Origin: Synechococcus sp. CB0101
GTDB taxonomy: Bacteria; Cyanobacteriota; Cyanobacteriia; PCC-6307; Cyanobiaceae
Length of the DNA: 64,000 nt
Reading direction: 5' to 3'
Assembly (NCBI RefSeq): GCF_000179235.2
Contig: NZ_CP039373.1
Coordinates: 1,147,860 to 1,211,859, forward strand
Shown: in pieces, positions 1 through 64,000 of the stretch
Numbering within the stretch: the first letter of the stretch is position 1
How the letters are laid out: the number at the start of each line of letters is the position of its first letter
Translations under genes and position numbers: made by a program
The notes under the pieces: model-generated
Databases searched by the model: none
Told to the model about the DNA's origin: nothing
The model's input: the letters and a program-made list of their open reading frames with translations, nothing else

Positions 1-2
1 TG

Positions 3-1832
3 CACTTCCGCGACGACGGCAGCCCGGAGCACAACTATGCGCCCGCGATCGGCACCACCGAGGGCCAACGCAACCGCTGGGTCGATGACGGCCCGCTGAA
101 GGGAGTGGTGTTGGAGAGAGACGTCTCCAACCCCGTGGCCGAGGGAGAGGGCCAATGGTGTATTGCCACCGGTGAGCAGCCGGGCGTGCGCATTCAGCGC
201 TGCAGCCGCTGGAATCCTCACGGCGATGGCAGCGAACTCTGGAGCAGCTTCAGCGCCAATGGCTCCATCCCCGACAGCAACAACGATCGCCGCAGCAGCC
301 AGAGCGATCCCGCCAGCGCCGCCCTGGCGGTGCAGTGCCGGCTCGAACCTGGCCAGAGCATCGAGATCCCTGTGGTGATCAGCTGGGATCTGCCGGTGAC
401 GGCCTTCGCCACTGGCACCAGCGCCCTGCGCCGCTACACGGATTTCTTCGGCAGCAGCGGCGGCAATGCCACCGCGATCGCCGCCGAGGGCCTGCGCGAT
501 TGGCGCCGCTGGCGTGAGCAGATCGAGGCCTGGCAGCAGCCGGTGCTGGAGCGGAGCGATCTGCCGGAGCCGCTGCGCATGGCCCTGTTCAACGAGCTCT
601 ACGACCTTTGCAGCGGCGGCAGCCTCTGGAGTGCGGCCAGCCGTGAAGATCCCGTGGGCCGTTTCGGCGTGCTCGAGTGCCTCGACTACGCCTGGTACGA
701 AAGCCTCGACGTGCGCCTCTACGGCTCTCTGGCCCTGCTGCAGCTCTGGCCGGAGCTCGACAAGGCGGTACTGCGCAGCTTCGCCCGCGCCATCCCCGCC
801 GCTGATCCCAGCCCACGGCCGATCGGTTGGTATTTCACCCAGGGCAAAGGCAGGGTGGAGGCCGCCCGCAAGGTGAAGGGCGCCACACCCCACGATCTCG
901 GCGCCCCCAACGAACGCCCCTGGGATGCCACCAACTACACCGCCTACCAGGACTGCAATCTCTGGAAAGACCTGGCCAGCGACTACGTGCTGCAGGTGTG
1001 GCGCACCTTCAAGCTCGCCCCCAACGGCGAAGACATCAACTTCCTGGCGGAGTGCTGGCCCGCGGCGGTGGAGGCCCTGCACTACCTCAAGGGGTTTGAT
1101 GCCAACAACGATGGTCTGCCTGATAACGGCGGCGCCCCGGATCAAACCTTCGACGACTGGCCGCTCAAAGGCGTGAGCGCCTACTGCGGCGCCCTTTGGA
1201 TCGCCGCCCTGGAGGCGGCCCTGGCGATCGCCCAGCAGCTGCAACTCAGCACCGGGCTCGACACCGCCTCAGAGCAACACACCTTCAGCAGCTGGCTGGA
1301 GCAATCCCGAGCCAACTTCGACCATTTGCTCTGGAACGGCGAGTACTACGACATCGATGCCGAAAGCGGCACTCCTGTGGTGATGGCCGATCAACTCTGC
1401 GGTGATTTCTACGCCCGCCTGCTCGGCCTGCCGGCCGTGGTGAGCGAGGCCAACAGCCGCAGCACCCTGAAGGCCGTGAAGGAAGCCTGCTTCGAACAGT
1501 TCGAAGGCGGCAAGCTCGGCGTGGCCAATGGCCTGCGCCGCGACGGCACCCCCCTCGACCCCAACGGCACCCACCCCCTGGAGGTGTGGACCGGCATCAA
1601 CTTCGGCATCGCCAGCTACTACCGCCTGATGGGCGACACCGACACCGCCCTGGCGATCACCGCCGCCGTGGTGAACCAGGTGTATGCCGGCGGTCTGCAA
1701 TTCCGAACGCCCGAAGCGATCACCGCCGTCAACACCTTCCGCGCCTGCCACTACCTCCGCGCGATGGCGATCTGGGGGGTGTGGGCCACCCACACCGATT
1801 GGCAGCCCATCCCGGGGGCGGAACGGAACTGA
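3..1832 (+). CDS. GH116-family glucosidase (glucosylceramidase-like), N-terminus missing
   Basis: The frame is already open at the left edge, so the start lies outside the window; 609 residues are visible. The C-terminal part matches the catalytic (alpha/alpha)6 domain of GH116 enzymes (bile-acid beta-glucosidase / non-lysosomal glucosylceramidase family). The block PDQTFDDWP near base 1140 matches the conserved segment holding the family's acid/base Asp, and GVLECLDY near base 670 matches the region of the nucleophile Glu. It probably cleaves a beta-glucoside; the substrate in cyanobacteria is unknown. No signal peptide can be judged because the N-terminus is absent. The gene ends just before a toxin-antitoxin module. 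Confidence 0.85.
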   Translation, partial: HFRDDGSPEHNYAPAIGTTEGQRNRWVDDGPLKGVVLERDVSNPVAEGEGQWCIATGEQPGVRIQRCSRWNPHGDGSELWSSFSANGSIPDSNNDRRSSQSDPASAALAVQCRLEPGQSIEIPVVISWDLPVTAFATGTSALRRYTDFFGSSGGNATAIAAEGLRDWRRWREQIEAWQQPVLERSDLPEPLRMALFNELYDLCSGGSLWSAASREDPVGRFGVLECLDYAWYESLDVRLYGSLALLQLWPELDKAVLRSFARAIPAADPSPRPIGWYFTQGKGRVEAARKVKGATPHDLGAPNERPWDATNYTAYQDCNLWKDLASDYVLQVWRTFKLAPNGEDINFLAECWPAAVEALHYLKGFDANNDGLPDNGGAPDQTFDDWPLKGVSAYCGALWIAALEAALAIAQQLQLSTGLDTASEQHTFSSWLEQSRANFDHLLWNGEYYDIDAESGTPVVMADQLCGDFYARLLGLPAVVSEANSRSTLKAVKEACFEQFEGGKLGVANGLRRDGTPLDPNGTHPLEVWTGINFGIASYYRLMGDTDTALAITAAVVNQVYAGGLQFRTPEAITAVNTFRACHYLRAMAIWGVWATHTDWQPIPGAERN

Positions 1833-1853
1833 GCCGCAAACCAGCGCAACGCT

Positions 1854-1871
1854 CGTACCATTACTGGTACG
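1854..1871. promoter_or_regulatory. Palindromic operator upstream of toxin-antitoxin genes
   Basis: A perfect 7-bp inverted repeat, CGTACCA-TTAC-TGGTACG, ends 13 bp before the antitoxin start. Each arm contains GTAC. Known YefM/YoeB operators are palindromes with TGTACA cores, so this is the probable site for autoregulation by the antitoxin. The repeat is seen directly; its function is inferred. Confidence 0.6.
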
Positions 1872-1884
1872 GATTCACGAAATC

Positions 1885-2127
1885 ATGGGCTCGATCAGTG
1901 CCAGCGAAGCCCGTCGGCGCTTATTTGCGTTGATCGACGAGGTGCGCGAATCGCACCAGCCCGTTGAGATTCACGGCAAGCGCGGCAGCGCCGTCTTGCT
2001 CGCCGAGCAGGACTGGCGCGCGATTCAAGAGACCCTGTATCTGTGCGCGATTCCCGGCATGCGGGAGTCGATCCTCGAGGGTCTTGCTACCCCTGTGGAG
2101 GAACTGAGCGAGGACGCCGGCTGGTGA
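1885..2127 (+). CDS. Type II antitoxin, YefM/Phd family
   Basis: An 80-residue protein beginning MGSISASEARRRLFALIDEV, the typical Phd/YefM N-terminal DNA-binding fold. The acidic C-terminus (PVEELSEDAGW) is the usual toxin-wrapping tail. It should neutralise the downstream RelE-superfamily RNase and repress their shared promoter through the palindrome just upstream. The chosen ATG leaves that palindrome outside the gene; longer in-frame extensions upstream run into the GH116 gene and look non-coding. Its stop codon overlaps the toxin start (GTGA), so the two are translationally coupled. Confidence 0.88.
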   Translation: MGSISASEARRRLFALIDEVRESHQPVEIHGKRGSAVLLAEQDWRAIQETLYLCAIPGMRESILEGLATPVEELSEDAGW

Positions 2128-2393
2128 GCTGGCGCGTTCTGTTCACCCGCCAGGCGCAGAAAGACGCGCGCAAGCTCGCTAGCTCCTCACCCGCTCTGAA
2201 GAACAAAGCCCAGCAATTGTTGGAGCTCCTGGCCGTCGATCCGTTCCAGCAACCACCACCATTCGAGGCCCTAGTGGGCGACTTGCAGGGCGCTTACTCC
2301 CGGCGCATCAACATTCAGCACCGGCTGGTCTACGCAGTCGATCGTGAGGCCGCTGTGGTGAAGGTGCTCAGGCTCTGGAGCCACTACGACTGA
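2124..2393 (+). CDS. Type II toxin, YoeB/Txe-like endoribonuclease
   Basis: An 89-residue protein of the RelE/ParE superfamily. The segment SRRINIQHRLVYAV and the C-terminal WSHYD match YoeB, where a His-Tyr end belongs to the ribosome-dependent mRNA-cleaving active site. The start is GTG at 2124, overlapping the antitoxin stop by 4 bases; upstream extension would run inside the antitoxin gene. It pairs with the YefM-like antitoxin before it. Such modules are often horizontally mobile, but no mobility genes flank this one. Confidence 0.87.
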   Translation: MSWRVLFTRQAQKDARKLASSSPALKNKAQQLLELLAVDPFQQPPPFEALVGDLQGAYSRRINIQHRLVYAVDREAAVVKVLRLWSHYD

Positions 2394-2434
2394 GCACCGC
2401 TGGCCCATACGCTGTGCGGCAGCTCCACAGGCCC

Positions 2435-2959
2435 ATGGGATCCGGTTCACCCGCTCGCTGGTTGTTGGCCCTGGTGGCTGGGGCGCTCCTGCTGCTCACG
2501 CCCCTCCAGCCCGCGTGGGCCCAGGTGCACGCCCATCCGGATGAAAACGGCCAGGAGGTGGTGCGCAGCCTCGAAAGCCTGCGCGACCTCGACTACCAAA
2601 GCTGGCAGGCCGTGGCCTATCGCACCGGTCCTCCCGGCGGGCCAGTCACCCTGCGGATCGTGGGATACCCCGGCCGCGTGCGCCTGGATCACCCCACCTC
2701 CTTGATCGTGCACTCCGGCCGCGGAACCTGGGAGCTCGCTGATATCACCACAGCCAACCCCAAGCTGGCGAGCGATGGCCGCGATGCCGCGGCCGAATTC
2801 GATCTGAACCCGCTGCTGGCAGATCTCCACCAAAACCGACCGCTGCGCTTGGAGCTACCTGGAGTGTTTGTCGAGCTGCCGGTGCCACCGTTTGTGGTGG
2901 GTGAATGGCGCAGCCTGCCCAGTTGGCGCGAGGATCAGACCAACCGCATCGGCGCATGA
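2435..2959 (+). CDS. DUF3122 exported protein
   Basis: About 174 residues with an N-terminal signal peptide (MGSGSPARWLLALVAGALLL, cleavage likely after AWA). The rest matches the cyanobacterial DUF3122 family, whose function is unknown; the periplasm or thylakoid lumen is the likely location. A GTG at 2414 in the same frame would add seven residues and cannot be excluded. The stop overlaps the ribD start (ATGA), so the two genes are probably co-translated, although no functional link is known. Confidence 0.8.
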   Translation: MGSGSPARWLLALVAGALLLLTPLQPAWAQVHAHPDENGQEVVRSLESLRDLDYQSWQAVAYRTGPPGGPVTLRIVGYPGRVRLDHPTSLIVHSGRGTWELADITTANPKLASDGRDAAAEFDLNPLLADLHQNRPLRLELPGVFVELPVPPFVVGEWRSLPSWREDQTNRIGA

Positions 2960-4035
2960 GCAGCCCCTGGCGGCCCTGGATGCAGCGGGCGCTGCAGCTC
3001 GCCGCCCTTGGCAACGGCCGCACCAGCCCCAATCCCCTCGTGGGCTGCGTGGTGCTGGATCGCGCCGGCCAGCTGGTGGGCGAGGGCTTCCATCAACGGG
3101 CCGGCACACCCCATGCGGAAGTGCACGCCCTGCGCCAGGCGGGGGAGCGGGCTAGGGGCGGCACGGCGGTGGTCACGCTTGAACCGTGCTGCCACCACGG
3201 CCGCACCCCACCCTGCAGCGAAGCCTTGCTGGCGGCGGGCGTGGCACGGGTTGTGGTGGCGATGCGCGACCCCGATCCACGCGTGGCCGGCAAAGGCCTC
3301 GCCCAGCTGCGAGACGCCGGCGTGGACGTGCTGGAGGGCGTGTGTGAAGCCGAAGCCCGAATCCTCAACCGGGGCTTTCTGCACCGGGTGGAGCAGGGGC
3401 GGCCCCTGGGCCTGCTCAAGTGGGCGATGAGCCTCGATGGCCGCACGGCCCTGCCCAATGGCTCCAGCCAATGGATCTCCGGCCCACCGGCCCGGGCTTG
3501 GGTGCACCACTTGCGAGCCCAGTGCGATGCCGTGATCGTGGGTGGCGGCACCGTGCGGGCTGACAACCCCCTGCTCACCTCCCGCGGCCAACGAACACCC
3601 GAACCGTTGCGCGTGGTGATCAGCCGCAGCCTGGATCTCCCCAAGCAGGCCCAGCTCTGGAATCAAAGCGAGGCAGCCACGCTGGTGGTGCACAGCTCCA
3701 GCGCACCGGCTGAACAACTTGATCGCCTCGATGGCCTGGGGGTGGAGCGATTGGTGCTCGAGCGCTGCGAACCGCTGGAACTCCTGGAAGCCCTGGGGCA
3801 ACGGGGCTGCAATCAAGTGCTGTGGGAATGCGGCCCAGAGCTGGCCGCCGCCGCGCTCCGCCAGGGCTGCGTGCAGCAGGTGGCGGCTGTCCTGGCGCCC
3901 AAGCTGCTGGGCGGCACTGCTGCCCGCACCCCCCTGGGGGATCTGGGCCTGGTCGACGTCAACCAGGCAGTGGCATGGAGCAGGTCACGGCTACAGCAAC
4001 TCGGCAACGACTGCCTGCTGGAGCTCAGCCCTTAA
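2956..4035 (+). CDS. ribD: Riboflavin biosynthesis deaminase/reductase RibD
   Basis: A 359-residue bifunctional enzyme. The N-terminal cytidine-deaminase-like domain has H53-A-E55 and a PCC...C motif (C78, C87), the zinc ligands and proton shuttle for deaminating diaminohydroxyphosphoribosylaminopyrimidine. The C-terminal part (from about 150) is the NADPH-dependent reductase domain (DGRTALPNG, VGGGTVRADNPLLT). Together they perform two consecutive steps from GTP toward riboflavin. The ATG overlaps the preceding stop, and the 3' end overlaps the convergent ion-channel gene by four bases. Confidence 0.95.
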   Translation: MSSPWRPWMQRALQLAALGNGRTSPNPLVGCVVLDRAGQLVGEGFHQRAGTPHAEVHALRQAGERARGGTAVVTLEPCCHHGRTPPCSEALLAAGVARVVVAMRDPDPRVAGKGLAQLRDAGVDVLEGVCEAEARILNRGFLHRVEQGRPLGLLKWAMSLDGRTALPNGSSQWISGPPARAWVHHLRAQCDAVIVGGGTVRADNPLLTSRGQRTPEPLRVVISRSLDLPKQAQLWNQSEAATLVVHSSSAPAEQLDRLDGLGVERLVLERCEPLELLEALGQRGCNQVLWECGPELAAAALRQGCVQQVAAVLAPKLLGGTAARTPLGDLGLVDVNQAVAWSRSRLQQLGNDCLLELSP

Positions 4036-4778
4036 TTCTCGAGCTCGTCTTCCACATCGCGGGCGGTGTAGCGGCTGATCAGCACGCCCATCACCATCGC
4101 CAGATACACCGTGCCAGTGATCGCCACCATCACGCAGAGCATCTGGGTCTGCGGCGTCACGGGATGAATATCGCCATAGCCGGTGGTGGTGAGGGTGACG
4201 AAGGCGAAGTAATTGAGCTCAACGAAATCCACAGCCCACACCGGACTGGAGGGATTGGCGTTGGTGCCTTGCCAACGCAACACCGGTGCATCCATCGAGC
4301 GGGAGGAGGCAAAGCTGCCGGGAGCCACGGTTTCCAGGGCGCTGAACAACAAGCCTGCAGCCAAACCAATCAGCAGATAACCCGCCAGAGCACCAAACAG
4401 CACCTCGCGGTTGATGCGGCGCTCTTGGGCCAACATGAGAACCAGTCGCTCACAGCTCCAGATCACCAGCAGAGCCCAGAGCATCAGCAACGGCAAGCCC
4501 GTGCTGCGATGCGACAGCGTCGTGAGGTACCAAACCAGCGAGGTCACCCAGGTAACGAACGCCAACATCCGGTAGGTGTGCATCCGGAACGTGGGCCAAC
4601 GCCCTTCGTCAATCCGCCCGCCCAGGGTGCGCAGCAAGACCAAAGGGAGAGCGAGGTAGCCCACGGCCGCCAACTGACGCAACCCGTGAGGGAGCACCAA
4701 ACAGGCCATCACCCCCAGGCACGTGACCAGCAAACTCACATAGCCGTTCTGACGGTGACGCAAGGACGGCCATTTCAC
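4032..4778 (-). CDS. Potassium channel protein (ion channel domain)
   Basis: A 248-residue membrane protein with several hydrophobic segments. Near the C-terminus lies a pore loop with the K+ selectivity filter TTTGYGDI (about residues 197-204), followed by a final helix and a short acidic tail. It probably conducts K+ across the plasma membrane. No C-terminal RCK/TrkA nucleotide-binding domain is present. The start is GTG; no in-frame ATG lies nearby. Stop codons of this gene and ribD overlap head to head, leaving no room for separate terminators. Confidence 0.85.
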   Translation of the reverse strand: MKWPSLRHRQNGYVSLLVTCLGVMACLVLPHGLRQLAAVGYLALPLVLLRTLGGRIDEGRWPTFRMHTYRMLAFVTWVTSLVWYLTTLSHRSTGLPLLMLWALLVIWSCERLVLMLAQERRINREVLFGALAGYLLIGLAAGLLFSALETVAPGSFASSRSMDAPVLRWQGTNANPSSPVWAVDFVELNYFAFVTLTTTGYGDIHPVTPQTQMLCVMVAITGTVYLAMVMGVLISRYTARDVEDELEN

Positions 4779-4814
4779 GCGCAGCGTGTCTTCGTACTGC
4801 CGTCATTGTGGGGA

Positions 4815-5462
4815 TCAAAAGAAGAGCGGCAACTGCTGCGGCCCCTCTTCCCGATCAGCGCGCCGCGGCGGCTCCGCCACCCAGCCAGACGGATCCCAAC
4901 CACCCAGCAAAGGCTCGAGCACCCGCAGGCCCGGACCATCTCTGGCCTCCAACCAGGCCTGCTCCAAGCCGTTGGGAAGAATCACCGGCATCCGGTTGTG
5001 CAGCGGTGCCACCAACGCATTGGGAGCAGTGGTGAGCACACAACAGCTCTCCACTTCGCTGCCATCAGGGCCGATCCAGCGATCCCAGATTCCGGCCAGC
5101 CAGAAGAGATCGCCATCGCGGCGCTGGATGCGATGGCCCTTCTCGAAAAAGGCATCGGCCGGCAGCAGACAGCGTCGATGGCGCCAGGCGCCGCGGAAGC
5201 TGGCCTTCTCCGCCACCGTTTCGGCCCTGGCGTTGAAGGGGCGAGGGCCCGCCAGGGGGTCCTTGCTCCACTCCGGCAGCAACCCCCACAGCATCAGGGC
5301 GGGCTGCAGCTGCCCATGTTCCTGCCGCAGCGCCAACACCGGCTCGCCAGGGGCGATCAGCGGCCTCGGGGCGTAGTAGTCCTGCAGCCCAAGCGGCAGC
5401 TGACCCTGCAAACGCGGCAGCAGCTGATCCAGGCGAGCGGTGAGGGAATAACGACCACACAC
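4815..5462 (-). CDS. SRAP domain protein (HMCES/YedK-like abasic-site crosslinking protein)
   Basis: A 215-residue SOS-response-associated peptidase family protein. The family needs Cys at position 2, exposed by removal of Met, to form a thiazolidine link to abasic sites in single-stranded DNA. The GTG at 5462 gives exactly MCGRYSL, so it was chosen over a start 13 codons upstream. Other conserved residues are the Asn of FNARAET, the Glu of FFEKG (usually YEW) and the His of PLHNRMPVIL. It shields abasic sites at replication forks. It lies upstream of, and divergent from, ftsH. Confidence 0.9.
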   Translation of the reverse strand: MCGRYSLTARLDQLLPRLQGQLPLGLQDYYAPRPLIAPGEPVLALRQEHGQLQPALMLWGLLPEWSKDPLAGPRPFNARAETVAEKASFRGAWRHRRCLLPADAFFEKGHRIQRRDGDLFWLAGIWDRWIGPDGSEVESCCVLTTAPNALVAPLHNRMPVILPNGLEQAWLEARDGPGLRVLEPLLGGWDPSGWVAEPPRRADREEGPQQLPLFF

Positions 5463-5547
5463 AGCGCGAACAGCTCCCGTTCGGTTCTCACCCACCATCA
5501 AGCCCGTGGGTGGCCCCTAGTTTGGTGGCCATTACGGCAAGCTGCGC

Positions 5548-7428
5548 ATGCCTATCCGCAAGGACGACACGCCCCCGAATCGGCGGTTCGGCATCGTCAA
5601 CCTGGTGCTGATCGGATTCGGAGTGCTGCTGCTGGTGAGCAGCTTCCTGCCCAACCAGGGCATGCAACAGGTGCCTCGAGTTCCCTACTCACTGTTTGTG
5701 AGTCAGGTGGATGACGGCAATGTTCGCCGCGCCTACATCACCCAAGAGCAGATCCGCTACGAGCTGAAGGAGGCGCCAGAAGATGGAGCCCCCTCGGTGC
5801 TGGCCACGACGCCGATCTTCGACATGGATCTGCCGAAGCGGCTCGAGGAGCATGGCGTGGAATTTGCCGCGGCACCGCCCCAGAAGCCCAGCTTCATCAC
5901 GACGGCCCTGAGCTGGATCGTGCCGCCGCTGATCTTCATCCTGGTGCTTCAGTTCTTCGCTCGCCGCTCGATGGGCGGCGCCCAGGGTGCACTGAGCTTC
6001 ACCAAGAGCAAAGCCAAGGTGTATGTGCCCGATGAGGAATCTCGGGTCACCTTCGCTGATGTGGCGGGTGTGGATGAGGCCAAGCAAGAGCTCACTGAGA
6101 TCGTTGACTTCCTCAAAACACCCGAGCGCTACACTGCGATCGGCGCCCGCATTCCCAAGGGTGTTCTGCTCGTCGGTCCTCCTGGAACGGGTAAAACCCT
6201 CCTGTCCAAAGCCGTGGCTGGTGAAGCTGGCGTTCCCTTCTTCATCATCAGCGGCTCTGAATTTGTGGAACTGTTCGTAGGCGCCGGTGCTGCCCGCGTA
6301 CGCGATCTGTTTGAAGAGGCCAAAAAGAAAGCGCCTTGCATCATCTTCATCGACGAACTTGATGCCATCGGCAAGAGCCGTGCCGGCTCGATGGGCGTGG
6401 TCGGTGGCAACGACGAACGGGAGCAGACCCTCAACCAGCTGCTCACCGAAATGGACGGCTTTGCCGCCAAAGACAAGCCGGTGATTGTGCTGGCCGCCAC
6501 CAACCAACCCGAAACCCTCGACGCCGCCCTGCTGCGCCCGGGTCGTTTCGACCGCCAGGTGTTGGTGGATCGCCCTGACCTCTCAGGCCGCAAAACGATC
6601 CTCGACATCTATGCCCGCAAGGTGAAGCTCGCCCCAGGAGTTGATCTCGACAAGCTGGCTCAGGCCACCAGCGGTTTTTCCGGCGCCGACCTGGCCAACC
6701 TGGTGAATGAGGCCGCACTGCTGGCCGCCCGCGCCAAGCGCACCTCGGTGGAGCAGGGCGATCTCAACGAAGCGATCGAACGAGTGGTGGCTGGCCTTGA
6801 GAAGAAGAGCCGCGTGCTCCAGCCGGATGAGAAGAAGGTGGTGGCCTATCACGAGGTGGGCCACGCGATCGTGGGTCACCTGATGCCAGGCGGCAGCAAG
6901 GTGGCCAAGATCTCGATCGTGCCCCGCGGCATGGCGGCCCTGGGATACACCCTTCAGCTCCCCACCGAAGAGCGCTTCCTCAATTCCAAGGAAGACCTGG
7001 AAGGCCAGATCGCCACCCTGCTGGGCGGCCGCAGCGCAGAAGAAATCGTGTTCGGCGCCGTCACCACCGGCGCCGCTAACGACCTGCAGCGCGCCACCGA
7101 CATTGCCGAGCAGATGGTGGGCACCTATGGCATGAGCGACGTGCTCGGCCCCCTCGCCTACGACAAGCAGGGCGGCAGCCGCTTCCTCGGCGGCGGCAAC
7201 AACCCCCGCCGCGTGGTGAGCGATGCCACCGCCCAGGCGATCGACAAGGAGGTGCGCACCCTGGTGGATCGCGCCCACGACCGGGCCCTCTCGATCCTTC
7301 ACCACAACCGCGATCTGCTCGAGAGCATCTCCCAGCAGATCCTCGAGAAGGAAGTGATCGAAGGCGACGACCTCAAGAACCTCCTCGCCAGCAGCGTGAT
7401 GCCCGAGGAGGCCGTGGCGATTGCCTGA
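5548..7428 (+). CDS. ftsH: ATP-dependent zinc metalloprotease FtsH
   Basis: A 626-residue membrane AAA protease. Two transmembrane segments (about 12-35 and 118-140) flank the lumen/periplasm-facing FtsH-ext domain. The AAA domain has Walker A GPPGTGKT (210-217) and Walker [10 protein letters not shown], followed by the second region of homology. The zinc site HEVGH starts at residue 435. In cyanobacteria FtsH hexamers remove photodamaged D1 and other membrane proteins; which of the several paralogues this is cannot be told by eye. A large hairpin terminator follows at 7471. Confidence 0.97.
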
Positions 7429-7470
7429 TCAGCCCTAACTCACGGCTGGTCGAACACCATCACGCCATCA

Positions 7471-7517
7471 GCGTCCAGAGCCGGATATCCACGGATATCC
7501 CGTTCTGGGCGCTTTTT
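7471..7517 (+). terminator. Hairpin terminator after ftsH
   Basis: GCGTCCAGA pairs with TCTGGGCGC (9 bp, one G-U) and is followed by TTTTT. The loop contains two tandem copies of the palindrome GGATATCC, which could fold further. The hairpin lies about 40 bases past the ftsH stop and about 75 before argF. Confidence 0.6.
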
Positions 7518-7592
7518 GATGTGCCATCACAGGGTCAGGCCCTTGACGAAGGGGCCCCTCATCCCGGATAAGGGTTCTTTGAAGAAGGGCCG

Positions 7593-8543
7593 ATGGCTGC
7601 CAACAGCGGCTACCCCGCCTTAGCGGAGCTGAAAGGGCGCGACTTTCTCTCCTCCACCGACGCCAGCGCCGAGCAGACGGCCGCACTGCTGCAGCTCGCC
7701 GCTGACCTCAAAGCCGGCCGCACCCAGATCGACCTCTCGGGCCGCAGCCTGGGCCTGATCTTCAGCAAGGCATCCACCCGCACCCGGGTGAGCTTCACGG
7801 TGGCGATGGCCCGCCTGGGCGGACAAACCATTGATCTCAACCCCCAGGTGAGTCAGGTGGGGCGGGGTGAACCCGTGGCTGACACCGCAAGGGTGCTGAG
7901 CCGTTACGTGGATGCCCTCGCGATTCGCACCTTCGCCCAGGAGGAGCTGGCGGAGTACGCCCATTGGGCCTCCATTCCGGTGATCAATGCCCTCACCGAT
8001 CTGGAGCATCCCTGTCAGGCACTGGCCGATTTCCTCACCCTGCAGGAAGCCTTCGGCGACCTGCAGGGGCTGACCCTCTCGTATGTGGGCGATGGCAACA
8101 ACGTTGCCCACTCCCTGATGCTCTGTGGCGCCCTGCTGGGTGTGAACGTTCGGGTCGGCTGCCCCAAGGGCTACGAGCCCGACGCAGCGGTGTTGGAGCA
8201 GGCGCAGCAGCTGGCTGGCGACCGCTGCGCCATCGAGGTGCTGCATGAGCCCGTGGCAGCGGTGCGGCACGCCCACGCGCTCTACACCGATGTGTGGGCA
8301 TCGATGGGGCAAGAAGAGGAGAAAACAGAACGCGAGCAGGCCTTCGCCGGCTGGTGCCTCAACGAAGACCTGGTGGCTGAAGCCGACCCGCGCGCGATCG
8401 TGCTGCACTGCCTGCCCGCTTACCGGGGCCTGGAGATCAGCGCCGGTGCCATGGAAGGCAGCAACAGCCGCATCTTCGACCAAGCCGAAAACCGCCTGCA
8501 TGCCCAGCAGGCTCTGCTGGCAGCACTGCTGGGCGGCACCTGA
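7593..8543 (+). CDS. argF: Ornithine carbamoyltransferase
   Basis: A 316-residue enzyme that makes citrulline from ornithine and carbamoyl phosphate in arginine synthesis. Signatures are STRTR (residues 61-65, carbamoyl phosphate binding), HPCQALADFLTL, and HCLPAYRG (from about residue 272, ornithine side). Length is normal for the family. It stands alone, separated from ftsH by a terminator. Start ATG at 7593. Confidence 0.97.
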   Translation: MAANSGYPALAELKGRDFLSSTDASAEQTAALLQLAADLKAGRTQIDLSGRSLGLIFSKASTRTRVSFTVAMARLGGQTIDLNPQVSQVGRGEPVADTARVLSRYVDALAIRTFAQEELAEYAHWASIPVINALTDLEHPCQALADFLTLQEAFGDLQGLTLSYVGDGNNVAHSLMLCGALLGVNVRVGCPKGYEPDAAVLEQAQQLAGDRCAIEVLHEPVAAVRHAHALYTDVWASMGQEEEKTEREQAFAGWCLNEDLVAEADPRAIVLHCLPAYRGLEISAGAMEGSNSRIFDQAENRLHAQQALLAALLGGT

Positions 8544-8611
8544 GCAGGTGCCCAAAGCAACCAAAGGAGCCGCACCCTCTCCCTAGCGTTGGGGGGACGG
8601 CTCATCCGCTT

Positions 8612-9826
8612 GTGTTCCGAAGGCCCAAGCTGAAGCCCCTGGTTGCCACCGTGCTGTGTGCCTGGCTGGCGCCATGGAACCCGCCAGCGTTCGGACAAGA
8701 AGAACTGCGCGGTGTCTGGCTGACAGCCAATGACATGCCTGTGCTCCGCGATCGAGAGCGCATGCAGGCCACGGTGAATCAGTTGGCCGATTTGCACTTC
8801 AACCGGCTCTACGTGGTGGTGTGGAACGGCGGCATGGCCTACTACCCCAGCCAACTGAGTGAGAGCCGCGGCTTTCAGAGCTTCACCTACCGCGGCCTCC
8901 AGGGCCAGGATGTGATCGGTGAACTCATCAGTGCAGGTCGTAACCGTGGGCTCACGGTTCTGCCCTGGTTTGAATTCGGCTTCATGGCGCCTCCTGATTC
9001 AGAGGTGGCCAAACAACACCGAAGCTGGCTCACCCAGAGACGCGATGGCAGCCTCACTTCGATCAGCGCCGCTGGCGAGGTGGTGTGGCTGAACCCCTTC
9101 CGGCCTGAAGTGCAGCAACTGATCACCGATCTCGTACTCGAGGTGGTGAACCAATACGGGGCTGAGGGCATCCAATTCGATGACCACATGAGCCTGCCGC
9201 GTGACTTCGGATATGACGCCTACACCGTGGAGCTGTACCGAAAGGAAACAGGAAAGGCACCACCAGCCAATGCGGATGATCCCGCTTGGGTGCAGTGGCG
9301 GGCTCAACGCCTCACCAGCTTCATGCAACGCCTCAGCCAGGCAATCCGAGCAGCCAGGCCCGGCGCGATCGTCTCCATCTCACCGAACTACTACGACTTT
9401 GCCTACAAGCTCCAACTGCAGGATTGGCGCCGTTGGGTGCAAACCGGCTTCGCTGATGAACTGCTCATTCAGATCTACCGACCCGATCTAGCCAGTTATC
9501 TGCCCCAACTGAGCAAGCCAGAGGTGCTGGAAGCCCGCGATCGAATCCCTACGGCCATTGCGGTGCTGAGTGGCCAACGCAACCGCCCCACCCCACTGCC
9601 TCTGATCCAAGAGAAGGTGGATGCCAACCGTCAGCAAGGACTCGGCACCGGCTTCTTCTACCTGGAGAGCCTCTGGAGCCTTGGCCCCGAACAACCAAGC
9701 GAACGCATCCGAGGGCTTCAGCAACTGCTTCCGCCACAAAACACACCGATGCCCGCCCTACAACCAGCGGCCCGCCCAGCCTTGCCACCGCTGCCACCGC
9801 CACCGCTCGAACCCATCACCCCATGA
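8612..9826 (+). CDS. Exported GHL10-type glycoside hydrolase-like protein
   Basis: A 404-residue protein with a signal peptide (cleavage near AFGQ, about residue 27). The mature part starts with LRGVWLTANDMPVL and matches the glycosyl-hydrolase-like 10 family (formerly DUF187), a TIM-barrel group found widely in cyanobacteria. WNGGMAYYPSQ and EGIQFDDHMS are typical barrel-strand segments with acidic residues. The C-terminus is a proline-rich tail. It probably acts on a cell-envelope or extracellular polysaccharide; the substrate is unknown. Start GTG at 8612. Confidence 0.83.
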   Translation: MFRRPKLKPLVATVLCAWLAPWNPPAFGQEELRGVWLTANDMPVLRDRERMQATVNQLADLHFNRLYVVVWNGGMAYYPSQLSESRGFQSFTYRGLQGQDVIGELISAGRNRGLTVLPWFEFGFMAPPDSEVAKQHRSWLTQRRDGSLTSISAAGEVVWLNPFRPEVQQLITDLVLEVVNQYGAEGIQFDDHMSLPRDFGYDAYTVELYRKETGKAPPANADDPAWVQWRAQRLTSFMQRLSQAIRAARPGAIVSISPNYYDFAYKLQLQDWRRWVQTGFADELLIQIYRPDLASYLPQLSKPEVLEARDRIPTAIAVLSGQRNRPTPLPLIQEKVDANRQQGLGTGFFYLESLWSLGPEQPSERIRGLQQLLPPQNTPMPALQPAARPALPPLPPPPLEPITP

Positions 9827-9857
9827 CACACACCACTTGCCAGAGAGCAGGCCGAGC

Positions 9858-9871
9858 GGTACAAATGTATT
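9858..9871 (+). promoter_or_regulatory. LexA (SOS) box upstream of lexA
   Basis: GGTACAAATGTATT fits the cyanobacterial LexA box RGTACNNNDGTWCB at every fixed position except one (T in place of C). It ends 20 bp before the lexA start, the position expected for autorepression. Confidence 0.6.
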
Positions 9872-9891
9872 GACGCCAATCGCATTGCCTG

Positions 9892-10509
9892 GTGCCCGCC
9901 GGATCCCCTGAACCGCTGACTCCCGCTCAACAGGAGCTCTACGACTGGCTCGCGAGCTTCATCGGTGAGCACCGCCATAGCCCTTCGATTCGGCAGATGA
10001 TGCAGGCGATGGGCCTGCGCTCACCGGCACCGGTGCAGAGCCGCCTTCGCCACCTGCAGCAGAAAGGCTGGATCACCTGGCAGGAGGGGCAAGCGCGCAC
10101 CCTTCAGCTTCTGGGAGAACTCACTCCCGGCATCCCCGTGCTCGGCGCGGTGGCGGCCGGCGGCCTGGTGGAAACCTTCGACGACGTGAGCGAACGGATC
10201 GACCTCGCTCCCGTGCTCGAAACGCGAGGCCTATTCGCCCTCACCGTGAACGGCGATTCCATGGTGGACGCCCACATCGCCGACGGCGACGTGGTGCTGA
10301 TGGAGCCCGTTCCAGAACCAAGCCGCCTGCGCAACGGCACGATCGTGAGCGCCCTGGTGCCCGGCAGCGGAACCACGCTCAAGCACTTTCACCGCGAGGG
10401 AAGCCAGGTGCGCCTGGAAGCCGCCAACCCCGCCTACGAGCCGATTGTGCTCGACGCTGAGCAGGTGGCCGTGCAGGGAAAACTCGTAGCCGTCTGGCGC
10501 CAGGTGTAG
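9892..10509 (+). CDS. lexA: LexA repressor
   Basis: A 205-residue SOS repressor. The N-terminal winged helix (about 10-70, recognition part SIRQMMQAMGL) is joined to an S24 peptidase domain with the self-cleavage bond A89-G90 (AVAAGGL), nucleophile S123 (GDSM) and K164 (TTLKHF). All residues needed for RecA-stimulated autocleavage are present, unlike some cyanobacterial LexA proteins that have lost them. The start is GTG, with a LexA box directly upstream. The gene ends about 110 bp before the tRNA used by the integrated element. Confidence 0.93.
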   Translation: MPAGSPEPLTPAQQELYDWLASFIGEHRHSPSIRQMMQAMGLRSPAPVQSRLRHLQQKGWITWQEGQARTLQLLGELTPGIPVLGAVAAGGLVETFDDVSERIDLAPVLETRGLFALTVNGDSMVDAHIADGDVVLMEPVPEPSRLRNGTIVSALVPGSGTTLKHFHREGSQVRLEAANPAYEPIVLDAEQVAVQGKLVAVWRQV

Positions 10510-10617
10510 GCGACCAACCCGCCCGCACCCCCTGCGGTGTAAGCTCTCTGCATCGAAACGGCGCGGCTGAAAAGCCACCCGGGGTCTCCAGCTCCCGGCC
10601 TGCCCATCGATCCAAAA

Positions 10618-10690
10618 GGGGCCATAGCTCAGCTGGTAGAGCACCTGCATGGCATGCAGGGGGTCAGCGGTTCGAATCCGCTTGGCTCCA
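10618..10690 (+). tRNA. tRNA-Ala (anticodon GGC)
   Basis: A 73-base cloverleaf: acceptor GGGGCCA/TGGCTCC (one G-U), D arm GCTCAGCTGGTAGAGC, anticodon stem CCTGC/GCAGG around loop ATGGCAT (anticodon GGC), T stem AGCGG/CCGCT around TTCGAAT, discriminator A. CCA is not encoded. This gene is the integration site of the element to its right. Its 3' half from the anticodon stem onward appears to come from the element, because a different but equally foldable 3' half (T stem AGGAG/CTCCT) lies at 19128-19173. Confidence 0.96.
10645..10667 (+). repeat. attL core, left copy of 23-bp direct repeat
   Basis: The 23 bases starting CTGCATGGC and ending GGTCAG are identical to 19128-19150. They lie in the anticodon arm of the intact tRNA. 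The stem halves CCTGC and GCAGG around the 7-base loop ATGGCAT have the form of tyrosine-recombinase core sites flanking a 7-bp overlap. Confidence 0.85.
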
Positions 10691-10698
10691 TTGAGATT

Positions 10699-10722
10699 AC
10701 CCAGTCACTGACTGGGTTTTTT
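10699..10722 (+). terminator. Terminator after tRNA-Ala, element-derived
   Basis: ACCCAGTC-ACT-GACTGGGT is a perfect 8-bp hairpin followed by five T. It lies just inside the element and replaces the host's own terminator, which is now at 19181-19205. Confidence 0.75.
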
Positions 10723-10783
10723 GGTATCTGGCGCACCCTACGCAGAGGGTCAGATGCACCCTGGGGCACCCAGATATGCCTGT

Positions 10784-10802
10784 TTGGTGCCCGATTTGGT
10801 GC
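10784..10802 (+). repeat. Left arm-type repeat, TTGGTGCCCGATTTGGTGC
   Basis: An exact 19-bp direct repeat of 19046-19064, about 120 bp inside the left end. It contains two TTGGTGC units 11 bp apart; a further partial copy (TTGGTGCCCG) lies at 10863-10872 just before the integrase start. Repeats inside both ends of a tyrosine-recombinase element are usually arm-binding sites for the integrase N-terminal domain. Confidence 0.65.
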
Positions 10803-10879
10803 CATGCTTTCACCAGCGCAAACCCGCTCCACGACTGGGGTGGGTGGTGCTTCCTTGCCCGCTTGGTGCCCGTTTAGTC

Positions 10880-12172
10880 ATGGCAGCCCGTCAGCAGTGG
10901 TTTGAAACCCTCCGCGTGAGCATCGCCCAAGAGCACGGCAAGGGCTGGATCGTGCGGGAGAAAGGGGCCACCAGCCGCAAACCGATCGGGCGCTGCCAAC
11001 TGATACGCATTTGGGAGGACCGGACCCGCAGCAGCGTGATGCTGCCCATGGAGTGGAAGGCCACCAACGCCACCGCGATCCTCACCACCGTGGGCCAGGT
11101 CCGCAACCTGATGGAGGAGCGCCACCTCAGCCTGCAGGACGCGCTCAGGCTCAACACCGAACTGCTTAGTGGCAACCAAGAGCAAGCAGGCGAGGAATTT
11201 GCCGGCTGGCCTGAGGTAGCAGCCCGGTTCCTCAAGGCGCAGGAGGGTCGGCGCAGCAGCACCCTGCGTGACATCACCACCAGGGTGGAGCGCACGCTGG
11301 AGGCGCTACGCAGCAGGCCATGCCCACGCGATGGCGGCACCTTGATGCGGCGCTATGCAGAGAAGTTCTTCGAGGGCTGCCCAGCAGGTGGCACGGGCCG
11401 CAAACGCAACCTGCTGGACGTGGCCCGGTTCCTCGCCTATGCGGTGGATGAGTGCGGTGCACCCACGCGGTTCTACCCACCAAGCAAAACCAAGATCAAT
11501 GAGCTGATCGGCTCAGCGGAAACCACCGCAGCCGAAAAGCTCACCCCACCGATCAAGCCAGAGGATCTGGCAGCCCTGCTGGATCAGCTAGATGCCGATA
11601 GTGAGCACGAGCTGCGGCTGGCGGTAGGGCTGGTGGGTCTCTATGGCCTGCGGCCTGCTGAGCTGGCGGTGCTCACCGTGAAGGAGGGCAAAGCGTATGT
11701 GGGCCACGTCAAGCGCAACAGCACCTCCATGGGCGCCAAGGCCAAGCCACCCCGGCTGGTGAAGGCAATCGACATCGCAGGCCGTGATGGCGAAGGAGAA
11801 CGCCTCATTCAGCTCTATGCCAGCGGACGGGTGAAGCTGCCCAAATCGCTGCGCAATCAGATCGCCAAGGTGGAGGAGAAAGGCCGCTTCCAAGATGTAG
11901 GCGCCGACTTCGCCCAAAAGCTGGAGCGCTATGCCCCATGGCGGGCGCTGGTGGCCCGCTGCCCAGGGCTCACCCCCTACTCATTGCGGCATGGGTATGC
12001 GTGGAGGGCCCATTGCTGCAGCACCAATGCCATGCACCCACGCATTACAGCGGCCCTGATGGGGCACAACGTTGCCACCCACCTCAAGCACTACGGCAGC
12101 TGGACTGATGAGGCTTCGCTGGAAGCTGCAGTGGAGCGATACAACGCTGGGGTGCACCCAGTTGGGGCATGA
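10880..12172 (+). CDS. Tyrosine recombinase (integrase)
   Basis: A 430-residue integrase directly beside attL in tRNA-Ala. The catalytic domain shows Arg I at R258 (GLRPAEL), the second box YSLRHGY (Y367, R370, H371), H396 in MGHN and nucleophile Y405 (LKHYGSW). The first His of the usual HxxR box is Tyr here. The N-terminal half is probably the arm-binding and core-binding region. ATG at 10880 was chosen; the frame stays open to 10721, but that stretch holds the terminator-proximal and arm-repeat DNA. It should catalyse integration at the tRNA and, with a directionality factor, excision. Confidence 0.9.
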   Translation: MAARQQWFETLRVSIAQEHGKGWIVREKGATSRKPIGRCQLIRIWEDRTRSSVMLPMEWKATNATAILTTVGQVRNLMEERHLSLQDALRLNTELLSGNQEQAGEEFAGWPEVAARFLKAQEGRRSSTLRDITTRVERTLEALRSRPCPRDGGTLMRRYAEKFFEGCPAGGTGRKRNLLDVARFLAYAVDECGAPTRFYPPSKTKINELIGSAETTAAEKLTPPIKPEDLAALLDQLDADSEHELRLAVGLVGLYGLRPAELAVLTVKEGKAYVGHVKRNSTSMGAKAKPPRLVKAIDIAGRDGEGERLIQLYASGRVKLPKSLRNQIAKVEEKGRFQDVGADFAQKLERYAPWRALVARCPGLTPYSLRHGYAWRAHCCSTNAMHPRITAALMGHNVATHLKHYGSWTDEASLEAAVERYNAGVHPVGA

Positions 12173-12332
12173 GTTCTCATTCGCGACCGTGCACCGCTAC
12201 TGTCAAAACATAAGAACTGCGGATCTGAACTGTCCGTGGGAACCACACCAAAGCCGCAATGAACGCGAGGGAGCTGGCTGCCCCCTCAGGCTCTGGTGAT
12301 CTGCGAAGCCGGTTCCCTCGCATACGTTCCCC

Positions 12333-12548
12333 ATGGGCAACCAGGCCCCTACGGCAGGCGCATCTGAGCCGGCCCTGTTCAAGCGCCTACAGCGCAAGCT
12401 CAATCCTCAAGGCCAGCAGCTGCACCGCTGCCGCCAAGACTCTCGCGACATAGCGACGCTGGGTCGCTACTACGTCACCGAGCCCGCGATCAACGCGGTG
12501 GTGGCCACCCACATTCACCTGGCCGACTGGCTGGCGGAGGTGGCGTGA
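12333..12548 (+). CDS. Small island protein, unknown function
   Basis: A 71-residue basic protein with no family I recognise. The C-terminal half (YYVTEPAINAVVATHIHLADWLAEVA) looks like one or two helices and has coding-like composition. Its stop overlaps the next gene's ATG (TGATG), which supports expression as a pair. The 160 bp before it, after the integrase stop, hold no gene I can support. Another frame overlaps here (12259-12453) but has poorer composition. Confidence 0.5.
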   Translation: MGNQAPTAGASEPALFKRLQRKLNPQGQQLHRCRQDSRDIATLGRYYVTEPAINAVVATHIHLADWLAEVA

Positions 12549-12796
12549 TGAGCACTCCTCAGCAGTGGCTACGCACCCCTATGGCTGCCATGGCCTTGGG
12601 CTGCAGCCAGAACCATCTCAAGCGCTGCCGAGATAGCCACGGCGGGTTCCTGGTGCATGGTGAGCACTACATCAACGGCACTAGTCACAGCGCCCCGATC
12701 GTCTGGAACGTGGATGCGGTGCGGACCGCTTTCACGTATCACGGCATGCTCCGCCAACGCGGTGAAGCAGCTCTCAAGCAAGCGGTGGGAGCATAA
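12548..12796 (+). CDS. Small DNA-binding-like protein, candidate excisionase
   Basis: An 82-residue protein. The start MSTPQQWLRTPMAAMALGCS followed by NHLKRCRDSHGGFLVHGEHY resembles the small winged-helix fold of phage Xis/AlpA and MerR-like proteins, where a short helix-turn-helix is followed by a hairpin wing. It sits between the integrase and the replication genes, the usual place for an excisionase. ATG at 12548 was chosen over a GTG one codon upstream because it overlaps the previous stop. Family assignment is by pattern only. Confidence 0.55.
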   Translation: MSTPQQWLRTPMAAMALGCSQNHLKRCRDSHGGFLVHGEHYINGTSHSAPIVWNVDAVRTAFTYHGMLRQRGEAALKQAVGA

Positions 12797-12798
12797 AA

Positions 12799-13821
12799 AT
12801 GGCCCCCACAAATCGCGGGAGCCTTGGGCATGGCGATGTTCTAAGGCTATCTGACCCCCTACTGCATCTGCAGAAGGTCAGAACCAGCAAAACCATTGCC
12901 CCAGCTGAGCAGCAGCTCCAGCCCACTGGCAAGCATGCACCAGATTCGACACCATGGCGCCACCAGCTGCCACGGCTTGCCCATCTGGAGCAGGATCTGG
13001 CCCTGTTGCCGGTTGGCTGGGGCCCCGATCGCAAGGGGCCGATGCTGGAGGGCTGGCAGCATCACCTCGGCTACACCGTGGCACAGCTGCAGGCTTACCG
13101 CAGCATGCGCTCAGTGGGTGCCCGCACCGGGCTGCTCACCGGCCCGCTGCTGTGCTTTGACTTTGACGGCGCCACCTCCCTGGAGCTGGGTCTGGATCAC
13201 TTAATTGATCCGGGCTGGGCCTGCACCTGGCAAGTCCACCGCGACACCGACGCCAACCGGCTGAAGGTGTTGTTCCGGCCCACGATGGAGCAGCTCCAGC
13301 AGCTGCCCGATGGCGCTGAGTTTCAGGGCAAGACCATCACGGCACCCAAAACCGACACCAGCAAGGGCGAGGCCCTGGAGGTGTTCTTTGATGGCGGGCG
13401 CCAGGTGATCGTGCTGGGTGAGCACCCCAGCAGCGGCGGCCACTACTTCTGGCCCGATGGCATGGGCCCTGAGGCGCTGGCAGCCCCACCGGCTCATTGG
13501 TGGGAGCATGCGCTGAGGATCGCTGCAGACTGCCAGCAGCGGCTCACTACCGGCAGCAAACCCAGCTCACGGCGCCATGGCACCAAGCGGCTGGACCTCT
13601 GCCCGATCTGCGGGCGGCACGGGTCGCTCTGGTGTGAGCAGACCCAGGAGGGGCTGATCCTGTGCATGCCCGGCTCCACCTTCAGCGCTGAGCAGCGCCA
13701 TGGGCCGCTGAGCATCGGGCAGGTGGTGGATGGCTGGGCGCTGGTGAAGCGCACCCCTATCGGTGAAGGCGATGTGCTCACCTTCAAGCTGCACCGGCCC
13801 AGGGGGTGCAGCAATGGCTGA
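12799..13821 (+). CDS. Prim-pol type primase-polymerase (AEP fold)
   Basis: A 340-residue protein of the bifunctional primase/polymerase group. It shows the metal-binding pair D121-F-D123 in LLCFDFDGA, a middle box WQVHRDTDANRLKVLFR, and the third box EVFFDGGRQVIVLGEHPSSG (E194 onward) that ends GGHYFW as in the family. Four cysteines (C268, C271, C279, C289) form a likely zinc finger after the catalytic domain. It should make primers and begin replication of the excised element. It overlaps the next gene by 8 bases, so primase and ATPase are probably made together, like the Pri-Rep proteins of satellites. Confidence 0.82.
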   Translation: MAPTNRGSLGHGDVLRLSDPLLHLQKVRTSKTIAPAEQQLQPTGKHAPDSTPWRHQLPRLAHLEQDLALLPVGWGPDRKGPMLEGWQHHLGYTVAQLQAYRSMRSVGARTGLLTGPLLCFDFDGATSLELGLDHLIDPGWACTWQVHRDTDANRLKVLFRPTMEQLQQLPDGAEFQGKTITAPKTDTSKGEALEVFFDGGRQVIVLGEHPSSGGHYFWPDGMGPEALAAPPAHWWEHALRIAADCQQRLTTGSKPSSRRHGTKRLDLCPICGRHGSLWCEQTQEGLILCMPGSTFSAEQRHGPLSIGQVVDGWALVKRTPIGEGDVLTFKLHRPRGCSNG

Positions 13822-15424
13822 GGCTCCCTTCAAAGTGCTGGGCTGGTGCACTGATCGCAAGGTCATCTACTACCAGCACCGTCAGACCGGGCAGATCGCT
13901 TACATCACACCGTCAGCGCAGGCCACACCTCTCCTAAAGCTGGCGCCTGCTGGCTTTTGGGAGTCGCAGTATCCGGGCCGACTTGGCACCGACTGGGTAA
14001 CTGCTGCTTCCAAGGTGATCGAAAGCGCCAACAAACGGGGGGTGTTTGCCCTGGATCGCGTCCGGGGCCGTGGAGTGTGGATGGATGGCACCCAGGTGGT
14101 TTGGCATCTGGGTGATCGGCTGGAGGTGGATGGCAAGCAGGTTGGCCTGATCGACCATCAGAGCAGTTACCACTACCAACGCCTACCCAGGCTCGACATT
14201 GACCCCGCAACGGCTCCTCTCAGTGATGCCGAGGGCGCTCTGATCCTCCAGGCCGTCAAGGCCATGGGCTGGAGCACCCCAGTCGATCACCTTCACCTAT
14301 TGGGCTGGGTGATGCTGGCAAACGTTGGCGGCGCCCTCGACAAGCGGCCCGTGCTGCAGATCACCTGCGGATTCGGGCAAGGCAAGACCTACACCCTCAC
14401 CGTTGTGATCCAGCCGCTGCTGGCTGGGCTGGCGATCTGCGAAAGCAACAGCTCAGAGGCGGCGATCCGCCAGACCCTCAACACCGACACCCTGCCGGCG
14501 CTGATCGACGAATCAGAGGGCGAGGATCAGCACAAACGCGAGGGGCACCTCAAGCTGGCCCGGCTGAGCTTTGACGGCAGGGCCACCAGCAGGGGCACCA
14601 CCTACGGCAAAGCCCTCACCTATGCGGTGCGCAGCAGCATGGCGCTGGTGGGCATCAATGCGGTGATCGCCGACCCTGCAGGCCGCAGCCGCACGGTGGT
14701 GGTGGGCCGCCAGCAGCTGCCGCAGGAGCAGTGGGGGCCAGTGGATCGCAAACTCCGCGAGCTGGTGACGGTCAAGACCGGCGCCATGCTTGTGCGGCGG
14801 TGCGTCACTCACCTACCCACACTGCAGGCCAACGTGGCCACCTTCCGCAGGGTGGTGGAGGCCCAGCTGCCAGCTGGAGCAGCAGCCCGAGCTGGCGACA
14901 CCTACGGCGCCCTGCTGGCAGGTGCCCACCTCCTGCTAAGCACGGCCCAGGTGGATGAGGCTCAGGCCCTGGACTGGATGGATCGCGTCGGCTGGGATGC
15001 CGCAGCGGCCCTGGGTGTGGATGCAGCCCCTGAGCAATCAGCGGCGGCAGAAGGTGCGCAATGCCTCGCCAAGCTGCTCAGCCATGAGGAGCAATGGCGC
15101 ACTGCAGACCCCGAATACGGCACCGGCAGGATCACTATCCGCGAGCTACTGCAGCTGGCCCGGAGCCCCAGTGGCGCCGACGAGGCTGAGCAGGCCCGCA
15201 CTGCTTTGGGCCGCCGTGGCATCAAAGCCACGGATCACGCTCTGGTGATCGCCAACAACGCTCAGCTACTGGCAGCCATCTACAACAACACCAAATGGCG
15301 CAGCGGTGGCCACGTTGAGCGCCTGCGGGATCTGCCCGGTGCTGATGCTGCTGGGCCGCATCACTTCAAAGCGATGGGCACCCACAAGGCCACCACCGTG
15401 CCATGGGCCGCTGCTGGGTTCTAA
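13814..15424 (+). CDS. DUF927/SF3-like replicative ATPase (Rep helicase candidate)
   Basis: A 536-residue protein. A central ATPase region has the P-loop CGFGQGKT (GKT at 190-192), in which the first Gly of the classical GxxxxGKT is Cys, and a Walker B LPALIDE (D232, E233). The order and spacing resemble DUF927 and D5-type helicases that follow prim-pol domains in phage and satellite replicons. The C-terminal 150 residues are not recognised. An iteron-rich patch starts right at its stop codon, fitting an origin-binding helicase. ATG at 13814 was taken because it overlaps the primase stop. Confidence 0.72.
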   Translation: MAEAPFKVLGWCTDRKVIYYQHRQTGQIAYITPSAQATPLLKLAPAGFWESQYPGRLGTDWVTAASKVIESANKRGVFALDRVRGRGVWMDGTQVVWHLGDRLEVDGKQVGLIDHQSSYHYQRLPRLDIDPATAPLSDAEGALILQAVKAMGWSTPVDHLHLLGWVMLANVGGALDKRPVLQITCGFGQGKTYTLTVVIQPLLAGLAICESNSSEAAIRQTLNTDTLPALIDESEGEDQHKREGHLKLARLSFDGRATSRGTTYGKALTYAVRSSMALVGINAVIADPAGRSRTVVVGRQQLPQEQWGPVDRKLRELVTVKTGAMLVRRCVTHLPTLQANVATFRRVVEAQLPAGAAARAGDTYGALLAGAHLLLSTAQVDEAQALDWMDRVGWDAAAALGVDAAPEQSAAAEGAQCLAKLLSHEEQWRTADPEYGTGRITIRELLQLARSPSGADEAEQARTALGRRGIKATDHALVIANNAQLLAAIYNNTKWRSGGHVERLRDLPGADAAGPHHFKAMGTHKATTVPWAAAGF

Positions 15425-15640
15425 CGGTTGAAACAGGCAGCGTTAGGCGAAAACCTAGCGCTGCCGGGCTTTCTATCGATCTAACGGTCTAACCCCGGAT
15501 CACCAACACACCCCTATTAAGGGGCACCCTCTCTACTACTTACTACTTTTACAGTTAGAAGGGTTAGAAGGTTAGAAAGCCAGTAGCAGCAAGCGATCTC
15601 CCCTAACCCAGCTGCCGGGCCAGCCGTTAGACCGTTAGAA
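15421..15640. other. Candidate replication origin with GTTAGA iterons
   Basis: This non-coding stretch contains repeated GTTAGA units: GTTAGAA at 15554, 15563 and 15571, GTTAGAC at 15626 and GTTAGAA at 15634. In inverse orientation CTAACGG lies at 15421 and TCTAACGGTCTAAC at 15480-15493, an exact inverted copy of 15626-15639. A 12-bp hairpin with one G-U (15436-15465), a 5-bp hairpin (15511-15524) and a TACT-rich run (about 15533-15550) lie between. Iterons beside a rep gene and a low-GC run are typical of origins. From 15641 to 15741 I see nothing further. Confidence 0.55.
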
Positions 15641-15741
15641 CCTCTGCCTACTCAGCAGCAGGTCAAGCAGCCCAGGAGCATTGCCCTGCTTGGGCTGCCA
15701 TACAACTCAACAGGCCAGCAGGCACCAAAGCAGGCACCAGT

Positions 15742-16026
15742 TCAGTGCTGGGCCCACCGCATGATCAGCTCTTCCAGGTCACCCGCTGCTGGTCCAGTTG
15801 GGCGCTGCTCCCAGCGATCACCGCAGCTGATCACCCAATCAATCCAGAAGCTTGACCATCGTTCACGTTGCCGGCGGGTGACGCCTTTTGACGTTGGCAT
15901 CGGCGCAAATGCCTCGATCACTTCCAACACAACCTCAGGCGGCGCGTCATCCAACAGCGCCGCACACTGCGCTGCCTGCTGCTCCAACGCGATGAGCTGC
16001 TCCGCCAACTGATAGCTCAGCTCCAC
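15742..16026 (-). CDS. Island protein, unknown function, last gene of terS operon
   Basis: A 94-residue protein with a helical N-terminus (ELSYQLAEQLIALEQQAAQC) and a Trp-rich second half (WSSFWIDWVISCGDRWEQRP). No family is recognised. The GTG start overlaps the terS stop by about 10 bases, so it is the last cistron of the minus-strand operon. Its end faces the candidate origin. It could be a morphogenesis or packaging-interference factor, as in other satellites, but nothing in the sequence shows this. Confidence 0.6.
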   Translation of the reverse strand: MELSYQLAEQLIALEQQAAQCAALLDDAPPEVVLEVIEAFAPMPTSKGVTRRQRERWSSFWIDWVISCGDRWEQRPTGPAAGDLEELIMRWAQH

Positions 16027-16394
16027 GTTCCGCTCCTCCCGAATCGGCCCATCTGCGTTCCTGGTCGTGATGGCGCGTGGTCAGCACCCAAACCCACCAG
16101 TGCTCGCAGTTCGCGGCTGATACCAACGACAGCGCCGGAGTTCTTGGCCTTCATGGCCTGTTCAGCTGATGCCATCAGCATGTGGATCAACTGCGCTGTC
16201 AGATGGGTGCGCTCTACATGGTCCAGGTCCTGCACCAAGGTCTGATGCGCCTTTGATGTGATGCGCTGGGCCTGGCGCCTACTGATCCCCCACTTCTCCG
16301 CCATTTCAGACACCACAGCGGAACTGCCACGTCCAGCCATCAACTGCTGCAGTGCCCAGTTAATACGTTCCTTGGCGGCAACTGGGCTAGCCAT
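16017..16394 (-). CDS. Terminase small subunit-like protein (TerS)
   Basis: A 125-residue protein with an N-terminal helix-turn-helix (about residues 27-50, VSEMAEKWGISRRQAQRIT), then a long helical region and the segment GISRELRALVGLGADH. This order, HTH followed by an oligomerisation helix and a short tail, is that of phage small terminases, which recognise the packaging site. There is no large terminase in the element, which is the hallmark of satellites that redirect a helper's packaging motor. The ATG overlaps the preceding stop (TGATG). A plain HTH regulator is the main alternative. Confidence 0.65.
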   Translation of the reverse strand: MASPVAAKERINWALQQLMAGRGSSAVVSEMAEKWGISRRQAQRITSKAHQTLVQDLDHVERTHLTAQLIHMLMASAEQAMKAKNSGAVVGISRELRALVGLGADHAPSRPGTQMGRFGRSGTWS

Positions 16395-16543
16395 CAGCTC
16401 AGCAGCCCTTCACTGCGCAATGCTTCCAACAGGCGCTGGCGTTGTACGGGCTGGAGATCTACCTGCAGCAATGCACGCAAGATGCCAACCTCGCGCTTTT
16501 TCTGGCGGTCAAGGTCTGCCAATGCGTCATCAATGATTGTCAT
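16394..16543 (-). CDS. 49-residue island protein between overlapping operon genes
   Basis: A short frame starting MTIIDDALADLDRQKKREVG and ending in LRSEGLLS, almost entirely helix-forming and charged. Its ATG overlaps the upstream stop (ATGA) and its stop overlaps the terS ATG (TGATG), so it exactly fills the gap in the operon. This tiling is the main evidence that it is real. Function unknown; its size suggests an adaptor or regulator peptide. Confidence 0.65.
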   Translation of the reverse strand: MTIIDDALADLDRQKKREVGILRALLQVDLQPVQRQRLLEALRSEGLLS

Positions 16544-16878
16544 CCCATCGCCTCCTGGAGCTGATGCACTTGAGCTTCGATGGCATCCAGACGTTCCAAT
16601 AGGTCACCAGCGCGGGTGTTGATCTGTTGGTGGAGCTCGTCCCCTTGATACTGCAGCTCGGTTAGATGTTCTTCAGCTTGGCGGCGCACATCAGGACGTT
16701 GAATCAAGCGGGGTAGTTCTTCCTGCCAAAACCAAGCAACAGCAGCAGGTGGCAGCCCGCTTGCCATTGGGTCATCGGATTGATCTCTGAATGCCAGCAC
16801 TTTGTCCAGTGCCTTGCGTTGCTCGTGCGGCGGCAACAGCAACCAATTAGCGATTGGATGCTTCCTGGCGATACTCAT
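16540..16878 (-). CDS. Coiled-coil island protein, unknown function
   Basis: A 112-residue protein. The N-terminal half is Pro/Trp containing (PIANWLLLPPHEQRKALDKV) and the C-terminal 40 residues form a clear coiled coil with heptad Leu/Ile (LLERLDAIEAQVHQLQEAM). No family is recognised. Start and stop overlap both neighbours by 4 bases. Coiled-coil proteins in this position of satellites can be scaffold or capsid-size factors, but that is only an analogy. Confidence 0.65.
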   Translation of the reverse strand: MSIARKHPIANWLLLPPHEQRKALDKVLAFRDQSDDPMASGLPPAAVAWFWQEELPRLIQRPDVRRQAEEHLTELQYQGDELHQQINTRAGDLLERLDAIEAQVHQLQEAMG

Positions 16879-17273
16879 TGCCCATACCTCCGGCCAGTGA
16901 TTGCATTACGGCCCTGCAGGTTCATCTGTTCGCGGTAACGCGCTGATGCAGTGTTCACCTGCCGCAGGCGGTCGGTTTGCATCGCTAGGGCCTGCGCTTG
17001 CATTTCACGTGCTGCGCGTTCTTCAGCCTCGCGGCGTTGCAGATCAGAACCACAACCCAGATACGCCGCCAGTGCCGGATCACGGCGCTGCAACAGGCTT
17101 TTGAGCGTCAGATTCTGTGCAATAGCCCCGCCAGATACAGGACGGCCATAGGGGCGTGTTGGGGGCACACCACCAGCCTTCACAATGCGGGCTTCAATCT
17201 GCCGTGCTTCCTGCTCAATACGCTCTGCAGCGCTATGGGCAGCATCAATCTGCTGGTCGATTGGGAGGTTCAT
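16875..17273 (-). CDS. Helical island protein, unknown function
   Basis: A 132-residue protein: N-terminal helix rich in Glu and Ala (AAHSAAERIEQEARQIEARI), a Pro/Gly-rich middle (GGVPPTRPYGRPVSGG), then a long Arg/Glu/Gln helix (EERAAREMQAQALAMQTDRL) and a basic tail (GRNAITGRRYGQ). It resembles small phage structural or scaffold proteins in composition only. Its ATG overlaps the upstream stop (TGATG) and its stop overlaps the next ATG (ATGA). Confidence 0.65.
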   Translation of the reverse strand: MNLPIDQQIDAAHSAAERIEQEARQIEARIVKAGGVPPTRPYGRPVSGGAIAQNLTLKSLLQRRDPALAAYLGCGSDLQRREAEERAAREMQAQALAMQTDRLRQVNTASARYREQMNLQGRNAITGRRYGQ

Positions 17274-17455
17274 CAGTGCACCTCCACGGGCAGTACACGG
17301 CGGGACTGAGCAGATGCCATCGGATCACCATCTGGCGCGTGCGGAGTGTCGTCGTCAGCGCTGAACCGCGCCATTGCACGTTCAAGCCTCGCTTGCTCCT
17401 GCAATTCCTGCAAAGCTAGCGTTCCCAGCAGGCTCAATCGGCCTCGTCTTGTCAT
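17273..17455 (-). CDS. First gene of island minus-strand operon, unknown function
   Basis: A 60-residue protein, basic at the N-terminus (MTRRGRLSLLGTLALQEL) and acidic in the middle (FSADDDTPHAPDGDP). It opens the six-gene operon that runs to 15742. A strong ribosome-binding site (GAGGGGG, 7 bases before the ATG) supports this start. A TAGACT hexamer about 30 bases upstream on the minus strand could be the -10 of the operon promoter. No family is recognised. Confidence 0.6.
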   Translation of the reverse strand: MTRRGRLSLLGTLALQELQEQARLERAMARFSADDDTPHAPDGDPMASAQSRRVLPVEVH

Positions 17456-17643
17456 TGCAAACCCCCTCAGGATTGCTGTGATCCAGTCTAGGGGTGTTGC
17501 AGTGGTGATTCTCGCAGAATTGCACGCGGCGGGCTATAGTGCTGCTGTCAGCAGTTGAGCCTGAGTTGCTCCTGCCGCCACAGTCTTTCTACTGAGCCAC
17601 AGGAGCCGCGCAGGTCGCTGCTGGTGTTCTTCGCCACCGTCCT

Positions 17644-17811
17644 ATGGGATCCGTTGCTGACGCGCTTGCGGCTCGCTTAGCCGCCCTTCAACGTCAATCT
17701 GAGATCACTGATCAAAAGGTTGCTGCCACCATCGCCCGCTGCCATCAGCTCATCGCTGAAGAACAGGCAGCAGAAGCGAGATGGGCAGCAGAGAATCCCG
17801 ATCTGCTGTGA
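17644..17811 (+). CDS. 55-residue helical island protein
   Basis: A short frame MGSVADALAARLAALQRQSE ending in RWAAENPDLL, predicted to be one long amphipathic helix or coiled coil. It lies divergent to the terS operon and is followed at once by a strong hairpin terminator, which is the main support. A TATAGT hexamer at 17535-17540 could be its -10 box. No good ribosome-binding site is visible before the ATG, so confidence is modest. Function unknown. Confidence 0.5.
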   Translation: MGSVADALAARLAALQRQSEITDQKVAATIARCHQLIAEEQAAEARWAAENPDLL

Positions 17812-17817
17812 AGACAG

Positions 17818-17842
17818 GCCCCGGTTATCGCCGGGGCTTTTT
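17818..17842 (+). terminator. Hairpin terminator in island
   Basis: GCCCCGG-TTATCG-CCGGGGC followed by TTTTT, seven bases after the stop of the 55-residue gene. The same hairpin overlaps the 3' end of the convergent 59-residue gene. Confidence 0.75.
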
Positions 17843-18004
17843 GCTGTCTTGCTCTAGGCAGCGCTCTAGGTACTGGTGGGTGGGCAGCAGGTTCACGCCG
17901 GCCACCTCTGGGCGCTTGCTGAGCAGCCACAGCAAAAGCCTTGTGCGGCGGGATAGCCCGTGAGGATTAGCCATAGGGGTAGGCGCCACCAGGGGCAGCG
18001 CCAT
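17825..18004 (-). CDS. 59-residue island protein downstream of RHH repressor
   Basis: A small basic protein; the core GLSRRTRLLLWLLSKRPEVA suggests an amphipathic or membrane-touching helix, and the C-terminus is Lys/Arg rich (QDSKKPRR). ATG at 18004 is preceded by AGGAG at eight bases, a good ribosome-binding site, and was preferred over a GTG three codons upstream and an ATG at 17974. It follows the RHH gene by 15 bases in the same direction. No family is recognised. Confidence 0.5.
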   Translation of the reverse strand: MALPLVAPTPMANPHGLSRRTRLLLWLLSKRPEVAGVNLLPTHQYLERCLEQDSKKPRR

Positions 18005-18019
18005 GCTCTTCACTCCTAC

Positions 18020-18214
18020 CTAGCTAGACGTTGACACCTCCAACAAGTGCGCGATCAGATTTGAAAGGCTCCGGCCTTCTTGGTCTGCACGTTGCTGCAG
18101 CGTGTGGTGAAGCTGCCAGCAGGCGGTGAAGGTGATCCGCTGGGGGCGCCGGCGCAGCAGATCAACAGGTCGCACAGGAGCGACAGCCCCATAGGGCTGT
18201 GAGAATGAAGACAT
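18020..18214 (-). CDS. Ribbon-helix-helix DNA-binding protein, likely island repressor
   Basis: A 64-residue protein. Residues from RRRPQRITFTACWQL onward give a beta strand with alternating polar residues, then a helix (HHTLQQRADQEG), a turn and a second helix (SLSNLIAHLLEV): the ribbon-helix-helix fold of CopG/Arc-like regulators. It is the only clear regulator in the right part of the element, and paired operator-like repeats lie 430 bp upstream between divergent genes. ATG at 18214 was chosen; a GTG at 18226 would add four residues. Confidence 0.75.
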   Translation of the reverse strand: MSSFSQPYGAVAPVRPVDLLRRRPQRITFTACWQLHHTLQQRADQEGRSLSNLIAHLLEVSTSS

Positions 18215-18344
18215 CAGTTCGATCACGAGTTGGACTGGTCACGAGGTCGGCTGTTTGCGCAGCGCGGCCTCACCTCCAAACTTAGACCGCATGCTGCGGC
18301 GCCTTTGCAGCATGCGTTGCAGTTCTGCAGCACCAACGCTGTGA

Positions 18345-18479
18345 CTACCGGTCAGCCCTTGGACCAGGCACCTGCCCGTTAGCGGGCTTGATCGTCACAG
18401 CACGCTGCGCTGCCCTGTAGGCGCGATCAAAGCACTGATCCGCTAGCTGCTCCCAATGCCTGCGGGAAGCATCATCCAT
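18345..18479 (-). CDS. 44-residue island protein
   Basis: A short frame MDDASRRHWEQLADQCFDRA that ends GQVPGPRADR. It starts inside the end of the 52-residue membrane protein gene (8-base overlap), suggesting coupled translation. The N-terminal half looks helical and charged. No family is recognised. From 18227 to 18344 only a 24-codon frame (MLQRRRSMRSKF...) is visible, too short to claim. Confidence 0.4.
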   Translation of the reverse strand: MDDASRRHWEQLADQCFDRAYRAAQRAVTIKPANGQVPGPRADR

Positions 18480-18630
18480 GTCTCATCACGGTTAGAGCGG
18501 AAGTCGCTGGCTTCGCCTGCTGGCCTTGCCTATACGCCAGCCCCAGGCTCGTCAGGATCACAATCACGACCAGGCTTACCAGAAGCTGGTAGACCGTAAA
18601 GCCTGCTGCTGCAGTTGGTCTGATTGGCAT
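18472..18630 (-). CDS. 52-residue membrane protein with prepilin-like N-terminus
   Basis: The frame starts MPIRPTAAAG and continues FTVYQLLVSLVVIVIL, then a short basic tail (YRQGQQAK). AAAG|FTVYQLLV closely resembles the class III signal of type IV pseudopilins (G|FTLIELLV), except that the key Glu at +5 is Gln and the protein stops after one hydrophobic helix. It could be a truncated pilin-like peptide or simply a single-pass membrane protein. It is the first gene leftward from the operator-bearing divergent promoter region. Confidence 0.55.
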   Translation of the reverse strand: MPIRPTAAAGFTVYQLLVSLVVIVILTSLGLAYRQGQQAKPATSALTVMRHG

Positions 18631-18648
18631 GGGTATAGCCGGCTGCTG

Positions 18649-18701
18649 CTATGCAACTAGTACAAAGGCTATAAGTCAATGCCTATGCAGTTAGTGCATA
18701 G
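18649..18701. promoter_or_regulatory. Two 19-bp operator-like repeats between divergent genes
   Basis: CTATGCA-GTTAG-TGCATAG at 18683-18701 is a perfect 7-bp inverted repeat. CTATGCA-ACTAG-TACAAAG at 18649-18667 matches it at 15 of 19 positions, 34 bp away. Between them lie TATAAG (plus-strand -10-like, 18670-18675) and TTGACT (minus-strand -35-like, 18679-18674). A dimeric repressor bound here would control both directions; the RHH protein is the obvious candidate. Confidence 0.55.
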
Positions 18702-18866
18702 AACCAAATCTTCTCTCGGGTGTTTACTCCTGGTGCGTTGTTGGTCGTTATTGCTACTGCCCTGTCGACCCTGTGTTGCCGCTTGGTTGCCGCCGTGGCC
18801 ACCCGTGGTGCAGCAGATGCCGGATTTCGGTGGGGTGGCTACCAGCAGTGCAGAGGCTCCTGCGTC

Positions 18867-19034
18867 ATGACCCGCCACACCCTGATCATCGAAGGGCCAG
18901 AGGGGTCGATGACCACGCTGGAGCTGTTTGTCGACGATCCCGCTGAGGTCTGGCGCATCGGGCACGAGCTGTTCCCTGGGCGCCGGCTAGCTGCGGTCTG
19001 CCACCAAGACGAGGACGAAGACAAGGAGGAGTGA
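18867..19034 (+). CDS. 55-residue acidic island protein
   Basis: A short protein starting MTRHTLIIEGPEGSMTTLEL with a strongly acidic C-terminus (CHQDEDEDKEE). AGAGG ten bases before the ATG is a plausible ribosome-binding site. The same frame is open back to a GTG at 18720, which would add a hydrophobic N-terminus (MFTPGALLVVIATALSTLCC), so a longer membrane-anchored form is possible. A second frame (18679-18870) overlaps the ATG as ATGA. It is the only plus-strand gene supported near the right end. Confidence 0.5.
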   Translation: MTRHTLIIEGPEGSMTTLELFVDDPAEVWRIGHELFPGRRLAAVCHQDEDEDKEE

Positions 19035-19045
19035 GCTCAAATCTC

Positions 19046-19064
19046 TTGGTGCCCGATTTGGTGC
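19046..19064 (+). repeat. Right arm-type repeat, TTGGTGCCCGATTTGGTGC
   Basis: An exact copy, in the same orientation, of 10784-10802, 64 bp inside the right core repeat. Together with the left copy it marks both ends of the element as probable integrase arm-binding sites. Confidence 0.65.
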
Positions 19065-19091
19065 ACAACAAGATGAAACAAAATCCTCAAA

Positions 19092-19136
19092 GCCATGCAG
19101 CGCAGGGGCTCTGAGCCATGCAGCCTGCTGCATGGC
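19092..19136. repeat. Core-like direct and inverted repeats beside attR
   Basis: GCCATGCAGC occurs at 19092-19101 and 19115-19124, and its exact inverse GCTGCATGGC lies at 19127-19136, overlapping the core repeat. The last two form a perfect 10-bp palindrome with a 2-base spacer. Extra core-like half-sites next to attR could bind integrase or Xis. Confidence 0.5.
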
Positions 19137-19173
19137 ATGCAGGGGGTCAGGAGTTCGAGTCTCCTTGGCTCCA
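19128..19173 (+). repeat. attR core with displaced tRNA-Ala 3' half
   Basis: The first 23 bases are identical to the core in tRNA-Ala. The rest forms a proper T arm (AGGAG-TTCGAGT-CTCCT) and acceptor strand (TGGCTCC, then A). No matching 5' half lies before it, so it is not a gene by itself. It is best read as the original 3' half of the host tRNA, pushed 8.5 kb away by integration, with its own terminator still behind it. Confidence 0.85.
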
Positions 19174-19180
19174 TTGTGAG

Positions 19181-19205
19181 AACCCGGGTTTACCCGGGTT
19201 TTTTT
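19181..19205 (+). terminator. Original tRNA-Ala terminator, displaced
   Basis: AACCCGGG-TTTA-CCCGGGTT followed by a T run, eight bases after the displaced tRNA 3' half. It occupies the same relative place as the hairpin at 10699-10722 behind the intact tRNA. Confidence 0.75.
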
Positions 19206-19226
19206 GTATCTCACCAGCACCAGCCA

Positions 19227-19691
19227 TCAAAGGCCTAGACGAATCCGTTCGTGCTTGATCGGCTTGGTGATCTCAGCGCCCACTTCGCCATCCACGCTGG
19301 CGTCCACACTGCCGCTCACCTGAGCTGTCACACCGCCCGTTACGGCCACATCTCCAGACACTTCAGCCTTCAAAGGCTTGTTCAACTGGGGAACTTGTAC
19401 CGCCACAGGCGCAGCCAACTGCACGCCGTCCGGAAGTTTCACGGTGGCCTGCAGCGACTGGGTACGGATGGGAGCTTCGATACCGCTCACGGCCGCCGAC
19501 ACGGGCAGAGGCTGATCAAGCGTGAGCTGCACGCGCACTGGCCCCTTCAAGATCATCTCGTCGTCGGTGGCAATCACCCAGGCCAAGATCCCTGTGCAGG
19601 CCACCAGGGCGAAAGGCCAGCGCAAGAGGGTGAGCGCGCGAAGCACGAGCACGGAGCGCGGGCCGAGCTCACCGCCGGAAGGCCAAGACAT
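19227..19691 (-). CDS. Membrane-anchored protein of unknown function
   Basis: A 154-residue protein with one N-terminal hydrophobic segment (about residues 15-42, LRALTLLRWPFALVACTGIL). The rest is a Val/Gly/Ala-rich beta-like domain with loose internal repetition (AEVSGDVAVTGGVTAQVSGS). It probably sits in the plasma membrane facing the periplasm. No family is recognised. ATG at 19691 was taken; a TTG one codon upstream is also open. It is the first host gene after the island. Confidence 0.65.
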   Translation of the reverse strand: MSWPSGGELGPRSVLVLRALTLLRWPFALVACTGILAWVIATDDEMILKGPVRVQLTLDQPLPVSAAVSGIEAPIRTQSLQATVKLPDGVQLAAPVAVQVPQLNKPLKAEVSGDVAVTGGVTAQVSGSVDASVDGEVGAEITKPIKHERIRLGL

Positions 19692-19837
19692 CAAAACGTG
19701 ACCCAGGAAACAGAACCTCGGTACACCACGAACACTTTTGCACCGGTAGCCGTTGCTACACTTTTAAAACGTTCATCCCCTTGTGGGACGCACGCCTTGG
19801 CAGCAGGGAACGGGGCTGCCAGCTTGAGGCAACCGCC

Positions 19838-19939
19838 ATGAACACCCTCGCTCTGATTCGCGCGCAGATCCTGAAGGCCAAGCGCCTTCACCAGGCTCAG
19901 CTCGCCACCGTGAGCAACCCGCGTGCTCAGATCTTCTGA
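19838..19939 (+). CDS. 33-residue peptide in its own transcription unit
   Basis: A short frame MNTLALIRAQILKAKRLHQA ending VSNPRAQIF, basic and helical. GAGG at eight bases before the ATG is a good ribosome-binding site. A TACACT -10-like box lies about 80 bp upstream, a hairpin (GGCAGC...GCTGCC) sits in the leader, and a strong terminator follows. The layout is that of a single-gene unit; alternatively the RNA itself may be the functional product. No family is recognised. Confidence 0.5.
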   Translation: MNTLALIRAQILKAKRLHQAQLATVSNPRAQIF

Positions 19940-19965
19940 TCGACGCGATTCACGTTCATCGACCA

Positions 19966-19989
19966 GGCGCCCAATGGGCGCCTTTTTTT
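19966..19989 (+). terminator. Strong terminator after 33-residue gene
   Basis: GGCGCCC-AAT-GGGCGCC followed by seven T, 27 bases past the stop. It is close to the convergent MFS gene end at 20000. Confidence 0.85.
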
Positions 19990-19999
19990 GCGCGCAGCC

Positions 20000-21319
20000 T
20001 TAGGCCAGATCGGCGCCATTGGCGGGACTGAAAGACAGCCGCATCAGCGGTTTACGCAGCACGATCACCGCCACGATGAGAGCGAGGGCCATTGCAATCT
20101 GAACCGGGGCATAGCCCGAGGAGATGGCGCTGTTGCGAATGCTGACCCCGTGCATCAGACCACTTGCCGCGGCCGCACTGAAGGACTGCAGACCTTTACC
20201 GAGGCTGGCGATGGCGGACACACGCCCCTGCAACTCCACCGGCGTGAGGCCCTCGACAAGAGCCATATCCAAATTGACCGCCAATACCGCGCAGCCCCCC
20301 GCAAAGAACGCCGCCAGCGAGGCCCAGTGGATCACATCGCTTGAAACCAACAGCAGGATCGACACACCCAAACCTGCAGCAGCACTGAGCAGCGGAAGCC
20401 CTGGCCGACTGCCCTCCCCGGATGCCATCCCAAACAGCGAGCCCACGAAGCCCCCCAAGCCCACCGCCGAGAGCAGCGCGGCATAAATGCCATGGCTGTG
20501 GCTGCCACCCATGGTGTGGTGACCATGCACAAAGATCGGCAACAGCGTTTGGAAAGGCATCCCCAGCAACATCACCACCGCCAACAACTGCAGCAAGGCA
20601 CGCAGAGCCCATTTCCCCCGCACGAACTGCACACCTTCCGCCACGCTGCGCAGAAAAGACAGGCCCTTCACCTTGCTCACCTGAGCCGATGCCCGCACAG
20701 CAGGCATGAACGGAATCAGCGCCAGTAACGGCAGGAAACTGAGCACATTAAAGAAGAAAGCAACCTCTTCATGACTCCGGTCGCTGTGGCCAAGACTCAT
20801 CAACACACCACCAAGGGCTGGACCAAAAATATTGGTGATATTGGAGGAGGTGCTGTAAAGCTGCTCAGCCTCCACCAATTCAGTTTCGGGCACCATCTCG
20901 CTGATGAGAGCGGTACGAGCCGGTGAATCAAAGGCTGAGATCGCACCATTGCAGACCGTTAAACCCACCAGCATCCACAAGGGCACCATGCCAAGCAGGG
21001 AGGCGCCCCACAACGCCAGGGCTACCAGCAGAAATCCAGATTCAGTGAGCAGAAACAGGCGGCGACGGCTGATGCGATCCGCTGCAGCACCACCCACCAC
21101 CTCCAGCAGGAACTGAGGCACTCCGTAACCCAAGGCAAGCGCAGCAATCCCCGCGGAGCCATAGCTCTTCACCGTGAGCCAGGAGAGCGCCATCACGAAG
21201 GCGCTGGTGCCGAGATTCGACACAAGATTGGCGATCCAGAAGCGCCGAAAGTTGCGGAGACGCAAAAGTGAACGGGCACTTGCGCTCAGGCGCACCAGCA
21301 CTGATTCCTGTGCCGCCAT
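20000..21319 (-). CDS. MFS transporter (exporter-like)
   Basis: A 439-residue membrane protein with about 12 hydrophobic segments. The start LLRLRNFRRFWIANLVSNLG and the loop AADRISRRRLFLLTESG match the EntS/DUF894 branch of the major facilitator superfamily, which exports small molecules such as siderophores or drugs. The loop between helices 2 and 3 carries the usual basic motif. Substrate unknown. A second member of the same branch lies at 34110. Start ATG. Confidence 0.85.
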   Translation of the reverse strand: MAAQESVLVRLSASARSLLRLRNFRRFWIANLVSNLGTSAFVMALSWLTVKSYGSAGIAALALGYGVPQFLLEVVGGAAADRISRRRLFLLTESGFLLVALALWGASLLGMVPLWMLVGLTVCNGAISAFDSPARTALISEMVPETELVEAEQLYSTSSNITNIFGPALGGVLMSLGHSDRSHEEVAFFFNVLSFLPLLALIPFMPAVRASAQVSKVKGLSFLRSVAEGVQFVRGKWALRALLQLLAVVMLLGMPFQTLLPIFVHGHHTMGGSHSHGIYAALLSAVGLGGFVGSLFGMASGEGSRPGLPLLSAAAGLGVSILLLVSSDVIHWASLAAFFAGGCAVLAVNLDMALVEGLTPVELQGRVSAIASLGKGLQSFSAAAASGLMHGVSIRNSAISSGYAPVQIAMALALIVAVIVLRKPLMRLSFSPANGADLA

Positions 21320-21372
21320 GAACGCAACACGTTCAGATCAATGGGCCACATGATGCAGCCGAAGCAACACCT

Positions 21373-21924
21373 TCAATGTGATCTGGAGCACTGCTGCAAC
21401 AAGTGCTGAACCAGAGCAGGATCGGCTTGCAAGGCATAGGCCTCGATCTCGCGCTGACGGCTGTCCTGAGGCAGGGAAGCCGTGGTGGCGACCACGTGAT
21501 CGAGATTGCCCTGATTGCGCAGGTGCTGCAGAAAAAATCCATTCAGCTGCCGCTCACTGAGGGTGCCAACCCGGCGCAACCCCTGCTTGAGCGAAACGGA
21601 CGTTGGACTTTCAAGACCATCCAGGCAGTCCTGCACGACGTGCACCAACTCGTGGTGAAGCACCTTGTTGCGCTCTTGCGGCCGCGCCATCAGGGCATCA
21701 CCCAAGCAAAGAAGATTGGCGCCCATGTTGTATGTGGCCAACTGACCGGGAGCACCACACACCCCGCCGAGCTGCACCGTTATTCCGAGATCCCGCAGAC
21801 CTTCCAGGAGGTCTGCCTCTGCCTGCAACGCCTGGGGCTCAGCGCTCGCCCCACCCGCCTGAACTCCGGCCCATGCCACCGCCAGCCCGAGGACCACACG
21901 CCAACACCAGGCCAAACCGGGCAC
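21373..21924 (-). CDS. Exported protein with HEXXH zinc-peptidase motif
   Basis: About 183 residues. A hydrophobic N-terminus (WCWRVVLGLAVAWAGV) ending in ASA is a probable signal peptide. The motif KVLHHELVHVVQD contains HELVH, the zinc-binding and catalytic motif of many metallopeptidases; four cysteines may form disulfides. The rest matches no family I can name. GTG at 21924 gives a clean signal peptide; TTG at 21936 would add four residues. The frame stays open further upstream only because it overlaps lnt. Export and peptidase activity are inferred. Confidence 0.65.
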   Translation of the reverse strand: MPGLAWCWRVVLGLAVAWAGVQAGGASAEPQALQAEADLLEGLRDLGITVQLGGVCGAPGQLATYNMGANLLCLGDALMARPQERNKVLHHELVHVVQDCLDGLESPTSVSLKQGLRRVGTLSERQLNGFFLQHLRNQGNLDHVVATTASLPQDSRQREIEAYALQADPALVQHLLQQCSRSH

Positions 21925-21943
21925 AGGCAGTCTCAAGAAAGTC

Positions 21944-23410
21944 TCAAGATTGTCGCACTCGAGACTTGACTCGCGCGATGCCGGCAATCGCGGCCAGGGC
22001 CAGCAGGGGCCATTCGCCCACGCGGCTGTAGCCCGTGACAACGGCAAGGGGTTGGATCTCAACCAGCAAGGTTCCTGGGGCTTGGCGCTCCAGGCGTTGG
22101 CGCACCTGCCCCCGGGAATCCACCACCAAGCTCGGGCCTGTGTTGGCGGCACTCACCAACCACCTCCCCGTTTCGATGGCCCGCAGCTGCGCCAGAGCCG
22201 CAAATTGCCGCTGCAGCTGAACGGGATAGGGATCGAGATTGGCACTGGCCAATAACCACCCAGCCCCATCGCGGACGGATGCGGCCAATGCCGCCCCATC
22301 AGCAATCTCGTAGCAAATGGCCACACCAATGGGCCCGCCGGGGCGATCCAACAGGCGCGAGGCCTCGCCAGCACTCACCCCGCCCACGGCCGATAAGCCC
22401 GACCAGCTCAGCCAGGCACTGCCAGGAATCCACTCACCAAGCGGCACCAAACGGTGCTTATCGATGGCCTGAACGGGGTCCACATCACCCGGAGCAAACC
22501 GCAGCAGCGCGCTGCGCAACGCAGCGCCGCTCTCGCGGAACCCACCGCTCAGCACCTCCACCGGAGCCGGACTGAGCAGCTGCTGCCCCAGAGCCAAGGC
22601 CCCCTCAGGCAACAGCAGCGCATCCGCCCCGAGTTGCTCCGCCTGCAGCTGAGCACCCGCCAAGCGACGCAACAAGGCCTGCTGCTGGGTCCAGCTGAAT
22701 TTCTCGCGGGTGGGGATGGCGGGTTGGAGCACCAGCAGCCGGGTGGGGGGCGATGCGCGATCAGCGAGCGGCACCGCCTGCAGCAGGGCCCAGCCCCAGG
22801 CGTGCAGCAGCAGCACCACCAGCAGCCAGGCCGCAGCAGCACGAGCAAACCGGCCACGGCCCGCCAACCCCCCACTGCAAAGACGCCACAGCCACCAGGC
22901 CAAAAGCAGCTGCAACGCCGCCAAGCCGCCCGCTCCAATCCACTGCGCCAAGCCGGCCAGCGCCGGATCGCCCGGCAAGGCCGCACTACCCAGACCAATC
23001 CAGAACAACGGCCCTTGAGCCAGCCACACCTCTGCCACCCCCCAAATCGCAGCCGCCAAAACAGCGGTGCTCCATCGATCTGCCCCCCATTGCTGCACCA
23101 CCAGGCGCCAAGCGCTCACCAGCGCGGCCCCCACAGCGCCCAGGGCGAGCCACAAGAACACACACAGCGGCAGGCTGAGGCCCAGCGGCACCCCCACCCA
23201 ATCCAATGGGTGCAACCAGAGCAACCAGCGGTGACTCAGCAGCACCGCCAAGGCGGCCCATAGAGCTGCATGCCGCGGACCCAGGGCCCAGAGCGGCAGC
23301 AACGCGCACCACAACAACGGAGGACAACCCCAGGGGGGTAAGGCCAAGCCCGCCAACACGCCACCGAAGGCTGCGGCGATCCATCTCCACAAAGGCCGGT
23401 TGCCTGCCAT
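21944..23410 (-). CDS. lnt: Apolipoprotein N-acyltransferase Lnt
   Basis: A 488-residue plasma-membrane enzyme that adds the third acyl chain to lipoproteins. The N-terminal third to half holds several membrane helices; the nitrilase-like domain follows, with the catalytic triad visible as E269 (LPEGAL), K318 (DKHRLVPLGEWIP) and C366 (ICYE). The C-terminal helix ends the protein. Presence of Lnt agrees with a diderm envelope. It is divergent from the phasin-like gene at 23466. Confidence 0.92.
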   Translation of the reverse strand: MAGNRPLWRWIAAAFGGVLAGLALPPWGCPPLLWCALLPLWALGPRHAALWAALAVLLSHRWLLWLHPLDWVGVPLGLSLPLCVFLWLALGAVGAALVSAWRLVVQQWGADRWSTAVLAAAIWGVAEVWLAQGPLFWIGLGSAALPGDPALAGLAQWIGAGGLAALQLLLAWWLWRLCSGGLAGRGRFARAAAAWLLVVLLLHAWGWALLQAVPLADRASPPTRLLVLQPAIPTREKFSWTQQQALLRRLAGAQLQAEQLGADALLLPEGALALGQQLLSPAPVEVLSGGFRESGAALRSALLRFAPGDVDPVQAIDKHRLVPLGEWIPGSAWLSWSGLSAVGGVSAGEASRLLDRPGGPIGVAICYEIADGAALAASVRDGAGWLLASANLDPYPVQLQRQFAALAQLRAIETGRWLVSAANTGPSLVVDSRGQVRQRLERQAPGTLLVEIQPLAVVTGYSRVGEWPLLALAAIAGIARVKSRVRQS

Positions 23411-23465
23411 GGCGATCGACCCTAGGAAGCGCCATGGTTTGGGTCAGGCAAGACCGGGCAGCACC

Positions 23466-23834
23466 ATGGACGCGAGCAATCCCCTTCAACAGCTGCTGGT
23501 GCGAGGACTCGGCACCACCTCGTTGGTGTCCGAACGACTGCGCAGCGTCACTCAGGCCTGGGTGAGCAGCGGCCGCCTCGACCCCTCCCAGGCCTCAGCG
23601 CTAGTGGACGACGTGCTGGCCAGCCTGCGCGGCGAGAACCCAGAGCTGGAGAAGCAAACCGAGCGCCAGGTGGAGCGCAACCTCGATCACCTCCTGCAAG
23701 ACCTAGGCCTGGCGCGGCAACGGGAAGTGGATGAACTGCGGGGCCGCATCGATCGCCTGGAGCAGCAGCTCCGGCGCCTGCGCAGCGACGCCGGCCAAGC
23801 CGACGGCAGTGGCTTCAGCGACCTGCCGGACTGA
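23466..23834 (+). CDS. Phasin-like coiled-coil protein
   Basis: A 122-residue cytosolic protein. It has the N-terminal segment [20 protein letters not shown], a conserved helical middle, and a C-terminal coiled coil ([19 protein letters not shown]). This is the widespread cyanobacterial family annotated as phasin-like; a link to storage granules is not proven for it. ATG at 23466 was chosen because upstream sequence overlaps the lnt start region. The FKBP gene follows after about 40 bp. Confidence 0.75.
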
Positions 23835-23875
23835 AGCTGGGGCAGAATCTCGCCGTCTCAGCCCATCAACGAGCC

Positions 23876-24499
23876 ATGCGCGACATCCTGATCAGCTCGG
23901 CTGTGTGCGTGGCCTGCCTGCTCCTGGCTTTTGTGAGCCAACTGGTGGCGCCCTCAACGGTGCAAGCCCAACCTGTGGCGCAGGTGGCTGTTGCTGCTGC
24001 CGCACCTGCTGCAGCCCCGGCCAGCCTGAGCGGCCAGTTCGAACTGGACCCTGAAGACCCCAACCCTGCGCTTTTCACCATGGCCAGCGACGCCGGCAAC
24101 AACGACCTGATCGCCGATTCCGGCGCCTCCGCCCTCGGCGGGGAAATGGTGGTCGCCAAAGAGCGCGTGACCCCCAGCGGTCTTCGCATCACCGACCTGG
24201 TGATTGGCGATGGCCCGGAGGCCAGCTCAGGCCAAACCGTGGTGGTCAACTACCGCGGCACCCTGGAGAACGGCAAAGAGTTCGATAGCAGCTACGGCCG
24301 CGGTCCCTTCTCCTTCCCCCTCGGCGCCGGCCGCGTGATCAAGGGTTGGGATGAGGGCGTGGCCGGCATGCAGGTGGGCGGCAAGCGCAAGCTCGTGATT
24401 CCCCCGGATCTGGCCTACGGCGAGCGCGGCGCCGGTGGCGTAATCCCCCCGAACGCCACCTTGATTTTTGAAGTGGAGCTGCTGCAGATCAAGGGCTGA
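23876..24499 (+). CDS. FKBP-type peptidyl-prolyl isomerase, exported
   Basis: A 207-residue protein. An N-terminal signal or anchor segment ([14 protein letters not shown], then STVQAQ) is followed by an Ala/Pro-rich linker and a complete FKBP domain from about residue 100 ([56 protein letters not shown]). It should help fold proteins in the periplasm or thylakoid lumen. Start ATG at 23876. A hairpin terminator follows at 24551. Confidence 0.93.
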
Positions 24500-24550
24500 A
24501 CGCAGCCCTGACAGCACCTGGCTGTCTCTTGAATTCAAACCCTCATCACG

Positions 24551-24583
24551 GTCCCCCTCTGGATGCCCAGAGGGGGACTTTCT
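24551..24583 (+). terminator. Terminator after FKBP gene
   Basis: GTCCCCCTCTGG-ATGC-CCAGAGGGGGAC, a perfect 12-bp hairpin, then TTTCT. It lies 51 bases past the stop. Confidence 0.75.
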
Positions 24584-24723
24584 GCTGAAGGGCATGCCCC
24601 GCTCGCCGCGGCCAGGACGGTTCTCACCACCCAAGCCCACAGATTCGAAACCTGAAGCGATCGTTAGGATGCCGCGGCCGTCCGGCACTTGGCCGGGCCA
24701 CATCCAGCACGCTTCCCCGTCTC

Positions 24724-25323
24724 ATGGCTCACACGCTGCCTGCGCTGCCCTACGGCCTCGATGCGCTCGAGCCCCACATCTCCCGCCAGACCCTTGAGTT
24801 CCACCACGGCAAGCACCACAACGCTTACGTGACCAACCTCAACAACCTGGTGGCCGGTACCGATCTGGACGGCAAGAGCCTGGAAGACACCATCACCGCC
24901 GTAGCCGGCGACGCCAGCAAGGCCGGCGTGTTCAACAACGCCGCCCAGGTGTGGAACCACAGCTTCTACTGGCAGTGCATCAAGCCGGGCGGTGGCGGCA
25001 CCCCCAGCGGCGCTCTGCTCGACAAAATCAACGCTGACTTCGGCAGCTTCGAGAAGTTCGTTGAGGAGTTCAAGGCCGCCGGTGCAACTCAGTTCGGCAG
25101 CGGCTGGGCCTGGCTGGTGCTCGACAACGGCACCCTGAAAGTGACCAAGACCGGCAACGCCGATCTGCCCCTGGCCCACGGTCAGAAAGCTCTGCTCACC
25201 ATGGATGTGTGGGAGCACGCTTACTACCTCGACTACCAGAACCGCCGCCCCGATTACATCACCACCTACCTCGACAAGCTGGTGAACTGGGATTTCGTGG
25301 CCGCCAACCTGGCCGCTGCCTGA
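24724..25323 (+). CDS. sodB: Superoxide dismutase, Fe type
   Basis: A 199-residue cytosolic enzyme converting superoxide to oxygen and peroxide. Metal ligands lie in [10 protein letters not shown] near the N-terminus, in VWNHSFYW, and in the signature [13 protein letters not shown]. The residues around the active site ([20 protein letters not shown]) match FeSOD rather than MnSOD. Start ATG. The gene is bounded by terminators on both sides, so it is monocistronic. Confidence 0.95.
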
Positions 25324-25366
25324 TTCACCGCCGTCGATCGATCAGCTGTCGATCAACTTGAGAATT

Positions 25367-25404
25367 AGCCCCGTGGGCCCTTCGTTGGCACGCGGGGCTT
25401 TTTC
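25367..25404 (+). terminator. Terminator after sodB
   Basis: AGCCCCGTG pairs with CACGCGGGGCT around a loop with one bulge, followed by TTTTT. From 25405 to 25581 lies a low-GC promoter region for the next gene, without a frame I can support. Confidence 0.7.
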
Positions 25405-25581
25405 ATGCCAACACCCAAACAATCAGCCGTGCTCCTCACCACGCGAAACCCCTGCACAGCGCCGGCAAGACCACAACAGCAAAGCAAGCAGATTTACACA
25501 TAGGCCCCAAAAGCAAATAAATTAATTCAGCCAAAATGCACCCCTTGCGTGGCAATATTTATCTGCTAATGCGCCATTGTC

Positions 25582-26103
25582 ATGCGTCTCCTGTCCCGCG
25601 CTGGTGCCATCTCGGCAGCCATCGCCACTTCTGTTGCGGCTCCTGCCCTGCTCGCCAACAGCGCCGAGGCGATTGACCTCAAGAACTTCATCCCCAAGCA
25701 GGTATTCGTCAAGCAGGCGAACCCCACCTCCGTCGCCATCCTGTCGATCCAGGGCACAACCAACACTCCTCAGGGCGTGCTGTGTGATGTGACCTACACC
25801 TCCCAGGCTCTGTATCCCAACGTCACCACCTCCAAGGCACGTTGTGGCAGCAGCCGCTCCCAGCTGTTCCTGGGTAGCAGCGACGCCGAGGTGGATTACG
25901 ACGCCTCCATGGTGAACCTGCTTCAGCTCTACGGCGTGAGCACCAAGACCACCACCAACACCAACGGTGCCACCTTCCTGTGCGCCAAGCCCACCGGTGT
26001 GCGTCCCAGCGAGTTCAGCTACACGCTGCAAACCACCAACGTGCCGATGACCGGCATGCTGCTCACCACCAGCAACCCCAAGCTCTGCTGGGGCCAAAGC
26101 TGA
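25582..26103 (+). CDS. Secreted cysteine-containing protein, unknown function
   Basis: A 173-residue protein with a clear signal peptide (AISAAIATSVAAPALLANSA, then EAIDLKN). The mature part is rich in Thr, Ser and Asn with four Cys (GVLCDVT, KARCGSS, TFLCAKP, KLCWGQ), which suggests a disulfide-bonded beta fold. No family is recognised. It is preceded by a low-GC region and followed by a strong terminator, so it is transcribed alone. Composition (Thr-rich, less Leu/Arg) differs from neighbouring cytosolic proteins. Confidence 0.7.
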   Translation: MRLLSRAGAISAAIATSVAAPALLANSAEAIDLKNFIPKQVFVKQANPTSVAILSIQGTTNTPQGVLCDVTYTSQALYPNVTTSKARCGSSRSQLFLGSSDAEVDYDASMVNLLQLYGVSTKTTTNTNGATFLCAKPTGVRPSEFSYTLQTTNVPMTGMLLTTSNPKLCWGQS

Positions 26104-26142
26104 GCCTTCCCAGCGGCGTGATGCCACGCCATGACTGAACTG

Positions 26143-26173
26143 AGCCGCCAACGGAATCGTTGGCGGCTTTTTT
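26143..26173 (+). terminator. Terminator after secreted-protein gene
   Basis: AGCCGCCAACG-GAAT-CGTTGGCGGCT, a perfect 11-bp hairpin, followed by a T run. It lies between this gene and the convergent queA. Confidence 0.85.
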
Positions 26174-26209
26174 ATGGCGTTGATTCCAAGCGGGGCGCGC
26201 CTCTGCCCG

Positions 26210-27328
26210 CTACACCCCCAGCTGAGGCTGCGCCTGCTGGAGCACAGCCTCCGGTGCGATCCACATCGCATCGCCGTAGGAGAAGAAGCGATAACCCTCC
26301 GCTTTGGCCTGTTCGTAGAGATCCAGCAACCGCGTGCGCCCGATCAGAGCGCTCACCAACAACAGCAAAGAACTCTTGGGCAAATGGAAGTTCGTGAGAA
26401 GCCCCTGCACCACCGCGAAGCGATAGCCCGGTTGAATCACCAAATTCACCGGTCCGGCATGGGACTGGAGGGTTCCACCATGCAACTGAGCCACCGCCTC
26501 CAGGCTGCGCACACTGGTGGTTCCCACAGCGATCACACGGCCTCCGCGAGCCCGGCAGGCTGCCACGGCCTCCACCAAGACGGGTGACACCTCCACCCAC
26601 TCGCTGTGCAGTTCCAGCTGATTGAGATCTTCCGTTTCCACGGGTCGGAAGGTCCCCAGACCCACGTGCAGCGTGACTTCGGCCATCTCCACACCGCGAG
26701 CCCGGATGGCGGCAATCAGCTCATCACTGAGGTGTAGGCCCGCCGTTGGTGCCGCCACGGCTCCGGGCCGTGAGGCGTAGCGGGTCTGATAGCGGGTGTC
26801 GTCGTCGTCGTTTTGCTGCTGGATGTAAGGAGGCAACGGCATGGAGCCGTAGCGGGCTAGCAGCGTTTCGATCGCTTCCGGACTGGTGCACTCCTCAGGG
26901 AAACGCACCACACGCCCCCCCGTCTCTTCATCGATGGCCACGATCTCAAGGCCGATGGCGGGCTGACCGTGATGTTCCAGCTGCAGCAACTCTCCGGGTT
27001 TGAGCCGTTTGGCTGGACGAGCCAGGCAAAGCCAATCACTCTCCCCGGCCGGCTCCAGCACCAGCAGCTCCACGCTGCCGCCACTGGGCCGTCGAGCCTG
27101 CAGCCGCGCCTTGAGCACCCGGGTGTTGTTCACCACGAGGAGATCTCCAGGCTTCAGCTCATCCTGTAGATCCCAGGCCGTGCGGTGCCGGCAACCGCTG
27201 GGTTGCCCGGGGTCCACCACCAACAATCGAGCGGCATGGCGCGGCTCCACCGGGCTCTGGGCGATGAACGTCTCCGGCAGATCGAACACGTAGCTCGATA
27301 ACCGTTGATCAGCCGGATCGATCGCCAT
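26210..27328 (-). CDS. queA: tRNA preQ1 ribosyltransferase-isomerase QueA
   Basis: A 372-residue enzyme that transfers and rearranges the ribosyl group of S-adenosylmethionine onto preQ1 in tRNA, forming epoxyqueuosine. Typical segments are [35 protein letters not shown] and [11 protein letters not shown]. The ATG at 27328 is preferred over a TTG one codon upstream. A queuosine-precursor transporter homologue lies at 59822, so the host apparently makes and/or salvages queuosine precursors. Confidence 0.94.
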
Positions 27329-27361
27329 CAATCGAGGACTTGAGCGCGCGCGGTGTGGTGG

Positions 27362-28681
27362 TCAGATCGCCAGGCTTTCGGGGTTGGTTTCGATCAGCTG
27401 GGCCAGATCCTTGAGGAAGGCTGCCGCGTGGGCGCCATAGATCACGCGGTGATCACAGGTGAGGTTCACCTGCATCTGGTTGGCCACGCGCATCGAGCCA
27501 TCCTTACCTGCCACAACGGTGGGGCGGGAGGCGGCGACAGCCAGGATGGCGCCGGTGCCAGGGGGCAGGATCGCGTCGAAGCGATCCACACCGAACATCC
27601 CCAGGTTGGAGAGGGTGAAGGTGCCGGTGCTGTATTCCTCGGGCTGAAGCTGCTTGCTGCGGGCGCGGCTCACCAGATCAGCCCAGTTGCGCGCCAACGA
27701 ATAGATATCGGTCTTGTCGGCGTTGGCGAGCACAGGGGTGATCAGACCGCCGTCTTCCATAGCCACAGCCACAGCCACATTCACAGCAGCGGGGAAGCTC
27801 ATGGCGCTGCCATCGGCGCTGGTGGCGGCATTCACCTGGGGGTGACGGGCCAGGACCACACCCACGGCCTTGGCCAACAGGGCCGTCATGGTCACGCCCT
27901 TGCTCTTCACCTGCTTGTATAAGGCGTCGAGCTTGGTGGTGGTGATCGTGTAGCCCACCCGGAAGCAAGGCACCTCCAGGCTGGCGATCATGTTGCGGTT
28001 GACCGCGTTCTGCAGCGTGTTGAAGCTCACGCTCTCGCCGGGGCGTCCAAACGCGTCACCGGCGGGTGCGGGAGCCGGCGCAGCGGCGCCATTGCCTGAG
28101 GCGGCAGCCGCAGGGGCTGATCCCTCCGCCACGCGGGGCACAGCCACGGTGAGACCGAGGGCCCGTTCCACGTCTTCAGCCTGAATGCGGCCGTGGGGGC
28201 CGCTGCCACGCATGGTTTCGAGCGCCACGCCGTGCTGGCTGGCGAGCTTCTTGGCGCGGGGGCTGGCCACCACCCGGCCGCTGGCCACGGGAACAGGGGC
28301 GGCAGCGACAACGGGTGCTGGAGCTGCGGCCACTGGCGCGGGGGCAGCGGCCGGAGCAGGCGCAGGAGCCGCGGCCGCAGCGGGAGCCGCCGCCGCACCA
28401 CCACTGGGGGCCTTGGCCTGAACCTCAGCGATCTCCGCCTGGGTTTCCACGATCAGGCCGATGGTTTCGCCCACCGGGGCCGTGCCACCGGCCGGCATCA
28501 ACACGGCGGCGAGATAGCCCTCGTTGAACGACTCCACATCCATATCGGCCTTGTCGGACTCGACCACGAGCACCGACTCACCCCGCTCCACCTTGTCGCC
28601 AGGCTTTTTGAGCCACTCCACGATCTTCCCCTCCGTCATGGTGGAGGAGAGGGCGGGCATAAAGATTTCGTGGGTGGCCAA
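27362..28681 (-). CDS. pdhC: Pyruvate dehydrogenase E2, dihydrolipoamide acetyltransferase
   Basis: A 439-residue E2 subunit. One lipoyl domain carries the lipoylated K44 (VVESDKADMD), followed by an Ala/Pro-rich linker, the E3/E1-binding domain (SPRAKKLASQHGVAL, GPHGRI), a second Ala-rich linker and the catalytic domain with DHRVIYGA near the C-terminus. TTG at 28681 gives the usual N-terminus MATHEIFMPALSST and is chosen over a longer frame. It makes acetyl-CoA. The lipoate ligase-like enzyme LipB is encoded 2.5 kb away. Confidence 0.93.
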   Translation of the reverse strand: MATHEIFMPALSSTMTEGKIVEWLKKPGDKVERGESVLVVESDKADMDVESFNEGYLAAVLMPAGGTAPVGETIGLIVETQAEIAEVQAKAPSGGAAAAPAAAAAPAPAPAAAPAPVAAAPAPVVAAAPVPVASGRVVASPRAKKLASQHGVALETMRGSGPHGRIQAEDVERALGLTVAVPRVAEGSAPAAAASGNGAAAPAPAPAGDAFGRPGESVSFNTLQNAVNRNMIASLEVPCFRVGYTITTTKLDALYKQVKSKGVTMTALLAKAVGVVLARHPQVNAATSADGSAMSFPAAVNVAVAVAMEDGGLITPVLANADKTDIYSLARNWADLVSRARSKQLQPEEYSTGTFTLSNLGMFGVDRFDAILPPGTGAILAVAASRPTVVAGKDGSMRVANQMQVNLTCDHRVIYGAHAAAFLKDLAQLIETNPESLAI

Positions 28682-28731
28682 CGGAGGTCTGCCGCGCAAT
28701 TGGGGCGGATTTTACGTGGCCCCCTTCTGGC

Positions 28732-29175
28732 TCAGAGGCTGCCTTCGATCGCTTCGATCACGCCATCGCGCACCACCACGGCCACAGACAACTTCTCAAC
28801 AAGGTTGTCGCCCACGCGCACGTCGCAGAAGCTCTCGAGCTGGCCCTGATCCACGATCTGCTCCATCTCCAGATCACGCACCTGACGCTGCTGCTCGATC
28901 AGCTGGCGCTTTTGCTCCTCGAGCTCGGCCCGCTTCGCAGCCACCTGCTCCTGCACCGACGCCACCTGCTCCTGCACGCGGGGATCGAGGGGGTTGATGC
29001 TCTGGCTGCGGATCGCATCCACGAGCTGCTGCCCTTCCTGCTCCAGCTGTGCGAGCTGGCCATCGCTGCCGGCGATGGCGTTGCTGATCTCGCGCTCAGC
29101 GTCTTCCTTCCAGCGGGGGGTGACCACGGCACGCACGGTGATCGAACGCTTGATCGAAAGGCTGCCGTCGGCCAT
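28732..29175 (-). CDS. YlqD family protein
   Basis: A 147-residue protein: a short N-terminal beta part (SIKRSITVRAVVTPRWK), a long coiled coil (residues about 35-105, EQVAAKRAELEEQKRQLIEQ) and a C-terminal beta part (DVRVGDNLVEKLSVAVVVRD). This order matches YlqD, a conserved protein of unknown function in cyanobacteria and Firmicutes. Start ATG. Confidence 0.8.
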   Translation of the reverse strand: MADGSLSIKRSITVRAVVTPRWKEDAEREISNAIAGSDGQLAQLEQEGQQLVDAIRSQSINPLDPRVQEQVASVQEQVAAKRAELEEQKRQLIEQQRQVRDLEMEQIVDQGQLESFCDVRVGDNLVEKLSVAVVVRDGVIEAIEGSL

Positions 29176-29282
29176 GGACTTGGAAATGCAGCGCTCAGGT
29201 TGTCAGCCAGCTGCGGCGGCGGCAACGCAGCGGCAGGGCGGGTTTCCGGCCGGAACCGCCCCACACCCCCTTCCGCGCTACC

Positions 29283-31217
29283 TCAGCGGCCGTAGATCGC
29301 CTCAATCGCGGCGGCGTCGCGCTCGGCGATGCGATCGCGTTTCTGTTTGAGGGTCTGGGTGAGCAGGCCGTTGTCGAGGCTGAAGGGCTCCACCAGGGCC
29401 ACCCCAGCCAGCCGTTCGTCGGGCCGCGCGCCTGGGCGGGCCTGCAGGCGGCGGTTGAGGCGGCTGGCGAACGCTTTCAGCAGAGCAGGGTCTGCAGCAG
29501 CGCCGGGCTGCGGTGAAGGGAGCCCCTCCTCCCGGGCCCAGCCGGCCAGTGCCTCCAGCTTCGGCACCACCAGGGCACCGAGGGCCTTGCGGTCTTGCCC
29601 CACCACCATCACCTGCTCCACCAGGGTGCAGGCCACCAAGCACTCCTCCAGCGGGCCGGGCTCGATGTTCTCGCCGCTGCTGAGCACGATCGTGTCTTTG
29701 GCGCGGCCGGTGAGCACCAGGGTTCCATCGGCCAGCAGCTGACCCAGATCACCGGTATCGAACCAACCCTCCTGATCGAGCACCTTGGCGGTGGCCTCGG
29801 GTTTGCCCAAATAGCCCTGCATCACTTGGGGCCCCTGGGCCAGCACCCGCCCCCGCTGGCCGATCTGGAGCAGCGCCCCGCTTTCGGGATCCACGATCCG
29901 GATCGCCGTGCCCGGCAGCGGCTGGCCGGAGCTGCCGCGGCGGTTGTTCCAGCGGCGGCGGCAGGTGAGCACCGGGCTGGTTTCGGTGAGGCCATAGCCC
30001 ACCAGCAGCTCAATCCCCACCGCCTCAAAGAAACCATCCACATGAATCGCCAGGGCACCACCGCCGCTGATGGCGGTGCGCAGGCGGCCGCCGATGAGCT
30101 GTTGGCGCACCTTGGGCCAGAGCACCCGGCTGGCCAAGCCATGCAACGGCCAGCTGAGCAGGGCCCCGCCGGCCGCCAGCAGGCGACGGCCTGCAGGCTC
30201 AGGAGCCAGGGTGCGATCCGCCGCCACCCGCCGCGACAGGCAGTGGTAGCGGCTCAGGCCAAGGGCCGAGCGCAGCAGCTTTTGCCGGGCGCTGGGCATG
30301 GCGGCCAAGGCATCTTCAAAGCCCCCCAGCAGTGCCTCCCAAAGCCGCGGCACGCTGATCAGATAGTGGGGCCGCACCCGCTGCAGATCAGGGCGGAGCT
30401 GCTTGAGGTTGGTGTAGGTCTGCGCGCAGCCGCAGGCCAGCAGGAAGTATTCGGCGCTGCGCTCGTAGGCATGCCAGATCGGCAACACGCTGAGCACCCG
30501 ATCCCCAGGCTGCGGCGCCACCGCCACCCCGAGATGGCGCAGCTGATGCAACAGGTTGGCGTGACTGAGGGGCACGCCCTTGGGTTGGCCGGTGGTGCCG
30601 GAGGTGTAAAGCACCGTGGCCAGCCGCTGCTCACCGCCCTCGGGCCAGGCCGGGGCTGGCGCCTTGGCGCCCTGGGCCATGAGCTCCTCCCAGGTGAAGC
30701 AGGGCAACACCGGCACCACCGAGCCGCGATCGCCCTGAAGCAGCACCACAAAGCGCAGCTGCCCCAGCAATTCACTGCTGAGCTTGAGCCGAGTGAGCAG
30801 CTCCGCCGATTCGAGCACCAGCGCCACAGCGCCTGAATCAGCGGCGATGTAGCGCAGCTCCTCCACCGGCGCCCCGCTACCGCGCACCGCATCGGCGGCC
30901 CCCAACCGCATCAGGCCCTGATCGGCCACCAGCCAGCGGGGGCTGTTTTCGGAAAACAGCGCCACCACATCACCGGGCTTCACACCCAGAGCGGCAAAGC
31001 CGGCGGCGGCCTGCTCAATGCGGGCGTTGAGATCGCTGAAGCTCAGCTGCTCGGGCGGCTTGGCATGGGGCGCGTCCAGGGCCGTGGCGTCGCTATGGCG
31101 TTCCGCCAGCCGCGGCCAGAGCTGCTCCAGGCCCGTGAGATCGCGCCAGTCGGGCCGTTGAGCCAGGGCCTGCTGATCGCGGCGGCTGCCGCTCCAGCGG
31201 ATCTCAGCGGTGGACAT
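29283..31217 (-). CDS. Long-chain acyl-CoA / acyl-ACP synthetase (AMP-forming)
   Basis: A 644-residue ANL-superfamily enzyme. Signatures are the P-loop-like YTSGTTGQPKGV, VGYGLTETSPVLTCRR, and GWFDTGDLGQL with the hinge downstream. It activates fatty acids with ATP; in cyanobacteria the single enzyme of this type (Aas) re-attaches free fatty acids to ACP, but CoA cannot be excluded as acceptor. ATG at 31217 was chosen over an upstream GTG. Situated between ylqD and lipB. Confidence 0.88.
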   Translation of the reverse strand: MSTAEIRWSGSRRDQQALAQRPDWRDLTGLEQLWPRLAERHSDATALDAPHAKPPEQLSFSDLNARIEQAAAGFAALGVKPGDVVALFSENSPRWLVADQGLMRLGAADAVRGSGAPVEELRYIAADSGAVALVLESAELLTRLKLSSELLGQLRFVVLLQGDRGSVVPVLPCFTWEELMAQGAKAPAPAWPEGGEQRLATVLYTSGTTGQPKGVPLSHANLLHQLRHLGVAVAPQPGDRVLSVLPIWHAYERSAEYFLLACGCAQTYTNLKQLRPDLQRVRPHYLISVPRLWEALLGGFEDALAAMPSARQKLLRSALGLSRYHCLSRRVAADRTLAPEPAGRRLLAAGGALLSWPLHGLASRVLWPKVRQQLIGGRLRTAISGGGALAIHVDGFFEAVGIELLVGYGLTETSPVLTCRRRWNNRRGSSGQPLPGTAIRIVDPESGALLQIGQRGRVLAQGPQVMQGYLGKPEATAKVLDQEGWFDTGDLGQLLADGTLVLTGRAKDTIVLSSGENIEPGPLEECLVACTLVEQVMVVGQDRKALGALVVPKLEALAGWAREEGLPSPQPGAAADPALLKAFASRLNRRLQARPGARPDERLAGVALVEPFSLDNGLLTQTLKQKRDRIAERDAAAIEAIYGR

Positions 31218-31242
31218 CGGGAGCACATGAGTGGCCCCGGTC

Positions 31243-31926
31243 TTACCACCCCTGAAGGGCTTCCTGGGGGGTGGGGGGCCGCAACCTCACGCCAAAGCGA
31301 CGGCCGAAGCACTGGAGCAGCAGCGGCCGCAACGCAGCGGCGGAGAGCTCAGGCCGCCAGTCCAGCAGGCGCCCAACGGGCCGATCAGCAATCCCACAGG
31401 GCACCACCTGGGCAAAACCTGCCAGATCCGCCTCCACATTCAGGGCCAGGCCGTGCTGGCTGATCCAGCGCCGGGCACCCACACCAATCGCCGCCACCTT
31501 CTGCCCCTCCAGCCACACGCCGGTGAGCCCCTCCACGCGTTCACCCTGAAGCCCCAGCTCCGCCAACAGATCGATCACCACCCCCTCCAGCTCCCGGAGA
31601 TAGAGGTGAAGGTCGGCGCCGTGGCGCTGCAGGTTGAGCACCGGATAGAGCACCAGCTGGCCAGGGCAGTGGTGGGTCACCTCCCCGCCACGATCAATCC
31701 GAAAGAGCGGGGCCGGAGGATCAGCCGGATCGAACCCCAGAAAAGCCGAATCCGCCCCGCGGCCAAGGGTGTAACAGGGCTCGTGCTCCAGGAGCAGCAG
31801 GGCATCCGGACCATCTGGATCCGCCAGCAACCGCTGCTGCAGCTGCTGCTGCCAGCTCCAAGCCCGCGGGAAGGCAATCAACCCCGCCGGCTCGAAACAG
31901 ATTGCGTCGGCTGTGGTGGAAATCAC
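31243..31926 (-). CDS. lipB: Octanoyltransferase LipB
   Basis: A 227-residue enzyme that moves octanoyl from ACP to the lipoyl domains of E2 and related proteins. Conserved parts are [33 protein letters not shown] (RGG-type signature) and [21 protein letters not shown], which normally holds the catalytic Lys and later a Cys ([14 protein letters not shown]). The GTG start is the only reasonable one. Divergent from hpf with about 45 bp between. Confidence 0.92.
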
Positions 31927-31973
31927 GCACCGTTCCTAGCGTTCAACTGAGCCCATCGCCCGGGAGGCAAGGG

Positions 31974-32561
31974 ATGAAGCTGTTGATCCACGGCCGCAAT
32001 CTGGAGGTCACTCCAGCCATCCGCGACTACACCGAAGACAAGCTCAAGCGAGCCATCGGTCATTTCGACGGGATGGTGAAAGAAGCGGACGTGCATCTCT
32101 CGGTAGCCCGTAATCCACGCGTGCCCCAGCAAACCGCCGAGGTGACCGTGTTTGCCAACGGCACGGTGATCCGCGCCCAGGAACGCAGCGAAAACCTTTA
32201 CGCCAGCATCGATCTGGTGGCCGGCAAGCTCACCCGCCAGCTGCGCCGCTACAAGGACCGCCACGACGATCACCACCACAGCCCCGGCCATCACGCCACC
32301 ACCACGCCCAGCCTGGCGGAGCTGCCCGGCCAGGACGCCGTGAGCGAATCGCTGCTGGAGGGCAAAGAAGCCACCCTGCCCAGCCCCGGCGTGCGCCGAA
32401 AATATTTCGCGATGCCGCCGATGAGCATCGACGATGCCCTGCATCAGCTGGAGCTGATCGACCACGACTTTTATCTATTCCGCGACGCGTCCAGCGGCGA
32501 GCTGCAGGTGGTGTATCGCCGGAACCACGGCGGCTTCGGTGTGATTCAGGCCAAGGGCTGA
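31974..32561 (+). CDS. hpf: Ribosome hibernation factor HPF, long form (LrtA)
   Basis: A 195-residue protein. The N-terminal RaiA/HPF domain (KLLIHGRNLEVTPAIRDYTE) binds the 30S decoding region; a His-rich linker (DRHDDHHHSPGHH) leads to the C-terminal dimerisation domain (KYFAMPPMSIDDALHQLELI) that pairs ribosomes into 100S particles. GGGAGG precedes the ATG at 31974, which fixes the start. In cyanobacteria this gene (lrtA) is raised in the dark. Confidence 0.93.
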   Translation: MKLLIHGRNLEVTPAIRDYTEDKLKRAIGHFDGMVKEADVHLSVARNPRVPQQTAEVTVFANGTVIRAQERSENLYASIDLVAGKLTRQLRRYKDRHDDHHHSPGHHATTTPSLAELPGQDAVSESLLEGKEATLPSPGVRRKYFAMPPMSIDDALHQLELIDHDFYLFRDASSGELQVVYRRNHGGFGVIQAKG

Positions 32562-32610
32562 ACGCCCCTCCAAACTGGGGCCCGATTGCTGGGGCCCCAG
32601 CCCAACCCCT

Positions 32611-33291
32611 TTGCGCGACCTCCCCGATCTCGCTCCCCTGATCGATCACGCCCTGCTGGATCCCCACCAGGGCGCCGAAGCCGTACTGCGCTGCTGCGAT
32701 GAAGCGCGCCACTTCGGCTTCGCCGGGGTGTGCCTGGCCTCGCGCTGGCTGCCGGCGGCCCGGGAACGACTGGGGCCCACAGGCGGCCGCGGGCCAAAGC
32801 TCGTGAGCGTGGTGGGATTCCCCTTCGGCGCTGTACCGGCGGAGATCAAGCGGGCGGAGGCGGAATGGGCCGCCGGTGCCGGCGCCGATGAGCTGGATGT
32901 GGTGCCGGATTTCGGAGCCCTGGCCGATGGCGACAGCCGCGCCTTCTGCAACGACCTGGCCCCGATCGTGGAGCTGGGTATCCCCGTGAAGGTAATTCTG
33001 AACGTGGGCCGGCTCAGCCCGGAGGCCCTGGAGCTGGCTGTAGAGGCCAGCATCGATGTGGGCGCCACCATGCTCAAAACGGGCAGCGGTTTCGGGCCCG
33101 CCGCCACCGAAGAGCAGGTGAAGCAGCTGCGGCAACTGGCTCGAGGCCGCGCGGCTGTGAAGGCATCTGGTGGCATCACGAGCCTCGAGCAGGCCATCGC
33201 CCTGGTGGAAGCGGGCGCCAGCCGCCTTGGCACCAGCCGCGGGGTGGCGCTGATGCAGGCCCTACGGGCACCCAGCACCGGTGAGCGCTGA
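32611..33291 (+). CDS. deoC: Deoxyribose-phosphate aldolase
   Basis: A 226-residue TIM-barrel aldolase. The Schiff-base Lys lies in IPVKVILNVG (the usual Glu of the ILET motif is Asn here) and the second active-site Lys in AAVKASGGI; GADELDVVPDFG provides the proton-relay Asp. It splits deoxyribose-5-phosphate to acetaldehyde and glyceraldehyde-3-phosphate. The start appears to be TTG at 32611. Its end overlaps recO by 11 bases, so the two are co-transcribed. Confidence 0.9.
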   Translation: MRDLPDLAPLIDHALLDPHQGAEAVLRCCDEARHFGFAGVCLASRWLPAARERLGPTGGRGPKLVSVVGFPFGAVPAEIKRAEAEWAAGAGADELDVVPDFGALADGDSRAFCNDLAPIVELGIPVKVILNVGRLSPEALELAVEASIDVGATMLKTGSGFGPAATEEQVKQLRQLARGRAAVKASGGITSLEQAIALVEAGASRLGTSRGVALMQALRAPSTGER

Positions 33292-34075
33292 ACAACGCCT
33301 GGAGGGGCTGGTGCTGCGCAGCACTCCCCTGGGCGAAAGCGATCGCTTGATCACGGTGCTCAGCGCCGGCCAGGGCCTGGTGCGGCTGGCTGCCCCAGGA
33401 GCCCGCAAACCGAAAAGCTCCATGGCCGCGGCCGTGCCCCTAGCCCTGCTCAACCTGCAGGTGGGCGGGCGCGGTGATCTCAAGCGGGTGCGGCAGCTGA
33501 GCGTGCAGCGCAACTTCGCCGCCCTGGCGGAGCGGCTCGAGAGCCTGGCGGCGGCGCAGGGCCTGGCGGAGCAGACCCTGCTGCTGGTGCCAAGCGGCGA
33601 TGCCGTGGAGGGCGTGCTTGAAGACCTGCTGCTGCAGCTGGCGCGGCTGGAGCTGGTGGTGAAGGAACGCCAAGCCAACGTGGAAGCACTGGCGATCGCC
33701 GTGCAGGGGGTGGTGCACCTGCTGGCCCTGGGGGGCTATGCCCTGCCCTTGGCCTGCTGCGCCCGCAGCGGTACACCTCTCGATCCGCCCTTGGGCAACT
33801 GGGAATGGCGCTGCAGCTTCATGCCCGGCGAGGGGTTTGTGATCGGAGGGATCGCCGGCGCCCAGCTCGTGCTGAATGCGTCCGAGCTGGCTCTGCTGCA
33901 GCGGCTGCTGCGGCCGGCCCTGCCCCGCCGGCGCGACGGGGAGCTGATGGGCCCCCTGCCGGTATGGCTGCGGCTGCTCCAGCTGGTGGACCTGTGGAGT
34001 CGTGAACATCTGGGCCGCAGCCCACGCTCCTGGAAATTGCTGCGCCAGTGCTTTGCCGATGGGGCATCATCGTGA
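33281..34075 (+). CDS. recO: DNA repair protein RecO
   Basis: A 264-residue protein. The N-terminal OB fold (LEGLVLRSTPLGESDRLITV) is followed by a helical region with a partial Cys-type zinc site (ACCARSGTPL); several Cys of the usual site are missing. RecO helps load RecA onto SSB-coated single strands and anneals DNA in recombination repair. GTG at 33281 overlaps deoC and gives the conserved N-terminus. Confidence 0.9.
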   Translation: MSAEQRLEGLVLRSTPLGESDRLITVLSAGQGLVRLAAPGARKPKSSMAAAVPLALLNLQVGGRGDLKRVRQLSVQRNFAALAERLESLAAAQGLAEQTLLLVPSGDAVEGVLEDLLLQLARLELVVKERQANVEALAIAVQGVVHLLALGGYALPLACCARSGTPLDPPLGNWEWRCSFMPGEGFVIGGIAGAQLVLNASELALLQRLLRPALPRRRDGELMGPLPVWLRLLQLVDLWSREHLGRSPRSWKLLRQCFADGASS

Positions 34076-34109
34076 GCCGGTCCCCCCTTCCCGTGAGCCG
34101 AATCACCCC

Positions 34110-35447
34110 GTGAGCGAAGCGCCACGATCGACCGGCCTGCAGGGGGTTCTGGCGCTGCCTGAATTCCGCAAGCTCTGGCTTGGCCAGATCTTCAGCCAGC
34201 TGGCCGACAAGTTCTACATCGTGTTGATGGTGTTCCTGATCGCCCAGTACTGGGTGACAGAAACGCTCCCCGCCGACGGCGCCATCGCCGAAGCCGCCGG
34301 CGCCTTCCGTTTCAGCATCGACAGCCGCGCCCAGCTGATCACCCTGCTGGCCACCGGCATTTACGTGGCCAACACCATCCCGGCGATGGTGTTGGGCCTG
34401 GTGGCGGGTGTGTGGGCCGATCGCTGGCGCAAGCGCGAGGTGATGGTGGCCAGCAACGCCATCCGCGCCGGCCTGGCGCTGCTCGCTCCCCTGAGCCTGC
34501 TGCCGGGTCCTGAGTGGCTGGGGCTGAGCTGGGGCTACTGGGCCCTGCTGGTGATCACCTTTCTGGAATCGGTGCTCACCCAGTTCTTCGCTCCGGCCGA
34601 ACAGGCGGCGATCCCGATGCTGGTGCCCACCCGCCAGCTGCTGGCCGCCAACTCGCTGTATCAGGCCACGAGCATGGGGGCCACGATTGTGGGCTTCGCC
34701 CTCGGCGATCCGATCCTGCGGCTGCTCAAGTACGGCCTGGGAACGATCGGCATCGCCAACGGTGAGTTCGCCCTGTTGCCGCTCTGTTACGGCCTGGCAG
34801 CCCTCTCGATTGCCTGGATCCGGGTGGACGAAACACCCCAGCAAGACCGCGAGCAAACCGTCTGGCAGGAAATGCGCGACGGTATTCAGGTGTTGCGAGA
34901 GCGCCCCAGCGTGCGCAGCGCGCTGCTGCAGCTGGTGCTCCTCTACAGCCTGCTGGCGGCGCTCTACGTGCTGGCCATCAGCCTGGCTTCGGCGATTCAA
35001 CAGCTGGGCCCCACTCAGTTCGGCACCTTGCTGGCGATGAGCGGCATCGGTCTGGCGGTGGGTGCCGTGGCGGTGGCGCAGGTGGGCCATCGCTTCAATC
35101 GACGCCGGCTGGCCTCCGCCGGCCTGGGCACCATCGCCTGGAGCCTGGTGCTGCTCGGCCAGTTGCGCGGCAACCTCACTGCCACCCTCACCCTCTGCGC
35201 TGTGTTGGGGGTGGGCTCGGCACTGCTGGCGATCCCCGCCCAAACCACCATCCAGGAAGACACCCCGGAAGCGATGCGCGGCAAGGTGTTTGGCCTGCAG
35301 AACAACCTGATCAACATTGCCTTGAGCCTGCCACTGGTGCTGGCCGGCGCTGTAGTCAGCCGCTATGGCCTATTGCCTGTGCTCTGGGCGCTGGCGGGGC
35401 TGGCGCTGCTGGCGGCACTGCTCGAGCGCCCCTGGGAGCGCTGCTAG
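34110..35447 (+). CDS. MFS transporter (exporter-like)
   Basis: A 445-residue membrane protein with about 12 hydrophobic segments, from FRKLWLGQIFSQLADKFYIV at the N-terminus. The loop GVWADRWRKREVMVASN is the MFS basic motif. It belongs to the same EntS-like branch as the protein at 20000, though sequence similarity between them is low. Substrate unknown. GTG at 34110 is chosen; an ATG at 34059 overlapping recO is possible. The glycosyltransferase gene follows after 28 bases. Confidence 0.85.
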   Translation: MSEAPRSTGLQGVLALPEFRKLWLGQIFSQLADKFYIVLMVFLIAQYWVTETLPADGAIAEAAGAFRFSIDSRAQLITLLATGIYVANTIPAMVLGLVAGVWADRWRKREVMVASNAIRAGLALLAPLSLLPGPEWLGLSWGYWALLVITFLESVLTQFFAPAEQAAIPMLVPTRQLLAANSLYQATSMGATIVGFALGDPILRLLKYGLGTIGIANGEFALLPLCYGLAALSIAWIRVDETPQQDREQTVWQEMRDGIQVLRERPSVRSALLQLVLLYSLLAALYVLAISLASAIQQLGPTQFGTLLAMSGIGLAVGAVAVAQVGHRFNRRRLASAGLGTIAWSLVLLGQLRGNLTATLTLCAVLGVGSALLAIPAQTTIQEDTPEAMRGKVFGLQNNLINIALSLPLVLAGAVVSRYGLLPVLWALAGLALLAALLERPWERC

Positions 35448-35475
35448 CGTCAGGAGTCGGTAACCCTGCCCGCGT

Positions 35476-36645
35476 GTGGCCCACATTGCCTGGCTGGGCA
35501 AGAAATCACCGTTCTGCGGCAATGTCACCTACGGGCTCAGCACCACGGCAGCCCTGAAGCAACGCGGCCACGAGATCAGCTTCATTCACTTCGACACCCC
35601 GGCAGCAGGCCTGGGCCGAGCACCCGAAGCCAGCGAACCCAGCCCTGAGGTAGCGCTTCCTTACCTGGTGAAATCGCAGGTGTACACGATCCCCTCACCG
35701 GGAGCTCAGCGCGAGCTGCGCGAATCCCTCGAGCGGCTGCGCCCCGATCTGGTCCACGCCAGCCTCACCCTGTCGCCCCTGGATTTCCGGCTGCCGGATC
35801 TCTGCCAGCAGCTGGGGCTCCCGCTGGTGGCCACCTTCCATCCGCCCTTTGATGCGGCGCTGCGCAATCTCAGCTCCGGCACCCAACAACTCACCTATCA
35901 GCTCTACGCCCCCTCCCTGGCTCGCTACGACCGGGTGGTCGTGTTCTCGGATCTGCAGGCCGATGTGCTGATGCGGCTGGGTGTGCCAGCCAACCGCCTG
36001 GCGGTGATCCCCAACGGCGTCGACCCCGAGCAGTGGGCCCCCAGCGCGACGGCTGCATCACCGCAATTACAAGACCTGCTCCAGCGCTTTGCCGGCCGGC
36101 GGGTGTTCCTCTACATGGGCCGCATCGCCACCGAGAAAAACGTGGAGGCGCTGCTGCGGGCCTGGCGACTCGTACAACCCGAAGGCTGCACCCTCGTCGT
36201 GGTGGGCGATGGGCCCGTGCGGCAGTCGCTGATGCAGACCTACGGCCCTGAATCCAACGTTCACTGGTGGGGGCATGAACCGGATCAGGCCAAACGCCTG
36301 GCCCTGCTGCAGCTGGCGGAGGTGTTCCTGCTGCCGTCGCTGGTGGAGGGGCTGAGCCTGGCGCTGCTCGAGGCGATGGCCAGCGGCACCGCCTGCGTGG
36401 CCACCGATGCGGGAGCTGATGGCGAAGTGCTCGAGGGTGGCGCTGGCATCGTGATCAGCACCCAGGGCGTGACCACCCAGCTGCGCACCTTGCTCCCAGT
36501 GCTCCGCGATCAACCCGTGCTCACCGCCGAGCTGGGCCGCCGCGCCCGCGAGCGCGCCCTGGAGCGCTACACGCTCGCGAGCAACATCAATCAGCTCGAG
36601 CAGCTCTACGCCGACCTCGTGCCGCAGACGCGCGTGGCGGCCTGA
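35476..36645 (+). CDS. Glycosyltransferase family 4 protein
   Basis: A 389-residue GT-B enzyme. The N-terminal Rossmann half starts VAHIAWLGKKSPFCGNVTYG (the GTG start is read as Met), with ATFHPPFDAALRNLSSG near the cleft. The C-terminal half shows GRIATEKNVEALL, VVGDGPVRQSL and the GT4 donor-binding motif LLPSLVEGLSLALLEAMASG. It transfers a sugar from a nucleotide donor, probably to a lipid or envelope polymer. Acceptor unknown. No signal peptide. Confidence 0.87.
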   Translation: MAHIAWLGKKSPFCGNVTYGLSTTAALKQRGHEISFIHFDTPAAGLGRAPEASEPSPEVALPYLVKSQVYTIPSPGAQRELRESLERLRPDLVHASLTLSPLDFRLPDLCQQLGLPLVATFHPPFDAALRNLSSGTQQLTYQLYAPSLARYDRVVVFSDLQADVLMRLGVPANRLAVIPNGVDPEQWAPSATAASPQLQDLLQRFAGRRVFLYMGRIATEKNVEALLRAWRLVQPEGCTLVVVGDGPVRQSLMQTYGPESNVHWWGHEPDQAKRLALLQLAEVFLLPSLVEGLSLALLEAMASGTACVATDAGADGEVLEGGAGIVISTQGVTTQLRTLLPVLRDQPVLTAELGRRARERALERYTLASNINQLEQLYADLVPQTRVAA

Positions 36646-36655
36646 GCCCAGCCGA

Positions 36656-37375
36656 TCAAGCAGCAAGCTCTGCGCAGCAGGCCGCAAAGGCACCTGCCGG
36701 ATCGGCCGCAGCCGTGATCGGCCGGCCAATCACCAGATGACTGGCCCCGGCTGTCACGGCTTGGGCCGGAGTCATCACCCGTTGCTGATCGCCCAGGGCA
36801 GCCCCGGCCGGGCGAATCCCTGGGGTGACCAAGGCGAAAGGCTCGCGGTGGGCGGCCCGTAGCGCCGCCACTTCCAGAGGGGAGCACACGCAACCACCGA
36901 TCCCCGCCGCGGCCGCCAGCTGCGCCAAACGGGGCACGTAGTCGGCCACCGTTTCGTCGATCACCAGCTCCGCGGCAAAGCGCTGGGGGTCCCAGCTGGT
37001 GAGCACCGTCACCGCCAGCAGGGTGGGCTGCGCCAATCCAGCAGCAGCGGCGGACTCGGCAGCGGCGGCCTGAGCCACGCGCAGGGCCTCACTGCCGGCA
37101 CAGGCGTGCACGGTGATCAGTTCAGCCCCAAGGCGTGCAGCGCTGCGGCAGGCACCCGCCATGGTGGCGGGGATGTCGTGGAACTTCAGGTCGAGAAACA
37201 CCCGCTTGCCCTGATCGCGCAGCTGGCGCACCACAGCCGGGCCGCCGGCCACAAACAGCTCGAGCCCCACCTTCACCCAACGCAGCTCGGGCACTGACGC
37301 GGCAAAGGCCAGGGCCTGTTCCGGGGCCATGCCATCCAGGGCCACGATGATCCGATCGGCGGCTGAGCTAGTCAC
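36656..37375 (-). CDS. pyrF: Orotidine 5'-phosphate decarboxylase
   Basis: A 239-residue TIM-barrel enzyme making UMP from OMP. The catalytic block [14 protein letters not shown] contains the Asp-Lys-x-x-Asp array, and the phosphate site is [12 protein letters not shown] at 37375 gives [15 protein letters not shown], the usual family N-terminus; a longer frame upstream is antisense to the cupin gene and is rejected. It converges with the glycosyltransferase gene, 10 bp apart. Confidence 0.94.
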
Positions 37376-37475
37376 GCGGCGTGGGGCCCTTGCAAGAGAT
37401 CTCAGGCTACGAAGCCTGGATGCACCACAACGGACCCGCCTCCACGATGGAGCGGCCGAACGCGATCCCTGTTCG

Positions 37476-37895
37476 ATGCTGCCGAGGATCCTGCATCCCG
37501 AGGAGCTCCAGGGCTTCCGACTCAGCAACCATGACCACTGCCGCTTGGCACTGCTGAACCGACCGGAGGCTGGAGGCAGCGGCTGCACCGTGTTCCTGGA
37601 GGTGCACGACCCCTGCAATCGCGTGCCGCCCCACCGCCATCACCATGCTGCTGAGTTGTACTTCGTGCTCAGAGGGACAGTGATCTTCCACGTGGAAGAT
37701 CGCTCAATCACCGCTACGGGCGGCGATGTGGTGATCGTGCCGGAGGAGGCCATCCACGATCTGGAGAATCCCGGCCCAGGGCGGCTGTATCTGCTCACCG
37801 TGCTCAGCCAAGACGGTGGCTTTGCCGAGCTGCTCGAGCACGGTGTGCCAACACCGCTGGATGCGGAGGATCTGGCGGTGCTGCGCAGCCTCTAG
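37476..37895 (+). CDS. Small cupin-domain protein
   Basis: A 139-residue protein with both cupin motifs: [17 protein letters not shown] (metal-binding His and Glu) and [18 protein letters not shown]. Such single-domain cupins bind a metal and may act as small dioxygenases, isomerases or sensors; substrate unknown. ATG at 37476 was chosen; the frame runs further upstream into the pyrF start region. Its stop overlaps the convergent tyrS stop by four bases. Confidence 0.78.
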
Positions 37896-39154
37896 CCCGC
37901 CACCAGGCGCCGGAAGGTTTTCTTGCCCAGTTGCAGCACCTTGCCGGCCAACTGATCGGGCCCTGCAAATTCCTGGTTGGGATCGCTGAGCTTCTCGCCA
38001 TCGAGCTTCACGCCACCTCCCTGGATCTGGCGGCGCGCCTCGCTGCTGCTGGCACACACCCCCACAGCACTGAGCAGATAGAAAGCCTTAGCGGGGAAAT
38101 TCACCGCCGCCAAAGAAGCCTCCGGCACATCGGCGTCGGCAGCACCGCTGCCGCTGGCACCGCCCACCAGCTTGCCGGCATCGGCCTGGGCCTGCTGGGC
38201 CGCTGATTCGCCATGGCGCTGCCGTGTGACCTCCACGGCCATCGCCTTCTGCCGCTCACGAGGGTTGGCCGGCAGGGCCTCAAGATCCAGATCGGTGAGC
38301 AGGGTGAGGTACTCCTCCACCGCCGCATCGGGCACCTTCTCGAGCTTGGAATACATCGAGAGTGGGTCTTCGCTGAGGCCCACCGTGTTGCCCAGGCTCT
38401 TGCTCATCTTCTGCACCCCATCAAGGCCCGGCAGGATCGGCAGGAGCATCCCGAACTGGGTGCGCTGGCCGAAATGGCGCTGCAGATCGCGGCCCATGGC
38501 CACGTTGAACTTCTGATCGGTGCCCCCCAGCTCGAGATCCGCCTGGATCGCCACCGAGTCGTAGCCCTGCAGCAGTGGATAGAGAAATTCGTGCAGGGAA
38601 ATGGGGGTGCCGGAGCCGTAGCGGTTGGCGAAATCTTCTTTGGCCAGCATCTGGCCCACGGTGGAGATCCCCAGCAGCTCGATCACCTTCGGCAGATCGA
38701 GGCTTGCCAACCACTCGCTGTTGCGGCGCACCTCCAGGCGACCTGGGGTCTCAAAGTCCAGCAGGGCTCGGGCGGGGTCCTGCCCCTGACCGAGCTGGGC
38801 CAGATAGGTGGCGGCATTGGCCTCCACCTGCTCAGCGGTGAGCTGCACCCGCGTGGCGCTCTTGCCGGTGGGATCACCGATCCGAGCGGTGAAGTCGCCA
38901 ATGATCAACACCGCTGTATGACCGGCGTCCTGAAAGGCCCGCAGCTTGCGGAACAGGATCGAGTGGCCGAGATGAATGTCGGAGCCGGTGGGGTCAATGC
39001 CGAGCTTGACGCGTAACGGCCGCCCTTCCCGTTCGGCCTGGGCCAGGCGGGCCGCCAGCTGTTGATCGGGGTCGCTCGCGGCCTCACCAGCCGGGAACAG
39101 ATCGGCGACACCACGCTCTAGCCACTGCGGCAAACCCCACGCACCCTTGGCCAT
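37892..39154 (-). CDS. tyrS: Tyrosyl-tRNA synthetase
   Basis: A 420-residue class I synthetase. The HIGH box is HLGHS, and the KMSKS box is QKMSKSLGN. The C-terminal part ([20 protein letters not shown]) is an S4 RNA-binding domain. Length and boxes fit the TyrRZ type of bacteria. ATG at 39154 chosen over GTG one codon upstream. Confidence 0.95.
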
Positions 39155-39196
39155 CACTGCCGCTGCTGTTCAGGGGCGGATCGTAGGAGCGAGCTT

Positions 39197-39520
39197 TCAG
39201 GCTTCTTTGTCGAGCTCACCTTTCATGCGCTCGAGCGTGCGCTGCATCTGCTCAAACATTTGCTCCGGTGTCATGCCGAACTGGCCGAGCTGGGTGCGGA
39301 GCTGCTCCACGGTGAGCTTGGCCTGGAAATCTTCCGAGAGCTCGAAGCGCTTCATGAACACGCGGTAGCGGTCCATCAGCTCCTCCATCCGCTCGATAAA
39401 GAGTTTCTTGCCCTCACGATCGAACTTCCCGTATTCGCCCCCGAGCTGCATCAGCTGCTGGTAGTCGCCGAACAGGCGCTTGGCTTCCTCCTGCACGATC
39501 TCGGAGTCGAAGAAAGCCAT
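39197..39520 (-). CDS. DUF1825 family protein
   Basis: A 107-residue cytosolic helical protein starting MAFFDSEIVQEEAKRLFGDY. It matches DUF1825, a small family restricted mainly to cyanobacteria, of unknown function. It is highly charged with a likely coiled region (IERMEELMDRYRVFMKRFE). ATG at 39520 is the conserved start; longer upstream frame is rejected. It may share a transcript with tyrS (42 bp apart). Confidence 0.88.
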   Translation of the reverse strand: MAFFDSEIVQEEAKRLFGDYQQLMQLGGEYGKFDREGKKLFIERMEELMDRYRVFMKRFELSEDFQAKLTVEQLRTQLGQFGMTPEQMFEQMQRTLERMKGELDKEA

Positions 39521-39670
39521 GGCGTCCGGGCCCAAACGGGTTGGGGAATTCTGCTGAGCACCGCCAGGGCTGACGAGTGCGGATCCACGTATCTGGGGCT
39601 GGGGTTCAGCCCTTAGCTGACGCTGCCAGTGAGGCGACACACAGTGAACGTGTGCCCCAGGCCAATTCCC

Positions 39671-40381
39671 GTGGACTTCACCCCGCTGATCGAGCAGATG
39701 CGCGGCCATGTGACCAGTGGCAACACGCTGCTGGAGCGCCATCGCTTGGTGGTGTGCTTTGGGAGCCCGATGACCTTGACCCTATTTGTTAGTGCCCTTG
39801 GCCCAGCCCAACAGCTAGCGGGCGCCACAACCTCTGAATCAGACGCACTGGATCGACTGCGATCCACCCAGGCCGATCTCTTGCTCTGTACAGACCGCCT
39901 CGAGCAAGGCAACGGTGGATCGTTGGTGGAGGCAGCCAAGCAACTTCAGCCAGCCCCCTCCACCTTGCTTGTTGTGACCCAACCCCGACGGCTCATCACG
40001 ATCCGCCGCGCGGTGGATGCCGGCTGCGATGGCATCTGCCTGGAATCTCAAATCGGCCAAGGCACGGTGGCGCAGGCTCTCGAAACCATCAGCGCCGGAG
40101 CGGCTTACATCGAAAAAGGGTTGCAACAGCAGTACCTCCAAGGCTTCTGCGGCATCGGAGATGCACCGCTAGCCCCACTCACTGAACGCGAGCTGGAGGT
40201 GCTGCAGAGGATCGCCGCCAATGCAACCAACCCAGAGATTGCGGCCGACCTCTTCCTCAGCATCGAAACGGTGAAGAGCCATGTGGCGCAGGTCTTACAC
40301 AAACTCGATGCCCGCAGCCGTCTTCAGGCCGCCATCAAAGGCATCCGCCTCGGCTTGGTGGAGTGGCCTGAAGATCGTTAA
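39671..40381 (+). CDS. LuxR-family response regulator
   Basis: A 236-residue protein. The N-terminal receiver-like domain (HRLVVCFGSPMTLTLFVSAL, ADLLLCTDRLEQG) has an Asp at the usual phosphorylation strand, but the acidic pocket looks incomplete, so phosphorylation is uncertain. The C-terminal GerE/LuxR HTH is clear (LTERELEVLQRIAANATNPE, SIETVKSHVAQVL). It is a typical picocyanobacterial regulator. GTG at 39671 gives the conserved MDFTPLIEQM; GTGs at 39629 and 39644 are alternatives. Target genes unknown. Confidence 0.87.
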   Translation: MDFTPLIEQMRGHVTSGNTLLERHRLVVCFGSPMTLTLFVSALGPAQQLAGATTSESDALDRLRSTQADLLLCTDRLEQGNGGSLVEAAKQLQPAPSTLLVVTQPRRLITIRRAVDAGCDGICLESQIGQGTVAQALETISAGAAYIEKGLQQQYLQGFCGIGDAPLAPLTERELEVLQRIAANATNPEIAADLFLSIETVKSHVAQVLHKLDARSRLQAAIKGIRLGLVEWPEDR

Positions 40382-40413
40382 GGTCGGGCCACTGTGCTTC
40401 TGCCGCCGCCGCC

Positions 40414-41103
40414 ATGGCCCGTGGCCACTGGTTGGATCCGTTTGCCCGCAGCCTGCTGGAGGCCACTGGGCAACTGCCGCGCAGGCCGAATCCGGCCCGT
40501 AGGCCCGAACCCGCACAGACGCCGATTGAAGCCATCCAAACGGAAGAGGTCGTGGAGCGCGACCTACTGGAGCTGAAGCTCCGCCAGGATCCGCAGCGGC
40601 GCCTGCAGGATCCCAGTGAGGCCCAGCGCGCCGCCGCCCTGGGCTGGCGCCTGGATGTGAACCGTGCCAGCGCCGACGACTGGCTGCGGCTCCCGGGGAT
40701 CACCGCAACCCAGGTCGACCTGTTGGTTCGCCTGCAGCGAGGCGGCGTGCAGCTGAGCGGTATCGACGATCTGGAACGGTTGCTGGAGCTGCCTCGCAGC
40801 CAGGTGCTGACCTGGGAACCCCTGCTGCTGTTCCGGTGGTACGGCGACGGAGCCCCGCACAGCGCCAACCCGAGAGCCGTAGACCTCAACCACGCCACTG
40901 CGGCAGCCCTGGAACAGGAACTGCCTCAACTGGATGCCGTGCGGCGCGCGCGGCTGCTGCGCGAACGCCAACGCACCCCCTTCCGTGATCTGGCCGACCT
41001 GCAGCAGCGCCTGCAGTGGCCTCCGGCTCTGGTGGAGGAGCTGATCGGCAAGGTGCGCTTCGGCCAGGGACCCGCTGGGCCGCAACTGCCGCGATCAGCC
41101 TGA
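40414..41103 (+). CDS. Helix-hairpin-helix protein (ComEA-like)
   Basis: A 229-residue protein with two helix-hairpin-helix DNA-binding regions: LDVNRASADDWLRLPGIT (about 85-102) and AVDLNHATAAALEQELPQLD (about 150-170). The pattern is like the HhH part of ComEA, but the N-terminal 80 residues are charged and lack the membrane anchor of a real ComEA. It probably binds DNA non-specifically; role unknown. It is followed by the GIY-YIG gene after four bases. Confidence 0.75.
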   Translation: MARGHWLDPFARSLLEATGQLPRRPNPARRPEPAQTPIEAIQTEEVVERDLLELKLRQDPQRRLQDPSEAQRAAALGWRLDVNRASADDWLRLPGITATQVDLLVRLQRGGVQLSGIDDLERLLELPRSQVLTWEPLLLFRWYGDGAPHSANPRAVDLNHATAAALEQELPQLDAVRRARLLRERQRTPFRDLADLQQRLQWPPALVEELIGKVRFGQGPAGPQLPRSA

Positions 41104-41107
41104 GCCC

Positions 41108-41728
41108 ATGGCGAGCGGGTCATCACCCAGACAGGGCGATCTCTTTGCCCAACCCCTCGGCGGCGCTGGCAGTGCCGCCGAGGACCTCCCCCTGCAAGAG
41201 CATCAGCTGCGTGAATGGCAGCAACGGTTGCTGGCCTTCCAGCAGCCACGTTTCGCCGCGGTAGCGGAAGGCCACAGCGTGGCGCCCGGCCAGATCAACC
41301 TGCTCGATGGTGGCGTGGTGGGCCCGGCCGCCACGGTGGAGCGGCTGGATCCGCTGGCGCTGGCACCCCAGCATTTGCAGTTCTGGCGGTGGCCGGAGGC
41401 GAGGAACAGCGGCGCTGCCCTCTATTTCGTGATCGATCGCCCCCCCCATCTCAACGGCAGCCTGCTGCTCTATGTGGGGGAAACAGCCCAGGCTGATCGC
41501 CGCTGGAAGGGCGAGCACGACTGCAAGAGCTACCTCGCCGCCTACGGCGATGCCCTGCAGCAGGTGGGCCTGGGCGGTCAGCTGAGCATTCGCTTCTGGA
41601 GCGATGCCCCGACAGACGTACGTCCGCGGCGGGCCCTGGAGCAGGCCCTGATTCGCCACTGGCTGCCTCCGTTCAACAAAGAAACGCGGGGCCGCTGGGC
41701 CACACCCTTCACCGCCGACCCGGGCTGA
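41108..41728 (+). CDS. GIY-YIG nuclease family protein
   Basis: A 206-residue protein. The C-terminal half has the GIY-YIG fold with LLLYVGETAQADRRWKGEHD (the YVG strand and the catalytic Arg) and RRALEQALIRHWLPPFNKET (the conserved Glu and Asn). The N-terminal 90 residues are specific to cyanobacterial homologues. It may cut branched or flap DNA. It is adjacent to the HhH protein gene (4-bp gap), suggesting a shared role in DNA metabolism. Confidence 0.8.
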   Translation: MASGSSPRQGDLFAQPLGGAGSAAEDLPLQEHQLREWQQRLLAFQQPRFAAVAEGHSVAPGQINLLDGGVVGPAATVERLDPLALAPQHLQFWRWPEARNSGAALYFVIDRPPHLNGSLLLYVGETAQADRRWKGEHDCKSYLAAYGDALQQVGLGGQLSIRFWSDAPTDVRPRRALEQALIRHWLPPFNKETRGRWATPFTADPG

Positions 41729-41762
41729 TCGCCCTACCATCGCCGCCATCTGAATCGCCGAG

Positions 41763-43254
41763 ATGGTCGCCGACATCCGTTGCAGCACCGCCACCCTTGC
41801 CAGCTGGAGCGGTGAGGCGCTGGCGGTGGGTCTGTTCAGCGGCGACGCCGGGGAGAGCAGCCGCGGCCCCCTGCTGGAGCGCTTTGGTGCTGCCGTGGCC
41901 GATCGCCTCGAACAACGTCGGTTCAAGGCCAAACCCGGCGAATGCCTGAGCATTGACCTGCTCGGTCAGACCCCGAGCCTGCTGGTGTTGGTGGGCCTGG
42001 GAGCCCCTGCCGACTTCGGTCCCGAGCAGTTGCGCAGTGCCAGCGCTGCCGCCAGCAAAGCTGCGGCGAACGCCGGGGCCAACCATCTGGCTCTGGCGAT
42101 GCCCGTGGAAGGCCTGGCTCCGGCTGCCGCTGCCACCGCCATGGCTGAAGCAGTCCGGCTGAGCCTCTACGCCGATCAACGCTTCAAGAGCGACGCCGAT
42201 CCCTCGCCAAGCCTGACCCAGGTGGAGCTGCTGGGGCTGGCGGAATCAGCCCAGGGAGCCGTGAGCAGCAGCGGCGCCGTTTGCAGCGGTGTGGAACTGG
42301 CCCGTGAGCTGGTGGCGGCCCCCCCCCAATGTGGTGACCCCAGCCGCCCTGGCCGACACCGCTGCCGACATCGCCCGCGAGTTCGGGCTTGAACTGAAGG
42401 TGCTCGAGCGCAGCGACTGCGAAGCGCTCGGGATGGGTTCCTACCTGGCCGTGGCCCAGGGCTCAGACCTTCCCCCCAAGTTCATCCATCTCACCTACAA
42501 GCCCCAGGGCACCGCTGAGCGTCGCCTGGTGCTGGTGGGCAAGGGCCTCACCTTCGATTCCGGCGGCTACAACCTCAAAACCGCCGGCTCCCAGATCGAC
42601 ATGATGAAGTACGACATGGGCGGCAGCGCTGCGGTGCTGGGTGCCATGCGTGCCATCGCCGAATTGAAACCCGCCGGCGTTGAGGTGCACATGATCGTGG
42701 CCGCCTGCGAAAACATGATCAGTGGCGGGGCGATTCATCCCGGCGCGATCGTGACCGCCTCCAACGGCAAAACGATCGAGATCAACAACACCGATGCCGA
42801 AGGGCGTCTCACCTTGGCCGATGCCCTGGTATACGCCTGCAGGCTGGAGCCCGATGCCGTGGTGGATCTGGCCACCCTGACCGGCGCCTGCGTGATCGCC
42901 TTGGGTGAGGAGATTGCAGGCCTCTGGTCTCCAAGCGATCCCCTGGCCCACGGGCTGATCGACGCCGGAGCCCAAGGCGGCGAAACCCTCTGGCGGATGC
43001 CCCTGCGCGCCTCTTATCGCGCCGGCCTCAAGAGCGGCCTGGCCGACATGAAGAACACGGGCCCTCGGCCCGGTGGTTCGATCACCGCCGCCCTGTTCCT
43101 CCAAGACTTTGTCGCCCCGGAGGTGGCCTGGGCTCACCTCGATATCGCCGGCACAGTGTGGAGCGACAAAGGCCGGGGCCTTGATCCCGCCGGCGCCACT
43201 GGCTACGGCGTGCGCACCCTGGTGAATTGGGTGCAAGCCGGGGGCCCCGCCTAG
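41763..43254 (+). pseudogene. pepA: Leucyl aminopeptidase PepA, frameshifted at a C9 run
   Basis: The N-terminal domain runs in one frame (41763 to about 42327, ending ARELVAAPP) and the M17 catalytic domain continues in another (from about 42328, [20 protein letters not shown]). The break lies in nine consecutive C at 42319-42327; eight C would restore the [10 protein letters not shown] motif and one enzyme of about 496 residues. The metal-binding and catalytic segments are intact: [34 protein letters not shown]. Either an assembly or sequencing error, or a slippage-prone mutation. Without it this would be a normal pepA, a Zn/Mn exopeptidase. Confidence 0.88.
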
Positions 43255-43287
43255 GCTGGCGCTAACCGATCGACCAAGCACGACTCC

Positions 43288-43524
43288 ATGGCCGTTCGCA
43301 AGATCCGCTGGTTCGTCAAAGCACAGATCGGCGTGCTGCTGCTGCCCGCCGGTTTGTGCCTATTCGGCGAAGCCGTCCAGCGCCGCACACTGCAAACCAT
43401 GGGTCAACCCCATGGCCCCTGGTTCTGGTACGGCACCCTCAGCCTGGTGGCCATCGTGGCGGGGGTGGGTCTGATGGTGGAAAGCGGCCTGCTGCGCGGC
43501 TACCCCGGGCAGCAGAAGCCTTAA
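43288..43524 (+). CDS. Small two-helix membrane protein
   Basis: A 78-residue protein with two hydrophobic segments (AQIGVLLLPAGLCLFGEAV and WYGTLSLVAIVAGVGLMVES) and a basic N-terminus (MAVRKIRWFVK). Probably in the plasma or thylakoid membrane. No family name is known to me, but the size and layout match conserved picocyanobacterial proteins. It overlaps the convergent 67-residue gene by four bases at the stops. Confidence 0.72.
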   Translation: MAVRKIRWFVKAQIGVLLLPAGLCLFGEAVQRRTLQTMGQPHGPWFWYGTLSLVAIVAGVGLMVESGLLRGYPGQQKP

Positions 43525-43724
43525 GCCGCAGTCGCGAAGCGATTGGGTTTGGGATTGGACCCGCGGAGCACCTCACGGGGCGATTCGAGGGCGTGAATCT
43601 GCCAGCGGGCACGCTCACCGAACTGCTCAAGCAGCCGATCCAGATCATCCGAGGCCTGTTTGGGACTCTCGTAGGGACCGATGTGACGGGTGACGAGACC
43701 ATCGCGAATCGTCAGCAGATACAT
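43521..43724 (-). CDS. Small conserved cyanobacterial protein, unknown function
   Basis: A 67-residue protein starting MYLLTIRDGLVTRHIGPYES with a helical middle (ASDDLDRLLEQFGERARWQI). It resembles short proteins conserved across picocyanobacteria; no function is known. An upstream in-frame ATG would add two residues. The region from 43731 to 43880, between it and msrA, holds no gene I can support. Confidence 0.65.
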   Translation of the reverse strand: MYLLTIRDGLVTRHIGPYESPKQASDDLDRLLEQFGERARWQIHALESPREVLRGSNPKPNRFATAA

Positions 43725-43880
43725 ACACACACCTCCGCTCGCATCAGCGCAACGCTAAGTGACTCTACCGAGAGAAAAAAGGGCGGAAACCCGCTCCACC
43801 ACTCAAAAACCAGCAAAACAGGCGACAAGCGCCTTCAGCATTTCCTTCGAATTGAGCCGCCGTCGCGACAAGCCGGCATG

Positions 43881-44513
43881 TCAGGGGGCTGACACCCAGG
43901 GAGAGCGGCTGCGCGCTTTGGATCCCCAGAGCTGATCGAGGCGTCGATCGCGGCCGCAGGCCCAGCGGTAGTAGCCGTATTTGACGCTGTTGCGCTCCGC
44001 ATAATCCTGGTGATAGCCCTCAGCGGGCCAGAACCGGCTGAGGGGCTTGATCTGCACCCGAATGGCCGAGACCGGCTTACCCAGCTCCTTCGCTGCGGCC
44101 TGGAGACTCGCCTCGGCCTGCTGCTTCTGCGTCGGCCCTTGGGTGAAGATCACCGGCCGATAGGAGCTGCCGCGATCGCAGAACTGCCCGCCGCCATCCA
44201 GCGCATCCACATTGCGCCAATAGGCCCGCAGCAGGGTGGGGTAGCTGATCTTGGCGTTGTCGAAGCGCACCTGCACCACCTCCTGGTGACCTGTGCCCCC
44301 ACCACTCACCTGGCGGTAGGTGGGGTTGCGCAGGCTGCCGCCGCTGTAGCCGCTCTCCACGCTGAGCACCCCGGGCAGCTTTTCAAGATCGTGCTCCAGG
44401 CACCAAAAACAACCGCCGGCCAACACCGCCTCCTCCACAGCCGCTTGTGCCGGCGCCAACGGCCAGAGCAGCAGCAGCAAGGCCGCCAGAACAGGGAAAA
44501 CGCGCTTGATCAA
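43881..44513 (-). CDS. msrA: Peptide methionine (S)-S-oxide reductase MsrA, exported
   Basis: A 210-residue enzyme that repairs oxidised methionine. The active site GGCFWC (catalytic C35) follows an N-terminal signal peptide ([17 protein letters not shown]), so it likely works in the periplasm or lumen. Further signatures are [21 protein letters not shown] and YHQDYAERN. Its start overlaps the lpxB stop by four bases, placing it at the end of the lipid A operon. Confidence 0.93.
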
Positions 44514-45700
44514 GCGGGAGTAGCCGAGGGAAGCGCGTCCAGGATGGCAGCGGCGGCACGGCGGGTGACGCCCGGCTCCCCAAGGGCCTGGCGCAGACGC
44601 TGGTAGCCATCAGCCACCCGCTGCCGGGCCTGCGGGTCATCCAAGAGCGGCAGCGCTTCGCGCACCACAGCCTCCGCGCTGAATTGATCCTGCAGCAGCT
44701 CAGGCACCAGGCGCTCCTGCAGCACGAGGTTCACCGGCGAGATGTGGTCCACCTGGAAGTGGAGCAGATGCTTCGCCACCCAGGCGGTGGGGCGACTGAC
44801 GCGATAAGCCACCACCTGGGGCACTCCCCGGAGGGCCAGTTCCAGGTTCACGGTGCCCGATTTATTCAGGGCCAGATCCGCCGCAGCGCAGAGGGTGGGG
44901 CGCAACTGATCAGCCTGAGCGGCGGGCACCACCTCGGCCTGAACCCCAGCCGCGGCCAGCATCGCCTTGAGCACCGGCTCAAAGGCTGCTTGCCCAGCCG
45001 GGACAATCACCCGCAGCCCGGGGCAGCGGCGTTGCAGCTCAGCGGCGGCAGCCGCCAGGGGCGGCAGCAGATAGCGCAGCTCCTGCTTGCGCGAGGCCGG
45101 CAGGAGCAAGAGCAGGCGCTCATGGGCCTGCAGCCCCAACTGGGCACGCGCAGCTTCGCGGCTGGGCAGATCCTTGAGGGTATCGAGCAAGGGATGCCCC
45201 ACCCAGGTGACCTGGGCGCCGCGGGCGGCATAGAAGCGGGCTTCTTCGGGAAAGATCGCCAGGATGCGATCGGTGAAGCCGATCAACCGGGTGGATCCCC
45301 CTTCGCCCACACGGAAGGCCCATTCCTGAGGAGCGATGTAATACAAGATCGGCACACGCGGGAAGCGTTGCTTCACCTTCAGGCCAAGGCGCACATTGGC
45401 GCCCATGTAATCGATCAGCACCAGCGCATCGGGTGGATGGCGTTTCAGCCAACGGCTCACCCGCCGCTGCACCCGCAGGGTGGGCAACACCAAGGGCAAG
45501 GCTTCCCACAGGCCAATCGAGCCCATCGGCGTGGTGTCGGCCAGCAGGGTGGCGCCGGCCTGGGCCATGCGCGCCCCCCCGAGAGCGGCAATCTCCAAGG
45601 GAAGTTGGCGCCGCTGGGCCTCCTCGCGCAGGGCAGCCACGAGCAGCCCCCCCTGCAGATCACCGGAAACTTCACCGGTGCTGATCAGCAGCCGCCTCAT
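44510..45700 (-). CDS. lpxB: Lipid-A-disaccharide synthase
   Basis: A 396-residue GT-B enzyme joining UDP-2,3-diacylglucosamine and lipid X into the lipid A disaccharide at the membrane. Conserved parts are [14 protein letters not shown] at the N-terminus, [30 protein letters not shown], and [20 protein letters not shown]. Overlaps lpxA and msrA by four bases each (ATGA), so translation is coupled. Confidence 0.94.
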
Positions 45701-46536
45701 GAACGGCCAGCTGGCAGCGGACCACGGCGACCGGGACCAATGGAGGCTTCCAGGAAGCTCACCAAGATTTCAGCGGGGGGAAGGAGGGTCTGCTGACGCA
45801 CCTGCTGCAGGGCGTCGGCCAGCACCGCATCGCTGCGATAGAGCTCCGCCCACACCTGCTGCAGCTGTTTGGCCTGCGCACCGCCATCGAGCTCGGCGAG
45901 CCCGCTGCGCTTGATGCCAATGCGGTTCAGCCCCCGCAAGCGGCCTGGGTGGCCTTCCACGATGGCGTAAGGCGGCACATCCCGATCGATGCGGCTCATG
46001 CCACCCACCATCGCCATCGTGCCGATATGCACGAACTGGTGGATGCCGAGCACGCCACCAATGATGGCGCGATCTCCAATCACCACATGGCCGGCCACCG
46101 CCACGCCATTGGCAATCACGATGCGGTCACCCAACAGGCAGTTGTGGCCGAGGTGGCTGTAGGCCATCAACAGATTGCCGCTGCCGATCCGGGTCTGTTC
46201 CCCGTCATGGGTGGCCCGGTTGATGGTCACGCACTCGCGAATGGCGTTGTCATCGCCAATCACCACCTCGGTAGACGCCCCGTTGTATTTGAGGTCTTGG
46301 GGTTCAGCACCGATGCAGGCCCCCGGGAAGATGCGATTGCCGCGGCCCATGCGCACACGGCCATCGAGCACCACATGGGGGCCGATGCGACTGCCGGCAC
46401 CGATGCACACCTCAGGCCCCACAACGGCGTAGGGGCCGATCTCCACGCCCAGATCGATCTGAGCACGGGAATCCACCACCGCCGTGGGGTGAATCCTGGT
46501 TTCGCCGGTGTTGGTTTCCATGGCGAGAGACGACAT
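45697..46536 (-). CDS. lpxA: UDP-N-acetylglucosamine acyltransferase
   Basis: A 279-residue left-handed beta-helix enzyme, the first step of lipid A synthesis. Hexapeptide repeats run from [20 protein letters not shown] through [20 protein letters not shown]; the catalytic His is in the [13 protein letters not shown] segment. A helical C-terminal domain follows. ATG at 46536 is used; GTG at 46539 and ATG at 46521 are alternatives. Eleven bases after the fabZ stop. Confidence 0.95.
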
Positions 46537-46547
46537 CACGGCCCGGC

Positions 46548-47006
46548 TCAGTCCACCAAGGAGAACATCAGCTCTCCGCCGCAGACCAGCTCCCCATCCA
46601 CCTTCGCTTCAGCCTTCACCTTGCCGAAGCGCTGGCGCTTGAGGCTGAGCAATTCACAGCTGATCACCAGCTGATCGCCGGGCACCACAGGCCGGCGAAA
46701 ACGCACACCATCGATCCCTGCAAACACAAACAATCCCTTGGGGAGATCGGGCATCTGGGTGACGATCAGGCCACCCACCTGGGCCATGGCCTCCACGATC
46801 AGCACACCGGGCATCAACGGCCGCCCGGGGAAATGCCCCTGAAATTGCGGCTCATTGAAGGTGACGTTTTTGATCGCCACGGCCCGCTTCCCCGGCTCGT
46901 GCTCAATCACCCGATCCACCAGCGCAAAGGGATAGCGGTGGGGCAGCAAACCCTGGATCTGCTCGCTGGTGAGCACCGGTGCAGTCGCTGAGGGGGTGGC
47001 AGTCAA
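46548..47006 (-). CDS. fabZ: 3-hydroxyacyl-ACP dehydratase FabZ
   Basis: A 152-residue hot-dog fold enzyme of fatty acid synthesis. The active-site region is [20 protein letters not shown] with the catalytic His and, further on, the Glu in VEAMAQ. The N-terminus has [14 protein letters not shown]. The start is taken as TTG at 47006, with a GTG 12 codons inside as alternative. In this operon it shares 3-hydroxyacyl-ACP substrate with LpxA and LpxC products. Confidence 0.95.
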
Positions 47007-47011
47007 GAGGG

Positions 47012-47854
47012 TCAGTTCGAAGAAACCAAGGCGGCAGCCAGGGCCGTATGCAACCCGTGGGAGCCGCGGAAGGCGAACACCTGGGCCTGGGGCAGCCCCG
47101 CCAAAGCGAGATCCCCCAACAGGTCCAGGAGCTTATGGCGCACCGGCTCATCGGCAAAGCGCAGCGGCGGATTCACCCAGCCATCGCCATCACACACCAG
47201 GGCATTGTCGAGGGCACCGCCCTTGATCAGGCCGGCAGCCAGCAGCTGCTCCACCTGGTGCTTGAAGCCGAACGTGCGAGCTGGAGCGATCTGCTCCACA
47301 AAGGCCTGGGGCGTGAGTTCCAGGCTGTAGAGCTGGCGTCCGATGGCGGCCTGGGGAAACTCAATCGCCGCGGCTACGCGCAGGCGATCCGATGGAAGAG
47401 CTGTGGCGAAGCTCTGGCCCTGTTGCAGGGTGATGGGAGCCAGCAGCGCGGGTGCGTTGGGTCGAGCACCCAAAGGCTGGAGGCCCACTTCAGCGATGGC
47501 CTCCACCCAGGGCTGAGCGGATCCATCCATCAGCGGGATTTCAGGGCCATCCACCAGCAACAGCGCAGAGCTGATGCCAACGCCGGCCAACGCCGCCAGC
47601 AGGTGCTCCACGGTGGCGAGGCGCCGCTGATCAAGCTGCAGCGCGGTGCAGAGCTGGGTTTCGCACACCTGGTCGGGATGCAGGCGCTGGGGGGGAACAC
47701 GGGGGGCATCGAGCCAGGCCACCCAATAGCCCGGCTGGTCAAACGGCTCGAGCCGCAGCCGCGCCGTTGCTCCGCTGTGGAGACCCACACCGGAACGCTC
47801 CACCGCTGCCGCCAGGGTCCACGCCTGGCTGTAGTCCTCGGGCCAGATGCTCAC
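47012..47854 (-). CDS. lpxC: UDP-3-O-acyl-N-acetylglucosamine deacetylase
   Basis: A 280-residue zinc deacetylase, the committed step of lipid A synthesis. Zinc ligands lie in [11 protein letters not shown] (His) and in [13 protein letters not shown] (His and Asp). It starts [20 protein letters not shown], then GVGLHSG. The GTG at 47854 begins nine bases after the bamA stop and is preferred over a longer frame inside bamA. Confidence 0.94.
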
Positions 47855-47862
47855 GCTGCTGC

Positions 47863-50064
47863 TCAGAACTTCCAACCCACACCGAGGTTGAAGCGCCACT
47901 GACCGGTGAAGTCTTGGCTGGCCACTTCCAAACGCAGCGGACCTACCGGCGTGGTGACAATCAGACCGGTTCCCACCGAGAAGCCATCACCGGGCTTGAG
48001 CAGTAGACCACCGGGATTACCGGGAACATTCGGCTGGCTGCCAAAGCTGGTGCCGCCATCCACAAACACCTCACCGCTGATGATGCTGAAGATCGGGAAG
48101 CGGTATTCGATCGTGGCCTCACCAAAACTCTTACCCACACCCAGATCGCAGTCGTAGTAACCGCGCACGGAGTTGGAGCCGCCCAAGCAGAACGCCTCAT
48201 ACGGCGGAAGGTTGCCCACGTTGGTACCAGCAACGACCTGGAAGGCGAGGGCCTGCTTGCAATCCTCCTTCTGGCCAGGCTTCGGACGGCATCCCTTGAA
48301 GATCTTCAGCCAATTCACAGGGATGTAGTGGGTGTAGCTGGCGCGCAGACGGTTGAACGTGGGTGAATCAGGCCCCACCGAGAAGAACTGTTCCGTGCCG
48401 AGGCTCAGGAAGTTGCCGGATGTCGGATTGCGCGGGTCGTTGAGATTGTTCATCGTGGCGGCAACACGCACGCCAACGAGCTGGTTATTTTCAGCGCAGT
48501 TGTAGGCGATGCAGATCACATCTTTGACCTGCGTTTTTCCTTTGCTGTAATTATTGGTGTTCATGCCATAGGGCATCACCGTGCCACCGAAGTTCATCGG
48601 TGTCACTTCCTGGCCGCTAACGCCCACCACCACGTTCCACGGGGCCCGCTTGTAGGGGTCGCCACCGTTCAGCGGACGCACAAACTGAACGTTGCCGCCG
48701 ATGCGCTGCAGCGCAATCGAGTTGTTGTCGAGGTTGAACCAGTTGAGGCTGGGATCGGCCTTGACAGCCTTGGAGATCGAGCCGAAGGAGGTGCCGGTGG
48801 GGTTGTTCTTGCTCTGGATGTTGTAGGCCGTGGCACTGGAAGGTGCCTTGAAGAAGTCGTTCGACACATCCGACACGGTGTTGATCGTGCCGTTGTTCTG
48901 ACTCTGGAAGATCTGGGGCACTTCCCGGCTGAAGAACACCCGAGCGCGGAAGGCGGTGCGGAACTTATCCCCCTTGATCCAGGGATCGGTGAAGGAGATG
49001 TCACCCAGGCCGCCGAACTGGCCATAGGTGAAGTTCAAGGCGAGATCCCAGGCCCGACCCAACAGGTTGCTGTCCTGCAGCTGCACCTGACCGAACACAC
49101 CCTGGGCCTGGCTGTAACCGAGACCACCCGAAAGCGAACCGCTCGACTGCTCGACAATGCCGAGCACGATGGTTACTTCGCCGGGATTCCCCGCCACCGG
49201 CCGCAGGGTCACCTTCACATCACCGAACAGGCCGGTGCCATAGAGGCGCTTGATGTCGTCTTCCAGCTGGCGGCGGTTGAAGGTATCGCCCGGCTTGATC
49301 GACACCTCACGGGTCACCACCCAGGGTTTGGTTTTGCCGCGGATGGGCTGACCCTTGTCGCTGGTGGCTTCCCCTTCCTTGTTGAGGAACTGCACCTCCA
49401 CACCGGCCACGGTGCCCTCACGCACCTGCAGCAGCACCACGCCTTCCGGGCTGACCCGGGTGGGGCCGCTCACCCGCGCCAGGGAATAGCCCTGATCCGC
49501 ATACCACTTCTGCAGCTCACCGATGCGGGCCTGCAGGGTGTTGAGGTTGAGGGTTTTGCCGTAATCGGCCGCAAAAATATCCGGGATCAGGTAGGGGGGC
49601 ATCTTGGTTTTCGGCCCGATGCCCTCGAGCTCCACCTCGGTGAGCACCGGGTTGGGCACCACCGTCACCACCAACTGCACCCCCAACGGGCCATCCACGG
49701 GCTGGATGCGCACATCGGAGAACCAACCGCTGGCGTAGATCGCCGAGAGATCGTTCTGCAGCTCGCTGCGGGTGACCTGGGTACCAGGGCGCGTCGCCAT
49801 CGCGTCGTAGACGGCGATCTCGAGGCGCTCCTGCTCAGGGTGGCCCTCGATACCCTTGACCACCACCTCGCTGATCAGCACCTTCGGCTCAGGCTTGGCC
49901 GGCGGAGCGAGGGTCTCCGCCGGCGGGCTCGCCTCAGGCGTCGCAGCTGGAGGGGATTCCTGGTCCTGAGCCAGGGCCGGTGCACCCGTCAGCAGGAGGG
50001 CGGCCAGCCCGAGGGAGCCGCGGAGGCGCAGTGCGCGGCTCAAACCGTGAGGGGTGGCGGCCAT
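47863..50064 (-). CDS. bamA: Outer membrane assembly protein BamA/Omp85
   Basis: A 733-residue Omp85 protein. A signal peptide (SLGLAALLLTGAPALAQ) and a Pro/Glu-rich linker lead to three POTRA domains (about 70-310: VLISEVVVKGIEGHPEQERL, VLTEVELEGIGPKTK, GTVAGVEVQFLNKEG) and a 16-strand barrel ending in GVGWKF, with VRGYY near the barrel's conserved loop. Cyanobacterial Omp85 typically has three POTRA domains, as here. ATG at 50064 chosen; a TTG at 50094 is also open. It starts the envelope operon. Confidence 0.94.
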   Translation of the reverse strand: MAATPHGLSRALRLRGSLGLAALLLTGAPALAQDQESPPAATPEASPPAETLAPPAKPEPKVLISEVVVKGIEGHPEQERLEIAVYDAMATRPGTQVTRSELQNDLSAIYASGWFSDVRIQPVDGPLGVQLVVTVVPNPVLTEVELEGIGPKTKMPPYLIPDIFAADYGKTLNLNTLQARIGELQKWYADQGYSLARVSGPTRVSPEGVVLLQVREGTVAGVEVQFLNKEGEATSDKGQPIRGKTKPWVVTREVSIKPGDTFNRRQLEDDIKRLYGTGLFGDVKVTLRPVAGNPGEVTIVLGIVEQSSGSLSGGLGYSQAQGVFGQVQLQDSNLLGRAWDLALNFTYGQFGGLGDISFTDPWIKGDKFRTAFRARVFFSREVPQIFQSQNNGTINTVSDVSNDFFKAPSSATAYNIQSKNNPTGTSFGSISKAVKADPSLNWFNLDNNSIALQRIGGNVQFVRPLNGGDPYKRAPWNVVVGVSGQEVTPMNFGGTVMPYGMNTNNYSKGKTQVKDVICIAYNCAENNQLVGVRVAATMNNLNDPRNPTSGNFLSLGTEQFFSVGPDSPTFNRLRASYTHYIPVNWLKIFKGCRPKPGQKEDCKQALAFQVVAGTNVGNLPPYEAFCLGGSNSVRGYYDCDLGVGKSFGEATIEYRFPIFSIISGEVFVDGGTSFGSQPNVPGNPGGLLLKPGDGFSVGTGLIVTTPVGPLRLEVASQDFTGQWRFNLGVGWKF

Positions 50065-50106
50065 GAATCCAGCGAGAGTGCGGACGAGCCGCAAATTCCG
50101 CCGAAC

Positions 50107-50862
50107 TTACTTGCCTAGACGGGGTGAAGGACAGGCGCCTTGGACCCGTTTGAGAACCTCCCCGTAGGCCTCCACCACACCGCCGAGGTCCTGGCGGAAG
50201 CGGTCTTTATCAAGGATGCGATCGCTGGCATCACTCACCTGCAGATCCCAGAGACGGCAGGTGTCGGGGCTGATTTCATCGGCCACCACCAGAACACCAT
50301 CGGCGGTGAGGCCCAGCTCGATCTTGAAATCCACCAGCTGCAGCGCAATCCCAGCGAAGAACTGGCGCAAGCAGGTGTTCACAGCCATGGCCAGACGCTC
50401 CAGCTCCTGGCGCTGAGCTGCGCTGAGCAGGGCCAGACGCTCCAGGCGGGCATCGGTGAGCAGGGGATCCCCGAAGGCGTCGTCCTTGTAATAGAGATCG
50501 AGCAAGGGCGGGTCGAGCGGCGTGCCGGGCTCAATCGGCATCTGCTTGCACAGGGAGCCAAAAGCGGTGTTCCGCACCACCACCTCCACCGGCACGATCT
50601 GCACCGGACGCACCAACATCCAGTTGGGCTCCTGGAGCGACAGGTAATGGGTGGGAATGCCCTCGCGCTCCAGAAGCTCAAACAACCGCGCCGAGATCTG
50701 ACAGTTGAGCTCGCCCTTGCCCGCCAATTGGGCTTTTTTCAGGGCGTTGAAGGCCGTGGCATCGTCTTTGTATTCCACCGCCACCAGATCGGCCTGATCG
50801 GTGGCGAAGACCCGCTTGGCCTTGCCCTCATAGAGCAGCGATCCAAGGCTGTAGCTGGTCAT
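50107..50862 (-). CDS. purC: SAICAR synthetase
   Basis: A 251-residue ATP-grasp-like enzyme condensing CAIR with aspartate in purine synthesis. Signatures are [25 protein letters not shown], and [13 protein letters not shown]. It overlaps the gene upstream by four bases (ATGA-type) and is 42 bp from the bamA start. purD lies 1.2 kb away on the other strand. Confidence 0.95.
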
Positions 50863-51953
50863 GGCTGCGGCGGAAGGGGTGAAGCGGTGGAGGGAGTGGC
50901 AAGCAGCACGGCGGCATGCCCGCCGGGGGCACGGGGGCTGCGCAGCTGTTGCTTCAGCTCCGCGGCGCGCTCGTTCTGTTCAGGATCCTGCCGTGCCAGC
51001 TGCCAGGCGCTGTAGGCATCATCAACCCGTTGGCTGAGGCGCTCCAGCCGTTCGCGCGGCCGGCTGGCCTCCACGCCCTCCGCCACCAGCAAGGCCCGCT
51101 GCTGCTCAAGAAGTTCGATCGCCAAGCCCCAGGCTTCTACGGCAGCCGCCTGATCCAGCGCCCGCTCCAGCAGCTGATCACGTTCCTGCAGGGGCATCTG
51201 GTTCAGGAGTGCCACGGCCTGTTTCAGCCGCTCCGCCATGGGCTTGCCGGGCATCTGACCAGCCAGCAACGCCGCGGCCGCATCGCTGCGACGGCCCAGC
51301 ACCAGCAGATGGTCCACATACGCATCCAGGCCCGGGCGGGTGGCGATCGAACCGTCGTCGCGAAGCTTGAGCGGCAGCGCGAGGGTTTCCAGGGTGGCTG
51401 GATTGCCCTTGGCCAACTCCTCCAAGGTTTCCACCGCCAGGCCGTGGTGCAGCCCGGCCTGGGCCGCCCGCCAGCGCTGCACCAGCCATTGATCCCGTTC
51501 CAGTCCAGGCTCGGGGCTGTAGCGATTCAGCACGCTCAGGGCCGCATCCGGTGCACGGCAACTGAGGAGCGCATTGGCATTCACCAGCACCGTTTGAAAG
51601 GGCTGGGGGGCTGGGGCCATCGCCAACAGGCGGGCCTGCAGCAGCTGCTGCCGTTTGGTGAAACCAAAGCCATCCGCTTCCAGGCAAGCCTGGTTCAGGA
51701 CCGTCAAATCGCCCTTCACCAGCAGCTCCTGGAACTGCGCCTCCGGCATGCTGCCGGGCACAGGAGGTGCCGAGGGCCCAGGCTCGGGCACCGGTGCTTT
51801 GGGCTCAAAAAAGCCGCCAACCACCCGCAAGATGAACAGCTCTTGGGCCGTGGCGGGGTTGGCGCTGAACCAGGCCATCAGAGCCAGGAGCGCGAGCAGG
51901 GCCCGACGCAGCCCTGGGCGGATCACCACCGGCGTGTAAAGAAGGGATGGCAC
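50859..51953 (-). CDS. Exported helical protein of unknown function
   Basis: About 364 residues. A signal peptide ([20 protein letters not shown], cleavage after TAQ) precedes a Pro-rich stretch and a long all-helical region resembling TPR-like repeats (YLSAL-type packing: [20 protein letters not shown]). No family is recognised with confidence. GTG at 51953 has GAGGA nine bases upstream; GTGs at 51929 and 51926 are alternatives. Coupled to purC by a four-base overlap, divergent from purD. Confidence 0.7.
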
Positions 51954-52020
51954 CAGTGGCAGTCCTCTTGGTCTCAACCTAGGGGAGTCAGCTGGAGTCA
52001 ACACCGTTTCAAGCTGCCCC

Positions 52021-53322
52021 ATGAGCACCGCTGCCCCCGGAGTGAGCCCTGCCCACGTGCTCGTGGTGGGTGGCGGTGGCCGTGAAAACGCCCTGGCCTG
52101 GGCCTTGAACCGCAGCACAGGCGTGCGGCAAGTGTGGGTGAGCCCCGGCAATGGCGGCACCCAAGACCTGGAGGGCTGCCGGCAGCTGTCCATTGCCGAA
52201 AGCGACCACGACGGCCTCCTGGCAGCGTGCCGAGAGCACGGCATCGAACTGGTGGTGGTGGGTCCGGAGGCCCCCCTCGCTGCTGGGCTGGCCGACAAGC
52301 TGCGCGCAGCCGGCATCCCGGTGTTTGGCCCCGGCGCCGATGGCGCTCAGCTCGAGGCCAGCAAGCAATGGGCCAAGGCGCTGATGGTGGAGGCGGGCGT
52401 TCCCACGGCGGGCTACTGGAAAGCCAACAGCCGCGAGGAAGCCCTGGCAGCGCTGGAGACCCAGGGCCAACCACTGGTGGTGAAGGCCGATGGCCTGGCC
52501 GCCGGCAAGGGGGTCACGGTGGCCGAAACGATCGAAGAAGCCCGTAGCGCCATCGAAGAGATCTTTGCGGGCCGTTTCGGCAGCGAGGCCTCACTGGTGC
52601 TGGAGGAGCGCACCCACGGGCCGGAGGTGTCGGTGTTTGCCCTCACCGACGGCGAGCGCATGGTGCTGCTGCCTCCCGCCCAGGACCACAAACGCATTGG
52701 CGAAGGCGACACCGGCCCCAACACCGGTGGGATGGGTGCCTATGCCCCGGCACCGCTGCTGAATGCGGCTGGACTGGAGCAGGTGCGCCAACTGGTGCTG
52801 GAGCCAACCCTCGCCGCGTTGAACGCCCGCGGCATCCGCTATCGCGGCGTGATTTACGCCGGCTTGATGCTCACCGAGCAGGGGCCCAGCGTGATCGAGT
52901 TCAACTGCCGCTTCGGCGACCCGGAATGCGAAACGCTGATGCCCCTGCTGGGACCTGAATTGGCCGCCGTGCTGCTGGCCTGCGCCAATGGCACGCTGGA
53001 TCAAGCTCCGGCCCTGAGCATCGCGCCCTTCTGCAGTGCCTGCGTGATTGCCGCGGCCCAGGGCTACCCAGGTGAGATCCGCAAAGGGGATGCGATTGAG
53101 AGCAGCCTCCAACCCAGCAGCGATCTGCAGCTCTTCCATGCCGGCACCCAGCGCCAAGCCGATGGCCGCTGTCTCACCAGCGGCGGACGCGTGCTGGCGG
53201 TGGTAGCTCAGGCCGACTCCTTTGACAACGCCTTCGAGCGGGCTTACACCGGCCTGGCTCAGGTGCAGTTCGAAGGGATGACCTTCCGCCGCGACATCGG
53301 ACACCAGGTGCGCAGCCGATGA
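52021..53322 (+). CDS. purD: Glycinamide ribonucleotide synthetase
   Basis: A 433-residue ATP-grasp enzyme ligating glycine to phosphoribosylamine. Signatures are VLVVGGGGRENALAWAL, VKADGLAAGKGVTVAE, EERTHGPEVSVFALTD, GDTGPNTGGMGAYAPAP and VIEFNCRFGDPECE. Overlaps nblS by four bases (ATGA). The pairing with nblS recurs in picocyanobacteria as far as I know. Confidence 0.96.
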   Translation: MSTAAPGVSPAHVLVVGGGGRENALAWALNRSTGVRQVWVSPGNGGTQDLEGCRQLSIAESDHDGLLAACREHGIELVVVGPEAPLAAGLADKLRAAGIPVFGPGADGAQLEASKQWAKALMVEAGVPTAGYWKANSREEALAALETQGQPLVVKADGLAAGKGVTVAETIEEARSAIEEIFAGRFGSEASLVLEERTHGPEVSVFALTDGERMVLLPPAQDHKRIGEGDTGPNTGGMGAYAPAPLLNAAGLEQVRQLVLEPTLAALNARGIRYRGVIYAGLMLTEQGPSVIEFNCRFGDPECETLMPLLGPELAAVLLACANGTLDQAPALSIAPFCSACVIAAAQGYPGEIRKGDAIESSLQPSSDLQLFHAGTQRQADGRCLTSGGRVLAVVAQADSFDNAFERAYTGLAQVQFEGMTFRRDIGHQVRSR

Positions 53323-55316
53323 GCGCGGGCACTGCCCCCTTGAACTGGCAGCAGCGGCTAGCCCGCTGGTGGGCTGAATTCAGCCTGCAAACCAAGCTGC
53401 TCGCCGCGGCCACCTTGGTGGTGAGCCTGGTGATGGCGGGCATCTGCTTCTTTGCCCTGAACGGCATTCAGGCGGATGTGCGCATGAGCGACACCCGCTT
53501 CGCCCGCGATCTGGGCCTGTTGCTCTCGGCCAACGTGACGCCCCTGGTGGCCGAAGGCAACGACCGCGAGCTGGCGGCCGTTGCCGAACGCTTCTGGAAA
53601 TCCAGCCGCAGCCTGCGTTACATCTTTTTTGCCGATCCCGATGGGGTGATCTACCTCGGGATTCCGATCAGCGGCAGCAGCGGCGGCAGTGAACTGCTGC
53701 TCAGCCGCCGCCTGGAGCTCCCGGCCGACCTGGCCCGCCGCCCCCAGAACCCGCTGATCCGCCAGCACCTCAGTCCGGATGGGCAGGTGACCGATGTGTT
53801 CGTGCCGCTGGTGTCAGGCGATCGCTACCTAGGCGTGCTGGCCCTGGGCATCAACCCCAACGAAGCCGCCCTGGCCAGCGCCGCCCTGAGCCGTGAGGTA
53901 ACGGTGGCGGTGTTCATTTCGATTTGGGTGCTGGTGATCCTTGGGGCGGTGTTTAACGCCCTCACGATCACCCAACCGGTGAAAGAGCTCCTGAGAGGCG
54001 TGCGCTCGATCGCCAGCGGCGATTTCGAAGCCCGCATCGCTCTGCCGGTGGGCGGCGAACTCGGAGAACTGCTGGAGGGGTTCAACGACATGGCCTCCCA
54101 GCTCGAGGCCTACAACGAAGCCAACATCGAAGAGCTCACCGCCGCGCAGGTGAAGCAGCAGTCGCTAATCGCCACCATGGCCGATGGCGCTCTGTTGCTT
54201 GATGCCGAGGGCCGAGTGGTGTTGGTGAACCCCACGGCACGCCGCCTGTTCCGATGGGAAGGCCGCAAGCTCGAGGGAGCACTGGTGGGCGAGGAGCTGC
54301 CGGATGTGCTGGCACTCGAACTGCAAACACCCCTGGAGACCCTGCTCAGCGGTGAACGCGACAGCAGCGATGTGCGCTGCAACTTTGGCGAGCCGCCCCG
54401 CACCCTGCGCATTGTTCTGCAGTCGGTGCGGGATGCCAGCGGTGAAAGCCTCAAGGGCATCGCCGTCACGGTGCAAGACCTCACCCGCGAGGTGGAGCTG
54501 AATGCGGCCCAGAGCCGTTTCATCAGCAACGTCTCCCACGAACTACGCACGCCGCTGTTCAACATCAAGAGCTACGTGGAAACCCTCCACGACCTGGGCG
54601 ATCAACTGAGCGAGGAAGACCGCAAGGAGTTTCTGGCGATTGCCAATGACGAAACGGATCGCCTCACCCGCCTGGTGAACGATGTGCTGGATCTCTCTCG
54701 GCTGGAGAGCGATCGCACCTGGAGCATGGAGCCGGTGGAGCTGCGGCCCGCCATGGAGCAAACCCTGCGCAACTACCGCCTCAATGCCCAGGACAAAGGG
54801 GTGGAGCTGTCGTTGGAAGTGGATGAACAGCTCCCGCGGGTGCGGGGCAACTGGGATCTTTTGCTGCAGGTGTTCGACAACCTGGTGGGCAATGGACTCA
54901 AGTTCACCGCCAGCGGCGGGAGATTGATGCTGCGGGCTTACCCCTGGCCCGACACCTGCCTGATCGACCCCAGCACCGAAGCCACAGGCGACAGCCCCAC
55001 CTGCGCCCTCACAGCACCGTTGCCGCGCCTGCGGGTGGAAATTGCAGATACCGGCTCCGGCATTTCCCGCGAAGACCAGGAGCGGATCTTCGAGCGCTTC
55101 TACCGGGTGGAAAACGCGGTGCACACCGAAGTGGGTACCGGGCTGGGCCTCTCGATCGTGCGCGGCATCCTCGAGAAACACGGCACCCAGGTGCGCATGG
55201 TGAGCGAGCTGGGGGTCGGCACCACCTTCTGGTTCGATCTACCCCTGGAGCAAGCCGACGACGGCGAACTGCGCATCGAGGCAGAGCGGGCCAGCCGCAG
55301 CCTGGAGCTGATCTAG
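53319..55316 (+). CDS. nblS: Sensor histidine kinase NblS (Hik33-like)
   Basis: A 665-residue membrane kinase. Two transmembrane helices (about 28-50 and 195-217) flank an extracytoplasmic sensor domain, followed by HAMP (VKELLRGVRSIASGDFEARI), a PAS domain, HisKA with phospho-acceptor H407 (SNVSHELRTPLFNIK) and HATPase with VGNGLKF and GTGLGLSIV. This layout is that of NblS/DspA, which governs high-light, nutrient-stress and photosynthesis genes. It follows purD and ends 10 bp before the kaiC stop on the other strand. Confidence 0.92.
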   Translation: MSAGTAPLNWQQRLARWWAEFSLQTKLLAAATLVVSLVMAGICFFALNGIQADVRMSDTRFARDLGLLLSANVTPLVAEGNDRELAAVAERFWKSSRSLRYIFFADPDGVIYLGIPISGSSGGSELLLSRRLELPADLARRPQNPLIRQHLSPDGQVTDVFVPLVSGDRYLGVLALGINPNEAALASAALSREVTVAVFISIWVLVILGAVFNALTITQPVKELLRGVRSIASGDFEARIALPVGGELGELLEGFNDMASQLEAYNEANIEELTAAQVKQQSLIATMADGALLLDAEGRVVLVNPTARRLFRWEGRKLEGALVGEELPDVLALELQTPLETLLSGERDSSDVRCNFGEPPRTLRIVLQSVRDASGESLKGIAVTVQDLTREVELNAAQSRFISNVSHELRTPLFNIKSYVETLHDLGDQLSEEDRKEFLAIANDETDRLTRLVNDVLDLSRLESDRTWSMEPVELRPAMEQTLRNYRLNAQDKGVELSLEVDEQLPRVRGNWDLLLQVFDNLVGNGLKFTASGGRLMLRAYPWPDTCLIDPSTEATGDSPTCALTAPLPRLRVEIADTGSGISREDQERIFERFYRVENAVHTEVGTGLGLSIVRGILEKHGTQVRMVSELGVGTTFWFDLPLEQADDGELRIEAERASRSLELI

Positions 55317-55326
55317 CGCCTGGGCG

Positions 55327-56871
55327 TTACAGCCGGTCGTCGCTGGTGACCCCTTGCACGATCCGCGAGAGCTCGCTGCGTTCGTCGGTGTTGATGCGGT
55401 GGGGGACACCGCTAATGATCCGCTCGAAGTTGGAGAAGGAATCCTTGATCTCGGGGCCGTTGCTCGTGATCATGAATTCGCGGATGCCCTTGTCGTGCCA
55501 GGAACCGCGCATCTTGAACACGTTGAGGGCGCGGGCCATCTCGCCGCGGATCTCCACGTATTGCAGCAACAAAATCGTGTCGGTGATCGTGGAGATGTGG
55601 GAGTCGGTGATCGAATGGCTGCCCATGAACTCCTCGGAGGTGTTCGTGAAGAAGCCAGCGATCTCCTCCTGCTTGGCATAACCGGTTACGCCAATCACAA
55701 ACTGGCGGAAGGCGTTGTGGCTGACGCCACGGGCCAGGGCCGAGAGCGAATCGATCGCCATGCGCGAGGGCTTGAACTGGCCGATCTCGGTTTTGATGAT
55801 CTGAAGGTGATCCTCAAGTCCAGTGGATTCGGGATAGGCGCAGATGATCTTGAGCAGGCCATCGCGCTCCATCTGCTCAAAATCAATGCCCCAGCTGGTG
55901 GCATTGCGCAGCAGTTGCGCCCGTGATTCCTCGTAGGCAAACAGGATCGCCCGCTCCTTGTTGGCGCAGGCGTTCTCCACAAACTTGCTCACGAGGAGCG
56001 TCTTGCCAGTACCGGTGGCGCCGGTGGCCAGGATGATCGAATCCTTGAAGAAGCCGCCGCCGCACATCTCATCGAGGCGCGGCACACCGGAGCTCACGCG
56101 CACATTCGAGCTGCGCTGGGTGAGGCGCATCGCCCCCAGCGGGAAGATGCTGATGCCGTGGGAGCCCATCGTGAAGGGGAACTCCCCCTTCATATGGGTG
56201 GTGCCCCGCAGCTTGAGAATCTCCACCGTGCGCCGGCGCCGCTCACCCTCGAGCACATTGCGCAGGATCACCACGTTGTCGCTCACGAACTCCTCCACGC
56301 CGTAGCGGGCGATCGGGCCGTATTCGTCGATGCGCTCGGTGGTCATCACCGTAGTCACACCGATCTCCTTGAGCCGGGCGATCAGGCGGAAAATCTCACG
56401 CCGCACCACCGAAACGGCGTCGTATTGCTGAAACACGGCCGTGATCGAATCGATCGCCACACGGCGCGCCTTGTATTTGCGGATGGCGTAGTTGATCCGC
56501 TCGATCAGGCCGGAGAGATCGAAGCTGCCCGCCACATCCTGACCTTCTGGATCAGGCGATGCATCCAACAGGAAGAGCTTGTCTTGCTCCACCATTTCCT
56601 GCAGGTTCCAGCCAAAGCTGGCGGCGTTCCGGAGAATATCGAGCGGCGACTCTTCAAAGGTGACGAAGATCCCCGGCTCATCAAACTGCCGGATCCCGTT
56701 GTACAGAAAATTCAGGGAGAAGACCGTCTTACCGGTACCTGAGGTACCGCTGATCAGGGTGGAGCGTCCGATCGGCAGACCGCCCTGACAGATGTCATCG
56801 AAACCCTCGATCCCCGTGGGCAGCTTCTGCACCGAGGAGAGAGCATGGTTGGTGGCGGAAGGGTCCTGCAT
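55327..56871 (-). CDS. kaiC: Circadian clock ATPase/kinase KaiC
   Basis: A 514-residue double RecA-like ATPase. CI has P-loop GTSGTGKT (42-49) and the Glu pair FVTFEESPLDI; CII has GATGTGKTLLVSKF. The autophosphorylation pair S427-T428 lies in ITDSHISTITD, and the C-terminal A-loop region that KaiA pulls is present. It is the core oscillator. Start ATG. A 77-bp gap separates it from kaiB, wider than the kaiA-kaiB junction. Confidence 0.97.
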   Translation of the reverse strand: MQDPSATNHALSSVQKLPTGIEGFDDICQGGLPIGRSTLISGTSGTGKTVFSLNFLYNGIRQFDEPGIFVTFEESPLDILRNAASFGWNLQEMVEQDKLFLLDASPDPEGQDVAGSFDLSGLIERINYAIRKYKARRVAIDSITAVFQQYDAVSVVRREIFRLIARLKEIGVTTVMTTERIDEYGPIARYGVEEFVSDNVVILRNVLEGERRRRTVEILKLRGTTHMKGEFPFTMGSHGISIFPLGAMRLTQRSSNVRVSSGVPRLDEMCGGGFFKDSIILATGATGTGKTLLVSKFVENACANKERAILFAYEESRAQLLRNATSWGIDFEQMERDGLLKIICAYPESTGLEDHLQIIKTEIGQFKPSRMAIDSLSALARGVSHNAFRQFVIGVTGYAKQEEIAGFFTNTSEEFMGSHSITDSHISTITDTILLLQYVEIRGEMARALNVFKMRGSWHDKGIREFMITSNGPEIKDSFSNFERIISGVPHRINTDERSELSRIVQGVTSDDRL

Positions 56872-56948
56872 GGAACGGGTGGGCCTGGGGGAAATCTAGA
56901 GGGGTCTGACTGAAAGCACAGGTGGCATGACGAACTGGAGTGCAGCTG

Positions 56949-57296
56949 TTAAAGCAATCCGCCTGAGTCCTCCTCCTCGCTATAGGGTTCACTCAAGGCT
57001 TCATCACTGAGCTCCTCATAGAGGAGATCAAGGCCGATCAGCACCCGCTCCCGATCCGAAAGATCACCGATGATGCGGCGCACCGGCGGCGGCAGAATCT
57101 TGGCCAGCGTCGGCGTCGCGAGGATCTTGTCCTCCTCCGCCAGCTGGGGATTCTTCAGCACGTCGATCACCTTCAGGGCATACACCCCCTGAAACTCGGT
57201 ATCGAGAATGTTGCGCAGGGTCTTGAGCGCCCGCATCGAGTTGGGCGTATTACCTGCCACATACAGCTTGAGGATGTAGGTCTTGCGCGGGCTCAT
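56949..57296 (-). CDS. kaiB: Circadian clock protein KaiB
   Basis: A 115-residue thioredoxin-like protein starting [40 protein letters not shown] holds the fold-switching region. The C-terminal tail is acidic ([11 protein letters not shown]), as in longer cyanobacterial KaiB. It binds CI of KaiC at night and sequesters KaiA. Its ATG directly follows the kaiA stop. Confidence 0.97.
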
Positions 57297-58172
57297 CTAG
57301 ATCACCTCCTGAGATGGGGACTGGCTGGCTTCTTCGGGGTCTTGAGGTGCTCCGAGGGGCAAGTCGGGAGGCACCGAGCGGCGGTACATCTCACAGAGAT
57401 GGGCCATGACATCGAGCAAAGCGAGGCGATAGTCCTGAAGAAAGTCGTTCTTGTGCCCCTCCAGCTTGAGTTGCTTCCAGAACGCGTCAATCAGATCGAC
57501 GTGAATTTCCACGACCTTGTTGATCGGAAGGTCTGAGAAGAAGGCGGAGTGCACGAAGCTCTCGATGGCCTGGTTCGCAGCAGCCGGATCGCGGAAGTAC
57601 CCGATCAACACATCGCGGTAGCTGCGCTTGAGTGAGCGCAGCAGCTCCTCGCGCTCGTCTTGGGGCAGGTTGCGCAGGAACAGCGAGGGATCCCGCTTGT
57701 AGAACACCCCCAGATAGCCCAGCCGCCCCTTGAGGCGATTGGGCAGACGCCAACGCTCGGGCGTGTCGCCCCCGGTTCCTTCACCCACCCCAGTAGGAGT
57801 GGCCTGCATGCCCCGCCGCAGAAAGCGCGACACCGCAGCGTCGACGCTGTAGGCGATCTGCTCGAGCTGATCTTGAGGGAGGTGAACCTCCGCTTCGTGG
57901 TACTCGACCCGGCCGCTCACCTCACCGATCACCACCGCAGGCAAGAGCAAACCCTGCTGCTGTAGCTCCTCGTACACCTCCGGCGGATGCACCCCCTGCT
58001 GGAGCAGCACCACATCAAACCGGTCACGCTGCTGCTGCAACTCCAGGATCGGATCGGCCAGGGAGCCGAGATCCTCCAGTTGATAACGACCACCTTTGAG
58101 CCAGCTGCGACAAGCGCGCTCCACCCGCGGGTCCGGCAACAGCGAGGCAATCGTGAGGGCCGGCTGTGACAT
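57297..58172 (-). CDS. kaiA: Circadian clock protein KaiA
   Basis: A 291-residue full-length KaiA: an N-terminal pseudo-receiver domain (about 1-135, LTIASLLPDPRVERACRSWL) and a C-terminal helical domain (about 170-275, FYKRDPSLFLRNLPQDEREE, SFVHSAFFSDLPINKVVEIH) that dimerises and stimulates KaiC phosphorylation. Its presence excludes the kaiA-less Prochlorococcus type of clock. It is adjacent to kaiB and divergent from rplU. Confidence 0.96.
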   Translation of the reverse strand: MSQPALTIASLLPDPRVERACRSWLKGGRYQLEDLGSLADPILELQQQRDRFDVVLLQQGVHPPEVYEELQQQGLLLPAVVIGEVSGRVEYHEAEVHLPQDQLEQIAYSVDAAVSRFLRRGMQATPTGVGEGTGGDTPERWRLPNRLKGRLGYLGVFYKRDPSLFLRNLPQDEREELLRSLKRSYRDVLIGYFRDPAAANQAIESFVHSAFFSDLPINKVVEIHVDLIDAFWKQLKLEGHKNDFLQDYRLALLDVMAHLCEMYRRSVPPDLPLGAPQDPEEASQSPSQEVI

Positions 58173-58327
58173 CCGCCGCGATCGGGGCCTGGCAACGCAC
58201 CCAGTGTTGACGTCTAGGAGGGCAAAAGGGGAAGATCATTGTTTGTCTTTCGATTGCCGTGCGGCAGGCCGAAATGACAGAGCCTCCCCCGGGTCGCTCA
58301 CGTCAGCCTGTCCACGCCCTTACCGCC

Positions 58328-58681
58328 ATGAGCACGACTCCCAGCACCGGTCCCTACGCCATCGTTGAGACCTCCGGCACCCAGGTGTGGGTTCAGCCCA
58401 ACCGCTACTACGACCTCAACCGCATCAACGCTGAGGTGGAGAGCACCCTCACCCTGGAGAACGTGCTCTTGGTGAACGACGGCAAGGCCGCCAACGTGGG
58501 CCAGCCTTATGTGAAGGGCGCCACCGTTGAGCTGCAGGTGATGGAGCATCGCCGCGGCCCCAAGGTGATCGTGTACAAAATGCGTCCCAAGAAAAAGACC
58601 CGCCGCAAGAATGGTCACCGTCAGGAGCTGACCCGCGTGATGGTCAAGTCCATCAGCGTGGGCGGCAAAGCCCTGGCCTGA
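58328..58681 (+). CDS. rplU: 50S ribosomal protein L21
   Basis: A 117-residue ribosomal protein that begins [20 protein letters not shown] after a short N-terminal extension (MSTTPSTGP). The C-terminal basic RNA-binding part is [21 protein letters not shown] at 58328 was chosen over upstream in-frame starts. Paired with rpmA 39 bp downstream, the usual arrangement. Confidence 0.95.
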
Positions 58682-58720
58682 TCAGCCGCAGCGTTCCTCA
58701 ACCCAACACTCCTCTGAACC

Positions 58721-58984
58721 ATGGCCCATAAGAAAGGCACCGGCTCCACCCGCAACGGCCGCGATTCCAACTCCAAGCGCCTGGGCGTGAAGCGCTACGG
58801 CGGCGAAGCCGTCAACGCCGGCTCGATCCTGATCCGTCAGCGCGGCACCTCCGTGCTTCCCGGCGTGAACGTGGGCCGTGGTGCCGACGACACCCTGTTC
58901 GCCCTGGTGGATGGCGTAGTGAGCTTCGACACCATCAAGCGCGGCCTGCGCACCCGCAAGCGCATCAACGTGGCTGTCGGCTGA
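58721..58984 (+). CDS. rpmA: 50S ribosomal protein L27
   Basis: An 87-residue protein. The N-terminus [20 protein letters not shown] is the conserved tail that reaches the peptidyl transferase centre; [21 protein letters not shown] follows. No Firmicutes-type cleaved N-terminal extension. It follows rplU and is terminated by a strong hairpin. Confidence 0.97.
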
Positions 58985-59013
58985 GCTCAGCTGCTCAGGT
59001 CTCCTGAACCTTC

Positions 59014-59041
59014 AAGCCGGCGCCCCCAGGCGCCGGCTTTG
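59014..59041 (+). terminator. Terminator after rplU-rpmA
   Basis: GCCGGCGCC-CCCA-GGCGCCGGC, a perfect 9-bp hairpin, followed by TTTG. It lies 30 bases past the rpmA stop and faces the convergent methyltransferase gene. Confidence 0.75.
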
Positions 59042-59068
59042 TTGTGTCTGCCGCCCGGGCACGAAGGC

Positions 59069-59815
59069 TCAGAGCAATCGGTAAGCCCGGGTGGTGATCA
59101 AGAAGGGGTGAAACACCTCGAGGAAACGGCTCTGCAGCGTGCGGAAGAACCGCTCCACCAGCTGAGGATCATCGAAGTGGAAGGGGTACTCCCCGGCGAA
59201 GCCCTTGAAGAAGTACCAATTCAGCAACGCCGTGGCCTCCGCGCTCATCCGTGAGGCGAACTGCTCCAGCTGAGCGCTCGGATCATTGAGGTGCTCCAGC
59301 ACATCGAGGCACACGATTGTGTCGAACTGCGCCGGCAGCTCAGGCGCCTCGAGATCGCGGAAACAACGCAGCTTCTGCTGCAGCCCGAAGCGCTCAGCGC
59401 GGGCCTCCACAAAGCGACGGTTCTCAGGATTGAGATCCACAAACCACACCGCCTCCACCTGAGGCAACGCGGCAGCCGCCAAGGCATGGGTGCCGATGCC
59501 GCCGCCGAAGTCGAGCACATGGCCGCAGGCGAACTGGGCCTGCAGCCGCAGCGTGTCGGCGATGTAATCGGCGCTGCTCAGGTGCCAGGCCGCCAGCTCC
59601 AGCAGGTGCCCGGTGCCCACGGCGGTTTCGTAGAAGGCCTCCGCCCGTTCCGGATCAAAAGCGCCGGGATGGGCAGCGGCCAGGTCGTCGACGGCCAAGG
59701 GCAGGCGCCGCTCCAGCTCCTGCAGCTCCATCGAGAGGTGATCGGCCAGCTGGCGGCGCAGATCAAAGCCTCCCTCGAGAAAGTGATCGAGGGAGAGGGT
59801 GGCGGTAGGGCTCAT
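59069..59815 (-). CDS. Class I SAM-dependent methyltransferase
   Basis: A 248-residue protein. Motif I is VLDFGGGIGTHALAAAALP, followed by FVDLNPENRRF and the post-motif IVCLDVLEHLNDP, all typical of the Rossmann methyltransferase fold. The N-terminal 85 residues are helical and may bind the substrate. Substrate unknown. It is separated by six bases from the transporter gene upstream and may be co-transcribed with it. Confidence 0.83.
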   Translation of the reverse strand: MSPTATLSLDHFLEGGFDLRRQLADHLSMELQELERRLPLAVDDLAAAHPGAFDPERAEAFYETAVGTGHLLELAAWHLSSADYIADTLRLQAQFACGHVLDFGGGIGTHALAAAALPQVEAVWFVDLNPENRRFVEARAERFGLQQKLRCFRDLEAPELPAQFDTIVCLDVLEHLNDPSAQLEQFASRMSAEATALLNWYFFKGFAGEYPFHFDDPQLVERFFRTLQSRFLEVFHPFLITTRAYRLL

Positions 59816-59821
59816 GGCTGC

Positions 59822-60601
59822 TCACCGTAGTGCTGAGCCCAGAGCAGGACCTAATTCACTGCCCGCACCTGGCACCACCAGCCAACGCCGCAACCAGGCC
59901 GTGAGCCAATAAAAGGGCAGGGTGTCCGCCAGGGCCGCCAGCACCTTGAACAGATAACCGCTGGCAATGAAGCTGGCCAGCTGCGGCAGCACCGGCAGCT
60001 CGGGCTTCACCGGCAACACGTGGGCGGCGTAGTGGCTGATCAACACCACCGCACTGGTATCCACCAACTGGCTCACCAGGGTGGAACCGTTGTTGCGCAA
60101 CCACAGGGCCCGGCCGCCGCTCACCCGCTTCCAAAAATGGAACAGCCGCACGTCGGTGAATTGGGCGGCCATGTAGGCCACCATCGAGGCACCCACCGCC
60201 CCGAAGGCCAGATCCTGCACCGCAAAGAAGGTGGCTTCCGGCGCGCCGGGCAAACCGGGCAACACACCCCCCAGCCACAGGATCAACACGATCCAGCCAT
60301 TGAGCAGCAACCCCACCCACACCAACTGGCTGGCGCGCTCCTCCCCCCAGATCTCGCTGATCAGATCCGTGCAGAGGAAGGTGACCGGATAAGGCAGTGC
60401 TCCCACAGCCACCACCACCGGCCAGGAGCCGATGCTCCCCAGCTGCAGAAAGCGCGTGAGCCCAAGGATGTTGAGCATCCCCATCGTGCCGAGAAACAGC
60501 CCGGCCAACACCAGGAAGGCCAACTCCCGCCGCCGCTGCAACACCCCTGCTGGCACCGCTGGCAACACTGCATTGGCATTCGGCGTGATCCCACGTGGCA
60601 T
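59822..60601 (-). CDS. Queuosine precursor transporter (YhhQ/VUT family)
   Basis: A 259-residue membrane protein with about six hydrophobic segments, beginning after a 28-residue soluble N-terminus. The block YPVTFLCTDLISEIWGEERA and the segment SQLVDTSAVVLISHYA match the YhhQ family, which imports preQ0/preQ1. Together with queA at 26210 it supports queuosine synthesis or salvage. Start ATG at 60601, divergent from truB with 85 bp between. Confidence 0.88.
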   Translation of the reverse strand: MPRGITPNANAVLPAVPAGVLQRRRELAFLVLAGLFLGTMGMLNILGLTRFLQLGSIGSWPVVVAVGALPYPVTFLCTDLISEIWGEERASQLVWVGLLLNGWIVLILWLGGVLPGLPGAPEATFFAVQDLAFGAVGASMVAYMAAQFTDVRLFHFWKRVSGGRALWLRNNGSTLVSQLVDTSAVVLISHYAAHVLPVKPELPVLPQLASFIASGYLFKVLAALADTLPFYWLTAWLRRWLVVPGAGSELGPALGSALR

Positions 60602-60686
60602 CGCAACGGCGCCGGCAGCCTCCCAAGCCTGGCGAGATCAAGGCGCGGCGCAATGGGAGCATCAAAGTTCTGCACACCCCCCTGCT

Positions 60687-61565
60687 TTGATCTGCGGCTT
60701 CCTGGTGCTCGACAAGCCCGCCGGCCTGAGCTCCCACGGCTGCGTGTCGCGGGTGCGGCGGGCCTATGGCCTGAAGCGCGTGGGCCATGGCGGCACCTTG
60801 GATCCGGCCGTGACCGGCGTGCTGCCGATCGCCCTGGGGCCCGCCACGCGGCTACTGCCCTATCTGAGCGGCGATAAGACCTACCGCGGCGTGGTGCAAC
60901 TGGGTTTGCGCACCGACAGCGACGACCTCGAGGGGCAGGTGCTGGAGCAGCAGGCGATCCCGCCCCTGAGCACCGCCGAGCTCGAGGCGGCCCTGGCGCC
61001 CTTCCGCGGCGCGATCGAGCAGCGACCGCCGGCGGTGTCCGCCGTGCATGTGAATGGGGAGCGGGCCTACAAACTGGCCCGTGCCGGGCAGGCGGTGGAG
61101 CTCCAGCCGCGGCCGGTGAGCATCCACCGCCTGGAACTGCTGAGCTGGAACCAGGAGCTCGGGCAAGTGGAGCTGGAGGTGAGCTGCTCCGCCGGCACCT
61201 ACATCCGCTCGCTGGCTCGAGATCTGGGGGAGACCCTGGGCTGTGGCGGCAGCCTGGCGCGGCTCAGGCGCACCGAAGCGCTGGGGTTCCAGCTCGAGCA
61301 GAGCGTGGCGCTGGATCAGCTCGACAGCGATCCCCCACCGGCTCTGGTGGATCCGCTCCTTGCCCTCAGCCACCTCCTTCAACACCGGCTGGAGGCTGAT
61401 CAGCTGCCGGGCTGGCGTTGCGGCCGGCTCCAGAGCTGTGATCCCGCCTGGCCGATCGACGCACCAGTGGTGGTGGTGGGCCCGGATGGCAACCTGGCGG
61501 GCATGGCCCGCGTGCAGGCTGGCGGCCAGCTGCAGCCTCGACTGGTGCTCGATGCCGCCGGCTGA
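60687..61565 (+). CDS. truB: tRNA pseudouridine-55 synthase TruB
   Basis: A 292-residue enzyme making Psi55 in the T loop of tRNAs. The catalytic Asp lies in [15 protein letters not shown]; other signatures are [14 protein letters not shown] at the start, [12 protein letters not shown], and [15 protein letters not shown]. The start appears to be TTG at 60687 ([11 protein letters not shown]); the frame upstream is antisense to the transporter gene and is rejected. Confidence 0.93.
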
Positions 61566-61624
61566 ACACCAGCGCCGCAGTCGGCCAGAGTCGCCCCAAC
61601 CCTTCGTTTTCTTCCGCAGCAACC

Positions 61625-62398
61625 ATGGCCGGCCACAGCCGATGGGCCCAGATCAAGCGCACCAAAGCGGTGGTGGATGCCAAGCGCGGCGCCGTGTTCA
61701 CCCGGCTGGGGCGCGAAATCATGGTGGCGGCCCGGGCGGGCGCAGATCCCAACGGCAACTTTCAGCTGCGCACGGCGATCGAAAAGGCCAAAGCCGCGCG
61801 GGTGCCCAACGCCAACATCGAACGGGCGATCGCCAAGGGCTCCGGTCAGGGGGGCGGCGGCGCCGATGCCTTCGAAGAAGTGCGCTACGAGGGCTACGGC
61901 CCCGGTGGTGTTGCTGTGCTGATCGAAGCCCTCACCGACAACCGCAACCGCACCGCCGCCGAGCTGCGCCTGGCCTTCAGCAAAAACGGGGGCAACCTCG
62001 GGGAAACCGGCTGTGTGGGCTACCTGTTTGAGCACCGCAGCGTGGTGCGGCTGGTGCAGCCTGGCCTGGCGGAGGACACACTCCTGGAGCAGCTGCTGGA
62101 GCTGGAAGAGCAGGGTGGCCCGGCCGTGATCAGCTACGAGCTCGACCCCGATGGCGCCGAAGTGCTGGGCGCTTTTGAGCAGCTGGAAGCCCTCCAGGAC
62201 GGCCTGCGCAACCAAGGTTTGCCAGTGAGCAGCTGGGAGCACCGCTGGATCGCCAGCACCCCCTGCAAATTGGAAGATCCCCAGGCCTTGGCCGGCTGCC
62301 TGAAGCTGCTGGATGCCCTCGAAGAACTCGATGACGTGCGCAGCGTGACGAGCAATCTCGAAGCCGATGAAGCTCTGATGGAGGCGGCCCTCAGCTGA
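61625..62398 (+). CDS. YebC/PmpR family regulator
   Basis: A 257-residue protein of the YebC family, starting [20 protein letters not shown] with the three-domain pattern [20 protein letters not shown] and [20 protein letters not shown]. Members have been described as transcription factors and more recently as translation factors that relieve ribosome stalling. Start ATG. Converges with nagB, overlapping by eight bases. Confidence 0.93.
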
Positions 62399-63179
62399 GC
62401 TCCAGCTGCGCTGCGGCAGCCCGGTCCACCACCACCTCCAGGCATGGATGCCGCTGCAGCCAGCTGGCCGGCACCTCCGGGCAGGGGGGCTCCAGCAGCG
62501 TCCGCCGCAGGATCTCGGCCTTGGCGGCGCCGGTCACCACCAGCAGCAGCCGGCGGGCCGCAAGGATCTCCGCCGTGCCCAGGGTGATCGCCCGGGCAGG
62601 CACAGCAGCTGGATCGCCCCCAAAGGCCCCAGCGTTCTGCTGGCGCGTGGCGAGGCTGAGACTGAGACAGCGGCAGGGCTCAGCCTCCGAGCACGGCGGT
62701 TCGTTGAAGCCCACATGGCCGTTGCTACCGAGCCCCAGCAGTTGCAAATCAATGCCGCCGGCCGCCGCCACGGCGGCGCTGTAGCGATGAGCCTCGGCAT
62801 CTGGATCGAGCGCCAGACCATCAGGAATCGCCAGGCATCCAGGCTCGAGCTGCAACGGCCCGGCTAGCTGCCGCTGCATGAATGCCGCGAACGACTGGGG
62901 GTGATCCGGCCCCAGTCCCACGTATTCATCGAGGTTGAAACTGCACCAACGGCGCAACAGCGCCTGCCGTTGCGGCATCGCCAGGCCCAACAACCGTTGC
63001 CGCAGAACGGCATACACCGGTTCCATCGTGCGGCCCGTGGCCAGACCCAGCACAACCGCCTGCTCTAGGGCTTGATGCAGACGCTCCGCCACACAAACCG
63101 CCACCGCTTCCGGATCAGCCTCCACCCACAACTGACGCTGCCAGGAGGGGGAGGCGAGGAATGTGGGGGATGCGATCAA
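62391..63179 (-). CDS. nagB: Glucosamine-6-phosphate deaminase-like protein
   Basis: A 262-residue protein of the NagB/6-phosphogluconolactonase superfamily. It has [34 protein letters not shown] (catalytic Asp) and [15 protein letters not shown] (His of the ring-opening site), which fit glucosamine-6-phosphate deaminase better than lactonase. It releases ammonia to give fructose-6-phosphate. It overlaps the SpoIID gene upstream by four bases. Confidence 0.88.
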
Positions 63180-64000
63180 GGCGAAACGGCCAGAGAGCGC
63201 GGGCTGTCGTTCGTCCAGCCTCGCCCAGCAGCGGTGGTGCGCGCCAGCTCGCTGTAGGGCTGCAGGGCCGTGCCTCGGTAGTAGTGCTTGAGGATCGAAC
63301 TGAACGACTCACCGCGCTGGGCCATCGCCAGCGCCCCCCACTGGCTCATCCCCACGCCATGGCCGAAGCCACGGCCCACAGCCACCAGCTGCACCACCTC
63401 CGGGGTCTTGGTGGAGGGCACCGGCAGGGAGAAGGCCGGCAGAGGCGGTGGCGGCAAAACGGGCACAACAGCCGTAGCGGCATCCGACTGCGAGCCAGTC
63501 AGGAGCGGCACCGCGCCAGCGGCAGGAACGGGCGCCGTTGCGTCAGCGGTGGGCACCAACTCAAAACGCACCCAAGTGCTTTTCAGACCCAAGCGGGAGC
63601 GCAACTGAGCACCAGTCAGCGACAGCTGGCCGCTAGGCCCCACCACCCGGGCTTGCCGCACACGGCCGGTGGGCGTGGTGGACACCACATCGATACCCAG
63701 GGCTCCACCGAGCTCCGGAAACGCTCGCTGCAAGCGGGAGCGATCGAGGGGCAAACGCCAATCGCGCACTGGTGAAGCCTGATCAAAATCCGGCACGCTC
63801 ACCAGGTACGGCAACTGCCGCGGCCACAGATCGCCGCTGCTCTCGGTGCTGCCGCCGCTGCTGCTGTGAAAGACCGCGTCGATCAGGGCGTTGTTGTAAG
63901 TGAGCACCAAGCCCTGGGTGGCCTGCACCGCCGCGTGGGTCGAGGGGGTCTCCGCTTCCACGCCCTTGTACACCTGGCTGGCGGTAGTGGCCTGCACATC
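63176..64000 (-). CDS. SpoIID/LytB-domain protein, N-terminus outside window
   Basis: Cut by the right edge; 274 C-terminal residues are visible. The segments ALIDAVFHSSSGGSTESSGD and AVGRGFGHGVGMSQWGALAM, ending in ILKHYYRGTAL, are the SpoIID core. SpoIID proteins are lytic transglycosylases or amidase enhancers acting on peptidoglycan; non-sporulating cyanobacteria have them too. A Pro/Ala-rich insert of about 60 residues (VPVLPPPPLPAFSLPVPS) interrupts the domain. Coupled to nagB. Confidence 0.87.
   Translation of the reverse strand, partial: DVQATTASQVYKGVEAETPSTHAAVQATQGLVLTYNNALIDAVFHSSSGGSTESSGDLWPRQLPYLVSVPDFDQASPVRDWRLPLDRSRLQRAFPELGGALGIDVVSTTPTGRVRQARVVGPSGQLSLTGAQLRSRLGLKSTWVRFELVPTADATAPVPAAGAVPLLTGSQSDAATAVVPVLPPPPLPAFSLPVPSTKTPEVVQLVAVGRGFGHGVGMSQWGALAMAQRGESFSSILKHYYRGTALQPYSELARTTAAGRGWTNDSPRSLAVSP

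Follow-up and report, generated by a model that had tools for sequence, protein, structure and literature searches.

A probable phage-satellite-like island integrated in the tRNA-Ala(GGC) gene of Synechococcus sp. CB0101

The window, the whole 64-kb stretch of DNA analysed, contains an island of 8.5 kb in Synechococcus sp. CB0101 (10645-19150), which has the 3' half of tRNA-Ala(GGC) at both ends. It carries the following features:

10618-10690, plus strand: tRNA-Ala(GGC), whose 3' part past the core is probably island-borne, with a CGG-type T-arm
10645-10667, plus strand: left attachment-site core, 23 bp, the same in both copies
10699-10717, plus strand: terminator-like hairpin 3' of the tRNA, within the island (pattern match only)
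10783-10802, plus strand: left end repeat TTTGGTGC-N4-TTTGGTGC, candidate integrase arm sites, with an extra TTGGTGC at 10863
10880-12172, plus strand: tyrosine integrase, 430 aa (active-site residues assigned by eye in an alignment)
12545-12796, plus strand: Xis-like protein, 83 aa, 68% identical to its counterparts in the G193 and G265 islands (named by size and place)
12799-13821, plus strand: primase-polymerase-like protein (prim-pol; phrog_1156, 2.5e-9)
13763-15424, plus strand: helicase-type ATPase of the phage primase kind (phrog_35358, primase, 1.3e-72), likely start ATG 13814
15420-15639, no strand assigned: iteron patch with 8 GTTAGA copies, candidate origin (motif count)
15742-16026, minus strand: m94, final late-operon gene, with conserved counterparts in L094 and L107
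16017-16394, minus strand: TerS-like helix-turn-helix (HTH) protein, 125 aa
16394-16543, minus strand: m49, weakly resembling a gene of about 65 aa at the equivalent place in relatives
16540-16878, minus strand: m112, conserved late-operon protein
16875-17273, minus strand: m132, conserved late-operon protein with predicted long helices
17273-17455, minus strand: m60, first gene of the late operon, with a C-terminal motif around SxQSRR found in most relatives
17644-17811, plus strand: 55-aa ORF, possibly not a gene, with a terminator-like hairpin after it (17816-17839)
18020-18226, minus strand: CopG-like ribbon-helix-helix protein with a homologue in the G193 island
18472-18630, minus strand: 52-aa ORF resembling a pilin N-terminus below the cut-off; may not be a gene
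19045-19064, plus strand: right end repeat CTTGGTGC-N4-TTTGGTGC
19128-19150, plus strand: right attachment-site core, 23 bp
19128-19173, plus strand: the host's own tRNA-Ala 3' end, displaced, with a GAG-type T-arm

The flanking repeat (10645-10702 and 19128-19185) has an identity of 86% and includes the 23 bp core (10645-10667 and 19128-19150), which is free of mismatches between the copies. An empty, uninterrupted site is present in G150 and G200, two genomes of the same genus as CB0101. When the island flanks are joined in silico, the tRNA of G150 is regained letter for letter, and the alignment runs across the junction over 1903 columns (87.2%) with G150 and 2564 columns (81.6%) with G200. 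Because both genomes have uninterrupted sites, the island boundaries are proven, and the existence of an integrated element with precise ends is confirmed. The first-pass annotation had proposed the same extent in tRNA-Ala(GGC), with which repeats and empty sites agree; it had also named the absence of these boundaries from collinear genomes lacking the island as evidence against its reading, and in both genomes the site is precisely empty. The T-arms of the two tRNA copies differ. The island therefore seems to have delivered a new 3' end to tRNA-Ala, leaving the original one of the host at its far side; as a pair, the copies point to islands of this kind replacing tRNA 3' ends between species.

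The integrase, the candidate Xis, and the pair of prim-pol and ATPase all exist as ORFs, as first annotated, and PHROG matches name all of them but Xis. The integrase ORF matches a PHROG integrase (1.1e-7), with no match to the Pfam integrase model. Its start had been placed near 10721 and is probably the ATG at 10880. The Xis candidate is without any profile match and is recognised through its family, which occurs in 12 of 25 clustered loci (CB0101 included), mostly adjoining an integrase or a primase. The iteron patch, likewise noted in the first pass, is borne out by the concentration of GTTAGA, of which 8 of the 10 copies in the window fall within 15420-15639. This motif is not common to 13 related stretches, 12 of them lacking it and one (L092) containing a single copy. 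A 71-aa ORF (12333-12548) was rejected as a gene for lack of conservation (20 and 148 of 300 shuffles score as well).

The spaced 20-nt end repeat occurs twice in the 64 kb, once near either end of the island, and the islands of G193 and G265 have TTTGGCGC in the equivalent positions in place of the CB0101-type repeat. Plain octamer counts, compared with random pairs of 330-bp stretches, are exceptional in L145, L147, L148, L161, L154 and L100 (0-1 controls equally high), weaker in L144 (6/585 controls), L146 (19/569), L109 (29/540) and the CB0101 island itself (38/588), and unexceptional in L158, where 249 of 574 controls are as high. The case for arm sites in CB0101 rests on the spaced 20-nt pattern and on the parallel change in L147 and L148. 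Several islands have their own repeats at both ends, as that of CB0101 probably does, and these are perhaps integrase arm sites.

The late operon consists of six small genes on the minus strand, transcribed against the replication block. Their coordinates overlap by 1-10 nt, which agrees with the earlier description of the TerS-like gene as part of an overlapping operon with five other small genes. The late proteins gained no name from alignments of m132 and m112 against PHROGs, from m132 against PDB sequences, or from ten ORFs of the CB0101 window against NCBIfam. A structure model of m132, built from a two-row alignment (pLDDT 75.8, pTM 0.38), retrieved nothing from BFVD at E<=0.001 and reached Z 2.0 at best in a second look at the PDB, an absence that excludes nothing. 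A sigma-70 promoter pattern was not found in the island, and its 9 terminator-like sites are no clear excess over the 5.8 (sd 2.5) in shuffles.

The HTH protein of this operon had been labelled TerS-like in the first pass, and its identity as a small terminase is not established. In profile searches no TerS family matches the CB0101 protein, and among 20 members of its family just one has a TerS-family match (E 0.12), with HTH and regulator families scoring equally well or better. Eight of these 20 match phrog_34910, a family without known function (best 9.4e-8), and six match phrog_836, a late transcriptional activator (best E 0.0063); the CB0101 protein itself has a sigma-factor-type match at E 0.0035, far below the cut-off. 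An alignment of the family searched against Pfam, PHROGs and PDB sequences yielded no name. The structure model, also built from a two-row alignment (pLDDT 74.8, pTM 0.46), is helical and of HTH type. The G20c small terminase tops its structure list (Z 7.5, rmsd 2.6, 54 residues), with the unrelated Nab2 tied at 6.6. Foldseek searches of the model against the PDB and BFVD gave nothing at E<=0.001, which excludes nothing, and the TerS rows among viral proteins start at E 0.28 and get worse. The candidate TerS of one cyanophage did not match the profile, and the host genome contains no Terminase_6N gene. A single one of 42 island ORFs matched phrog_57 (terminase small subunit, 1.9e-4), and rescans of 20 of the 42 did not recover the matching ORF.

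Profiles for capsid, portal and large terminase matched none of 10 CB0101 island ORFs and none of 42 of the 66 ORFs listed from 12 islands. These 42 include three ORFs of the CB0101 window, two of them already among the 10; two ORFs of L109, which lies outside the 42, were scanned separately, and the PHROG scan of CB0101 left out m49 and the small ORFs in the right part except 18720-19034. Within this scope the first-pass statement that capsid, portal and large terminase are absent holds, and the finding it had named as contrary evidence, a capsid or large terminase gene among the small proteins, did not emerge from the profile searches. The scanned CB0101 ORFs thus lack the capsid, portal and large terminase genes that define a prophage, and the island combines integration, an integrase of its own and precise ends with the lack of a complete virion gene set among these ORFs, as phage satellites in general do. 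In tblastn searches of phage records nothing was found for the CB0101 TerS-like protein, m132 or three further TerS variants. Five scans of viral contigs with late genes found no relative, but they require exact short peptide patterns, which relatives can escape. One contig matched in a scan with the ATPase, and the late genes are absent from its retrieved part. The literature searched included no paper recognisable as about this island and none with the phrase "cyanophage satellite".

Sequence comparison revealed related islands with exchanged modules in further genera of the family. Of 400 sampled family genomes, 26 have m132 (CB0101 and a few weak matches included), as do 8 of 59 genera; in a phylum-wide sample, all 6 genomes with m132 among 339 belong to this family. 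Its distribution is patchy within the genus (1 of 25 sampled genomes). A TerS-like relative is present in 149 of the 400 family genomes, CB0101 included, and islands of this sort may therefore be common. Among 18 regions retrieved around m132 matches, m112 is found in 16, the TerS-like gene in 15 and a long integrase in 11. Fourteen contain a tRNA or tmRNA (Ala-GGC 7, Pro-TGG 3, Arg-TCT 2, tmRNA 2), so that the search for relatives in tRNA-Ala suggested in the first pass did find them, and at other targets too. The CB0101 integrase is 81% identical over 430 aa to that of the tRNA-Ala island of G193, a different genus, whereas the nearest relative of the TerS-like protein lies near tmRNA (65%), and those of m132 are found near tmRNA (47%) and tRNA-Pro (56%). 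Labels of the target gene are grouped on the integrase tree (6 changes in total vs 10.6 in shuffles; as low in 0/200), and taken by itself the Ala group does not form a single clade (3 changes; 39/500 shuffles are as low). Integrases tend to go with the target gene, and late and replication genes have different nearest relatives. Among islands with both ends, which were chosen for their late genes, 12 of 13 measure 4.7-9.0 kb. L100 and L109 lack m60-m112 but have the TerS-like gene, and nucleases are encoded in the late-operon region of L150 and L145.

We consider an integrative phage-satellite-like island the best explanation of this locus, with a probability of roughly 0.65. The integrase would bind the end repeats and, together with Xis, excise the island, which prim-pol and helicase would replicate from the GTTAGA iterons. 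Upon infection by a tailed cyanophage, the HTH protein might act as a small terminase that guides the large terminase of the phage to island DNA, while m60, m132, m112, m49 and m94 would adapt or redirect particle assembly. New hosts would receive the island in these particles, and it would integrate there in the same tRNA. The gene layout suggests that the island may spread by hijacking the machinery with which infecting viruses package their DNA. Should packaging be confirmed, the late operon and the attachment site would offer defined handles on satellite parasitism of cyanophages in highly abundant photosynthetic bacteria.

An unlikely but substantial alternative is a self-excising genomic island that is no satellite, maintained and copied by Int/Xis and its replication genes and moved by transformation, vesicles or generalised transduction, with a regulatory or defensive late operon, HTH protein included. 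That this protein matches regulator-type HTH models no worse than TerS ones, that scans found the late genes on no virus contig, and that relatives encode nucleases in the same operon region would fit such an element. However, the conserved overlapping operon adjoins a phage-type primase and integrase, and the size range of the islands (chosen for late genes) and the TerS-like gene where m60-m112 are missing also count against this alternative. It is quite improbable that a helper is needed for replication or gene control instead of packaging, the HTH protein sensing phage infection as a late activator; the phrog_836 and sigma-factor-type matches point this way, but HTH matches are unspecific, and the gene lies close to the end of its operon, its product having no second domain. 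A decayed temperate prophage stripped of its virion genes, with int, rep and TerS left, would account for the phage type of primase and integrase. This origin is disfavoured and very improbable, because the compact layout without recognised virion genes repeats in many genomes and at four target genes, and because tblastn revealed no phage record with m132 or the four TerS variants. Going beyond the phage-satellite-like reading, the island might represent a separate class of cyanophage satellites restricted to picocyanobacteria, in which a six-gene packaging/capsid module (m60-m132-m112-m49-TerS-m94) is set against an exchangeable replication block and a site-specific integrase, with new capsid- or terminase-hijacking proteins and tRNA T-arm alleles swapped between species; we regard this as a tentative and rather doubtful proposal.

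Phage-inducible chromosomal islands (PICI), which occur in Gram-positive bacteria and Proteobacteria, carry int, xis, primase/helicase, ori and terS in a one-directional order without virion genes; terS redirects packaging, and a master regulator is of the stl or alpA kind. The first-pass annotation had called the CB0101 island PICI-like. This likeness stands for the content (int, Xis-like gene, primase/helicase, iterons, candidate terS, no virion genes found), the similar size and the precise ends, where xis is recognised by within-family similarity only and the candidate ori only as an iteron patch. Membership in the PICI is unsupported because TerS is unproven, no PICI-type regulator was recognised, the late block is convergent with the replication block, and there is neither a known helper nor virion evidence. 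The scanned CB0101 island ORFs gave no match to a stl/alpA-type regulator; a CopG-like ribbon-helix-helix gene is present. Hackl and colleagues are said to have described, in Cell in 2023, tycheposons in Prochlorococcus, some of them viral satellites, reportedly with hallmark genes and a deep-branching recombinase clade. That the CB0101 integrase escapes the Pfam model is compatible with this clade, without showing membership in it. Tycheposon satellites fit better than PICI in host group and in view of the four target genes of the relatives. Most likely, the CB0101 island belongs with these reported tRNA-integrated picocyanobacterial satellites, with a late module unnamed in the searched libraries. 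Tycheposons are characterised as tRNA-bordered elements with a tyrosine recombinase (PMC10872708), and the CB0101 island has both. Picocyanobacterial host, tyrosine recombinase and tRNA target are shared with tycheposons, whereas the CB0101 island has 8.5 kb and no recognised metabolic cargo. The PICMI of Vibrionaceae (PMC10803314) are also small marine satellites with integrase and primase, but they are sited at fis and have AlpA, whereas the CB0101 island uses tRNA-Ala as its site and carries a late operon of six genes. Tyrosine recombinase islands of Prochlorococcus and Synechococcus share the recombinase type and differ in their sites near tRNA-Phe or tRNA-Cys, according to PMC10187409. 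A putative Crocosphaera element (11 kbp, packaged, integrase-bearing; phage, plasmid or PICI according to PMC7174320) is, likened by description only, another possible PICI of a marine cyanobacterium, in a different host.

The island lies, as the first-pass annotation had proposed, in tRNA-Ala(GGC) and is about 8.5 kb long. After the tRNA (10618-10690) come 8.5 kb of DNA, at the end of which the tRNA 3' half is repeated. A 23-bp block spanning the anticodon stem-loop to the variable loop is the same in both copies (10645-10667 and 19128-19150); outside this block, the T-arms differ, being AGCGG...CCGCT in the present tRNA and AGGAG...CTCCT in the right copy, and both can pair. Among 25 sampled genomes of the genus, the uninterrupted tRNA is of the GAG type in G150 and of the CGG type in G200. 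The left tRNA part plus the right copy reproduces the G150 tRNA without a mismatch, and, once joined, the two flanks align across the junction with G150 (1903 columns, 87.2%) and G200 (2564 columns, 81.6%). Thus, the island is an insertion, and the absence of its boundaries in collinear island-free genomes, named earlier as an argument against it, was not encountered in these two genomes. On the simplest reading of these sequences, the original tRNA 3' end would have been displaced rightward and the present tRNA would carry an island-borne 3' end. Among tRNA-Ala relatives with both copies readable, two unlike T-arms also occur in loci L158 and L159 and were not found in L147, L148, and L109. 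Just beyond the island lies a Glutamine-II riboswitch (19767-19821; Rfam RF01704, 41.4 bits).

Features of the island (host genome 2.79 Mb, one contig)
From ATG 10880, rightward: integrase, 430 aa (ORF and profile match)
After the integrase gene, rightward: Xis-like protein, 83 aa
After the Xis-like gene, rightward: prim-pol
After the prim-pol gene, rightward: ATPase
After the ATPase gene: iteron patch, with 8 of the 10 GTTAGA copies of the window
Leftward: late operon, in the order m60, m132, m112, m49, TerS-like (125 aa), m94; neighbors overlap by 1-10 nt
Right part: CopG-like gene
Right part: small ORFs of uncertain status

The integrase, the Xis-like gene, the prim-pol and ATPase pair, the iteron patch, and the overlapping six-gene operon were all recovered; the identification of TerS (small terminase) was not established, as the protein is HTH-like and lacks a convincing TerS match. 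One small ORF (18472-18630) resembles a pilin N-terminus, below the cut-off, and related locus L153 encodes a 320-aa protein with an N-methylation motif (9199-10161; Pfam N_methyl).

By its content, the island is satellite-like, with its own genes for movement and copying and no virion genes found. Profile searches for capsid, portal, and large terminase matched none of 10 window ORFs and none of 42 ORFs from 12 islands, consistent with the absence noted earlier. We infer a packaging step. The TerS-like gene is widespread and also present in islands without m60-m112 (L100, L109). Such a distribution would fit the arrangement of PICIs, in which the packaging factor is essential and the capsid module can be dispensed with. 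However, no matches were found in the phage records and viral contigs searched, the candidate TerS of a cyanophage failed comparison with the TerS-like family, and a helper phage is missing. A scan of the host genome gave no Terminase_6N gene, which counts against a resident helper of that type only. The TerS-like protein itself looks like an HTH protein: a Pfam homeodomain-like model matches 4 of 20 family members, and its model has the small terminase of G20c as best structural match (Z 7.5, 54 residues), a rank shared with an unrelated protein.

Among profile models, PHROG integrases hit the island's integrase (1.1e-7) and the Pfam integrase model did not. The integrase alignment contains R, K, R, H, and Y as expected, which we take to be the active-site residues, with the first H of box II replaced by Y. 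The ATPase is similar to phage primases, for example the one encoded by Synechococcus phage S-H1 (36%, covering 62% of the query). Primase-helicase-like proteins of about 900 aa form a large family with up to three copies per genome; counting the island's own protein, a match was seen in 34 of 400 genomes of the host's family. In related island L100, a DNA topoisomerase gene (6143-7021; phrog_6247, 8.7e-62) lies beside the primase.

An earlier proposal of satellites in picocyanobacteria, the tycheposons, is cited in passages of PMC11389934 and PMC10803314; the island most likely belongs with these elements and may already be described among them. We regard it as a variant because its late module has no convincing match in PHROGs, Pfam, PDB sequences, or NCBIfam, and because its layout is convergent, with the replication block pointing rightward and the late block leftward.

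Over 430 aa, the integrase shares 81% identity with its counterpart in a tRNA-Ala island of another genus (G193) and 80% with the one in G265; the Xis-like protein reaches 68%. Similarity to these two islands is far lower in the other genes, with 44-45% for m132 and 45% over 73 aa only for prim-pol. The TerS of both islands is absent from the seven best matches of the island's TerS-like protein, which is nearest to L092 near a tmRNA (65%), while m132 is nearest to L146 near a tmRNA (47%) and L107 near tRNA-Pro (56%). In a tree of 17 integrases, four without known target, 6 changes suffice to explain the target labels; shuffled labels require 10.6 on average, and none of 200 shuffles came as low. 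The rows with a tmRNA target group in a single clade, and those with Ala are not monophyletic (3 changes, a value as low in 39 of 500 shuffles). Within the 64 kb, the pattern NTTGGTGC-N4-TTTGGTGC has two occurrences, one close to each end of the island; in the islands of G193 and G265, TTTGGCGC takes its place. We read these end patterns as candidate integrase arm sites that would have changed in concert; a control for the simple octamer count of end repeats had a mixed outcome.

The TerS-like family is present in 149 of 400 sampled genomes of the host's family, own genome counted. A tRNA or tmRNA was seen in 11 of 29 fetched loci of 1.8-3.4 kb, the window's own excluded (Pro-TGG 6, Arg-TCT 2, tmRNA 2, Ala-GGC 1). 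Members of the m132 family were found in 26 of the 400 genomes, and in 6 of 339 sampled across the phylum, all 6 of the same family, in a tally that gives no split into inside and outside the family. Eighteen regions around m132 matches contain m112 (16), the TerS-like gene (15), a long integrase (11), and a tRNA or tmRNA (14: Ala 7, Pro 3, Arg 2, tmRNA 2); three of them lack the TerS-like gene, namely L152 at a contig end, L160 on a short contig, and the decayed L162. The same module is found in G279, of the host's family. The 13 islands with both ends, selected for carrying late genes and including the window's, measure 4.7-16.3 kb, 12 of them below 9.1 kb.

Between m112 and the TerS-like gene, six loci carry a variable gene, encoding a Mrr-type nuclease (L150), a methyltransferase (L149), a phage-type endonuclease (L145), or unnamed or weakly matched products (L153, L154, L161); this position looks like a cargo slot. 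In G115, two islands (L108/L109) apparently stand in tandem in one tRNA-Ala, one of them 16 kb long with genes for homoserine O-succinyltransferase and a Cys/Met PLP enzyme. In L095 (G075; 48-9223), a six-gene block adjoining the tmRNA is duplicated in tandem.
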